Assembly: GCA_030145385.1 (NCBI GenBank)
Contig: JAQYVU010000042.1
Location: forward strand, 1-35,909
Direction of reading: 5' to 3'
DNA: 35,909 nt
From: Desulfococcaceae bacterium
GTDB taxonomy: Bacteria; Desulfobacterota; Desulfobacteria; Desulfobacterales; Desulfosalsimonadaceae
Below, piece by piece: positions 1-35,909 of this stretch. The notes under the pieces were generated by a model. The model did not search any database, was not told the origin of the DNA, and was given only the letters and a program-made list of their open reading frames with translations. The stretch's first letter is position 1; every line of letters begins with the position of its first letter. A program made the translations under genes and the position numbers.

Positions 1-1
1 A

Positions 2-562
2 AACAGCAAGCATAAATTACCGGTTGCTCCTAACTTATTGAACCGTCAGTTTGCAGTGAGAGAACCGGACAGAGTGTATGTTTCGGATATTACGTACATC
101 TGGACCCATGAAGGCTGGTTGTATCTGGCTGTGGTCCTGGACCTGTTCTCACGTCAGATTGTAGGTTGGTCCTTGAGTAACCGGATGTCAAGACAACTGG
201 TCATAAATGCTTTGCGCATGGCAATCTGGCTGCGTCAGCCACTTTCGGGCCTGATATTCCACTCTGATAGGGGAAGTCAGTATTGCAGCAACGGTTTTCA
301 AAAGATGCTGAAAAGTCATGGGATGATCAGTAGCATGAGCCGGAAAGGTAATTGTTGGGACAATGCTGTTGCAGAGAGTTTTTTCGGCAGCTTGAAAACT
401 GAGAGAGTCTTTTTTTTAAGTTATCAGACCCGGGAGGAAGCCAAAAGGGACATCGTTGATTACATTGAAATGTTTTACAACAGCTATAGACGGCATTCCT
501 ATCTGGGTTATATTAGCCCAAAAGAATTTGAGGAATTGTGGCTTCTAAAAAAAGCCGCTTAA
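2..562 (+). CDS. IS3-family transposase OrfB, C-terminal part (5' end outside window)
   Basis: This is the catalytic DDE/RNase H-like integrase core of an IS3-group transposase, the enzyme that cuts and joins the element ends. The frame is open back to base 2 (the translation before the TTG at 38 reads [13 protein letters not shown], a typical OrfB stretch), so the TTG at 38 is not a true start and the gene runs off the window. Visible motifs are the first Asp in VSDITYI, the second Asp in FHSDRGSQY, and the Glu in [13 protein letters not shown], followed by the usual K/R spacing and the [19 protein letters not shown] tail. The 3' end looks intact: it stops just before the terminal repeat. 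In IS3 elements OrfB is normally made by frameshifting from OrfA, which is not in the window. Confidence 0.9.
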
Positions 563-569
563 CAAAAGT

Positions 570-593
570 GTCCACTTTTACTTGACCAGGTCA
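570..593 (+). repeat. Right terminal inverted repeat of the IS3 element
   Basis: The sequence TGTCCACTTTTA followed by CTTGACCAGGTCA has the form of IS3-group terminal repeats, which start TG and end CA. It begins 7 bases after the transposase stop codon. The matching left repeat is not in the window, so the pairing is inferred. Confidence 0.7.
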
Positions 594-1802
594 CCTGATA
601 TATTGAAAATTAGGACACAGGAAGCGTATCTCTTTACTGAAAAATATCGAAAAAGGTTTAAAGACAAAACATTCCCTAAAAATTCTGCAATTGCCAGTGC
701 TGACGGATTTGCCATAAACAGAGTTGATTATAAAAATTATAATGAGTCTGTTTTTTATTATGAGAAAAAGCCGCACACACACAAAGGGCAGTATTGGAAA
801 ATTGATTTCAATAAAACAATAAAAAATGATGAATTTGATTATCGATATATCATTATAGACAACTATAAAAATGAAATTCTAAAGCATGGTGGGAGTGTTT
901 TAGAATTAAAAGGAAGTACGGGTGTCTTTAAAATAAAGGACCAAGATTCTGAATTAATTATTAATTTGAGCGCTGACAGTAATTCTTTTTCAATTACCAT
1001 TATTAAAGAAGAGGTATTTAAACAATCCCTTGTCCTCTCTCCGGATAAAATAAAATCCGAACTGGATAAAAATGGAAAAATCACACTGAATGGAATCTAT
1101 TTTGACTATGATAAACCCACTCTAAAAAAAGAGTCTGACAAGGCAATTCTATCAACCGTCGCTTTAATGGAAAAATACCCGGATCTTGTCCTTGCAGTGC
1201 ATGGGCATACCGACGCCAAGGGGAATGACGCCTACAATCAAAAACTATCAACTGCAAGAGCAAAAGCCGTTAAAGAGGCGATAGAGGCAGAAGGTATCGA
1301 GAGTGCAAGATTAAACTCAAAAGGTTTTGGAGAGATGCAACCGATCGCATCCAATGAGAGCGATGAGGGAAGAGCTGAAAATAGACGAGTAGAGCTTCAT
1401 AAAGTGAGTGGAGGCAATAAAAAAGCAATCATCACAATAGACTTTATCAAACCTTTGCCAAATTCAGTGGTGGAAAGCAAATATAGTTATAACGATAGCT
1501 CTCTAAATATCCAGTACACCCGGCCCTATTCAGAAAAGCCTGAACTAAAAGAGTTTAAAGGGTTTTTAAAGGTACGAAATTATAATATAATGAATGGCTC
1601 TAAAGTGGATAGCAGTATCTCAAGAAAAGAGATTATCAAAAACTATGAGAATGTCTTAGAACTCTATAATGCCAAAATTGTGGGCCTTTATGGAAACACA
1701 CTCTATTTTGAAATCAAAGACAGGGGAGATGGTTTAAGCGTTTATGGGCTTATTGGTGGATATACGGGTGGTTATAACGTTAAATTTATAGTGGTAAAGT
1801 GA
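582..1802 (+). CDS. OmpA-family peptidoglycan-binding protein, 5' end cut off by the IS element
   Basis: The protein carries an OmpA C-terminal domain (about residues 168-275): IYFDYDKPTLKKES, then VHGHTDAKGNDAYNQKLSTARA, then GFGEMQP and the AENRRVEL end. In this family the domain binds the peptide stem of peptidoglycan and anchors envelope proteins. It is flanked by two related beta-rich domains: compare NYKNEILKHGGSVLELKG near residue 95 with NYENVLELYNAKIVGLYG near residue 352, each followed by a FKIKD/FEIKD strand. The open frame begins with TTG inside the IS terminal repeat, there is no signal peptide, and no in-frame ATG occurs before about residue 200. The native start and export signal were therefore probably lost to the insertion at 593/594. 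Base use is more AT-rich than in the sulfur genes. Whether any protein is still made is unknown, so this may be a pseudogene. Confidence 0.75.
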   Translation: MTRSPDILKIRTQEAYLFTEKYRKRFKDKTFPKNSAIASADGFAINRVDYKNYNESVFYYEKKPHTHKGQYWKIDFNKTIKNDEFDYRYIIIDNYKNEILKHGGSVLELKGSTGVFKIKDQDSELIINLSADSNSFSITIIKEEVFKQSLVLSPDKIKSELDKNGKITLNGIYFDYDKPTLKKESDKAILSTVALMEKYPDLVLAVHGHTDAKGNDAYNQKLSTARAKAVKEAIEAEGIESARLNSKGFGEMQPIASNESDEGRAENRRVELHKVSGGNKKAIITIDFIKPLPNSVVESKYSYNDSSLNIQYTRPYSEKPELKEFKGFLKVRNYNIMNGSKVDSSISRKEIIKNYENVLELYNAKIVGLYGNTLYFEIKDRGDGLSVYGLIGGYTGGYNVKFIVVK

Positions 1803-2195
1803 TATTAATTAATTAATCTTTGTGGAAAAGTTGATTTCTTCTCTTATCGCAAAAAAATCCTCATCCTTTTTGACTTTTTACATTAAAAGGTTGTTCCACG
1901 ATGTTAATTTCTTCACTATTGCAAAGCTTTTCAGAAGTGAAGCATGTCGATAACTTAACGTAACGCTGCTTGTCTTTTTATTATTGTGATTGGCACCAGA
2001 TGATGTGTTAAAAGAATTATCCAAATTATCAATTGGATGATGGGGAAAAAGCTGGAATTGCTTATTTTTTTGGGGTACTGAAAATCCAAATATATTTGAT
2101 ATGAAACGCTGTATTGCAACATTGGTCATAGTTTGAACAATACTGCCAAGGTAAGGAAGAAGGGGCTGAAAATGGTAAGAAACAAAAAAATAAAT
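1803..2195. other. AT-rich intergenic region without a supported gene
   Basis: About 390 bases between convergent genes. A short minus-strand frame at 1878-2129 has no recognisable product or convincing start. The plus strand near 2030-2190 has coding-like stretches broken by stops, which could be a decayed gene, but I cannot assign a family. No clear terminator hairpin was seen. Confidence 0.5.
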
Positions 2196-2870
2196 TTATG
2201 CCCAGTTCAGAATCTGAAAGTTGTTTCCAAACGCTCTTTTGAATTTCTTAAGATGATTTTTTGACGGGTTGATAACGTTTTTGTGAGTGCAGATCGACAA
2301 AAGCGGAATGTCGGCTGCGCTATCCGTGTAACCGTATATCTTATGCGGATTTTGAAGGATAACGTCACTGACCAGATCCACTTTTTTATGTCCATAACAA
2401 TGCTGTTTATAGATCAAGCCGCCCATTAGTGACTTTTCAATGGATCCGATAATTTTACATTTTTGAATACCAAGCCTTTTGCATATCATTTTAATCGCCC
2501 AGGTCGGTGCCCCGCTCACAATATAGACGTTATGTCCCGCATCCATATGAAATGCCAATTTATTTAATGCGTCCTGATAGACCGGCGCATCAGAAAGAGA
2601 GCAGTAAAAGCGGAGGAATTTTTGCCGGTCTTCTTTGAGCTCTTTGTTGCTGAGACCTGCCGTGGCAATCCACATAAAAATGGAATGACTGATAAACCTG
2701 AACCGAACCGGCAGGTAAAACAGCATGGCAACTGGTGATAGGAAATATGCCATGAATTTTCGGATGACACTGGAATTTAAACGATGCTTGATAAATTCAA
2801 ATCCTGAATCACGAGAAACGATTGTCAGGTCAAAATCAAAAAAAGCAACTATGTCAGAATGATGAGGCAT
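2196..2870 (-). CDS. HAD-superfamily subfamily IB phosphatase (SerB-like)
   Basis: A HAD-type phosphohydrolase of 224 residues, close in size to subfamily IB enzymes such as phosphoserine phosphatase. Motif I is FFDFDLTIV with nucleophile Asp12 and acid/base Asp14. The alpha-helical cap region spans about residues 25-95. Motif II is the Ser in YIVSGAP, motif III the Lys in GHKKVD, and motif IV is YTDSAADIPLL with its Mg-binding Asp. Subfamily IB members act on phosphoserine, phospholipids or related phosphomonoesters, and the substrate here cannot be told from sequence. A hydrophobic stretch (FMAYFLSPVAMLFYLPV, about residues 39-55) in the cap could touch the membrane, as in HAD-IB enzymes acting on lipid phosphates. 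The gene is 86 bases downstream of the FmdE-like gene and on the same strand, so co-transcription is possible. Confidence 0.85.
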   Translation of the reverse strand: MPHHSDIVAFFDFDLTIVSRDSGFEFIKHRLNSSVIRKFMAYFLSPVAMLFYLPVRFRFISHSIFMWIATAGLSNKELKEDRQKFLRFYCSLSDAPVYQDALNKLAFHMDAGHNVYIVSGAPTWAIKMICKRLGIQKCKIIGSIEKSLMGGLIYKQHCYGHKKVDLVSDVILQNPHKIYGYTDSAADIPLLSICTHKNVINPSKNHLKKFKRAFGNNFQILNWA

Positions 2871-2956
2871 TATGTTTCCTAATTGTCATGATTTTTCCAG
2901 CTCTTAAAATAGGCCGGATCAGATGAATTATTGCAGTGTCGTGGACAAGCAAAAAA

Positions 2957-4591
2957 TTATTTCCCAAACGGGCATTTGGGAAATGTACAGGTGTTGCAGT
3001 TTAAGCAAAATCCGCCGACTGCCATTTTTGCCAGATCCATCCGGGTAATCTTTTGTCCTGCCAGAATGCGGGGCAGCAGAAGATCAAAACTGGTTGTTTT
3101 ATGAAACAGAGCACATGCCGGTACCCCGATAACGTTTGCTAATCCGATTTTTCCCACCAGGGTCATAGCCCCGGGCAGAATCGGTGCGCCATATAGGGCA
3201 TTTTTCAGCCCGGCCTGAATCAGGCCTTTTCGTGTCTGGTCATCCGGATCCACAGAGAGTCCGGCGGTGGTGACAATCAGGTCAATTCCCATATCTACCA
3301 TGGATGTGACACTGTCGGCAATCTGGTCGGCATTATCGGCGACAATGGCGGAATGAGCGACGGTGCAGTTTAATTTTTCAACTTTGCTTCTGATGATCGG
3401 GTCAAATTTGTCCTCGATCAGGCCTGAAAAGACTTCTGTTCCTGTTACCAGGATTCCGACGCTGGCTGGTTTTAAGGGAATAATATCAAACAGAGGACCG
3501 CTACTCAGGCAGGCCATGGCCTGATGGAACTGGTCACTGGCAAGATATAGCGGAATCGCCCGGCATCCTGCAAACGGCCGGTCCCTGTCTACCAAAATAT
3601 TATTCTGCCGGCTGGTACACATCACATTGGGTACCAGGTTGAAATTTTGCAGTTGGACTTCATCAATCGTCAGCAGGCCGTTGATTTTGGCATAAAAGTC
3701 AATTTTTCCTTCTTTTGGCGGGGTTTTATAATATACTTCCGAACCCGCAATAACCCCGGCAAATGTGGTTACTGCGTCGTTTTCGTGGATCCATTTACTT
3801 GTGTCGACAGCGGTGTTACCTTCAACATAGAGGGACGATCGCCCCATCTGCTGCAGCCGGCAGAGATCACCGGCTTCAATCTTCTGGCCTGCTTTGAATT
3901 CAGGGCCTTTTGATTTTCCAGGCACAATTCGCGTCATGTCATGCAGGGCTTTTTCTCCAATTGCGTTTTCGACTGGTATGGATTCCAGGACAGGGGATGA
4001 TTGGGTATATTCGTGCGATTGAATGCCGGAACGGTATGGATTTTCCCCCTGGCATCCCCGGCAGATGGCGCCGTCGTTTTTTGGATATGCTTCTGTGCAG
4101 ATGGGACAGGCAGCAATGGCGCTTGAACTTTTCTTTTTTACATATTGCGGGCGGATATGCACCGGTGTGATGTTTAAAAACTGATCACCGGCTTCCTCAA
4201 TTTCGGCAAAAAGCTTGTCCGTATCCTGTTCCTGTTTGGTTTTATGTTTGAGAAACCAGGCTTTGATTTCCGGAAAGTTTTCAAGCTTTTCCAGATCAAT
4301 GGCCGCCCGCCATCCATCAAAGTTGTATTTGTCAAAAAGGCTGACTGCATATCGTCCCAGATTGGTTACCCGCATCCATCCGTTTCCGGTACTGCAAAGG
4401 GTGAGAAGCTGGACTGCATCCGGAAGACATTTTGTTGTTTCCACCAGCGCCTCAAACAGGGTGCCTTCGGGTAATTTGCATTTGACGGCTTCCACCATGT
4501 ATCCGCCAATCAAAAGGCCGGGAGCCGGATAGCCGTGAAAGGATTTTGCAAGTTCCTTAAATTCTGAAAAGGTGTAATTCCCAATATTCAT
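2957..4591 (-). CDS. FmdE-domain protein fused to a molybdopterin-binding (MoCF) domain
   Basis: A 544-residue fusion. Residues 1-150 resemble FmdE, the accessory subunit encoded with molybdenum formylmethanofuran dehydrogenase: an FHG...PGLLIGG start, then CLPDAVQLLTLCSTGNG. A zinc-ribbon-like motif follows (CPIC at 162-165, CRGC at 177-180). The second half carries a MoaB/MogA/MoeA-type molybdopterin-binding domain, seen as VGILVTGTEVFSG, LIVTTAGLSVDPDDQTRKG and APILPGAMTLVG. The C-terminus ends in a Cys cluster, CLNCNTCTFPKCPFG. Such fusions are common in anaerobic Desulfobacterota, and a role in delivering or processing the Mo/W-bis-PGD cofactor is likely but not proven. It sits downstream of the molybdoenzyme operon, separated by a terminator, so it probably has its own promoter. 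The PEG-type loop usually written TGGxSxGxxD is altered here (TTAGLSVDPDD). Confidence 0.8.
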   Translation of the reverse strand: MNIGNYTFSEFKELAKSFHGYPAPGLLIGGYMVEAVKCKLPEGTLFEALVETTKCLPDAVQLLTLCSTGNGWMRVTNLGRYAVSLFDKYNFDGWRAAIDLEKLENFPEIKAWFLKHKTKQEQDTDKLFAEIEEAGDQFLNITPVHIRPQYVKKKSSSAIAACPICTEAYPKNDGAICRGCQGENPYRSGIQSHEYTQSSPVLESIPVENAIGEKALHDMTRIVPGKSKGPEFKAGQKIEAGDLCRLQQMGRSSLYVEGNTAVDTSKWIHENDAVTTFAGVIAGSEVYYKTPPKEGKIDFYAKINGLLTIDEVQLQNFNLVPNVMCTSRQNNILVDRDRPFAGCRAIPLYLASDQFHQAMACLSSGPLFDIIPLKPASVGILVTGTEVFSGLIEDKFDPIIRSKVEKLNCTVAHSAIVADNADQIADSVTSMVDMGIDLIVTTAGLSVDPDDQTRKGLIQAGLKNALYGAPILPGAMTLVGKIGLANVIGVPACALFHKTTSFDLLLPRILAGQKITRMDLAKMAVGGFCLNCNTCTFPKCPFGK

Positions 4592-4641
4592 AATTTTTCA
4601 GTCAGGTATTTTAGGATTAAATTAAAAGCCGGAAACAGAAC

Positions 4642-4699
4642 GAACCTGGTACATTATTCATGAAATAATTAGGGCATACTATATCAATTAAACAGGTTC
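4642..4699 (-). promoter_or_regulatory. Inverted repeats in the leader of the FmdE-like gene
   Basis: GAACCTG at 4642-4648 pairs perfectly with CAGGTTC at 4693-4699. Inside the interval, ATTATT (4653-4658) and AATAAT (4664-4669) form a second small palindrome. The block lies between the upstream terminator and the FmdE-like start. It could be an operator pair or a folded 5' leader; no known riboswitch is recognised. Confidence 0.3.
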
Positions 4700-4711
4700 T
4701 GTCCAACAAAT

Positions 4712-4745
4712 AAAAAAACCACCCGCATGGCAGGTGGTTTTTTTA
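4712..4745 (-). terminator. Rho-independent terminator of the psrABC-like operon
   Basis: CCACC and GGTGG form the core stem around a short GC-containing loop, flanked by a run of A on one side and T on the other. It lies 37 bases beyond the stop codon of the NrfD/PsrC-like gene on the minus strand. Because both flanks are A/T runs it would work in either direction. Confidence 0.85.
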
Positions 4746-4781
4746 TTTGCAAATGAGCGAATCAATCGTGAGAAAATCGTG

Positions 4782-5972
4782 TTAATGAGCGTCGGCATCT
4801 AAAATCAGAAACCGCTCGGACAGGAAATAGAGAAACAGAAACAGACCCAGACCCAGTGCAAAGATCATCCATTCACCGGATGAAGGCACATAATGCATCA
4901 GGCCGTTTATGGCTTCAACCCCGGAACCTTCATTACCGGCCCGCATGGGCGGCATTTGACCGGCCACAATAAAATCGTAACGGGTAAAAAACATACCGAT
5001 CAGGAATGTTAATCCGGCAAGTCCCATGATTCTGATTTCTTTCGCTTTACTCGCTATCAATAGAGCAAGGGGCAGCACCAGGGCCATCAGGACTTCGCCG
5101 ATCCAGAAGTTGGCATATAGCGGGCCGCTTAAAAGCACAATCACCGAATCGTAAGCTTCCTTCGGCTCAGTGTACAGCGAAGAGATGATTTTCCAGAAAG
5201 AGAGAAAAATCATAATACCGATACACAATCCCATCAGCTTACCCAGGCTGCTCATGGCGTCTTTAAATTGATCCGGGACATTAAATTTATACACAATATT
5301 GTAAATTACCAGAAGCAAAGAAGCGCCGCCGGCAATTCCGGAAACCACCAGAAAGGTCGGAAAGTAGATGCCGTGGAAAAAAGGCCGGGCTGTTAACGAA
5401 CCAAAAACAAACCCCAGGTTGCTGGTTGCCATCACGCCGACCAGCAATGCGAGAAACCCGAGAACGGCTGCCAGTTTATGGTTGGTTCCGTTGGGATTGA
5501 ATACAACCAGGAGTTCGAGCCCCAGGATTAAAAGTTCAATCCCGTAAAAAATACCCATCCATACAATGGGGGCGCTGAAATTCGGGGAGATGAGAAACAG
5601 ATACATCAGCCGGAACGGATGTCCCAGTTCCATGCCGATCTGGGTAAATCCGGCCAGCAGAACGATAAACGCCATCAATACAATTCGTTTGCTGAGCCGG
5701 GCATATTGATGAAAACCAAATGCATGCCCCAGTCCGCCGATAAATGCAAGACCGGTGGATGTGATGACAAAATACGCGTAGGTGGCGATCAAAAGTCCCC
5801 AGGGGACCTGACGTGTCGCTCCGTAGACCGCCTCGTGCCCTTCAAAAATGACCCGAGCCACTCCGATAAGGCCGAGCACCAGTAGGACAGCTCCGGCGGC
5901 AATAAAAGGAATGGTGGGAACATCCCGGTTGATCCTGATTAAAGAACGTAAATTTTCAATCCGCGTGGACAT
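4782..5972 (-). CDS. NrfD/PsrC-type membrane subunit of a molybdenum oxidoreductase
   Basis: A polytopic membrane protein of 396 residues with about 8-10 hydrophobic helices, matching the NrfD/PsrC family. In polysulfide and thiosulfate reductases this subunit anchors the complex in the cytoplasmic membrane and exchanges electrons with the (mena)quinone pool on the outer face. Family-like segments include ATYAYFVITSTGLAFIGGLG, MELGHPFRLMYLFLISPNF and ISGIAGGAS-like stretches. The start is preceded by a GGAGGC ribosome site. It is the last gene of the operon, 9 bases after the iron-sulfur subunit, and is followed by a terminator. The order catalytic, iron-sulfur, membrane subunit is that of psrABC/phsABC. 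Which sulfur compound the complex handles is not visible. Confidence 0.88.
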   Translation of the reverse strand: MSTRIENLRSLIRINRDVPTIPFIAAGAVLLVLGLIGVARVIFEGHEAVYGATRQVPWGLLIATYAYFVITSTGLAFIGGLGHAFGFHQYARLSKRIVLMAFIVLLAGFTQIGMELGHPFRLMYLFLISPNFSAPIVWMGIFYGIELLILGLELLVVFNPNGTNHKLAAVLGFLALLVGVMATSNLGFVFGSLTARPFFHGIYFPTFLVVSGIAGGASLLLVIYNIVYKFNVPDQFKDAMSSLGKLMGLCIGIMIFLSFWKIISSLYTEPKEAYDSVIVLLSGPLYANFWIGEVLMALVLPLALLIASKAKEIRIMGLAGLTFLIGMFFTRYDFIVAGQMPPMRAGNEGSGVEAINGLMHYVPSSGEWMIFALGLGLFLFLYFLSERFLILDADAH

Positions 5973-5981
5973 ATTTGCCTC

Positions 5982-6536
5982 CTATAAAACATAAAAAAGT
6001 CTTGGGCGTGTATTTTTTTCAGGTTTGAGCTGCAAGTAGGGCCTGGAAGAAAGAAGCCGGCTGACCTTGCTGTTCGGGTCATTGAGATCACCGAACTCGC
6101 GAACTCTGACCGGGCAGGTTTCAACACATGCCGGTTCGCGGCCCTCACTTACCCGGTGCATGCAGAAAGTGCATTTTTCCACCGACTCATGATGCTCGCT
6201 GACAAACCGGGCATCATAGGGGCATGCGGTCATGCAGGCTTTACACAGAATACATTTTTTGTAGTCCACAAGAACAACACCTTCAGGGGTTGTAAAAGTC
6301 GCCTTTGTGGGGCAGACTTTTTCGCATGGCGCATTTTCACAATGCTGACATTGTGAAGTCTGGTACTCCTGATGCAGATGAGGGAATTTCCCCTGCAGGG
6401 GAAGCTCTGTGACCCAGATCCGGTAGGTGTCATCACCCACGGGCACAAAATTTTCGAATTTACAGGCGACTGTACAGGCCTTGCAGTTGAGGCATTTTTT
6501 CGTATCAAGCACAATGGCATATCGTTTGTTTTTCAT
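5982..6536 (-). CDS. Four-[4Fe-4S] ferredoxin-like subunit (PsrB/PhsB type)
   Basis: A 184-residue electron-transfer subunit with sixteen cluster cysteines in four groups: CLNCKACTVAC, CQHCENAPCEKVCP, CILCKACMTACP and CTFCM...ACVETCP. This is the layout of the DmsB/PsrB/NrfC family, which wires the molybdenum subunit to the quinone-reactive membrane subunit. There is no signal peptide, as expected: these subunits are exported as passengers of the Tat-targeted catalytic partner. The length is typical for the family. It sits 15 bases after the catalytic gene and 9 bases before the membrane-subunit gene, so the three are surely co-transcribed. Confidence 0.93.
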   Translation of the reverse strand: MKNKRYAIVLDTKKCLNCKACTVACKFENFVPVGDDTYRIWVTELPLQGKFPHLHQEYQTSQCQHCENAPCEKVCPTKATFTTPEGVVLVDYKKCILCKACMTACPYDARFVSEHHESVEKCTFCMHRVSEGREPACVETCPVRVREFGDLNDPNSKVSRLLSSRPYLQLKPEKNTRPRLFYVL

Positions 6537-6551
6537 AATTATCCTCGATCC

Positions 6552-8891
6552 TTAAGCCTTTTTAATGGTGACAAACGTCTCATGCATGCACACACCCCCG
6601 GAAATGGTATCTAACACATCATCGATGATTTCCGCTTCTGAGGCGCCTGATTTATAGGCTCTGGACATCCCGGGTGATTTTCTCCCCCAGCCGTTGACAT
6701 AAAAGACACAGTCCGGCCTGATTTTTTCCGTGACGTATGCTTTAATCCGCTGTTCTCCGATTTTACTTTTGATACGAACATATTCGCCGTCAACAATTCC
6801 CTTTTTTTTCGCTTCACCGGTATTGAGCCACACGGCATTTTCTTTCTGAATTTCCCATAGATAGGGATTGTTCTGGGTGCTGGTATGAGTATTCCATGCG
6901 GTGCGGCCCACCAGAAATCGGTATTGTCCCGGATCCGGCAATATTTCCGGTTCACAGTATTTTGGGAGCGGAAAGAGTCCGAATTCCTTGTAGCGTTCAT
7001 TAAACAGTTCAATTTTGCCGGTCTTTGATTTAAAGCGGAATCCGGGTTTCAGAGTCTTGCCGTAAGTGGGGCGGCCGCCGTCAACAGTGTAAAATCCTTC
7101 TTTGAGCAGTTGTTTGTAAGCGCCCGGATGATTGACAAGCTGATGCTTTATGTAATCCTGGATCGGTTTGTCCAGGATATCTTCAACCACATTTTTTTTG
7201 AAATCTACAAGATCAACCGGATCAATATCATCCCAGAGGGACGGTATCTTCAGCATTTCATGAATAATCCCGCCGGAGATTTCAAACATGGTCTTTGTGT
7301 CAAACAATGGCTTGATCACCGGCTGTCTCATCTCAACAATAGGCCAGATTCCGCCGATGCTGTGGGCCGGATCCCAGCTTTCCAGGTACGTGGAGTGGGG
7401 CAGAACAATATCCGCATACCAGGCAGTATCCGACATCTGCTGCTCGATAACACAGATAAATTCCATCTTTTCAAGCATTTTCATTGTCTTTTTAACATTG
7501 GGCACCGATTGAACCGGATTCTGTTTAAAACAGAAAAAGCCTCTCACCGGATAGGGGTCGTCCTGTAACACCGCTTCCCGAAACGTGATCCAGCTGCCGT
7601 CTTTTTCACTTAAAAACGCACAGGAGTCATCCGGCAGACCGGTACCGATCATGGGGCACTGGACAGCAGAAGGAACCACATCCTTAACCAGGTTGACGGC
7701 TTCCCGGTCGACACGGTCCCGGGTCAGATTGAAAAACGGGAACATCACATCATGGGATGCTAATTTGATCGAAGATTTGGGTACCACGGCACCTTTGGTG
7801 TCCCAGCATCCGCAGATGGCTGCCAGAATCGCAAATGTCTGACGGACATAGACCTCATGGGAGTAAAAAGAGCTTCGACGTCCCGGGTATATAACACTGC
7901 GGGGGGCATGGTCGGCAAACTCCCGGGCGGTTTTTCGGATTTCATCGGCTGCAATTTCGCATTTTTTTTCCGCCCATTCCGGCGTGTATTCGGCAACCAG
8001 CTCTTTTAATTCTTCAAACCCGTGGGTGTAAGTTTCCACAAATTTATGATCATAGAGGTTTTCTGAAATGATCACGTTGATCATGGCCAGAACAAATCCC
8101 TGGTCGGTTCTGGGTTTGATAGGGTACCAGCGGTCGGCTTTCGCACCTGTTTCCGTGAATCGCGGATCCAGCACAATAAGTTTTTGCCCCTTGGGCTTGT
8201 ATCGCTGAAAATCAACGGAATCCGGTGTGATTAATGCCTGGGCACGGTCCGAGCCGAGCATAAGGACATATTCGGCATTGGCAAGATCCGCGTCCGGGAA
8301 ACTGCCGAAAACCGATGACCAGCCCTGGATATTTGTTGAAAGGCAGAGCGTGGTATGCCGGACCGTGTTTAATGAACCAAAACTGTTGACCAGATAATAA
8401 TAGAACTCTTCCTGGAAACCTTCGGTGGAAGCAAATGCAACCGATGATCTGTTTTCATATTTTTGTTTCAAATCAGCGAGATTTTTTGCCACGTATTTAA
8501 ATGCTTCATCCCAGGAAATTTCTTTCCATTTACCTTCTCCGCGTTTTCCGGTTCGCAGCAGCGGTGTTTTTAAACGATCCGGGCTATAGGGCAGGGAGAC
8601 GCCGGCGTTGCCTTTGGCACAGAGCATGCCCCGGCTTTTGACGTGTCGCGGGTTGGGATTGATTTTGTGAAGCTTTCCGTTGACCACTTCACCGATGATG
8701 CCGCACTTGTTCACGCACATGGCACAATTACTGGCAATATATTCCCGCGTGCCTTTCGGCAGTATTGAGTAGTCAAACGGATCCGTCGGAGCCGCCGTCA
8801 GCATATTCAGGTTCGGCCCGAATAATGCCCCGGCAATCGCACTGGAACTGAGTCCGAGAAATTTGCGCCTGCTCATCAATTTCTTTTTCAT
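6552..8891 (-). CDS. Molybdopterin oxidoreductase, polysulfide/thiosulfate reductase-like catalytic subunit
   Basis: A 779-residue catalytic subunit of the DMSO-reductase superfamily, PsrA/PhsA branch. The N-terminus is a Tat signal (SRRKFLGL then a hydrophobic stretch), placing the mature enzyme in the periplasm. A [4Fe-4S] site follows at Cys56, Cys59, Cys63 and Cys91. Cys183 in HTTLCLS is the expected Mo ligand, fitting the Cys-ligated PsrA/PhsA and NapA-like enzymes rather than Ser- or Asp-ligated ones. Later segments (LMLGSDRAQAL, LIVLDPRFTETGAKAD, the C-terminal HTSTQNNPYLWE) bind the bis-MGD cofactor. A ribosome site AGGGG precedes ATG. Context (TorD chaperone, FeS subunit, PsrC-like subunit, TusA/DsrE genes) points to inorganic sulfur chemistry. 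The direction (reduction or oxidation) and the substrate (thiosulfate, polysulfide, sulfur, tetrathionate) remain open; TtrA is normally longer. Confidence 0.9.
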   Translation of the reverse strand: MKKKLMSRRKFLGLSSSAIAGALFGPNLNMLTAAPTDPFDYSILPKGTREYIASNCAMCVNKCGIIGEVVNGKLHKINPNPRHVKSRGMLCAKGNAGVSLPYSPDRLKTPLLRTGKRGEGKWKEISWDEAFKYVAKNLADLKQKYENRSSVAFASTEGFQEEFYYYLVNSFGSLNTVRHTTLCLSTNIQGWSSVFGSFPDADLANAEYVLMLGSDRAQALITPDSVDFQRYKPKGQKLIVLDPRFTETGAKADRWYPIKPRTDQGFVLAMINVIISENLYDHKFVETYTHGFEELKELVAEYTPEWAEKKCEIAADEIRKTAREFADHAPRSVIYPGRRSSFYSHEVYVRQTFAILAAICGCWDTKGAVVPKSSIKLASHDVMFPFFNLTRDRVDREAVNLVKDVVPSAVQCPMIGTGLPDDSCAFLSEKDGSWITFREAVLQDDPYPVRGFFCFKQNPVQSVPNVKKTMKMLEKMEFICVIEQQMSDTAWYADIVLPHSTYLESWDPAHSIGGIWPIVEMRQPVIKPLFDTKTMFEISGGIIHEMLKIPSLWDDIDPVDLVDFKKNVVEDILDKPIQDYIKHQLVNHPGAYKQLLKEGFYTVDGGRPTYGKTLKPGFRFKSKTGKIELFNERYKEFGLFPLPKYCEPEILPDPGQYRFLVGRTAWNTHTSTQNNPYLWEIQKENAVWLNTGEAKKKGIVDGEYVRIKSKIGEQRIKAYVTEKIRPDCVFYVNGWGRKSPGMSRAYKSGASEAEIIDDVLDTISGGVCMHETFVTIKKA

Positions 8892-8895
8892 TTAT

Positions 8896-9642
8896 TTACC
8901 CCTGTAATTCATTTGTTGAATTGCTACGAAAACCAAGCAGCTGGACATATATCGGGTCCGCGTCATGAAATAAGGATTTGAGTGCTTTTCCGGTTACTTT
9001 ATAGAAATCGTAACTTGCGTAAGAATTTATTTTGTCGGTAAAATCATCAACCAATGGTTCGATATAGCGATAGGATATCTCGAGTAATGCGTAAATGCAG
9101 GCCATTAAATTTTTGTCGGACGAATTATTCTTTTCGACAAGGGTATTTAAAAGGCTTGAACAGAACTCAAGCAGGACCGCCAGGTGGTCTTCAAGTTCAT
9201 GTACGGATGCATCCAGCATAAAACCGGATTCCATGATAATTTGCCGCAGCCGGTAAAAGTTATCGCTCATGAGCAGGCCGTCTCCCTGGTAGCATGACGC
9301 ATAGGGAGCCGCCGGCACAAACCCCTGGTTGTTCACAAAAAGGCTGATGTATTCAGGTTGAAGATCGTCTATGGGGGGCAGTTCCGGGACCGCCCCCCCG
9401 TAATCGGTAAAAAAATCAGTAAACGCCTCAAGATGACCTGCAATTTCAGAATATATCTGTTCTGTGGGATATCTGAAAATAAGGCTGAGATAAAAAAAGA
9501 TATTTTTTAAAGCAAGCGCTGATTCCACATCCAGCCTGTTTTTGTCCCAGGCGGATGTTTCATGCTTATCCTGCATGCCCGGACGCAATGTCCGGGATTG
9601 AGCAAAAATAGTCTCTTTAAGAGATTCAAAACTCATTTCCAT
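8896..9642 (-). CDS. TorD/DmsD-family molybdoenzyme maturation chaperone
   Basis: A 248-residue, mostly helical cytoplasmic protein of the TorD family, which binds the Tat signal of a partner molybdoenzyme and holds it until the cofactor is inserted. The family signature is seen in LQPEYISLFVNNQG followed by PAAPYASCYQGDG. Its stop codon is 4 bases before the start of the catalytic gene, so partner choice is clear. Two ATG codons (9642 and 9636) are in frame; the first has a GGGGAA ribosome site at suitable distance and is kept. The N-terminal 35 residues are extra compared with the core fold and look disordered. A long imperfect palindrome (9721-9823) lies upstream, between this gene and the cytochrome gene. 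Confidence 0.85.
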   Translation of the reverse strand: MEMSFESLKETIFAQSRTLRPGMQDKHETSAWDKNRLDVESALALKNIFFYLSLIFRYPTEQIYSEIAGHLEAFTDFFTDYGGAVPELPPIDDLQPEYISLFVNNQGFVPAAPYASCYQGDGLLMSDNFYRLRQIIMESGFMLDASVHELEDHLAVLLEFCSSLLNTLVEKNNSSDKNLMACIYALLEISYRYIEPLVDDFTDKINSYASYDFYKVTGKALKSLFHDADPIYVQLLGFRSNSTNELQG

Positions 9643-9720
9643 TTCAGATTCCCCGACAGAATATTTATCTTTGGATCATCTGTTGATAATCCAGTAAAAA
9701 ATCAGATTCTAATGGCAAAG

Positions 9721-9823
9721 AAAAAAGTTCCAAAGTTAAGGCGCACAAGTTCTTCGGAATGAGGCGTAGCTTGCTACTCCGCAGTGACGAAGAAAGCAGT
9801 GCAACGCAAAGTTTGGATTTTTT
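9721..9823. repeat. Long imperfect palindrome, intergenic repeat element
   Basis: The two halves pair over about 100 bases: outer AAAAAA/TTTTTT and CCAAA/TTTGG, then TTCTTCG (9751-9756 region) with CGAAGAA, and a central GTAGC-TT-GCTAC hairpin at 9766-9777. It fills the space between the cytochrome c and TorD genes. Elements of this shape are scattered between genes in Desulfobacterales genomes (recalled, not checked). As RNA it would fold into a long hairpin and could separate expression of the upstream and downstream parts of the cluster. Confidence 0.65.
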
Positions 9824-9832
9824 ACGCAGCCA

Positions 9833-10177
9833 TTATTTACAGGTCGCGGGCTGCGGTGAGTCATACCCGTGATTGTAAAGATAAGTGTAAACATCTTTTA
9901 ATTCGCCCTGTGACCTCTTATTCCATTCTTCAACACATTCAAGTCTTTCGTACTTTTTAAACGTTCTTTCCCACTGGGCCTGTGTTTTTGTGTTAGGAGA
10001 CATTGTTGCTGCTGAACTTCCGTCATGACATGTCCGGCAATTTTTTCTAAACAGGTATTTGCCTTTGCGATCATTGCCATCGTTTGTAAAATTATCAGCT
10101 GCCATGACCACGCTGAAAAATGAACCGATAATAAACGCGATAATGGTAATAGTTAGTATCTTCTTTCCCTTGTTCAT
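9833..10177 (-). CDS. Small periplasmic monohaem cytochrome c
   Basis: A 114-residue exported cytochrome with a signal peptide (KKILTITIIAFIIGSFFSVV then MAADN) and one haem-binding CRTCH motif near residue 47. A Met in the TMSPNTKTQAQWE stretch is a possible sixth ligand. Two further cysteines (RLECVEEW and PATCK) could form a disulfide. The frame is open to a TTG at 10189, but the ribosome site GGAGG at 10183-10187 overlaps that codon, so the ATG at 10177 is chosen. It lies within the sulfur cluster, upstream of the TorD and PsrABC-like genes, and may be the soluble electron partner of that periplasmic enzyme. That partnership is inferred from position only. Confidence 0.85.
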   Translation of the reverse strand: MNKGKKILTITIIAFIIGSFFSVVMAADNFTNDGNDRKGKYLFRKNCRTCHDGSSAATMSPNTKTQAQWERTFKKYERLECVEEWNKRSQGELKDVYTYLYNHGYDSPQPATCK

Positions 10178-10287
10178 AGTATCCTCCAAAAAAGTTAAAT
10201 TATATTATTGATTAAAAGTTAAAGTTTGTTTTGTTTACAATTCGCCGGATCGTTTCACCGTGAGCGGTCGGATCAGCAATAATTGAC

Positions 10288-10593
10288 CTAAAACACGACA
10301 TACCTGTCACAACTGTTTATCATCTCCGCATTCCTTGCCTGGGTCGCAAAATCTTTGAAACCAACGCCGGGAACATCCCCGGAAAGTCCGAATCCGCGGA
10401 AGCTCACATCGCAGACAGATATTTTTGCTTTACCGACAAGTTGTGCGAAATCAGGCGTCTGGGTTAACCGGACACCTGATCCGGTAAAAAAAATCTCAAT
10501 ATCCTTGCCTTTTGCATGGGCGGCATCTGTTAACTTGATCACATGATCCAGGAATTTATCGGTTCCTACTAAGATTCCTAATTTGTCAGCCAT
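10288..10593 (-). CDS. DsrE-like sulfur-relay protein
   Basis: A 101-residue single-domain protein of the DsrE/DsrF-like fold: a beta strand (KLGILVGTD), a helix with HVIKLTDAAHAKGKDI, then IEIFFTGSGVRLT and KISVCDVSFRGFGL. The Cys in SVCDVS sits where DsrE-family proteins carry the sulfur-accepting cysteine; a second Cys is near the end (NSCDRYVVF). Such proteins carry persulfide sulfur between TusA, rhodaneses and enzymes in the cytoplasm. It is 39 bases downstream of the 57-residue DsrH-like gene and about 100 bases upstream of the cytochrome gene. The family is recognised by shape and motif; precise subfamily is uncertain. Confidence 0.75.
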   Translation of the reverse strand: MADKLGILVGTDKFLDHVIKLTDAAHAKGKDIEIFFTGSGVRLTQTPDFAQLVGKAKISVCDVSFRGFGLSGDVPGVGFKDFATQARNAEMINSCDRYVVF

Positions 10594-10632
10594 ATATTAC
10601 CCCTTATTTTATCTGCTATCCGGTTGGCAGGT

Positions 10633-10806
10633 TTACCACCAGCAGATGACTTTATCATGTGCGAAAATATCATCCACGAGCCTTGACCAGTCGACATCTC
10701 CCTGAAATAAAGGCTGGACGGTTGCTTCATCTGTTTCAGCCAGGTAGTCGATCAGTTTTTCGACCGTCTCATCCGGGTTGCTTCTTAAAATGTGAAGTAT
10801 TCGCAT
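10633..10806 (-). CDS. 57-residue small protein, DsrH/TusB-like
   Basis: A short gene that a length cutoff would miss. It starts MRILHILRSNPDE and ends DKVICWW, with one cysteine three residues from the end. The ribosome site GTAGGAGAT stands 6-10 bases before ATG. The first strand (RILHIL) and the helix (DETVEKLIDYLAE) recall TusB/DsrH, the smallest partner of the TusBCD/DsrEFH sulfur-transfer complex, but the protein is shorter than the usual 90 or so residues. It lies between two DsrE-like genes in a cluster with TusA and YedE, which supports a sulfur-relay role. Codon use and ribosome site argue that it is a real gene; the function is inferred from context. Confidence 0.65.
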   Translation of the reverse strand: MRILHILRSNPDETVEKLIDYLAETDEATVQPLFQGDVDWSRLVDDIFAHDKVICWW

Positions 10807-10820
10807 AGTTGTATCTCCTA

Positions 10821-10949
10821 CCCGATTTTCTCAAGGGTCGGATCGATTCAGGAGCAAGGCATTTCAGCCTGAAGACGTAGAGTCTTACTTAAATGCCTGA
10901 ATAACGCAGTTCCTGTGTCGCTCCGGCTCTCCTTTGGTGAAAAAAATAA
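10821..10949. repeat. 129-bp dispersed palindromic repeat, copy A
   Basis: This block matches 17521-17649 along its whole length in the same orientation: CCCGATTTTCTCA at the left edge, CAGGAGCAAGGCATTTCAG, TGAATAACGCAGTTCCTG and CTCCTTTGGTGAA at the right edge. It is itself an imperfect palindrome: AGGCATTT near 10858 pairs with AAATGCCT near 10900, and CAGGA with TCCTG. It occupies the gap between the two halves of the sulfur-relay genes, directly upstream of the 57-residue gene's ribosome site. Confidence 0.8.
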
Positions 10950-11046
10950 TTTTTTTGATTGAGTATATTGAAACTGTTTTTAGTAAACTTGTATTTTTAA
11001 AATAATTATTTGAAATCATATTTTATTTTTTCATGAGAAATGCGGG

Positions 11047-11334
11047 TTAAAACGGAATGACCAGGTCAACGTCTTTCAGTCGCTGGGCAATCTCTTTAAT
11101 GGTTGCGTGCTGAAAACCATATTTTTCAGCGTTTGCCATGTTGTTTGAAATCCGCTGCCCTTCCATTTCATCCAGAAATTCCATATTGTCCTGGTATGCT
11201 TCATCCATATTGGCAATTTCGTGGTTAAAGACGAGCATTTGAATATCCACATCATCCAGCAATGCCCCTAAACTCAGACGCAGGCCTTCGTATTGCTGAT
11301 CAATGTCTTTTATCAGTACAGCTACTTTTTTCAT
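11047..11334 (-). CDS. DsrE-like protein without cysteine
   Basis: A 95-residue protein that begins MKKVAVLIKDIDQQYEGLRLSLGALLDD and ends in a VDLVIPF strand, resembling small DsrE-fold proteins. It contains no cysteine, so it cannot itself carry persulfide sulfur; a structural or regulatory partner role is more likely, as for the inactive subunits of DsrEFH-type hexamers. It starts 4 bases after the tusA stop codon, which implies translational coupling. Genes of this kind sit beside tusA and yedE in the sulfur clusters of Desulfobacterota (recalled). The family assignment is tentative. Confidence 0.65.
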   Translation of the reverse strand: MKKVAVLIKDIDQQYEGLRLSLGALLDDVDIQMLVFNHEIANMDEAYQDNMEFLDEMEGQRISNNMANAEKYGFQHATIKEIAQRLKDVDLVIPF

Positions 11335-11338
11335 TTAC

Positions 11339-11584
11339 TTACCCCTTTTTGATAAAATACCGGGTAAATCCTTCTGCATCGTCTGCCATGGCCATCAGTT
11401 CATTGCCGCCTTTTTTACAAAATCCGGGAATATCGTTTTTAGACCCCGGATCCGTTCCCAGAACTTCCAATATCAGACCGGGTTTCATGCTTTTCAGCTT
11501 TTTCTTTGTTTTCAAAAGCGGCATTGGACAGCTGAGCCCTTTAACATCAAGGATTTCATCAGATTTTATTTCATTTATATCCAT
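11339..11584 (-). CDS. tusA: TusA-family sulfur carrier protein
   Basis: An 81-residue TusA/SirA/YedF-like protein. The sulfur-binding CPMP motif is at residues 19-22 (LDVKGLSCPMPLLKTKKKL), followed by the usual LEVLGTDPGSKNDIPGF segment and an aromatic-rich end. TusA proteins accept persulfide sulfur on this Cys and pass it to DsrE-like proteins or to biosynthetic and respiratory enzymes. The gene is 27 bases after the YedE permease gene and 4 bases before the cysteine-free DsrE-like gene. The yedE-tusA pairing is typical: the permease imports thiosulfate or sulfur and TusA takes it up on the cytoplasmic side. Confidence 0.92.
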   Translation of the reverse strand: MDINEIKSDEILDVKGLSCPMPLLKTKKKLKSMKPGLILEVLGTDPGSKNDIPGFCKKGGNELMAMADDAEGFTRYFIKKG

Positions 11585-11611
11585 TGGTTCTCCTTATTTT
11601 AAAACCATATA

Positions 11612-12802
11612 TTAAAATATGACCAGTTTTTCCGTTTTTTCATTCCAGTCCGCAAGCATGATCCAGGACATCAGAATCAGGATGAACAACGGCATTGTAA
11701 ATTGCCAGGATATGATATCCGGCATGAATTGCCCTTTGCCCAGCATCTCTTTAAGCCCGGTAGCATTCAGCAGGGACTGGCTTGCCGAGTTGGTGACGGC
11801 AAAAGTTATCAGTGTTGTTACCAGTTTGGTATGACCTTCCCCTGATCTCCAGAGAGTACTGCTGGCACATCCGCCGGCAAGCAGCATCCCGATTCCGAAA
11901 ATCAGCCCGCCGATCAGACTGCCGAACCAGAATGGATGAAAAACGCCCATGTCGGGCGGTTGTATGTAGGTCCATTTGATCACTGCGGATCCGCATCCGT
12001 AAATAATCAGGCTCAAAGCGACGGCCCGGACCATCTCCGAATCTCCGGTCATAAAAGGTTCCCGGAACGCGCGTACAAAGCAAAATCGTGAGCGGTGCAT
12101 GACCAGGCCGATAAGCAGCCCGAAGAACATCAAACCGCCGATCTGTGTTTTTCCGACGGATGCGTAGATGTAAAAGGCCGCGATTCCGGCTATAAAAATA
12201 AAAGCACCGAAAATTCGCTGGATTAAAGTCCAATCAAAGGATTTTTTATCTGATGCAGGCACCTTAACCGCTTTGGTTTTCTGGGGAAGATATTCCATTT
12301 CCCAGAGCAGTAATTTTAAACCGATAAAAGCACCGATTCCAAGGCCGATCATCATGGTGTATCCGCCCATGGAAAAGATACCAACAGCGGTATAGAATCC
12401 GCCAACGTTGCATCCGCCGGCCAGGGCTGCTCCGGCGCCCATTAAAATGCCGCCAATGATTCCCTTGATGTATTCAATGGGCGGAGCCGGCCGGATTTTA
12501 AACTGTCTGCTCATCATGGCAGAAGCCATTGCGCCGGCAAACAATCCGAAATTCGTCACGGAAAGGCTGTGCAGCCATGGTGTGATTTCCGGCCGGTTCT
12601 GTCCCGGAATTAAATAGTAGAGAATCCAGTCTCCCCAGTTCCGATATCCCCCGGCAATTCCCCAGGGCACATTCCAGAGAAAAATCAGCAATGCGATGAC
12701 AGCCAGAAAAACACCGGCTAACCAACTGGGCCACTTCCTTTCAAAAACGGCTGAATCGGCAGTTGTGATTTGTTCTTTGAAAATATCAATAAAAGAACTC
12801 AA
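11612..12802 (-). CDS. YeeE/YedE-family thiosulfate or sulfur transporter
   Basis: A 396-residue inner-membrane protein with about ten hydrophobic helices in two similar halves. The halves carry the conserved cysteines of the family: Cys131 in ALAGGCNVGGFYT, Cys241 in HRSRFCFVRAF and Cys312 in LLAGGCASSTLW. In the characterised bacterial homologue (TsuA) such cysteines line the path for thiosulfate uptake. The gene follows the outer-membrane barrel gene by 25 bases and precedes tusA by 27, so a route from outer membrane through inner membrane to a cytoplasmic carrier is encoded in order. Imported species (thiosulfate, sulfite-derived or zero-valent sulfur) cannot be read from sequence. Confidence 0.9.
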   Translation of the reverse strand: MSSFIDIFKEQITTADSAVFERKWPSWLAGVFLAVIALLIFLWNVPWGIAGGYRNWGDWILYYLIPGQNRPEITPWLHSLSVTNFGLFAGAMASAMMSRQFKIRPAPPIEYIKGIIGGILMGAGAALAGGCNVGGFYTAVGIFSMGGYTMMIGLGIGAFIGLKLLLWEMEYLPQKTKAVKVPASDKKSFDWTLIQRIFGAFIFIAGIAAFYIYASVGKTQIGGLMFFGLLIGLVMHRSRFCFVRAFREPFMTGDSEMVRAVALSLIIYGCGSAVIKWTYIQPPDMGVFHPFWFGSLIGGLIFGIGMLLAGGCASSTLWRSGEGHTKLVTTLITFAVTNSASQSLLNATGLKEMLGKGQFMPDIISWQFTMPLFILILMSWIMLADWNEKTEKLVIF

Positions 12803-12827
12803 TGGATTATCCTGTGTTTAAAAATTA

Positions 12828-14570
12828 TTAAAAGCTGAGGGTTGCTGAAGCATAATAATTCCAGACTTCATCAACAACCGGATTGATTGTGTCTAAAGCA
12901 GTCGCACCTGATATTCTGACGGGTGCGCCCAGCGGATTGCCGCTGCCGGTATACTTATAATCATAGTATTGGGTGCCGAGTCTGACGAAAAAGTTCTTAT
13001 CGATAATCGGCTGAATGTAATATGCTTCGTAAACATCCCCGCGAACCGCAAGTTTGCTTCCGATCAAAGAATCTTCTGCGCCGGTGAAATTGAACCAGTA
13101 TTTGGAACCCCAGTTGTATTCAAGACCCAGTCGTCCTTTAAAGGGCATGGGGAACAGAGCTCCTGCATAAATGCTGTATCCGTCTCTTGTTTCAAGATCG
13201 CCGTTGGAGCTTAATAAGCCCATTCCCAGCATTTCATAAAAAGGATTGTTGGATATTTGTGTAGGATCGGTATGGGTCCATGATCCGGCTAAAAACAGGT
13301 CAATATCAGCGATTTCATTGGTCAGGTTGCTTCTGAGAAGTAAAGAGGCGGCATCCCAGTCGCCGATGTTGGTCATGGGTTCCAGCCGGCTGATATAACC
13401 GCCGGTGTTCTGTTCAAAATAATATTCCGCTTCCCCGTCACCATTGGTGTCCTGTTTTGAAACAATAAACGGCATAACGGTTGTTCCGGTGAAACCGTCC
13501 GTGATATCCCAGGCGTGGGCATAATTGAACATTAAGCTGGTTGAGCCGTTGTCATAAAGATCTGAAATAAATCCCAGCATGTGAACATCATCCAGGGAAG
13601 AACCCATGTAATTCAAGGATGATGAGTTCCCCCAGTCGGATTCATAGCCGACACCATAGCAGATTTTAAAGTTAGCGCCCGGAATACCGATGATATTTTC
13701 CAGACCGAATGCCAGTGATGCACCGTCAAACTGCCAGTTAATAATTGTTGCAACCGGAGACCCGCCGACTTCGCTATAGTTCCCATATTCCAGGGGCGGG
13801 CCATCGGTTGAAGGCCTGCGACCCAGTGAAAAGCTGATGGGAACATCGCTGTATTCCTTGCTGTAAATAAAAGTCGCTCTTTCAAGGCGGATGGAGTCGC
13901 CATGGGGAAGGCTGGAAGTATTGCCGTCAAATGTCACATCCCCCAGGCTGCCCTGGTTGAATTTAACGCCACTGCTGTCTCCGTAAACTTTGTATGCGGC
14001 AAGACGCCCGGTAAATTTCAGGTTCTCGTTAATCCGGGCTTTCATATCCATACGGAATTTATTGGTATAAATAATATCATTGTTTGCATCATAGGTTTCA
14101 GGCGGAGGAATCATTCCGGCCATTGCCATTTGCTGGATTCCCTGTTGAATTTGCGGGAGTGTCGCACCATTAAATCCAAAAGGCGGGGGAGTAAAAAAAG
14201 CACCCATCAGTGAGGGGGGGGCGGCCAGAATATTGTCATAATGGATACTGTCTGCACGGGTTCGAAGATAGACGCCAAAGGAAATTTTGTCCGTGGCTGT
14301 ATGCATTTCAGCTGCGTCCAAACGGCCGCTCAGGTCGTCAATATCATCCTGAGCCCAATTGTCCTGTTTCTCGAGTTTTTCGATTTTCTTTTGCAGCGTG
14401 CTTACTTCTTCTTTAAGGGTTTCTACGCTGCATTTGGCCTTACATCCTTCAGTCGCACATTTCTTGCTGCAATTATTGGCTACTGCCTGAAACGGCAGAG
14501 CGAGTGTCAGTAAAAACGCAATCGCCGATAAAAAAATTATTGATTTAAAAGCTGGTGTTGCGCGTTTCAT
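12828..14570 (-). CDS. Outer-membrane beta-barrel protein (DUF3373-like) with Cys-rich N-terminus
   Basis: A 580-residue exported protein. A signal peptide (hydrophobic core FLSAIAFLLTLALPF, cleavage near AVA-NN) is followed by a Cys cluster, CSKKCATEGCKAKC, and a coiled coil of about 45 residues (VETLKEEVSTLQKKIEKLEK onward). The remainder is rich in alternating amphipathic strands with aromatic ends and finishes in YYASATLSF; the terminal Phe is the usual outer-membrane assembly signal. The strands and DKISFGVYLRTRADSI segment recall DUF3373 porin-like proteins of Desulfobacterota and Campylobacterota. It is the first gene after a sigma-54-type promoter and heads the sulfur operon, suggesting a channel for the sulfur substrate. 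Substrate and oligomeric state are unknown. Confidence 0.78.
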   Translation of the reverse strand: MKRATPAFKSIIFLSAIAFLLTLALPFQAVANNCSKKCATEGCKAKCSVETLKEEVSTLQKKIEKLEKQDNWAQDDIDDLSGRLDAAEMHTATDKISFGVYLRTRADSIHYDNILAAPPSLMGAFFTPPPFGFNGATLPQIQQGIQQMAMAGMIPPPETYDANNDIIYTNKFRMDMKARINENLKFTGRLAAYKVYGDSSGVKFNQGSLGDVTFDGNTSSLPHGDSIRLERATFIYSKEYSDVPISFSLGRRPSTDGPPLEYGNYSEVGGSPVATIINWQFDGASLAFGLENIIGIPGANFKICYGVGYESDWGNSSSLNYMGSSLDDVHMLGFISDLYDNGSTSLMFNYAHAWDITDGFTGTTVMPFIVSKQDTNGDGEAEYYFEQNTGGYISRLEPMTNIGDWDAASLLLRSNLTNEIADIDLFLAGSWTHTDPTQISNNPFYEMLGMGLLSSNGDLETRDGYSIYAGALFPMPFKGRLGLEYNWGSKYWFNFTGAEDSLIGSKLAVRGDVYEAYYIQPIIDKNFFVRLGTQYYDYKYTGSGNPLGAPVRISGATALDTINPVVDEVWNYYASATLSF

Positions 14571-14648
14571 ATTTACCTCCTGTTAAATGTTATGTGCAAA
14601 ATCGGTCAATGCTGTAATTATTAAATGTTAATGTCGAATTATTTATAA

Positions 14649-14664
14649 TGCAATGAGCATGCCA
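14649..14664 (-). promoter_or_regulatory. Sigma-54 promoter of the sulfur operon
   Basis: Read on the minus strand the site is TGGCATGCTCATTGCA. Compared with the sigma-54 consensus TGGCACG-N4-TTGCW it has the invariant GG and GC with exact spacing and one mismatch. Transcription would begin about 12 bases downstream, leaving a leader of roughly 65 bases before the barrel gene at 14570. The adjacent divergent gene encodes a sigma-54 activator, which strongly supports the assignment. Confidence 0.85.
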
Positions 14665-14727
14665 GAAATATTTTAGATGGCTTTGCCTAGCATGCAAGCG
14701 GCCTTAGAATCACTGGTCATAAGATTT

Positions 14728-14795
14728 TAATACGAGTTAGGGTGTTAAATATTTTATGTTTAATACGGTCTTGTTTTTAGCAAATAAACGTATTA
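14728..14795. promoter_or_regulatory. Candidate upstream activator sites (TAATACG boxes)
   Basis: TAATACG occurs at 14728-14734 and 14761-14767, and its reverse complement CGTATTA at 14789-14795. The first two are 33 bases apart (about three helical turns), and the last two form an inverted pair. They lie about 65-145 bases upstream of the sigma-54 promoter, the usual distance for enhancer sites of a Fis-type activator. Binding by the divergent regulator is inferred. Confidence 0.5.
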
Positions 14796-14796
14796 T

Positions 14797-14836
14797 GTTT
14801 ACATATGTTAACTTAATGGTTAACAGGTTTACATAT
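14797..14836. promoter_or_regulatory. Palindromic GTTTACATATGTTAAC cluster before the activator gene
   Basis: GTTTACATATGTTAAC at 14797-14812 is a near-perfect palindrome. GTTAAC recurs at 14819-14824 and GTTTACATAT at 14827-14836, just before the ribosome site of the activator gene at 14860. The position suits an autoregulatory operator or a second regulator's site. Confidence 0.4.
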
Positions 14837-14859
14837 CAGTTTCAGGTTAAGGGGGGAAC

Positions 14860-16236
14860 ATGGCGGATAATCCATTTGATATCGGCAAGCACTGGAAAAC
14901 CATTGCCAATACATTTAATGACGGATTGCTTGTTTTTGATACTCGCGGAAGATTTCTCGCGGCAAATAAAGCGGCTGAAAAGTTGACCGGTTATACGGAA
15001 GAGGAACTTAAAAGCAAGGATTGCCGGATACTGAACTGCACAGGATGTAAGATTCTTGCCCGAGGTGAAAAGGAAAAATGGTGCAAACTTTTTTCTAAAG
15101 GCCAGGTTCTTGATAAAAAGTGTTTAATCACCCATAAAGACCGACGCACCATTCATCTGATGAAGAGCGGAACCGTGCTGAGGGATTCGGATGGTGAAAT
15201 CGTCGGTGTTGTTGAAACCTTAACCGACATATCCCAGGTCATCCGCCAGCAGCAGGAAATCAAGACCCTGCGTCAGACGTTTCATTTAGATGACGGATAC
15301 CACGGTATTGTGGGAAAGTCTCTGGTTATGCTGAATCTGTTTGAGTTGATAGAAAATGTATCGCACACATATGCACCGGTGATGATTTCAGGAGAAAGCG
15401 GTACTGGAAAAGAACTTGTTGCCCGGGCGATTCATGAAGCCGGACCCCGAAGGGACAGACCCTTTATCAAAGTCAATTGCGCCGCGTTAAATGATAATCT
15501 GCTTGAGAGTGAATTGTTCGGCCATGTGAAAGGCGCTTTTACCGGTGCGGATCGAAACCGGATCGGCCGATTTGAGGCTGCCCATGAAGGGAGTATCTTT
15601 TTAGATGAAATCGGTGATATCCCCCTGTCAACCCAGGTAAAGCTGTTGCGCGTGCTTGAGGAAAAGAAAATTGAACGGGTCGGTGATATTAAAACAATTC
15701 CCATTGATGTCCGTATTATTACGGCGACGAATAAAAACCTGGAAAAACTTGTCAGAGAAGGTGAATTCAGAGAAGATCTGTATTTCAGAATTAATGTATT
15801 TCCGCTTCATTGTCCGTCTCTGGATCAGCGTCGTGAAGATATCCCGATCATCGTTCAGCATTTTATCCGTCAGAATTCTCAGGACAGCGGCAAGAGAATT
15901 CTGGGGGTCACGCCAAAAGCCATGGATGCGCTGACTTCATATCATTGGCCCGGTAATGTCAGGGAACTCAGAAATGCCATTGATTATGCTTTTGTGCTGT
16001 GCCCGGGGGGCGGTATCGGCATAGAACATCTTCCCGTAAAAATCACATCGCAAAAAAATTGTCTGCCGGCAGAAAATAATACTCCGGCTCCTGATTATTC
16101 GAATGATCGGGAAACCATGCTTCAGGTCCTTCGGGATTCCGCCTGGAATCAGTCTGAGGCTGCCCGAAAACTTGGGGTCAGCCGCGTGACAGTGTGGAAG
16201 CGGATGAAAAAATATGGATTAAAGCGACCGGAATAA
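14860..16236 (+). CDS. Sigma-54-dependent activator with PAS sensor domain
   Basis: A 458-residue bacterial enhancer-binding protein. An N-terminal PAS domain (about 11-130) contains four cysteines, Cys55, Cys60, Cys63 and Cys75 (DCRILNCTGC then WCKLF). The AAA+ domain (about 148-375) has Walker A GESGTGKE at 178-185, the sigma-54 contact loop GAFTGA at 225-230 and Walker B IFLDEIGD at 246-253. A Fis-type helix-turn-helix (NQSEAARKLGVSRVTVWKRM) closes the protein. A GGGGGG-containing ribosome site precedes ATG. It is divergent from the sulfur operon, whose promoter is of sigma-54 type, so it is very probably that operon's activator. There is no receiver domain, so sensing is likely direct through PAS; the Cys cluster could hold a metal centre or react with sulfur species. 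Confidence 0.93.
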   Translation: MADNPFDIGKHWKTIANTFNDGLLVFDTRGRFLAANKAAEKLTGYTEEELKSKDCRILNCTGCKILARGEKEKWCKLFSKGQVLDKKCLITHKDRRTIHLMKSGTVLRDSDGEIVGVVETLTDISQVIRQQQEIKTLRQTFHLDDGYHGIVGKSLVMLNLFELIENVSHTYAPVMISGESGTGKELVARAIHEAGPRRDRPFIKVNCAALNDNLLESELFGHVKGAFTGADRNRIGRFEAAHEGSIFLDEIGDIPLSTQVKLLRVLEEKKIERVGDIKTIPIDVRIITATNKNLEKLVREGEFREDLYFRINVFPLHCPSLDQRREDIPIIVQHFIRQNSQDSGKRILGVTPKAMDALTSYHWPGNVRELRNAIDYAFVLCPGGGIGIEHLPVKITSQKNCLPAENNTPAPDYSNDRETMLQVLRDSAWNQSEAARKLGVSRVTVWKRMKKYGLKRPE

Positions 16237-16259
16237 AAAATATTAAATCAGGGGACTTA

Positions 16260-17306
16260 ATGAATTGCATTCATGTTCAAATTTTTCGTTTTTTTATCAT
16301 ATCGGGATGTCTGCTGAGTGTGTTTTTGGGGTGTAATTTAAAAGATCCCTTACCCATTCCCATTGAAGATATTTCATGCCACAAGGTCAAAGTAGCCCCC
16401 GGTCCGGAAGATTTTGTGCTTGATCTCCGGCACGGGGCTCCCCGCCTGCTGATTTCTTCCCATGACCGACGGAATCCCGAATCATCCGGCGGCATATACT
16501 ATTTTGATATTAACACGGAAAAATCCGGGGTGTTGGCACGTATCGGCGAGCCGGATAAAATCGCCGCTTTTAAGCCCCACGGCATGGATATCCGAAGCGA
16601 TGGCCGGATAACGATGCTCTACGTGATTATTCACGATCCTTACGCCCATGATGAAAGGCTTGAAAATGCCGTTATCATCTATGAAGTAAGAAAAAATGAT
16701 CTGCGTTTTGTCAAACTCCTGGAAGACGCGGATCATTTGTGGTCGCCCAACGACCTTTCAGTGTTACCGTCCGGAGATATATACGTAACAAATGATATGC
16801 ATGGCAGTCTGGATATGTTGACACACAGTAAATCGTCTGAAATCGTTTATTTTGATCATCTCACAGAGATATGGAAAAAGGTGGCGGATGACATCTCGTT
16901 TGCCAACGGAATTCTGGCGGAAGAAGACCGGGTATATGCCACCGCAACATTTGATGATGAGGTAGTGGTGTTTCCCCGCACGGAAGACGGCGGTCTGGGA
17001 ACCCCGGAGCAGGTTGTCCGGGTCAAGGGAGCGGATAATTTAATGCGATATAAAAAGTCTATTCTGACCACCGCACATTATGATGATATGGCTTTTTTAA
17101 GTCACAGTAAAAATCCGGAAAATTATTCGCCGTCGATTGTGTTTATGATCCGGCCGGAAATGTATACCAAAGACACGGTTTTTGTGGACACGGGGGAGAT
17201 GATCAGCGCGGCGTCCACAGCGATGGTTTATCGCGATAAACTTTATATTTCTCAGGTTTTTGATCCGTATCTGGTGGTGTGTGATGTTCCTGTGTTTATG
17301 AAATAA
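16260..17306 (+). CDS. Paraoxonase/SMP-30-like beta-propeller lipoprotein
   Basis: A 348-residue protein with a lipoprotein signal: hydrophobic FRFFIISGCLLSVF followed by the lipobox LGC. The rest has the repeating strand pattern of a six-bladed propeller. Segments match the calcium-site regions of paraoxonase-like arylesterases and lactonases: KPHGMDIR, WSPNDLSVLPSGDIYVTNDMH, SFANGILAEEDRVYATA and GADNLMRYKKSILTTAHYDD. The open frame extends upstream to 16194 inside the regulator gene, but the ATG at 16260 follows AGGGGA and begins the signal peptide, so it is chosen. It starts 23 bases after the activator gene and is probably co-transcribed. Lactone or ester hydrolysis at the envelope is a family-based guess; the link to sulfur metabolism is unclear. 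Confidence 0.75.
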   Translation: MNCIHVQIFRFFIISGCLLSVFLGCNLKDPLPIPIEDISCHKVKVAPGPEDFVLDLRHGAPRLLISSHDRRNPESSGGIYYFDINTEKSGVLARIGEPDKIAAFKPHGMDIRSDGRITMLYVIIHDPYAHDERLENAVIIYEVRKNDLRFVKLLEDADHLWSPNDLSVLPSGDIYVTNDMHGSLDMLTHSKSSEIVYFDHLTEIWKKVADDISFANGILAEEDRVYATATFDDEVVVFPRTEDGGLGTPEQVVRVKGADNLMRYKKSILTTAHYDDMAFLSHSKNPENYSPSIVFMIRPEMYTKDTVFVDTGEMISAASTAMVYRDKLYISQVFDPYLVVCDVPVFMK

Positions 17307-17345
17307 TGGCGTCGACAAAAAAATATATATTTAAACCTGAGTTAA

Positions 17346-17573
17346 TGGGCGTCCGGTATTTTTAATACTGAATCACAAAAGACTACACGAAATAAATCCG
17401 GCGACCTGATCGCAATCAACGAAGGGTTTCCGGACCGGATTTCATTTTGGGCGGAGGCCTTTTTTGAATTTGAGGTGACCACCGGAGAAGAATCCCGGAA
17501 AGTGCAAAAACGGGATCTTGCCCGGTTTTCTCACGAACCTGAGCGGTTCAGGAACAAGGCATCTCAGGCCTGA
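17346..17573 (+). pseudogene. Fragment of a tyrosine recombinase/integrase N-terminus
   Basis: An open frame without a start codon reads GFPDRISFWAEAFFEFEVTT followed by a KVQKRDLARF segment. This resembles the first core-binding helix of XerC/D-like integrases (wording such as EVTT...S+KVQ+RDL recalled from Desulfobacterota integrases). The similarity stops at about 17520, exactly where the dispersed repeat begins, and the frame then ends at a TGA (17571) inside the repeat. No catalytic domain follows. It is a decayed remnant; the family call is moderate. Confidence 0.45.
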
Positions 17574-17649
17574 AGCTCTAGTTTTTTACCTCAATGGCTG
17601 AGTAACGCAGTTCCTGGATTGCTCAGATTCGCCTTTGGTGAAGAAAATT
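17521..17649. repeat. 129-bp dispersed palindromic repeat, copy B
   Basis: Same element as at 10821-10949, in the same orientation: CCCGGTTTTCTCA, CAGGAACAAGGCATCTCAG, TGAGTAACGCAGTTCCTG and CGCCTTTGGTGAA align in order. Its edges coincide with the ends of two broken genes, the integrase fragment on the left and the flavoprotein on the right. Confidence 0.8.
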
Positions 17650-17651
17650 AT

Positions 17652-18056
17652 TCAGCTTTTAATCTGCGCCAGGCCCATCTCCATTCGGCCCAGAGCCGAT
17701 GCCAGGGTGGTGGTGATGACGCCGTCGGCAATGCCGTAACGAAATTTGTTGATAGTGTTATATGTGGCAGGTGCCAACAGGTAAACGTCAAAGGGTTTTT
17801 CATCACTTAGATGCTCAGCAGCCGATGTCAGCCGGGTAACCACCGGATTCATGGTACTCCATTCCAGGGCTTCTAATGTAGTGTATCTCAATCCCTCTTC
17901 TGAAGCATATACCTGGACATCCGCGCCATAACGGCGGAGACTGCGTGCAATGGTCGGTGCTTTCATTGAAGCAATACTGCCGGTAATCATCAGTGCAATA
18001 CGTTTTCCTTTAAGATGTTCACCTGACAAAGGTACATCATGATCACCTAAATCCAT
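17652..18056 (-). CDS. Flavoprotein (CoaC/Dfp-like), C-terminally truncated
   Basis: The 134-residue product is the N-terminal two thirds of an HFCD-family flavoprotein, the fold of phosphopantothenoylcysteine decarboxylase. Visible features are the FMN-binding strand KRIALMITGSIASMKAPTIA, the LTSAAEHLSDEKPFD stretch, the APATYNTINKFRYGIADG motif, and the TTLASALGR helix. Family members normally continue with a PAMHG-like substrate-binding segment and reach about 180-200 residues. Here the frame stops three codons into different sequence, right at the edge of the 129-bp repeat, so the gene is truncated and probably non-functional. The ATG is used because an in-frame stop lies a few codons upstream. 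It may be better regarded as a pseudogene. Confidence 0.75.
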   Translation of the reverse strand: MDLGDHDVPLSGEHLKGKRIALMITGSIASMKAPTIARSLRRYGADVQVYASEEGLRYTTLEALEWSTMNPVVTRLTSAAEHLSDEKPFDVYLLAPATYNTINKFRYGIADGVITTTLASALGRMEMGLAQIKS

Positions 18057-18125
18057 TGAAGCCGGCCGGGTCGGTTTCCATCAAGTATTCATATATTGTT
18101 CTCTTTTTAAATACTGATTTTATTT

Positions 18126-20384
18126 TTACTTGGATGTCATGGAATAAATACCATTCCAGCTGTCATCAAAAGGATTCTTTTTTAATTCCATGCAACGTTT
18201 AAGCATGGTCTTGCTCGGGCCATCTTCCGGAATAAGTGTTAATGCGGTTTTAAAGTGATCAATTCCACGTTCCCAATCCTGATTTCTATATGCAGCGAGC
18301 CCTTTGGCATAATACGTAAACAATTCCTGTGTCTTTGTGTCAAGGTCTTTAGAATATCCCCAGATCTGGTAAATATTAAGCGGTTCTTCTTTCCCAACGA
18401 CAAAGATTGTATCAATTTCACGTTTGACAATATCGTCACCTGAGGCTTTTGCAGTGTTCTCGCCGGTGAGTATATACGTACCATAAATCTTGTTGACCCC
18501 CTCCAGCCTAGCTGCCGTATTGACCGTATCGCCGATCATGGTGTAATCCATACGGTTTTTTGATCCCATGTTGCCGACAATGGCTTTTCCTGAATAGATA
18601 CCGATTCGCATTTTTAGTTCCGGTCTGTTTTCAGACTGCCATTTGCGTCGAAGTGCAATCAGTCTTTTTTGCATGTCGATACAAACCCGGCAGGCAACTT
18701 CTTTTTTATCCAAAATATCATTTGGAGCGCCGAAAAAAGCAATAATCGCATCCCCTTCAAATTTATCGACAGTGCCTTCATACTGTGTGATGATATCCGT
18801 CATTTCAGTTAAAAATTCATTTAATAGCTCAACCAGCTCTGTTGGTGTGAGACTTTCCGAAACACTCGTAAACCCTTCAACATCAGAAAAAAAGGCAACA
18901 ATGTCCCGTTCTTCACCACCTAGTAACAGCTTGCCCGGAGATTTCAGCAGATATTTTACAACAGAAGGCGCGAGATAGGTTGAAAAGACACTCTTGATAA
19001 ACCTTTTCTGTTTCGTTTCATCGATATACTTTAAAATTGTGATTGTAGTATATATAAAGAAAATCAGTGCGGTTAGATATGTCAGGTTTAATATCCATGC
19101 TTTTTCCACAAACAAATAATACGATAAGACATAAAATGAACCTATTGTAAGGGCAGTAATGATTGCACCTGAAACAGCGCCTGCCCGATAAAGCATGATG
19201 CTTAAAAAAAAGCCTGCCAGGATAATGGTAATAGCATCAACCAGCCCCCCCCAGCTCGGCATTTTCAAAAAATCATCTGATAAAATATTATCGATAACAT
19301 TGGCATGGATTTCTGCCCCCGGCATCAACTCATCCATGGGGGTTACCTGCTCGTCATTAATACCACTGGCTGTCGGGCTGACCATTACAATTTTATCTTT
19401 AAATTGCTCATCGGAAATAGTCCCATGCAGAATATCTGTAATCGAATACCTGGGAAAGATTTCTTTCCCCCCCCGATAATTGATAAATAAACGCCCGGCA
19501 TAATCTGTAGGAATAACTCTTTCCCCGATTCTTACTTCCTGAATACCATTATCACTTATGTTAACCGAAAGGGGTTTGCCCAGATAAGCGCTGGCTGTGA
19601 CAAGAGACAGGGGGGCATGCAATTTGCCGCTATATCTGAATAAAGTCTCTATTCTTCTGACAACACCGTCTTCCCGGTCAGGTGTTTTGTTGAAATAGCC
19701 CGAGTACCCGGTTGATCTGGAAATTTTTTTGATATTTGACTGAACGCCCCGGGCATCGGCGAAATCAAGCTTTTTGGGGTTGGGTCCATATTCAATGATG
19801 GTATACCTGGACCCCTTGATGTTTTCCAACTCTGACTGAATACTGCTCCGGCCGGCCTTCACCTGTGGAGAAATCTCTGCGGCGGCCTCTTTTTCAAATT
19901 GGAAAAAATAGCCGAGCACCACGTGAGCCTTGGCGTTTTCAATGGCTGCTGCCAATAATTCATCATTATCTAATTGACTTTTTAAACGATCTAGAGAGCG
20001 GTTGAATTGCTCAGTTTGTATATTCTGGTCTTCGGCAGTTTGCCGGATAGTATCAATGACAGTTAAAGTCCGTTTATCATCTGCTTCAAGAAACCCCAGG
20101 TCAAATGCTATAACCCTGGCACCGGCATCCGATAGTCGCGTGACAAGATCGGCAAATTTTGAACGCGGCCAGATCCATTTTCCCTCTTTTGCAATACTCT
20201 TTTCGTCGATCACGGCCATTACGATGTCAGAACCCGGCTCAACAGGTCCCCGTGCCAGAAATCGGGCATCAATCGATTTAAGTTCTATTAAATTTAAAAA
20301 TGGGATTTTTTGATAAATTAGAAGGGTGAAGAAAATATAACTGACAGTCAATAAGTAAAATTTTGATTTTTGTTTATCTCGCAT
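18126..20384 (-). CDS. CHASE2-domain adenylate/guanylate cyclase
   Basis: A 752-residue membrane signalling enzyme. One helix (about 9-28) leads into a large periplasmic CHASE2 sensor (about 30-370: VMAVIDEKSIAKEGKWIWPR, VIAFDLGFLE). Three helices follow (about 385-455), then a class III nucleotide cyclase domain (about 490-675). Metal ligands are Asp501 (FFSDVEGFTS) and Asp545 (DKFEGDAIIAFFG); Lys541 and the MDYTMIGDTVNTAARLEG segment favour ATP. The C-terminus (about 680-740) has TPR-like helices. The likely product is cAMP. It is the last gene of the surface-protein operon, 32 bases after the giant gene. No good ribosome site is seen before ATG. CHASE2 cyclases are often found near FecR proteins in Desulfobacterota, as here. 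The signal sensed is unknown. Confidence 0.9.
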   Translation of the reverse strand: MRDKQKSKFYLLTVSYIFFTLLIYQKIPFLNLIELKSIDARFLARGPVEPGSDIVMAVIDEKSIAKEGKWIWPRSKFADLVTRLSDAGARVIAFDLGFLEADDKRTLTVIDTIRQTAEDQNIQTEQFNRSLDRLKSQLDNDELLAAAIENAKAHVVLGYFFQFEKEAAAEISPQVKAGRSSIQSELENIKGSRYTIIEYGPNPKKLDFADARGVQSNIKKISRSTGYSGYFNKTPDREDGVVRRIETLFRYSGKLHAPLSLVTASAYLGKPLSVNISDNGIQEVRIGERVIPTDYAGRLFINYRGGKEIFPRYSITDILHGTISDEQFKDKIVMVSPTASGINDEQVTPMDELMPGAEIHANVIDNILSDDFLKMPSWGGLVDAITIILAGFFLSIMLYRAGAVSGAIITALTIGSFYVLSYYLFVEKAWILNLTYLTALIFFIYTTITILKYIDETKQKRFIKSVFSTYLAPSVVKYLLKSPGKLLLGGEERDIVAFFSDVEGFTSVSESLTPTELVELLNEFLTEMTDIITQYEGTVDKFEGDAIIAFFGAPNDILDKKEVACRVCIDMQKRLIALRRKWQSENRPELKMRIGIYSGKAIVGNMGSKNRMDYTMIGDTVNTAARLEGVNKIYGTYILTGENTAKASGDDIVKREIDTIFVVGKEEPLNIYQIWGYSKDLDTKTQELFTYYAKGLAAYRNQDWERGIDHFKTALTLIPEDGPSKTMLKRCMELKKNPFDDSWNGIYSMTSK

Positions 20385-20416
20385 AAATTGACAACATTAA
20401 AGTTATGATCGCATCA

Positions 20417-23400
20417 TTAATACGAAATTATATAAATAAAACAGCCTGAACTGCCGTCACCGGCAGAATCAGAATTCTGCGTATCAAAGCCTTTCATCGG
20501 ATTCGGTGGTAACTCAATGGCATTGATGCCTGTTATTGCTTTCTTTGTTTGTTCAGCTGTTTTTTGCAGTGTCTGTGCACTGACACTAAATCTCAAGTAA
20601 ATATTCTTTGCTTTTGTTCTCACCCAATATCCCTTATATGATTCCATCAGGGATGTATCTGAAGAATACGAGTTATTTTCCCATCTCCAGAGATGCAGGT
20701 CCAGATAGGGGTTTTCTTCCTGAAGATCCCTGACAGTAGTGGGGCCTGAAATAATATTGCCGGAATTATCATATGCAATCATCTCGATATCATCCCATAG
20801 ATAATTGGAACGATTCGGGCACGCAATCATATTCCAGCCGGTCTCTTCAAACGGATTATAAGAAAGCTTCACATCAATATCACTTGTAAGACTCACTGGA
20901 ACGCCTTTGACCGACACATCAAGCCCGTTTTTTGCAAGAATCCAGTATGCTCTGCCGGGCTCAATATTGAGACCATGACCGGAAATAATATAGGTCTCTG
21001 CAATCGGGTCATAGGTTCCGATTTGATAGTCAGAATAATTTAAATCCACGATATCGCCAATGATGTCAACAACTGAAGGGGTTTCCGGCCACTGGACAAC
21101 TGAGATCATTTTATAGTCTGACGTGAAAATACCGGGAGGAATACGAACTGTGCTGTCTGTTGTTGATGCCCCAATGACAAATTTATATTCCTGTGACCAT
21201 GAAATATTGCCGACCTCATCTTCATAGGCGACCCTCCATGCATATGTTATCCCTTCTAAAAGACCATTTATTGTGCATTGTGTATTTATACCGGTGGTTA
21301 TTAGTGGACCAAACGTCGTCGCGTCTTTACGCCTGACTTGCCAGTATGTTTCAGCGTGAGCATCATTTTCAAAATCTGAATATTCACTTGCCTTTAACAA
21401 AACTGTTGTTGAGTCATATACTACATTATCACCAAGCAAGGACGTGGGCGTATCGGGTTTCCGGTTATCCGGGGTATCCGGGGTATCCGGGGTATCCGGG
21501 GTATCCGGGGTATCCGGGGTATCCGAGTTATCCGGGGTATCAATAGATACCGTTGTAAAGCTCCATGCATACTCACTCGCAAGGCTGTTTCCTGCCAGAT
21601 CCTGTGCACCTGTGTTGATAATAGCAGTATATGTTGTGCCGGGCTCCATTGAGGCCGACGGCGTAAAGACGGCTCCCGCTCCGCTGTACGATATTGTTCC
21701 CGAAATATTACCCGAAAGCCCGGATACGCTAAATGATGCCCCGGTGATGGTAGCCGGATTCATTGCTTCGGAAAAGTAAGCTGAAATACCGGTTGTTAAA
21801 ACAACGTCTGTTGCATTGTTTGACGGGCTGGTCGTTGTTACCGTCGGCGCAACAGTATCCGGCGGCGGGGCAACAGATAGCGTTGTAAAGCTCCATGCAT
21901 AGTTACCCGCAAGGCTGTTTCCTGCCTGATCCTGTGCACCGGTAGTGATGACAGCCGTATATATTGTGCCGGGTGCCATTGAGGCCGACGGCGTAAACAC
22001 AGCTTCCAGTCCGCTGTATGATACTGTTCCCGAAATATTACCCGAAGAACCGGATACGGTAAAGGACGCACCGGTGATGGTTGCCGGATCCATGGCTTCA
22101 GAAAAGTAAGCAGATATAGCGGCCGTTAACGCAATGTCTGTTGCATTGTTTGACGGGCTGGTCGTTGTTACCGTCGGCGCAACCGTATCCGGGGATTCAT
22201 AACACCCCATGTCATACCCTGAATCCAGCGGACGCAATGTGCCGTCCAGGTCTTCGGTCACCGGGTCACCGGCAGTAAGCGGAATCTGATCGATACAACC
22301 GGACGTTGCGTTGATATGATAGTCCGGAGCCCCGACAAAGTCAGGGTCTACGGAAATATCGTTCACTCCGGCCACGCAACCGGTGTAATCCCCGATAGAA
22401 TTATTGAAGATATCATTGTAATCAATTTCAGGCGTACCAAGATTGTTATTTATTCCATACTCTCCAAAAGCACTGACAATATTATACTTTATGTCAGGAT
22501 TAGATCCTGAGCCGTTATTGCTGATACCATCAGCTGAACCACCGGTCAGCGTGTTATGAAATATGTCGGGAATGAGCGTTCCGCCCGCCTGATTATCAAG
22601 GTAAATACCATATTGCATCCCGCCTGAACTATCATAAAGCAGGTTGTTCCATATCCGTGGCGAAGGTGCAGCAGAATCTGAAGAAAGATGAATTCCCGTA
22701 TCATTATCATACATCGTATTTTGAAAAATATCCGGGCCGGAATTAATCACCTGAATGCCGTAATAGCCGGCTGCACTGTGGTCATGAATCATATTGCCGA
22801 TTAATTGATTGCCTGTGCCCGCATTATCAACCAGAATCCCAATATTCTGAGTATTCACCAAATCTCCGGACCAGTATATATTATTGTTTTGAACCAGGTT
22901 GTCTGTTGCACCGGCAGTGATAGAAATTCCAATGCCATTGTCAAAAATGGAAGCCATATTGTCCGTAATGAAATTATTGCCTGTTCCATCGATCAGAATG
23001 CCAACATTGGAATTTTGAAAAATATTGCAATTGCCGGTGATAATTGCATAGCCGCCTGCTCCGGTGATCATTACACCGGTCAGGTTGCCGCTGACTTCAC
23101 ACTGGTTGATTGTAATTCGTTGCCCAGTCACCATGATTCCTGATTGAGCAAAGCCTGTAAAACTCATTTCGCTGATGGTAATATCATTTCCGGAAATTTC
23201 CAGGCCGTTTGTCCACGCTCCGCCCCCCGCTCCGGAGAGGATGGTGCTGCCGATACCTGCACCTGTCAGGGTAATGTTACTCTGCGTGAGGATAAGGGCC
23301 AAAGTGGTTTCACCCTGGGAAATATCATAGGTTCCGGCTTCCATTTGTATGGTATAATCCCCGACACTGCCGCCGTTTATGCGGAGAATAACATGATGCA

Positions 23401-26400
23401 GGGTTCTCCAGGGACTGGCAATACTGCCGCTGCCGGACAAATCATCGCCGGTGGTATTGTTCAATACATAGGTGTCGGGCATATAAACGCATATATCCGC
23501 ACTGTCGTTTGGGTCAGAGCCCATTCGCATCTCTTCACCATCATAATAGCCGTCACCGTCGGTATCCGGATTTGTGGCATCCGTGGTTGTGGAAGGATCG
23601 GCATCCGGTTCAAACACAGCCAGATCCGTATCGCCCCAAAGGTCATCAACTATAAGCCCGGATTCCGCCCCATCCTGAATACCATCCCCATCGGTGTCAG
23701 GATTGCACGGGTCGGTCTCCCCGGGATCAACCACGCCGTTCTGGTTGGCGTCTTCCAGGCCGTCAAGAATGCCGTCATCATCACTGTCCGAATCATCGGT
23801 CCCCAGGCAGTTTCCGGCTGCGGTTTCTGCAGAATCCGGGATTCCGTCTTCATCAAAATCTGTGTCAACACACAATACGTTGATCTGACTCAACCCGGCA
23901 ACCGGTTCTTGTCTTCCGTTAATGCTGAGGTAACCGGTGATTGAATAGGTCCCGTCACTGCCGGTAAGGTTATACATCAGTGTTCTGGTTTCACCATTGA
24001 CAAAAGGACCCCATTTGATCTTTCGTAAGGAGGCATCCCACACCCCGGAATTGTTAATCCGTGAGGGCGTAAGGCCGGCAGGAATATTTTCCTCAACCGC
24101 CCAGGACACATAACCGCTGACGGGAACAACCCGCATCCGGATGATGGGATAACAGGTATTATCAAGCATGATTTCCCGTTCAAAGTCTTCTTCAACCTGC
24201 AAGGCGGTATTATAAGCCGCAGAAGCTGTTTCACTGGCTGTCATGTCCGCATTAAACGCTCTTGCGCGAAAGGATGCGGCCTCTGATAAGGGGATGGGGT
24301 CCTGATACAATAGGGAGGACTCATTAGGTATGGTTCCATCAATGGTATAACGGACTTCAGCATCCGGTGTTGCACAGGAAAGAGAGACTTCAACAGGTAC
24401 CCGGGTACCGCTCTCAGGAGAAAAAACCGGTGTGGCAACCTGGCTCTGTGTCTGGCTGCACACGATACTCAGGGACGTTTCACCGGCAATTGATATGCTT
24501 TTGCCGTTAAAACTTGCCGTCCCAACAGGGTAAATAGTAACATCCGGCCCGGTCAGGCCATAGGTGAATGTTCGCTGAACATTATCATTAAACGGTCCCC
24601 ATTTGATCATGTTTTCCGCTTCAATCAACACACCGTTTTCATTGATGGCATCAACGGTGAGACCTCTGACTATCTTCTCCGTCACGCACCAGGATTGTAC
24701 AGATGGTTCCGGTGTCACAAGGATACTGACTTCCGGGTTACAGGCATTGTTGTCCGTTACAGATCGCTGTGCCGTACCCGGATCTGCCGGTGCAGGTTCC
24801 GGGTAAACAGCGGACGTCACCGCACTGTCTCGCATTCCGGCTTTAAACGCCGTTGCCCTGAGAGAGGTCTGGGTTGAAATATAAATGGATGCTGTATACT
24901 CTTCGGAGCCGATATCCGGCGTGCTCCCGTCCGTTGTGTAGCGGATAACAGCATCAGGTGTGGTGCTTGTCATGGCAACCCAAACTGGTGCCTCACTGCC
25001 GGAGGCCGGGTTAAAAACCGGCGCGGATACCTGTTCGAGTATTCCGCCGCAGTTGATCACTGCCTCGTCATCACCTACAATTTGTTTCTGCGACCCGTCA
25101 TAGCTGCCATATCCTTCAATGGTAAAGCTGCCCTGAATACCGTTTAATTCATAGGTAAATGTCCGCCCGGTGGTGTCAGTAAACGGCCCCCATTTGATCT
25201 TATGCGCCACGCTGTCCCAGAAACCATTTCCCGTAATATCAACCGGCCATGTCCCACTTGGAAGTATTTCTTCTGCTGCCCAGGAATCAAACGGATCCAC
25301 CGGTGTCATGGTAATGCTCACCAAGGAAGCACAGGTGTCGCTGTTCGTAATGGTTCTTGTCAATGGATTTTTCGGGTACGTTGCTGTAATGACGCTGCTG
25401 GGTGCCATACCGGTTTTAAAGGCTTTTGCTGCCAGGGTGGTTTGATCATCAAAAGAAAGCGGATTCGTATAAAGGTCCGACATTGAATCAGGATCGCTTC
25501 CATCCGTGGTGTAACGGATTTCAGCACCTGTAGTGATACAAGACAGGGTCACTGTAACCGGTACCGGCGTGCCGTCATCGGGAGAGACAGAAGGAACCGC
25601 CACCTGCTCTGTACAGGCAACAACGAATTCCCTGTCACCGGTAAAAGATACACTTTTGCCGTTGGCACTGACAATCCCGCTGATCCCATAAGTTCCGGAA
25701 AGGCCCTGAATATTAAAGGAAAATGCCCTTGTAGTGTTGTCATTAAACGGCCCCCACTTAATCGTGTGCTTTTCATTGTCCCAGACGCCGCTTTCATTGA
25801 TATTCAACGGCCAAAGCGACTCAGGCAGATGTTCTTCAACACAATAGCTCACAACTGATCCTGACGGAGTGACTTTCAGGGTGATCAGGGGATTGCACGT
25901 CCCACTGTTGGTTATTGTTCTGGAACGGGCGATAAAAAATTCAGGGTCAACATATTGGGCAAAAGCGGTATCGCTGGCCAGCATGCCACCTTTAAAGGCC
26001 CTTGCCCTTATATTGACAGGGGATGTAAATTCGGGTTGATTTGCTGCCTCATATAAAAGATCGCTTGTATCCGGAACCGTGCCGTCGGTGGTGTAGTGAA
26101 TTTCAGCATCCACTGTGGCGCATGACAGGGTCAGGGTCAACGGGACGGTTGCGCCGGAAGCAGGATCGAAAACCGGCGTTTCCACCTGTTCCATTGTGAC
26201 GTGACATGTGACGGCTGCTTGTGTATCCCCTGCTGCAGCGACCGGTATTCCGTCAAAACTGCCCATACCGTCTAACAGATAAGTCTGATCCGGTCCGGTG
26301 ATGTCATAGGTAAGTGTTCGACCGGTGCTGTCACTGAAAGGGCCCCATTTGATCCGGCCAAGATCCGGATCAAATATGCCGGAATGGCTGATATTGGATG

Positions 26401-27184
26401 GGACCAGGCCAATGGATATGGTTTCCTGCACAGCATAAGCGTCAACGCCGGAATCCGCTGTCACGGTAATGGCAACAGCAGGCGAGCAGGTGCCGGCGGC
26501 GGTAACGCTTCGTGTCAATGTTCCCGATGCGAACGGCGCAGGATCAGGATACAGCGCAGAGACCACATCACTGTCCAGCATGTCCTTGGCAAATGCCCGG
26601 ACCCGGAGAGATGTTTGTGAGTTTATTTCTATGGGGGTTCCAGATACAAAAAGAGCGGATTCAGCATCCGGCAGGCTGCCGTCAATGCTATAATGAATCT
26701 CGGAACCGGCAGTGGCGCAGGACAGATTGACGGACTGGGGGGTTGTAGCGCCGGAAGCCGGTGAAAGTACAGGAAGCGCAACCTGTTCAAGGGGCGTTAA
26801 GCAGCTAATATTTGCCTGCGTGTGTCCTAAAAGCGGCTCACGAGTAACATCCAATGTGATGGTTCCGCTGAGTGTGTAACTGCCCTCGACCCCAAAAATC
26901 TCATAGCTCAGGTTGCGGGTTGTCAGATCATCAAAAGGTCCCCAGAGGATTGTGCGGCTGTTTTTATCCCAGATCCCTCGCCCTTTAATATTTGCCGGTG
27001 TCAATCCGGAAGGCAGGGTTTCCTCCACCTGCCATGGTAAGACCCCTGACGGAACAACCGTGATATTTACCAGGGGAGAACAGGTATCCTGTTCGCTGAT
27101 CAAGCGGTCAACAGCAGCGGCGGAACATATCCAGAAAAGCTGAGATATCAAAAATAGGAGTATATATGTATGCGTTCTTTTCAT
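20417..27184 (-). CDS. Giant modular secreted surface protein (2255 residues) with beta-helix core
   Basis: Residues 1-24 are a signal peptide. Residues 34-1105 hold six copies of a module with two cysteines 93-94 residues apart and a central KWGPF motif, alternating with five chitobiase C-terminal-like domains (IRYTTDGSxPD, then RAFKxGM). Residues 1107-1230 are DxDxDG calcium-binding repeats of thrombospondin-3 type. Residues 1237-1661 form a right-handed parallel beta-helix with NosD-like repeats. Two nearly identical Ig-like (Big_5) domains follow at 1667-1770 and 1777-1880, then a TPD-repeat linker, a fibronectin-III-like domain (about 1910-2005) and a C-terminal GWNMIACP...GYWVR domain (2013-2203). 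The protein ends GSSGCFIYIISY, resembling a shortened CFI-box C-terminal motif. No catalytic site is evident. An adhesin or matrix protein is likely; the carbohydrate target is unknown. It is the fourth gene of a five-gene operon. Confidence 0.85.
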   Translation of the reverse strand: MKRTHTYILLFLISQLFWICSAAAVDRLISEQDTCSPLVNITVVPSGVLPWQVEETLPSGLTPANIKGRGIWDKNSRTILWGPFDDLTTRNLSYEIFGVEGSYTLSGTITLDVTREPLLGHTQANISCLTPLEQVALPVLSPASGATTPQSVNLSCATAGSEIHYSIDGSLPDAESALFVSGTPIEINSQTSLRVRAFAKDMLDSDVVSALYPDPAPFASGTLTRSVTAAGTCSPAVAITVTADSGVDAYAVQETISIGLVPSNISHSGIFDPDLGRIKWGPFSDSTGRTLTYDITGPDQTYLLDGMGSFDGIPVAAAGDTQAAVTCHVTMEQVETPVFDPASGATVPLTLTLSCATVDAEIHYTTDGTVPDTSDLLYEAANQPEFTSPVNIRARAFKGGMLASDTAFAQYVDPEFFIARSRTITNSGTCNPLITLKVTPSGSVVSYCVEEHLPESLWPLNINESGVWDNEKHTIKWGPFNDNTTRAFSFNIQGLSGTYGISGIVSANGKSVSFTGDREFVVACTEQVAVPSVSPDDGTPVPVTVTLSCITTGAEIRYTTDGSDPDSMSDLYTNPLSFDDQTTLAAKAFKTGMAPSSVITATYPKNPLTRTITNSDTCASLVSITMTPVDPFDSWAAEEILPSGTWPVDITGNGFWDSVAHKIKWGPFTDTTGRTFTYELNGIQGSFTIEGYGSYDGSQKQIVGDDEAVINCGGILEQVSAPVFNPASGSEAPVWVAMTSTTPDAVIRYTTDGSTPDIGSEEYTASIYISTQTSLRATAFKAGMRDSAVTSAVYPEPAPADPGTAQRSVTDNNACNPEVSILVTPEPSVQSWCVTEKIVRGLTVDAINENGVLIEAENMIKWGPFNDNVQRTFTYGLTGPDVTIYPVGTASFNGKSISIAGETSLSIVCSQTQSQVATPVFSPESGTRVPVEVSLSCATPDAEVRYTIDGTIPNESSLLYQDPIPLSEAASFRARAFNADMTASETASAAYNTALQVEEDFEREIMLDNTCYPIIRMRVVPVSGYVSWAVEENIPAGLTPSRINNSGVWDASLRKIKWGPFVNGETRTLMYNLTGSDGTYSITGYLSINGRQEPVAGLSQINVLCVDTDFDEDGIPDSAETAAGNCLGTDDSDSDDDGILDGLEDANQNGVVDPGETDPCNPDTDGDGIQDGAESGLIVDDLWGDTDLAVFEPDADPSTTTDATNPDTDGDGYYDGEEMRMGSDPNDSADICVYMPDTYVLNNTTGDDLSGSGSIASPWRTLHHVILRINGGSVGDYTIQMEAGTYDISQGETTLALILTQSNITLTGAGIGSTILSGAGGGAWTNGLEISGNDITISEMSFTGFAQSGIMVTGQRITINQCEVSGNLTGVMITGAGGYAIITGNCNIFQNSNVGILIDGTGNNFITDNMASIFDNGIGISITAGATDNLVQNNNIYWSGDLVNTQNIGILVDNAGTGNQLIGNMIHDHSAAGYYGIQVINSGPDIFQNTMYDNDTGIHLSSDSAAPSPRIWNNLLYDSSGGMQYGIYLDNQAGGTLIPDIFHNTLTGGSADGISNNGSGSNPDIKYNIVSAFGEYGINNNLGTPEIDYNDIFNNSIGDYTGCVAGVNDISVDPDFVGAPDYHINATSGCIDQIPLTAGDPVTEDLDGTLRPLDSGYDMGCYESPDTVAPTVTTTSPSNNATDIALTAAISAYFSEAMDPATITGASFTVSGSSGNISGTVSYSGLEAVFTPSASMAPGTIYTAVITTGAQDQAGNSLAGNYAWSFTTLSVAPPPDTVAPTVTTTSPSNNATDVVLTTGISAYFSEAMNPATITGASFSVSGLSGNISGTISYSGAGAVFTPSASMEPGTTYTAIINTGAQDLAGNSLASEYAWSFTTVSIDTPDNSDTPDTPDTPDTPDTPDTPDNRKPDTPTSLLGDNVVYDSTTVLLKASEYSDFENDAHAETYWQVRRKDATTFGPLITTGINTQCTINGLLEGITYAWRVAYEDEVGNISWSQEYKFVIGASTTDSTVRIPPGIFTSDYKMISVVQWPETPSVVDIIGDIVDLNYSDYQIGTYDPIAETYIISGHGLNIEPGRAYWILAKNGLDVSVKGVPVSLTSDIDVKLSYNPFEETGWNMIACPNRSNYLWDDIEMIAYDNSGNIISGPTTVRDLQEENPYLDLHLWRWENNSYSSDTSLMESYKGYWVRTKAKNIYLRFSVSAQTLQKTAEQTKKAITGINAIELPPNPMKGFDTQNSDSAGDGSSGCFIYIISY
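21461..21541. repeat. 9-bp tandem repeat encoding a Thr-Pro-Asp linker
   Basis: Nine consecutive 9-base units of CGGGGTATC type, six of them identical, lie inside the giant gene. On the coding strand they encode PDT/TPD repeats (residues about 1883-1913). Unit length is a multiple of three, so copy-number change would alter linker length without shifting frame. Confidence 0.95.
21551..22190. repeat. Duplicated Ig-like domain coding segments
   Basis: Two direct copies of about 305 bases (near 21551-21856 and 21881-22186) are nearly identical at the DNA level, for example TTGTAAAGCTCCATGCATA and GTTGTTACCGTCGGCGCAAC in both. They encode the two Big_5 domains and point to a recent duplication. 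Confidence 0.85.
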
Positions 27185-27217
27185 ATCAAAAGACGGTATC
27201 TTAGGAGTTGTTTCCCG

Positions 27218-29026
27218 TTATGGCCCGGGCACCCAGCACAATGGTTTTCCGCCGCCGATATTTTTATAGGCTCCCGCAGGTGCACCATTTTGCAGAAGAT
27301 AACCTGCCCGGGTGACATAATCAATAGGCACCGGGCTTCCCGTGGTTTTCCAGGATGTGCCGTAAGCGGTAAATTCCGCAGCAGATATCACCCAATCTGC
27401 CGGACTTGTGTCTGCAGGGTGATAATCACCGGTGGAATGTTCATAAGCCCCAAGGTCAACCGTGGTGTTCAGGATTCTTGGATTGCCGTCAGCATCTGTG
27501 GCAGGAATGCCCGGTGCCGTGTTCAGTCCCGCATCCAGGCAGAGTGAGGCAGCACCGAGATGAAAATCATTATTGGTGGCATCAATAAACAACGGATCCA
27601 CGTCAATATTGTTGCCTGCTGTGGTCCAGAGGCCGCCAATGGCGTGGAAGGTGTTGAAGTAGCCTTTTTTAATACCACTACTGGCCAAGCCTATGTCGCC
27701 GCTTGGCGAGCCTGCGCTGGTGGCCGTGTTACCCCAGATGATGTTGTTGTAGACATCAGCGGTGGCGGAGGCGCTAATAAGGATGCCTCCTGAAGTAACC
27801 GCAGCGTTGTCCGTGATGGTGTTGTTTACCAGATCCAGGTCGGAGCACTCGACATAAAGACCTCCGCCGGAATAGGTGTTGCCGGCCTGATTTTTGGCTA
27901 CAATGTTGTTTTTCAGGACAACGTTGTGAATATCGTTGTTGTTTGTATCAATGCAGACGCCGCCGCCGACATTTTCCGAAGCGTTGTTCAAAAAAGTATT
28001 GTTCTCTAAGGTGACAGAGGTATTGCTCCGGGAAGTAAGATCTATAAAGATCCCGCCGCCCGTATGCACTGAAGTGTTGCCTTGAACCTGGTTGTCCCGC
28101 ATAACCAGAACTTGCCCATCCCAGCGAATACCGCCACCACGGGCACCTGTGTCTGTATTATTTCGTATGGTGTTCCCAACGAGAGTGGCGTTACCATTGA
28201 TCCAAACACCCCCGCAACTCCCGGCTCTGTTTTCTTTGACGATGTTATTTTCAAAGCTGATCCCGTTGTTGGCATCTAAATAAGCGCCTCCGCCGCTTCC
28301 GTTGCCGATTTCATTGCCAATTAGGGTGTTGCCACTGAAAATCAGGGTGTCTGGACCCTTGATCGAGATCCCCCCCTGGACGTTTCGGGCGATATAGTTC
28401 CCGGTTACGGTGACGGCGGCCGTGGAGGCAGCATCGATGTAGACTGCCTTGTATCCTTGAGCACGCTGGGTAGCGACGGTGCAGTTATTGGCATTATCCG
28501 TCACGGAGCAGTTGGTGAGTGCCGTGGGGTTGGAACCGGTGTTTTCTATATACAGGGCGGCTCCCGGGTAGCCGGTGGTCACATAAGGAATGGTATTATC
28601 ATTGAAATTACAGGCATCTACGGTGATGGCACCGCCGGTTTTTAGCCAAGCGCCTGCGCCGGAACTTGTGATAGATCCGTCCTTGAAGGTAAGCCTGCTC
28701 AAGGTGATATCAATGGCCCGGGTACTGCCGTTTAAAAAGAGGCAGCGATGACCGTTCTGGCCGTCAAAGACAACCTGTCCGGGATTGAGTCCGTCTTCAG
28801 GTTTTATGGTCAGGCTATTGCATTCGATAAGATCAACTGTGAACGCAGCAGTATAGCTTCCCGCCGCCAGGTAGAGAGTGTGGTTTCCAACTGTATTACC
28901 GATGTTGAATATGGCTGTCTGTAATTCCTGGTCGGTGGTGACATGGAAATCATCAGCCCATGCTGCAAACGGGATGACAAAAATACTCAAAAGTGTCACG
29001 AAAAAAGATAGTTTAAACCGTATCAT
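27218..29026 (-). CDS. Secreted parallel beta-helix protein with dockerin-like C-terminus
   Basis: A signal peptide (FKLSFFVTLLSIFVIPFAAWA) is followed by about 500 residues of right-handed beta-helix repeats: strings of short strands such as NVVLKNNIVAKNQAG and LDLVNNTITDNAAVTSGGI with Asn ladders. The region ends at a VDLGAYEHSTG motif, the usual close of this repeat type. The last 75 residues (HPADTSPADWVISAAEFTAYG to PIDYVTRAGYL and PLCWVPGP) form a tail that I recall from many secreted Desulfobacterota proteins; it resembles a dockerin/EF-hand calcium motif. The frame opens at 29041, but GGAG lies just before the second ATG at 29026, so that start is chosen (602 residues). It sits 33 bases upstream of the giant gene. 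A surface or matrix role is inferred; no pectate-lyase-like active site was identified. Confidence 0.82.
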   Translation of the reverse strand: MIRFKLSFFVTLLSIFVIPFAAWADDFHVTTDQELQTAIFNIGNTVGNHTLYLAAGSYTAAFTVDLIECNSLTIKPEDGLNPGQVVFDGQNGHRCLFLNGSTRAIDITLSRLTFKDGSITSSGAGAWLKTGGAITVDACNFNDNTIPYVTTGYPGAALYIENTGSNPTALTNCSVTDNANNCTVATQRAQGYKAVYIDAASTAAVTVTGNYIARNVQGGISIKGPDTLIFSGNTLIGNEIGNGSGGGAYLDANNGISFENNIVKENRAGSCGGVWINGNATLVGNTIRNNTDTGARGGGIRWDGQVLVMRDNQVQGNTSVHTGGGIFIDLTSRSNTSVTLENNTFLNNASENVGGGVCIDTNNNDIHNVVLKNNIVAKNQAGNTYSGGGLYVECSDLDLVNNTITDNAAVTSGGILISASATADVYNNIIWGNTATSAGSPSGDIGLASSGIKKGYFNTFHAIGGLWTTAGNNIDVDPLFIDATNNDFHLGAASLCLDAGLNTAPGIPATDADGNPRILNTTVDLGAYEHSTGDYHPADTSPADWVISAAEFTAYGTSWKTTGSPVPIDYVTRAGYLLQNGAPAGAYKNIGGGKPLCWVPGP

Positions 29027-29074
29027 AAGTAAAAACTCCATATTTATTAATTAATAAAATCAAAATATTATATA

Positions 29075-30061
29075 TCATTCATCATCAGGTGGCGGTGGAA
29101 ACGGCGGGGTCTCCCACACGTCGGCTGCCAGAAAATCTTCATGCATACTGTCGGAAATCACCCGTTCCTGGTCCAGAATCGTCTCCAGGGTTTCTTTCTG
29201 CCGGTTGCCAGATTTTTTCCAGTCACTTTCCGGATAATTGTCCTGTGAAACCAGCTGATCGTCAGAAATCAGCACAAGATCGCCCTGAAAATCTGCATCC
29301 TGATCAGACGTTTCACCCGGCTGATCGGAAAAGGGCAATTCGTTTTTCAGTTCTTCAGTAATACCTGTCTCAATTTTTTCAGGTTCCGGCACCGCTTCAC
29401 CAAACCTGTGCGTTACCTGCTCAAAACTATTGAGAAATAAAGGCGGTTTTTCAGGTATGGCCAGGTTTGTGATTGCCAGTCGTGTATCATCGAATGCAGT
29501 AATCCGGGTGAGGTCTGCACCAGCCATAATAACAAAATCAGACCCTCGTACGCCTGCGACACAGGTTCTTGTTTTAACCTTGAATTCAGCCCGCCGGAAT
29601 TTTAGCAGTTTGGTTACAAGAAACCGAATTTTTCCTTTTATCATGGTCAGAAAGACAGACCGGTCCTTTAAGTCATCATCATATTCGCATTTGTTAATCG
29701 TAAATTTTGTTTTTTCCTCAATGCTGACCTTGCTGTTATCTTTAAAGTGGATTTCAATGCTGCTGTCTTCAAGGGTGACGATGGTATCGTCTTTAAACAA
29801 AGGGGTGTTGGCCGCTGCTGAATATCCCTTAAGGCTGCTGCTCTGATGGATAATCACCACCTGGCCGGACACCAGCACCACATTCCCGACAGGCTTTCCA
29901 AAGCCGGGTTTGAACGTTTTCTGAATCACGAGGGTTTCAGGCAGCAAGTCATCATTCAAATCGTCATTAGCCGCAAGACTCTCTGCCAGCGCATGCGCAT
30001 GGACAATCAGAATCATTGCAATGAGAAAAAAAATGATCCCCTTATATTTTGTATGAACCAT
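29075..30061 (-). CDS. FecR-domain periplasmic protein
   Basis: A 328-residue exported protein with an N-terminal hydrophobic signal (IIFFLIAMILIVHAHALA). A FecR domain lies at about residues 58-190: VGNVVLVSGQVVI, NTPLFKDDTIVTLEDSSIEIHFKDNSKVSI, GKIRFLV and RTCVAGVRGSDFVI. The rest is acidic and low in complexity, ending WETPPFPPPPDDE. In classical systems FecR relays a signal from an outer-membrane receptor to a sigma factor. In Desulfobacterota stand-alone FecR-domain proteins are instead often encoded with CHASE2 cyclases, as in this operon. It lies 14 bases after the TPR-barrel gene and 48 bases before the beta-helix gene. A signalling or surface-display role is inferred. Confidence 0.88.
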   Translation of the reverse strand: MVHTKYKGIIFFLIAMILIVHAHALAESLAANDDLNDDLLPETLVIQKTFKPGFGKPVGNVVLVSGQVVIIHQSSSLKGYSAAANTPLFKDDTIVTLEDSSIEIHFKDNSKVSIEEKTKFTINKCEYDDDLKDRSVFLTMIKGKIRFLVTKLLKFRRAEFKVKTRTCVAGVRGSDFVIMAGADLTRITAFDDTRLAITNLAIPEKPPLFLNSFEQVTHRFGEAVPEPEKIETGITEELKNELPFSDQPGETSDQDADFQGDLVLISDDQLVSQDNYPESDWKKSGNRQKETLETILDQERVISDSMHEDFLAADVWETPPFPPPPDDE

Positions 30062-30075
30062 ATCTTTTTATCCCA

Positions 30076-31569
30076 TCAAAAATCAGCACTGATAAACATG
30101 CCGGTAACGGTTCGCTGATATGCAAAGTCGTCAATATTTGAATTGTTCTTTTCATAGCTTAATTTCGCAGACATTGTCAGCCACGGGTAAAAAATGCTTC
30201 GTGACAGTATCATGCTGCCTGAAAAACCATCATCTTTGCGTTTTTTATTGTAATATAAATGCATGGAGTCGTAATCTCTGATATTATATTTTCCGATGAG
30301 GTCGACATTGACGTCCATGGGGAGTTTAAACAAAAAATTCAATCCGGTCTTTATACGGGTGTAGCCGTAAAAGGAGACCGAAGCAGAAGTATCTTCATAG
30401 CCAAGACTGAAGGTTGCATCGACGGTATCATTAAAAAAAGAGTTTCCGATATCAGCGGAGACTTCATGTGTCCGGCCATCCCTGCCGGAAACCCGGTGAT
30501 AGGTATTATCTGAATAATCATAGGATACGGCAGCGGTGAGTTTTTTATCAATATTCCATATCAGCGCAGGCGTGATCGTGTGACGAGTCAGGTATTTCTT
30601 ATCGTCCGCATAATAGATGCCGGGAGAACAGGTTAGTCCGATGGCAAATGATTGGTAAAAGCGCATTAAATGCAGATTTGCGATTGTGCCGGACATGTCA
30701 TAGGCGTCCAGGTCTTTATGCCATAACTGATGATGGCCAAACCCGGCTCCTATCTGATAGCGGTCCTGACTGACAAAATTATAGTTTGCATATAAATAGG
30801 CGTCAGCAAACCAATCCGCCTCGTTTGAATAAATGTCATCATCAAGCGATTCAAGGGTGACATTATTATCATACCCCGTGCCTGTGGTGAAATGGAGCTG
30901 ATACGGTTTAGTTTGCACGCTCTTTTTTTGAATTAACAGAAGCTGTTTTTTTGAACCATCTTGCAGCCATTTTTTGGATGCATACTCAGATACATATGTC
31001 ATCTTTAGCGCCGCCTCATCTAACCGGCCCATATTTTTTAAACATATCCCGGAAAAGTAGAGTGCATTGGTTTTTATTGACTGATTCCGATCTGCCGCAT
31101 CAAGAAGATAGTCCAGCGCGCTTTCATATTGTTTTTGCCCGAGCAGACTCATGCCGGCATAATAAATCGCCATAACATGTGAAGAATCCTCTGAGACCAT
31201 TTTTTCAAATAATTGAGCAGCCTCCGTGAACGCACCCATTTTGAATTTTAAAAAAGCAATGTCATATTCAAGTCCGGAAATGTCCCGGTTCTTTTCCCAT
31301 GCAGTATTGAAATACCTTTCTGCCTCTTTATAGCGGTCTGTTAGCAAACAAATTTGTCCCAGATAATGATGACAGTATCCATTAGCGGGATCTTGTTGAA
31401 GTGCTTGTAAAAAGTGTGCCTCTGAAATCTCATACATTTTTTCTTCAAATGCATAGACGCCCATATCGTAATATGTTTCCGATTGCTCGGCGCCTGCCGG
31501 GAAAGGGCATAAAAGAGAACAAACAAAAAAAGCAAAGAAAAAATAAACCGTGAATCTATGCATCATCAA
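30076..31569 (-). CDS. TPR-repeat protein with C-terminal outer-membrane beta-barrel
   Basis: A 497-residue two-part envelope protein. After a signal peptide (FFFAFFVCSLLCPFPAGA) residues 30-210 form about five tetratricopeptide repeats (for example YEISEAHFLQALQQDPANGYCHHYLGQ, given here in two parts: YEISEAHFLQAL and QQDPANGYCHHYLGQ). From about residue 225 the sequence consists of amphipathic strands with aromatic girdles (YQLHFTTGTGYDNNVTLES, YLYANYNF, YQIGAGFGHHQLWH) and ends FISADF; the terminal Phe is an outer-membrane assembly signal. The TPR-plus-barrel layout recalls exporters such as PgaA, BcsC and the Slam lipoprotein translocators. It heads the operon that makes two secreted beta-helix proteins, so it is a candidate exporter or anchor. 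The exact family is not certain. Confidence 0.78.
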   Translation of the reverse strand: MMMHRFTVYFFFAFFVCSLLCPFPAGAEQSETYYDMGVYAFEEKMYEISEAHFLQALQQDPANGYCHHYLGQICLLTDRYKEAERYFNTAWEKNRDISGLEYDIAFLKFKMGAFTEAAQLFEKMVSEDSSHVMAIYYAGMSLLGQKQYESALDYLLDAADRNQSIKTNALYFSGICLKNMGRLDEAALKMTYVSEYASKKWLQDGSKKQLLLIQKKSVQTKPYQLHFTTGTGYDNNVTLESLDDDIYSNEADWFADAYLYANYNFVSQDRYQIGAGFGHHQLWHKDLDAYDMSGTIANLHLMRFYQSFAIGLTCSPGIYYADDKKYLTRHTITPALIWNIDKKLTAAVSYDYSDNTYHRVSGRDGRTHEVSADIGNSFFNDTVDATFSLGYEDTSASVSFYGYTRIKTGLNFLFKLPMDVNVDLIGKYNIRDYDSMHLYYNKKRKDDGFSGSMILSRSIFYPWLTMSAKLSYEKNNSNIDDFAYQRTVTGMFISADF

Positions 31570-31993
31570 ATCAGCCCCTGATCAGTTGATTCATATTTTA
31601 TTAAACCGGCTGTTAGATATAGAAATCTTGTCATGTCGGACTTTATCCGCAATTTAGTGCTTATTGAATTCCTGTTTGTGCTGGAATAAAATTTTTGGCG
31701 TACTTTTTAAGCCAATAGATAACTTGATGATATATAATAATTTTAATTGTCGAATGGGATTTGTTACATGACAATGAATATTTCGTCAATAAGTAAATAC
31801 TATTTCAGCAAATAAGCGTAGCAATAAATTTTTGTACTGATTCAGGGGGGGCTTGATTATCGTTTAATCTTTTGATTTTACTATACTTTTATGCTAATTT
31901 TAACCATCTGAAATAATTGAAAATAAATCTAGATTTTTTTGTTTGTATATGTTACGCTTTTTCGAATGAAAGTAAAACGCCCATTTTCAGATA
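31570..31993. other. AT-rich intergenic region upstream of the surface operon
   Basis: About 420 bases between the start of the minus-strand operon and the plus-strand orphan frame. It must hold the promoter of the five-gene operon. No sigma-54 site matching the invariant GG/GC spacing was seen, and no sigma-70 promoter stands out. Nothing else is recognised. Confidence 0.5.
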
Positions 31994-32563
31994 ATGACTG
32001 GCACTCAACTCCGGAACCGGTCAAACAATATATCATTTAATTTAAAAGTGAGTCATCTGACTGGTGAGATAACCGGAGATGATTACGACGTTCGTGTGAT
32101 TATTGACTCGATTGATATAATTGTCACTGATGATGTGGGCGACTCCTCGATTTCAGGCGGCATGGCCTATTCAAGAATATCCACCGCAGGTAATTTTGCG
32201 GAACGGTTTGAAACGGCCGGGAAAAATCTGAATGTTGATGATGATTTGCGCGAGGAAACCATCACCCAAATTAACTTAAACGCCACGCGAACCCGGAGCG
32301 GACAATTTTCTATCGAAAATCCGGCTCAATACGGCATTATCGATCCGGAGATAATTGCCGGGCCCTTAACCGTGACTGTCCTGACGGTGATTTCCGGAAC
32401 TAAAATTGATGAACCGGAGCAGGGAAAGCTGCAAGTGGAAGCCCAGGACGGCAGTAATCTGTCCATGACGATCAGTAGCGGCGATGTCGTTATAGAAGTG
32501 GATACGGACAATGACGGGACGGTTGACGGAACGCTTTCTTCTGAATGGATGGAGATGGATTGA
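31994..32563 (+). CDS. Hypothetical protein, probably a gene fragment
   Basis: A 189-residue product with beta-rich composition and no signal peptide. The end (GDVVIEVDTDNDGTVDGTLSSEWMEMD) resembles the C-terminal part of exported lipoproteins seen in Geobacter- and Desulfobacter-like bacteria, where such a tail follows a long N-terminal region (recalled). There is no ribosome site before ATG, and the frame extends upstream only to 31976 before a stop. This suggests the 5' part has been lost. No function can be given. It could also be a small intact gene expressed from a leaderless message. Confidence 0.5.
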   Translation: MTGTQLRNRSNNISFNLKVSHLTGEITGDDYDVRVIIDSIDIIVTDDVGDSSISGGMAYSRISTAGNFAERFETAGKNLNVDDDLREETITQINLNATRTRSGQFSIENPAQYGIIDPEIIAGPLTVTVLTVISGTKIDEPEQGKLQVEAQDGSNLSMTISSGDVVIEVDTDNDGTVDGTLSSEWMEMD

Positions 32564-33051
32564 GCAGATGGTTGCGACTGTTTTCAGATTTCTCCTGTCA
32601 TCATTGTAAATGGGCATTTATTCCAAATTCATTTAATACCATAATAATGCATTAAACATTATTTATGAGAGGATGCAGATTTACAACTCGCTTAAAATTT
32701 TTAATGAAACTTTTTCCCAAAAAAAGTGTTTAAATTTTTATATACCTGATGAACGCAAAGGCATCAGAACTCAAGGGGGCATATATTAATTCTAAAAAAA
32801 TCAGTTAAATGGTTTTACTTAATATGTTTTAATTTTAATTTCGATTACTTAACTCCATCGAACCATTTTGTTCATCATGTTTTCTTCCGGCTTGTCTTTT
32901 AAGTGACTTTTTTCTTATTCTACCTGAAAAAGCTATTTCTTAAGAACCTGATTACAAACTCCTTACCTGGATTTAATAAAATAATAAGAATCATATTTAT
33001 TATAAAATTAGATCATTAATATTTGCTAAAGATTCTTAAAGGAGGCTTCCA
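32564..33051. other. AT-rich leader region of the pentahaem cytochrome gene
   Basis: About 490 bases with very high A+T. It contains no frame with coding character. A weak hairpin (AAACTTTTT with AAAAAGTGTTT) lies near 32704-32730. The ribosome site AAAGGAGG at 33039-33046 belongs to the downstream gene. No promoter could be set with confidence. Confidence 0.5.
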
Positions 33052-34722
33052 ATGAACAAAAGAAAGGGTAATTTACTTGTTAAAAGAACAATTTTTATAT
33101 CATTAGTTTATTTCTTGATGGTGGTCTTAACCATATCAACTGCCAATACAGCCGACGAGAGCCGGATATCTGGCACCGAAGCACCAGTTCTATCCGACCA
33201 GCTATTCACGGACGCAGCGAAATGCCAACGATGTCATGATAACCTGACGGATAATCAGGACCAGGAAGTTTCGTTTATAAATCTCTGGAGCAGCACCATG
33301 ATGCGCTTTAGTTTTATTGACCCGCTGTGGAGAGCCAAGGTGCGCAGTGAAACGATCCGGATTCCCGGGCTGACTGACACTATTGAAAAAAAATGCGTCC
33401 GTTGCCATTCCCCCATGGCCAGTGAACAGGCAACCCAGGACGGTGCTGCTATCCGCCTGTTTGAAGATGGATTTGCGTCTGTCGACAATCTCTATCATGG
33501 CCTGGCAATGGAAGGCATTAGCTGCACCCTTTGCCATCAGGTAACAGAAGGGCCATTTAGTAATGACGATCCTTTTTCAGGTAATTTTGAAATTTCAGAC
33601 ACCCGGGTGGCCTGGGGACATTTTAACCCAGATTATGCAGCTATGATGGAAAGAAGCAGCGGGTACCTGCCGGAACATACCAATCATCTGGGAGGATCGG
33701 AATTCTGCGCAAAATGTCATGATTTATTCACCGATTATGTGGACAGCAAAGGCGTAATTGTCAGCGAACCCGAAACGATGTTTCCGGAACAGACGCCCTA
33801 CCTGGAGTGGCTGGAAAGCGTTTTCCCTGATAAAAATATTCAGTGCCAGAACTGTCATATGACCCTGTCCAAACGGACAAAAATTGCTTCAACACCGAAC
33901 CGGACCCGAACCCGTCCCAATGTGCAACGCCATACCTTTTATACCGAAAATACGGTGATGCTTTCCATCATTGATTCCCTGGCGCAGGATCTCGGCCTTG
34001 ATCTGCCGGATCTGGATGACGCCATCAACAACGGGCAGGAATATCTGAGCAGTGCCGGCAGCATAGACATTGAAGATGTTACATTGCAGCAGACTACCCT
34101 GACAGTTTCACTCCGTGTCGTGAATGATGCCGGCCACAAGCTGCCCACAAGCATACCTGTCAGACGCATATTTATACATTTATCCGTTTACGGAACTGAC
34201 GGAGAAATACTTTTCAGTTCCGGTGACGTTGATTCGGATGGCCGGATCGTCGGTGTCGATGCCGATAAAAATCCCCTGATATACGAACCGCATTATGATT
34301 TTATTTCATCACAAGACCAGGTCCAGGTTTATGAGGGGATCATGGAGAACTACGAAAATGAAGTCACTTATACTCTTTTACGAGCCAGCAACTTTATTAA
34401 AGACAACCGGATTCTTCCACTGGGCTTTGACAAAGATACTGCCGATTTACGGATTCGACCTGCAGGAAACGCTAAAACAGACACAAACTTTATCGGCGGT
34501 GAGGACCGAATTACCTATCAAATTTCAGATGTTTCAGAATCGGAGTTTCTTATCGTAGCGGAATTAAAAGACCAGACCCTTGCATTCCCCTTTATTGCCG
34601 ATTTGGCCGAGGATGCGGATGATGACGTCAATGGCCCGATTCCCTTATTCTTCAATGAGTACGAAGATCACAAAGAGCATTTCGAAATTATTGACAGCGA
34701 CATCATGAATTTTCCCAATTAA
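33052..34722 (+). CDS. Periplasmic pentahaem cytochrome c with C-terminal beta domain
   Basis: A 556-residue exported multihaem cytochrome. The signal peptide (TIFISLVYFLMVVLTIST, then ANTADES) precedes five CXXCH motifs at about residues 58, 115, 158, 219 and 265 (CQRCH, CVRCH, CTLCH, CAKCH, CQNCH). Several extra histidines (for example LYHGLAMEG, WGHFNPD, EHTNHLGG) could serve as distal ligands. The haem spacing resembles the cytochrome c-554 group. From about residue 340 a haem-free, beta-rich region follows (LTVSLRVVNDAGHKLPTSIPVRR), a GHxxP pattern common in multihaem proteins of this kind. A strong ribosome site AAAGGAGG stands 6 bases before ATG. No partner genes lie on either side, so its redox partner is unknown. 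It may be secreted or membrane-associated through its beta domain. Confidence 0.9.
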   Translation: MNKRKGNLLVKRTIFISLVYFLMVVLTISTANTADESRISGTEAPVLSDQLFTDAAKCQRCHDNLTDNQDQEVSFINLWSSTMMRFSFIDPLWRAKVRSETIRIPGLTDTIEKKCVRCHSPMASEQATQDGAAIRLFEDGFASVDNLYHGLAMEGISCTLCHQVTEGPFSNDDPFSGNFEISDTRVAWGHFNPDYAAMMERSSGYLPEHTNHLGGSEFCAKCHDLFTDYVDSKGVIVSEPETMFPEQTPYLEWLESVFPDKNIQCQNCHMTLSKRTKIASTPNRTRTRPNVQRHTFYTENTVMLSIIDSLAQDLGLDLPDLDDAINNGQEYLSSAGSIDIEDVTLQQTTLTVSLRVVNDAGHKLPTSIPVRRIFIHLSVYGTDGEILFSSGDVDSDGRIVGVDADKNPLIYEPHYDFISSQDQVQVYEGIMENYENEVTYTLLRASNFIKDNRILPLGFDKDTADLRIRPAGNAKTDTNFIGGEDRITYQISDVSESEFLIVAELKDQTLAFPFIADLAEDADDDVNGPIPLFFNEYEDHKEHFEIIDSDIMNFPN

Positions 34723-34756
34723 TAAAAGCCCGGGCTGCCATAAAAAAACAGGCAAA

Positions 34757-34799
34757 GGAAATAGTGGAATAAAATAATTGCTTTTATTCCACTATTTCC
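34757..34799 (+). terminator. Perfect 18-bp hairpin downstream of the cytochrome gene
   Basis: GGAAATAGTGGAATAAAA at 34757-34774 pairs without mismatch with TTTTATTCCACTATTTCC at 34782-34799 around a 7-base loop. It lies 35 bases after the cytochrome stop codon. There is no long T-run after it, so a terminator or an mRNA 3'-end stabiliser are both possible. Confidence 0.6.
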
Positions 34800-34910
34800 A
34801 ACAATATTTAATTCTGCATTAATGCGTCCCACAATAAGGATGATTCTATGATTTTAAAATTACCGATGCAGCCCTGCAAATAAGACTTAGAGACTTATTA
34901 ATTTCCAAAA

Positions 34911-34957
34911 TGTGCCATGGCACACTTTATATCAAAATAATGTGTGCCATGGCACAC
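34911..34957. promoter_or_regulatory. Twin palindromic operators GTGCCATGGCAC
   Basis: TGTGCCATGGCACA at 34911-34924 and GTGTGCCATGGCACAC at 34942-34957 are perfect palindromes whose centres are 32 bases apart, about three helical turns. This looks like a cooperative operator for a dimeric repressor. No intact gene directly downstream is seen on either strand. The cognate regulator is unknown. Confidence 0.6.
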
Positions 34958-35427
34958 TCCTTGTTTTTTTCCGAACGGCTTTCCTTTTTTCCTTCATTTA
35001 TTTGAATAAACATTTGGAATCAAAAATATAAATATAAAGCGCAGCTATTTCATGATCATTATCCGACAGGAGGCACAGTTTTGGAATGAACTTTTAAACA
35101 AAAGTTAACACTATCCATATAAATTTTTGTTTTAATTTTGAACTGATTAAAAAAGATCGTCGGATTTTTCCCTGTACCTGAACAAACTCCAAAACCATGC
35201 TGTATCAGTGATTACGGGTTTATTTCATACATAGCTTTTAAATCAAATATATTGTTTTCCCGGAAATGCTGCAGCAGGTCATTATCAGCATTTGGATTTT
35301 GATCATTTTGATGCACAGTTTTATTTTTTATGTCATCAAGCCTTGTTGTTTGTATACGAACAAAATGGCAAAAGGTTTAAAATAAAAAGATACATACGAA
35401 ATGCGATCAGGCGGGTGGCCGAATAAG
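34958..35427. other. Gene-poor region with orphan translation signals
   Basis: About 470 bases without an intact gene. AGGAGG at 35068-35073 stands 12 bases before an ATG at 35086 whose frame stops after three codons. On the minus strand a frame is open from 35376 down to a stop at 35212 and reads DNDLLQHFRENNIFDLKAMY near its end, but it lacks a start codon other than an internal GTG. Both look like remnants of lost genes. Confidence 0.4.
35349..35360. promoter_or_regulatory. MarR-type operator, downstream copy
   Basis: TTTGTATACGAA, identical to the site upstream of the MarR gene at 35862-35873, with a central GTATAC palindrome. A weaker related half-site (TACATACGAA) is at 35391-35400. 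It lies beyond the 3' end of the marR-like gene. Confidence 0.5.
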
Positions 35428-35850
35428 CTAAATTAAATCTCGGAGCAGGCGTTTTATGAGCAGCTGTTCTTCGGGGGTAAAATTTTTTAATATATTTTTG
35501 TTTGCTTTTTTTCTTTCATTAATTAACTGTTTTTTATACTGATTCGCTTTTTCGGATGTATATAGACGCTGGACCCTTCCGTCGTCGGGATCCTGTTTTT
35601 TAGTGATCCAGCCGGTATCCGCCATTCTTTCCAGGATGCCCGATGCAGTGGCTTTGTCTATGATCAGAAGCTTGCAAAGTTCCGCAGCGGTCATTCCCTC
35701 ATCATACCACAATCCTTCAAGCACCAGGTGCTGCATGTTGGTCAGGCCGTATTTCTTGAGCTGTTTTTTAAAACCGCTGTGGGCTTTCTGGTAAGCTTTG
35801 CCTAGCAGAAAAACCATGCAGTCCGGAAGGTCTTCAGGTAATTTTGCCAT
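35428..35850 (-). CDS. MarR-family transcriptional regulator
   Basis: A 140-residue winged helix-turn-helix regulator of typical MarR length. The N-terminal dimerisation helix is followed by the DNA-binding core: LTNMQHLVLEGLWYDEGMTA, LCKLLIIDKATASGILERM as recognition region and the wing ITKKQDPDDGRVQRLYTSEKA. C-terminal helices complete the dimer interface. MarR proteins usually repress genes for stress, efflux or aromatic catabolism and release DNA on binding a small ligand or on thiol oxidation; this one has two cysteines (PDCMVF and ELCKLL). The ribosome site AAGGAT lies next to an operator-like TTCGTATACAAA, suggesting autorepression. No regulated gene other than itself is in the window. 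Confidence 0.9.
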   Translation of the reverse strand: MAKLPEDLPDCMVFLLGKAYQKAHSGFKKQLKKYGLTNMQHLVLEGLWYDEGMTAAELCKLLIIDKATASGILERMADTGWITKKQDPDDGRVQRLYTSEKANQYKKQLINERKKANKNILKNFTPEEQLLIKRLLRDLI

Positions 35851-35861
35851 AATAATAATCC

Positions 35862-35873
35862 TTTGTATACGAA
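35862..35873 (-). promoter_or_regulatory. MarR-type operator over the marR leader
   Basis: TTTGTATACGAA with central GTATAC lies 11 bases upstream of the MarR start codon and touches its ribosome site. An identical 12-mer occurs at 35349-35360. Position and symmetry suit autorepression by the MarR dimer. Confidence 0.55.
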
Positions 35874-35909
35874 CTATTAATCCGGTCTAAGATTCATGTC
35901 AATAAAAAA

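Follow-up and report, generated by a model that had tools for sequence, protein, structure and literature searches.

Introduction

For sulfate reducers and sulfur disproportionators it is an open issue by which route sulfur compounds pass the outer membrane, and by what means sulfur chemistry in the periplasm is linked to the cytoplasmic Dsr enzymes. Here we analysed a 35,909-nucleotide stretch of DNA (the window; contig JAQYVU010000042.1) from the draft genome of an uncultured sulfate-reducing bacterium, in which genes for a candidate porin, periplasmic enzyme, importer and sulfur relay are brought together. Because all of these parts share one run behind one sigma-54-type site, the coupling of periplasmic and cytoplasmic sulfur chemistry becomes testable. 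Is this run a chance neighbourhood, or a unit with a common function?

Gene content and probable regulation

Between positions 4782 and 14570 the minus strand carries 11 genes in a row, encoding a DUF3373 porin, YedE, TusA, three small products matching DsrEFH type II, a haem c protein, TorD and a PsrABC-like complex (Table 1). The original prediction had placed these genes in one block, and Pfam and NCBIfam matches together with the translations confirmed every one of them there. It had also credited the block with genes for every step, which is not borne out in that form, as dsrABD sit on a separate contig of the same genome (dsrA, 612 bits; a neighbouring sulfite-reductase subunit; DsrD, 104.8 bits). 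DsrD accompanies reductive-type Dsr, and its presence suggests that the YedE-TusA-DsrE (YTD) cluster co-occurs here with dsrAB of the reductive type.

Table 1. Features of the gene run and its borders, in window coordinates.
Feature	Coordinates	Strand	Evidence
FmdE / molybdopterin-binding (MoCF) protein, downstream satellite gene	2957..4591	-	Pfam FmdE, MoCF_biosynth
Intrinsic-terminator-like hairpin, T-rich tail, after nrfD	4719..4733	-	Hairpin scan and sequence
NrfD-type membrane anchor (PsrC-like)	4782..5972	-	Pfam NrfD, 98.2 bits
Ferredoxin-type FeS subunit (PsrB-like), 16 Cys	5982..6536	-	Pfam Fer4_11 and related
Molybdopterin catalytic subunit (PsrA/PhsA-like), twin-arginine N-terminus MSRRKFLG	6552..8891	-	Pfam, NCBIfam, PDB profile match
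TorD-type maturation chaperone	8896..9642	-	Pfam Nitrate_red_del, 67.9 bits; TorD NCBIfam model below cut-off
Small monohaem c protein, CRTCH, two further invariant cysteines	9833..10177	-	Pfam Cytochrome_CBB3, 29.1 bits (cut-off 27)
DsrE-like subunit of DsrEFH type II, Cys61	10288..10593	-	Pfam DsrE, 27.7 bits (cut-off 22.7)
DsrH-like subunit of DsrEFH type II, 57 aa	10633..10806	-	Translation, conserved position in YTD loci
DsrF-like subunit of DsrEFH type II, 95 aa, no cysteine	11047..11334	-	Conserved position in YTD loci
TusA sulfur carrier, CPMP motif	11339..11584	-	Pfam TusA, 85.6 bits
YedE/YeeE-type sulfur-compound permease, TTG start	11612..12802	-	Pfam Sulf_transp, 178.7 bits
DUF3373 outer-membrane porin; N-terminal hydrophobic stretch, long helix, beta-barrel	12828..14570	-	Pfam PF11853, 410 bits
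Sigma-54 (-24/-12) type promoter site CTGGCATGCTCATTGCA, upstream of DUF3373 gene	14649..14665	-	Pattern match
PAS + sigma-54 activator + Fis-type HTH regulator, divergent, cysteine-rich PAS	14860..16236	+	Pfam Sigma54_activat (238 bits), PAS, HTH_8

The borders of the run suggest one regulated unit, because a divergent PAS/sigma-54 activator and a sigma-54-type site (14665) lie at one end and a terminator-like hairpin (4733) at the other, and the unit would presumably be read as a single transcript. Co-regulation is likely since the sigma-54-type site precedes the barrel gene. With both strands of the window's initial 22 kb scanned, this site alone matched a pattern that we take to represent the sigma-54 consensus. 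Such sites occur upstream of 27 of 71 DUF3373 genes, where shuffled sequences gave an expectation of 0.14, and in 13 of 3248 control windows. The regulator gene falls outside the interval 4782-14570; between 52 and 57 of 61 homologues share cysteines 55, 60, 63, 75 and 88 of its product. Other matches resembling promoters or terminators occur within the block and count against a single unit, and terminator-like hairpins are weak evidence taken alone (18 in the block versus 11.9 expected, several of them within genes). An FmdE-type gene, like the one downstream of the run, is present at 16 of 98 loci, including loci that have no molybdoenzyme.

The YTD half is already known, being described as yedE-tusA-dsrEFH type II in passages of PMC13293266, and the run has the gene content by which that cluster is recognised, namely yedE, tusA, a dsrE-like gene and two small conserved genes. 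In NCBIfam, the permease did not reach the threshold of either the TsuA or the YedE/FdhT model. Neither Pfam nor NCBIfam gave a match above cut-off for the 57- and 95-codon products, and PDB profile searches of the three small proteins returned nothing significant that would identify them as DsrE, DsrF or DsrH; the two genes are called DsrH- and DsrF-like because of where they sit within YTD clusters and by analogy with the type II complex described in the literature. Cys61 of the DsrE-like protein is invariant in 19 rows from the class and in 18 rows of a second alignment, and is probably the counterpart of Cys67, the sulfur-transfer cysteine of cable-bacterial DsrE, both alignments consisting of sequences from other bacteria. 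A second YTD copy in the same genome (L040/L277) has neither DUF3373 nor the molybdoenzyme within the 20 kb fetched.

The AlphaFold2 model of the DUF3373 product is of moderate confidence (mean pLDDT 67, pTM 0.66), and Foldseek placed OmpF-type porins first among its PDB matches (E 4.7e-10; TM-score 0.36 by query), which supports a predicted outer-membrane barrel. The literature found on DUF3373 names it just as a putative porin family (1.B.62, with 18 strands, in the relevant part of PMC4827864) and in a phenotype-prediction table, and the present comparison adds functional context. The DUF3373 alignment was made without L191, L195 and L201, with stops at the L201 coordinates and a masked stretch in L191.

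The molybdoenzyme has the parts of a PsrABC complex: an FeS subunit, an NrfD-type anchor, and a catalytic subunit whose Cys183 aligns with position 173 of PDB 2vpw_A, which we take to be the Mo-ligand position. Cysteines 56, 59, 63, 91 and 183 are each present in 90% or more of the 15 rows compared. Two simpler names were rejected. Plain PhsABC does not fit a catalytic subunit that scores 513 bits with the PhsA NCBIfam equivalog model (cut-off 694) and is 30% identical to E. coli plasmid PhsA, and a plain MOLY cluster does not fit an FeS subunit gene that adjoins an anchor gene. In a tree built by a quick method, from which the L062 fragment, ORFs shorter than 400 aa (the partial L214 subunit among them) and L291-L297 were left out, the catalytic subunit falls in a 20-row clade (SH-aLRT 100). 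Every row of this clade stems from a locus that contains DUF3373, the small cytochrome and/or an octaheme OTR-type cytochrome, some of these rows having been found through searches for those very neighbours.

The small haem c gene starts at ATG 10177, in place of the TTG at 10189 given in the ORF list. Comparison of its family exposed a cytochrome that has in part lost its haem while retaining its cysteines; across an alignment of 65 homologues, the haem was lost once (30 of 65 rows) and three invariant cysteines were kept. All copies beside a window-type molybdoenzyme keep the haem in the loci sampled, and the haemless lineage occurs with OTR or with neither enzyme. A cytochrome c fold for the haemless protein was considered and set aside: its best fold-search matches are cytochromes c, yet at E 1 or worse, and we make no fold claim.

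Recurrence in relatives

The order divergent activator, DUF3373, yedE, tusA, dsrF, dsrH, dsrE and small cytochrome was found at 11 of the 98 loci whose gene order was compared. Chance adjacency was rejected, because these 11 loci come from four families of the order and both gene order and linkage recur. A culturable relative, Desulfosarcina cetonica (L201), also has the DUF3373-YTD arrangement, and Desulfocicer vacuolatum (L195) has it in a divergent form. Extending the comparison to the molybdoenzyme, we found the linkage with unchanged gene order in G103 and G165 and with a rearranged one in two Desulfohalobiaceae MAGs (L207 and L211), which bears out the expectation that a YTD cluster is joined here to an oxidoreductase and a regulator. 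Several G loci and loci within L190-L269 represent the same genomes twice (G103 and L190, for example), and their counts were not summed. The full combination of the window is rare and recurs rearranged in Desulfohalobiaceae. When the best two or three candidates per genome were scored, a catalytic subunit of at least 78% identity was present in 4 of 291 genomes of the class and, among 395 genomes of the phylum, in just the window's own.

The neighbourhood of DUF3373 is broader than this combination. Near 75 DUF3373 copies in the class sample, a small cytochrome-like gene occurs at 68, OTR at 39, cytochrome b561 at 32, yedE at 18 and a window-type molybdoenzyme at 10. The commonest single arrangement (13 of 75) comprises DUF3373, activator, small cytochrome, OTR and cytochrome b561 without YTD. 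Within the stretch fetched, the 18 DUF3373-yedE loci contain OTR in eight cases, the molybdoenzyme in three and neither in seven, and the molybdoenzyme was rejected as the standard YTD partner (3/18 versus 8/18 for OTR). The OTR gene holds the same place in sister loci, and the L130 copy matches PDB 1sp3, which we take to be octaheme tetrathionate reductase, at E 1.3e-92. The nearest OTR homologue in the window's genome (61%) is encoded on contig C194, where it is accompanied by a sigma-54 activator and a cytochrome b561 of its own.

DUF3373 was likewise rejected as a fixed partner of YTD. Among 27 loci with at least 600 nt upstream, it lies directly upstream of YTD in 16 and is absent in 11, and 19 other 'same phylum' genomes that hold both yedE and DUF3373 have them on separate contigs or more than 180 kb apart, to which contig ends may contribute; the phylum tally used 20 chosen, non-random genomes of 66 with a match. 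The two genes touch in Desulfohalobiaceae MAGs L204, L207 and L211, and in L214 one tusA stands between them. These sequence comparisons suggest a modular layout, with a single slot that can be filled by one respiratory enzyme or another.

It is possible, though we hold it doubtful, that DUF3373 and the three-cysteine protein form a dedicated uptake pair for sulfane sulfur, that is, a sulfur porin and a periplasmic carrier derived from cytochrome c, with the haemless lineage acting as a cysteine-based carrier. Such a pair would serve a slot of interchangeable respiratory enzymes (molybdoenzyme or octaheme cytochrome), with YTD plugged in when sulfur goes inside.

Proposed function and alternatives

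From the genes, their linkage and the conserved ligand-position and transfer cysteines we infer localisation, substrate, direction and joint action as follows, and we give roughly an even chance to a sigma-54-controlled operon that handles, in periplasm and cytoplasm alike, a sulfur compound of intermediate oxidation state (polysulfide or zero-valent sulfur, thiosulfate or tetrathionate). DUF3373 would pass the compound through the outer membrane. In the periplasm, a Tat-exported PsrAB-like enzyme on its NrfD anchor would move electrons between the menaquinone pool and the compound, most likely reducing sulfane sulfur to sulfide in cooperation with the small haem c protein. Sulfane sulfur would enter the cytoplasm through YedE and be handed by TusA and DsrEFH type II to DsrC and to Dsr enzymes whose genes lie outside the run, and it could be oxidised there. 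Both arms together could give a disproportionation-like use, or either arm could work alone. Several observations count against this proposal: the full combination is rare, YTD occurs without DUF3373 at some loci, one of them in this genome, yedE and DUF3373 are far apart or on separate contigs in the 19 other 'same phylum' genomes, DUF3373, small cytochrome and molybdoenzyme are also found together without YTD, and thiosulfate failed to persulfidate TusA or DsrEFH type II in vitro according to passages of PMC13293266.

Disproportionation by the host is possible on the genes present, and passages of PMC12142623 describe Psr plus reversed Dsr as a model of it. However, YTD as a marker of disproportionation is argued against in parts of PMC13293266, and when three of the five cultured organisms recognised by name (Desulfocicer, Desulfospira and Desulfosarcina) were looked for in the main text of the disproportionator survey PMC12998232, none of the three occurred there.

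Alternatively, the module may be mainly oxidative, the enzyme running in reverse from sulfide to polysulfide with electrons passing to menaquinone, and YTD importing sulfane sulfur for oxidation by Dsr. We consider this unlikely, since the genome has DsrD, which is tied to reductive-type Dsr, and enzymes of the molybdoenzyme's kind are described as reductases. Related loci also hold OTR-type cytochromes, whose reported activity in passages of PMC8528874 is tetrathionate reduction. Contrarily, transfer from DsrEFH type II to DsrC, observed in vitro, is presented as one-way and interpreted as oxidative in parts of PMC13293266, and the haem c protein could serve as an electron outlet.

Respiration of thiosulfate or tetrathionate appears similarly improbable; here the molybdoenzyme or OTR would reduce the oxyanion with quinol, and YTD would just recover or protect against sulfane sulfur without energetic coupling. 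The frequency of OTR and cytochrome b561 near DUF3373 and the commonest arrangement, which has OTR and no YTD, favour this explanation, as does the rise of otr expression with tetrathionate in Acidobacteriota described in passages of PMC8528874, but it leaves unexplained why YTD lies between porin and cytochrome and why the linkage persists reordered in Desulfohalobiaceae.

A substrate without sulfur for the molybdoenzyme (arsenate, selenate or DMSO-like), with YTD adjacent by historical accident, is very improbable. Although family membership alone leaves the substrate unfixed and the PhsA score is below cut-off, the sequence is closest, among solved structures, to 2vpw, which was deposited as a thiosulfate reductase (E 3.6e-111, versus 1.2e-49 for ArrA), the ArrA, DMSO and selenate NCBIfam models score far below PhsA, and some same-clade relatives adjoin rhodanese genes.

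Comparison with known systems

Octaheme tetrathionate reductase, as found in related loci, is not in the window. The catalytic subunit with FeS cysteines and a Cys at the Mo-ligand position, the FeS subunit and the PsrC-type NrfD anchor resemble the PsrABC polysulfide and PhsABC thiosulfate reductases, whereas the catalytic subunit belongs to its own clade and the unit includes a TorD-type chaperone and a haem c protein. Adjacent genes for Mo subunit, FeS subunit and TorD-type chaperone are shared with the MOLY cluster (MolyA, MolyB and TorD-like MolyC; PMC12998232), but the window has an NrfD anchor, and PMC12998232 contrasts MolyAB with anchor-associated enzymes.

The Desulfurivibrio dismutans scheme, as given in passages of PMC12142623, is alike in its periplasmic Psr, YeeE/YedE, TusA and cytoplasmic Dsr and in a porin gene near YeeE/YedE, porin and YeeE/YedE being assigned to import. 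In contrast to the window, where all but Dsr lie in one run, its locus tags are dispersed, and those passages state that no DsrEFH was found.

With the YTD cluster (PMC13293266, PMC12998232 and PMC13047784), the window shares YedE, TusA, a DsrE-like protein with a conserved, probably corresponding cysteine and two small proteins in one run, as well as dsrAB with dsrD in the genome. The main texts of these three papers contain no occurrence of 'porin', and those of two of them none of 'DUF3373'. Unlike that cluster, the YTD set of the window is flanked by genes for a DUF3373 porin and a haem c protein, has a sigma-54 activator as a neighbour and precedes a molybdoenzyme, and it is this wider architecture around the YTD half that looks to be the new part.

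Features of the window discussed in the text
Feature	Position	Strand or orientation	Content or basis
11-gene run	14570 down to 4782	minus	DUF3373, yedE, tusA, 95-codon gene, 57-codon gene, dsrE, small cytochrome c, torD, molybdopterin subunit, FeS subunit, nrfD
DUF3373 gene	12828-14570	minus	first gene of run; predicted outer-membrane porin family
Small cytochrome gene	9833-10177	minus	monohaem c
Putative promoter CTGGCATGCTCATTGCA	starts at 14665		fits -24/-12 consensus
Activator	14860-16236	divergent from run	PAS/sigma-54/Fis type, by domain content
FmdE protein	2957-4591		FmdE and molybdopterin-binding domains
2255-aa protein	20417-27184		chitobiase C-terminal, Big_5 and beta-helix domains
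556-aa protein	33052-34722		weak multihaem cytochrome matches

Gene run and its regulation

The original prediction of one block reaching from an outer-membrane barrel to a molybdoenzyme was borne out, as all 11 genes lie in a single minus-strand run. Intergenic gaps measure 4-39 bases, apart from wider ones of 240, 110 and 190 bases in the region of the dsr and cytochrome genes. The putative promoter is the sole match to its pattern on both strands within the first 22 kb of the window; we take the -24/-12 consensus to be that of sigma-54. A scan of the block places a terminator-like hairpin after nrfD but also gives further promoter- and terminator-like matches within the block, so the run is likely, rather than certainly, one transcript. 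The source assembly is a 5.2 Mb draft (completeness 97%, contamination 4.2%), in which the window covers bases 1-35909 of contig C64.

Upstream of DUF3373 genes the sigma-54 pattern recurs in 27 of 71 cases, against 0.14 expected from dinucleotide shuffles, and among 3248 control windows taken from these loci 13 contain it; the remaining 44 genes have no upstream site of this form. With a divergent activator the proportion is 23/49, versus 4/22 without one. The cysteine-rich PAS domain of the activator is a possible sulfur or redox sensor; five cysteines in it are kept in 52-57 of 61 homologues.

The AF2 model of the DUF3373 protein is barrel-like at moderate confidence, and its best Foldseek matches are OmpF-type porins. 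Excerpts of PMC4827864 list DUF3373 in a putative 18-stranded porin family, and in those of PMC12746109 it is an entry in a phenotype-prediction table. Elsewhere in the window, FmdE-type genes such as the one near the unit also occur at loci lacking a molybdoenzyme, and the 2255-aa protein is followed by a beta-helix protein.

On contig C66 of the same genome, dsrA (612 bits) clusters with genes for DsrD and another subunit of sulfite reductase. A second copy of the YTD (yedE-tusA-dsrE-type) genes lies on contig C89 with the haem form of the small cytochrome and a sigma-54-type regulator; neither DUF3373 nor the Mo subunit was found in the 20 kb fetched there. Beside this copy are genes for two large proteins; a rubredoxin-like domain is present in one of them.

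Recurrence of the unit

Among 291 genomes of the class, yedE matched in 32 (E 1e-30 or better), DUF3373 in 75 (1e-20) and the Mo subunit in 59 (1e-100), the last at 78% identity or more in only four (the window's own, G103, G165 and G022). Layouts of 98 loci, drawn with profiles built from the loci, gave a recurrent order: divergent sigma-54 activator, DUF3373, [yedE-tusA], [dsrF-dsrH-dsrE], small cytochrome-like gene, then redox enzyme. From activator to small cytochrome, with the whole YTD set, this order is complete at 11 loci of four families; three further loci show it but lack the activator. Among the 27 YTD loci (yedE plus tusA) that have at least 600 nt upstream, DUF3373 lies directly upstream at 16.

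In 74 loci holding 75 DUF3373 copies, neighbours were a small cytochrome-like gene within 6 kb (68 copies), an activator within 3 kb (53), an OTR-type (octaheme tetrathionate reductase) cytochrome within 9 kb (39), yedE within 3 kb (18) and the Mo subunit within 8 kb (10). All 45 copies with at least 6 kb downstream had the small cytochrome-like gene; OTR or Mo subunit accompanied 33, both only one (L130), and neither 12. The 18 copies with yedE divided into eight with OTR, three with the Mo subunit and seven with neither in the stretch fetched. Nine copies depart from the usual synteny, having dsrE nearby while the stretch fetched shows no yedE; L130 is one of them.

The OTR-type protein of sister locus L130 has eight CxxCH motifs counted by eye, matches PDB 1sp3 (the Shewanella OTR) at E 1.3e-92, and is partnered by cytochrome b561. 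Its nearest homologue in the window's own genome (61%) is on contig C194, beside its own sigma-54 activator and a cytochrome b561.

In a quick 44-row tree, the Mo subunits of the window, G103, G165 and G022 form one clade (SH-aLRT 100) that also takes in copies from two MAGs of the Desulfohalobiaceae (69-72% identical). Every member of the enclosing 20-row clade (100) comes from a locus with DUF3373, small cytochrome and/or OTR-type protein, an association partly built in because some rows came from searching for those neighbours; rows from direct Mo-subunit searches of class and phylum genomes were found independently of them. One locus of this clade (L077/L187) has OTR and no small cytochrome. 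Placement of PhsA and the G318 sequence is limited by long branches.

Locus L211 reads cytc, DUF3373, yedE, torD, Mo subunit and nrfD, then dsrE, dsrH, dsrF and tusA on the opposite strand; on the truncated contig of L207 these components recur from DUF3373 onward. In L214, genes for the Mo and FeS subunits and a cytochrome b561 lie next to cytc, DUF3373, tusA, yedE and dsr genes; L204 carries cytc, DUF3373 and yedE but lacks the enzyme. At a greater distance, the stretches fetched for G365, G548 and G586 contain cytc and DUF3373 together with Mo, FeS and NrfD-like genes, and no YTD. Among 20 hand-picked DUF3373 loci outside the class, eight lie near a multihaem protein matching the OTR profile (seven at only 78-471 bits), three near a Mo-subunit relative and nine near neither; the small cytochrome exceeded 100 bits at two only. 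At three loci from other families of the phylum, DUF3373 lies next to an ORF that matches rhodanese and carries a single CxxCH motif, then comes a Mo-subunit relative. A 5.7 kb contig of a MAG labelled Desulfonatronospira carries yedE, tusA and dsrF beside cytochrome b561, TorD-like and rhodanese-like genes, with DUF3373 absent from it; disproportionating members of that genus are listed in excerpts of PMC12998232.

Small cytochrome

CxxCH is present in 35 of 65 small-cytochrome homologues and missing in 30, while the second haem cysteine and two further cysteines are invariant in all 65 (54, 85 and 117, TTG-start numbering). Its loss maps as one change (support 99/99) on a tree built without the motif columns, for which the tool warned of few columns. 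Among 77 copies scored for partners within 6 kb, those near the Mo subunit all have CxxCH (14 with, 0 without); the counts are 14 and 25 near OTR only, and 11 and 13 near neither enzyme, and they are non-independent because the loss is a single event. Ancestry alone may thus account for this pattern. Of seven further loci (L291-L297), five have the small cytochrome, all with CxxCH, and in L291 and L295 the gene was not seen.

The haemless form is a candidate carrier. Its model has a mean pLDDT of 85 and no significant PDB match, and the protein has no Pfam match. Named isolates among its holders are Desulfocicer vacuolatum and Desulfosarcina cetonica.

Comparison with known systems

PMC13293266 now interprets YTD as yedE-tusA-dsrEFH type II and reports that it transfers to DsrC in vitro; its authors doubt YTD as a disproportionation marker. 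PMC12998232 regards YTD and MOLY as the best candidates for disproportionation. Excerpts elsewhere describe YTD in cable bacteria (PMC13047784), more abundant YTD proteins during thiosulfate disproportionation (PMC9751629), a proposed Psr with reversed Dsr and a porin gene near YeeE/YedE (PMC12142623), and Acidobacteriota with both otr and YTD (PMC8528874). The literature searched, supplements aside, contained no description of the combined unit, which does not prove its absence. The mechanism of the unit is one that we infer. The YTD and Psr-type components each belong to a known kind; what looks new is that they are joined, together with a porin, in a single regulated run, and that the redox slot is modular.
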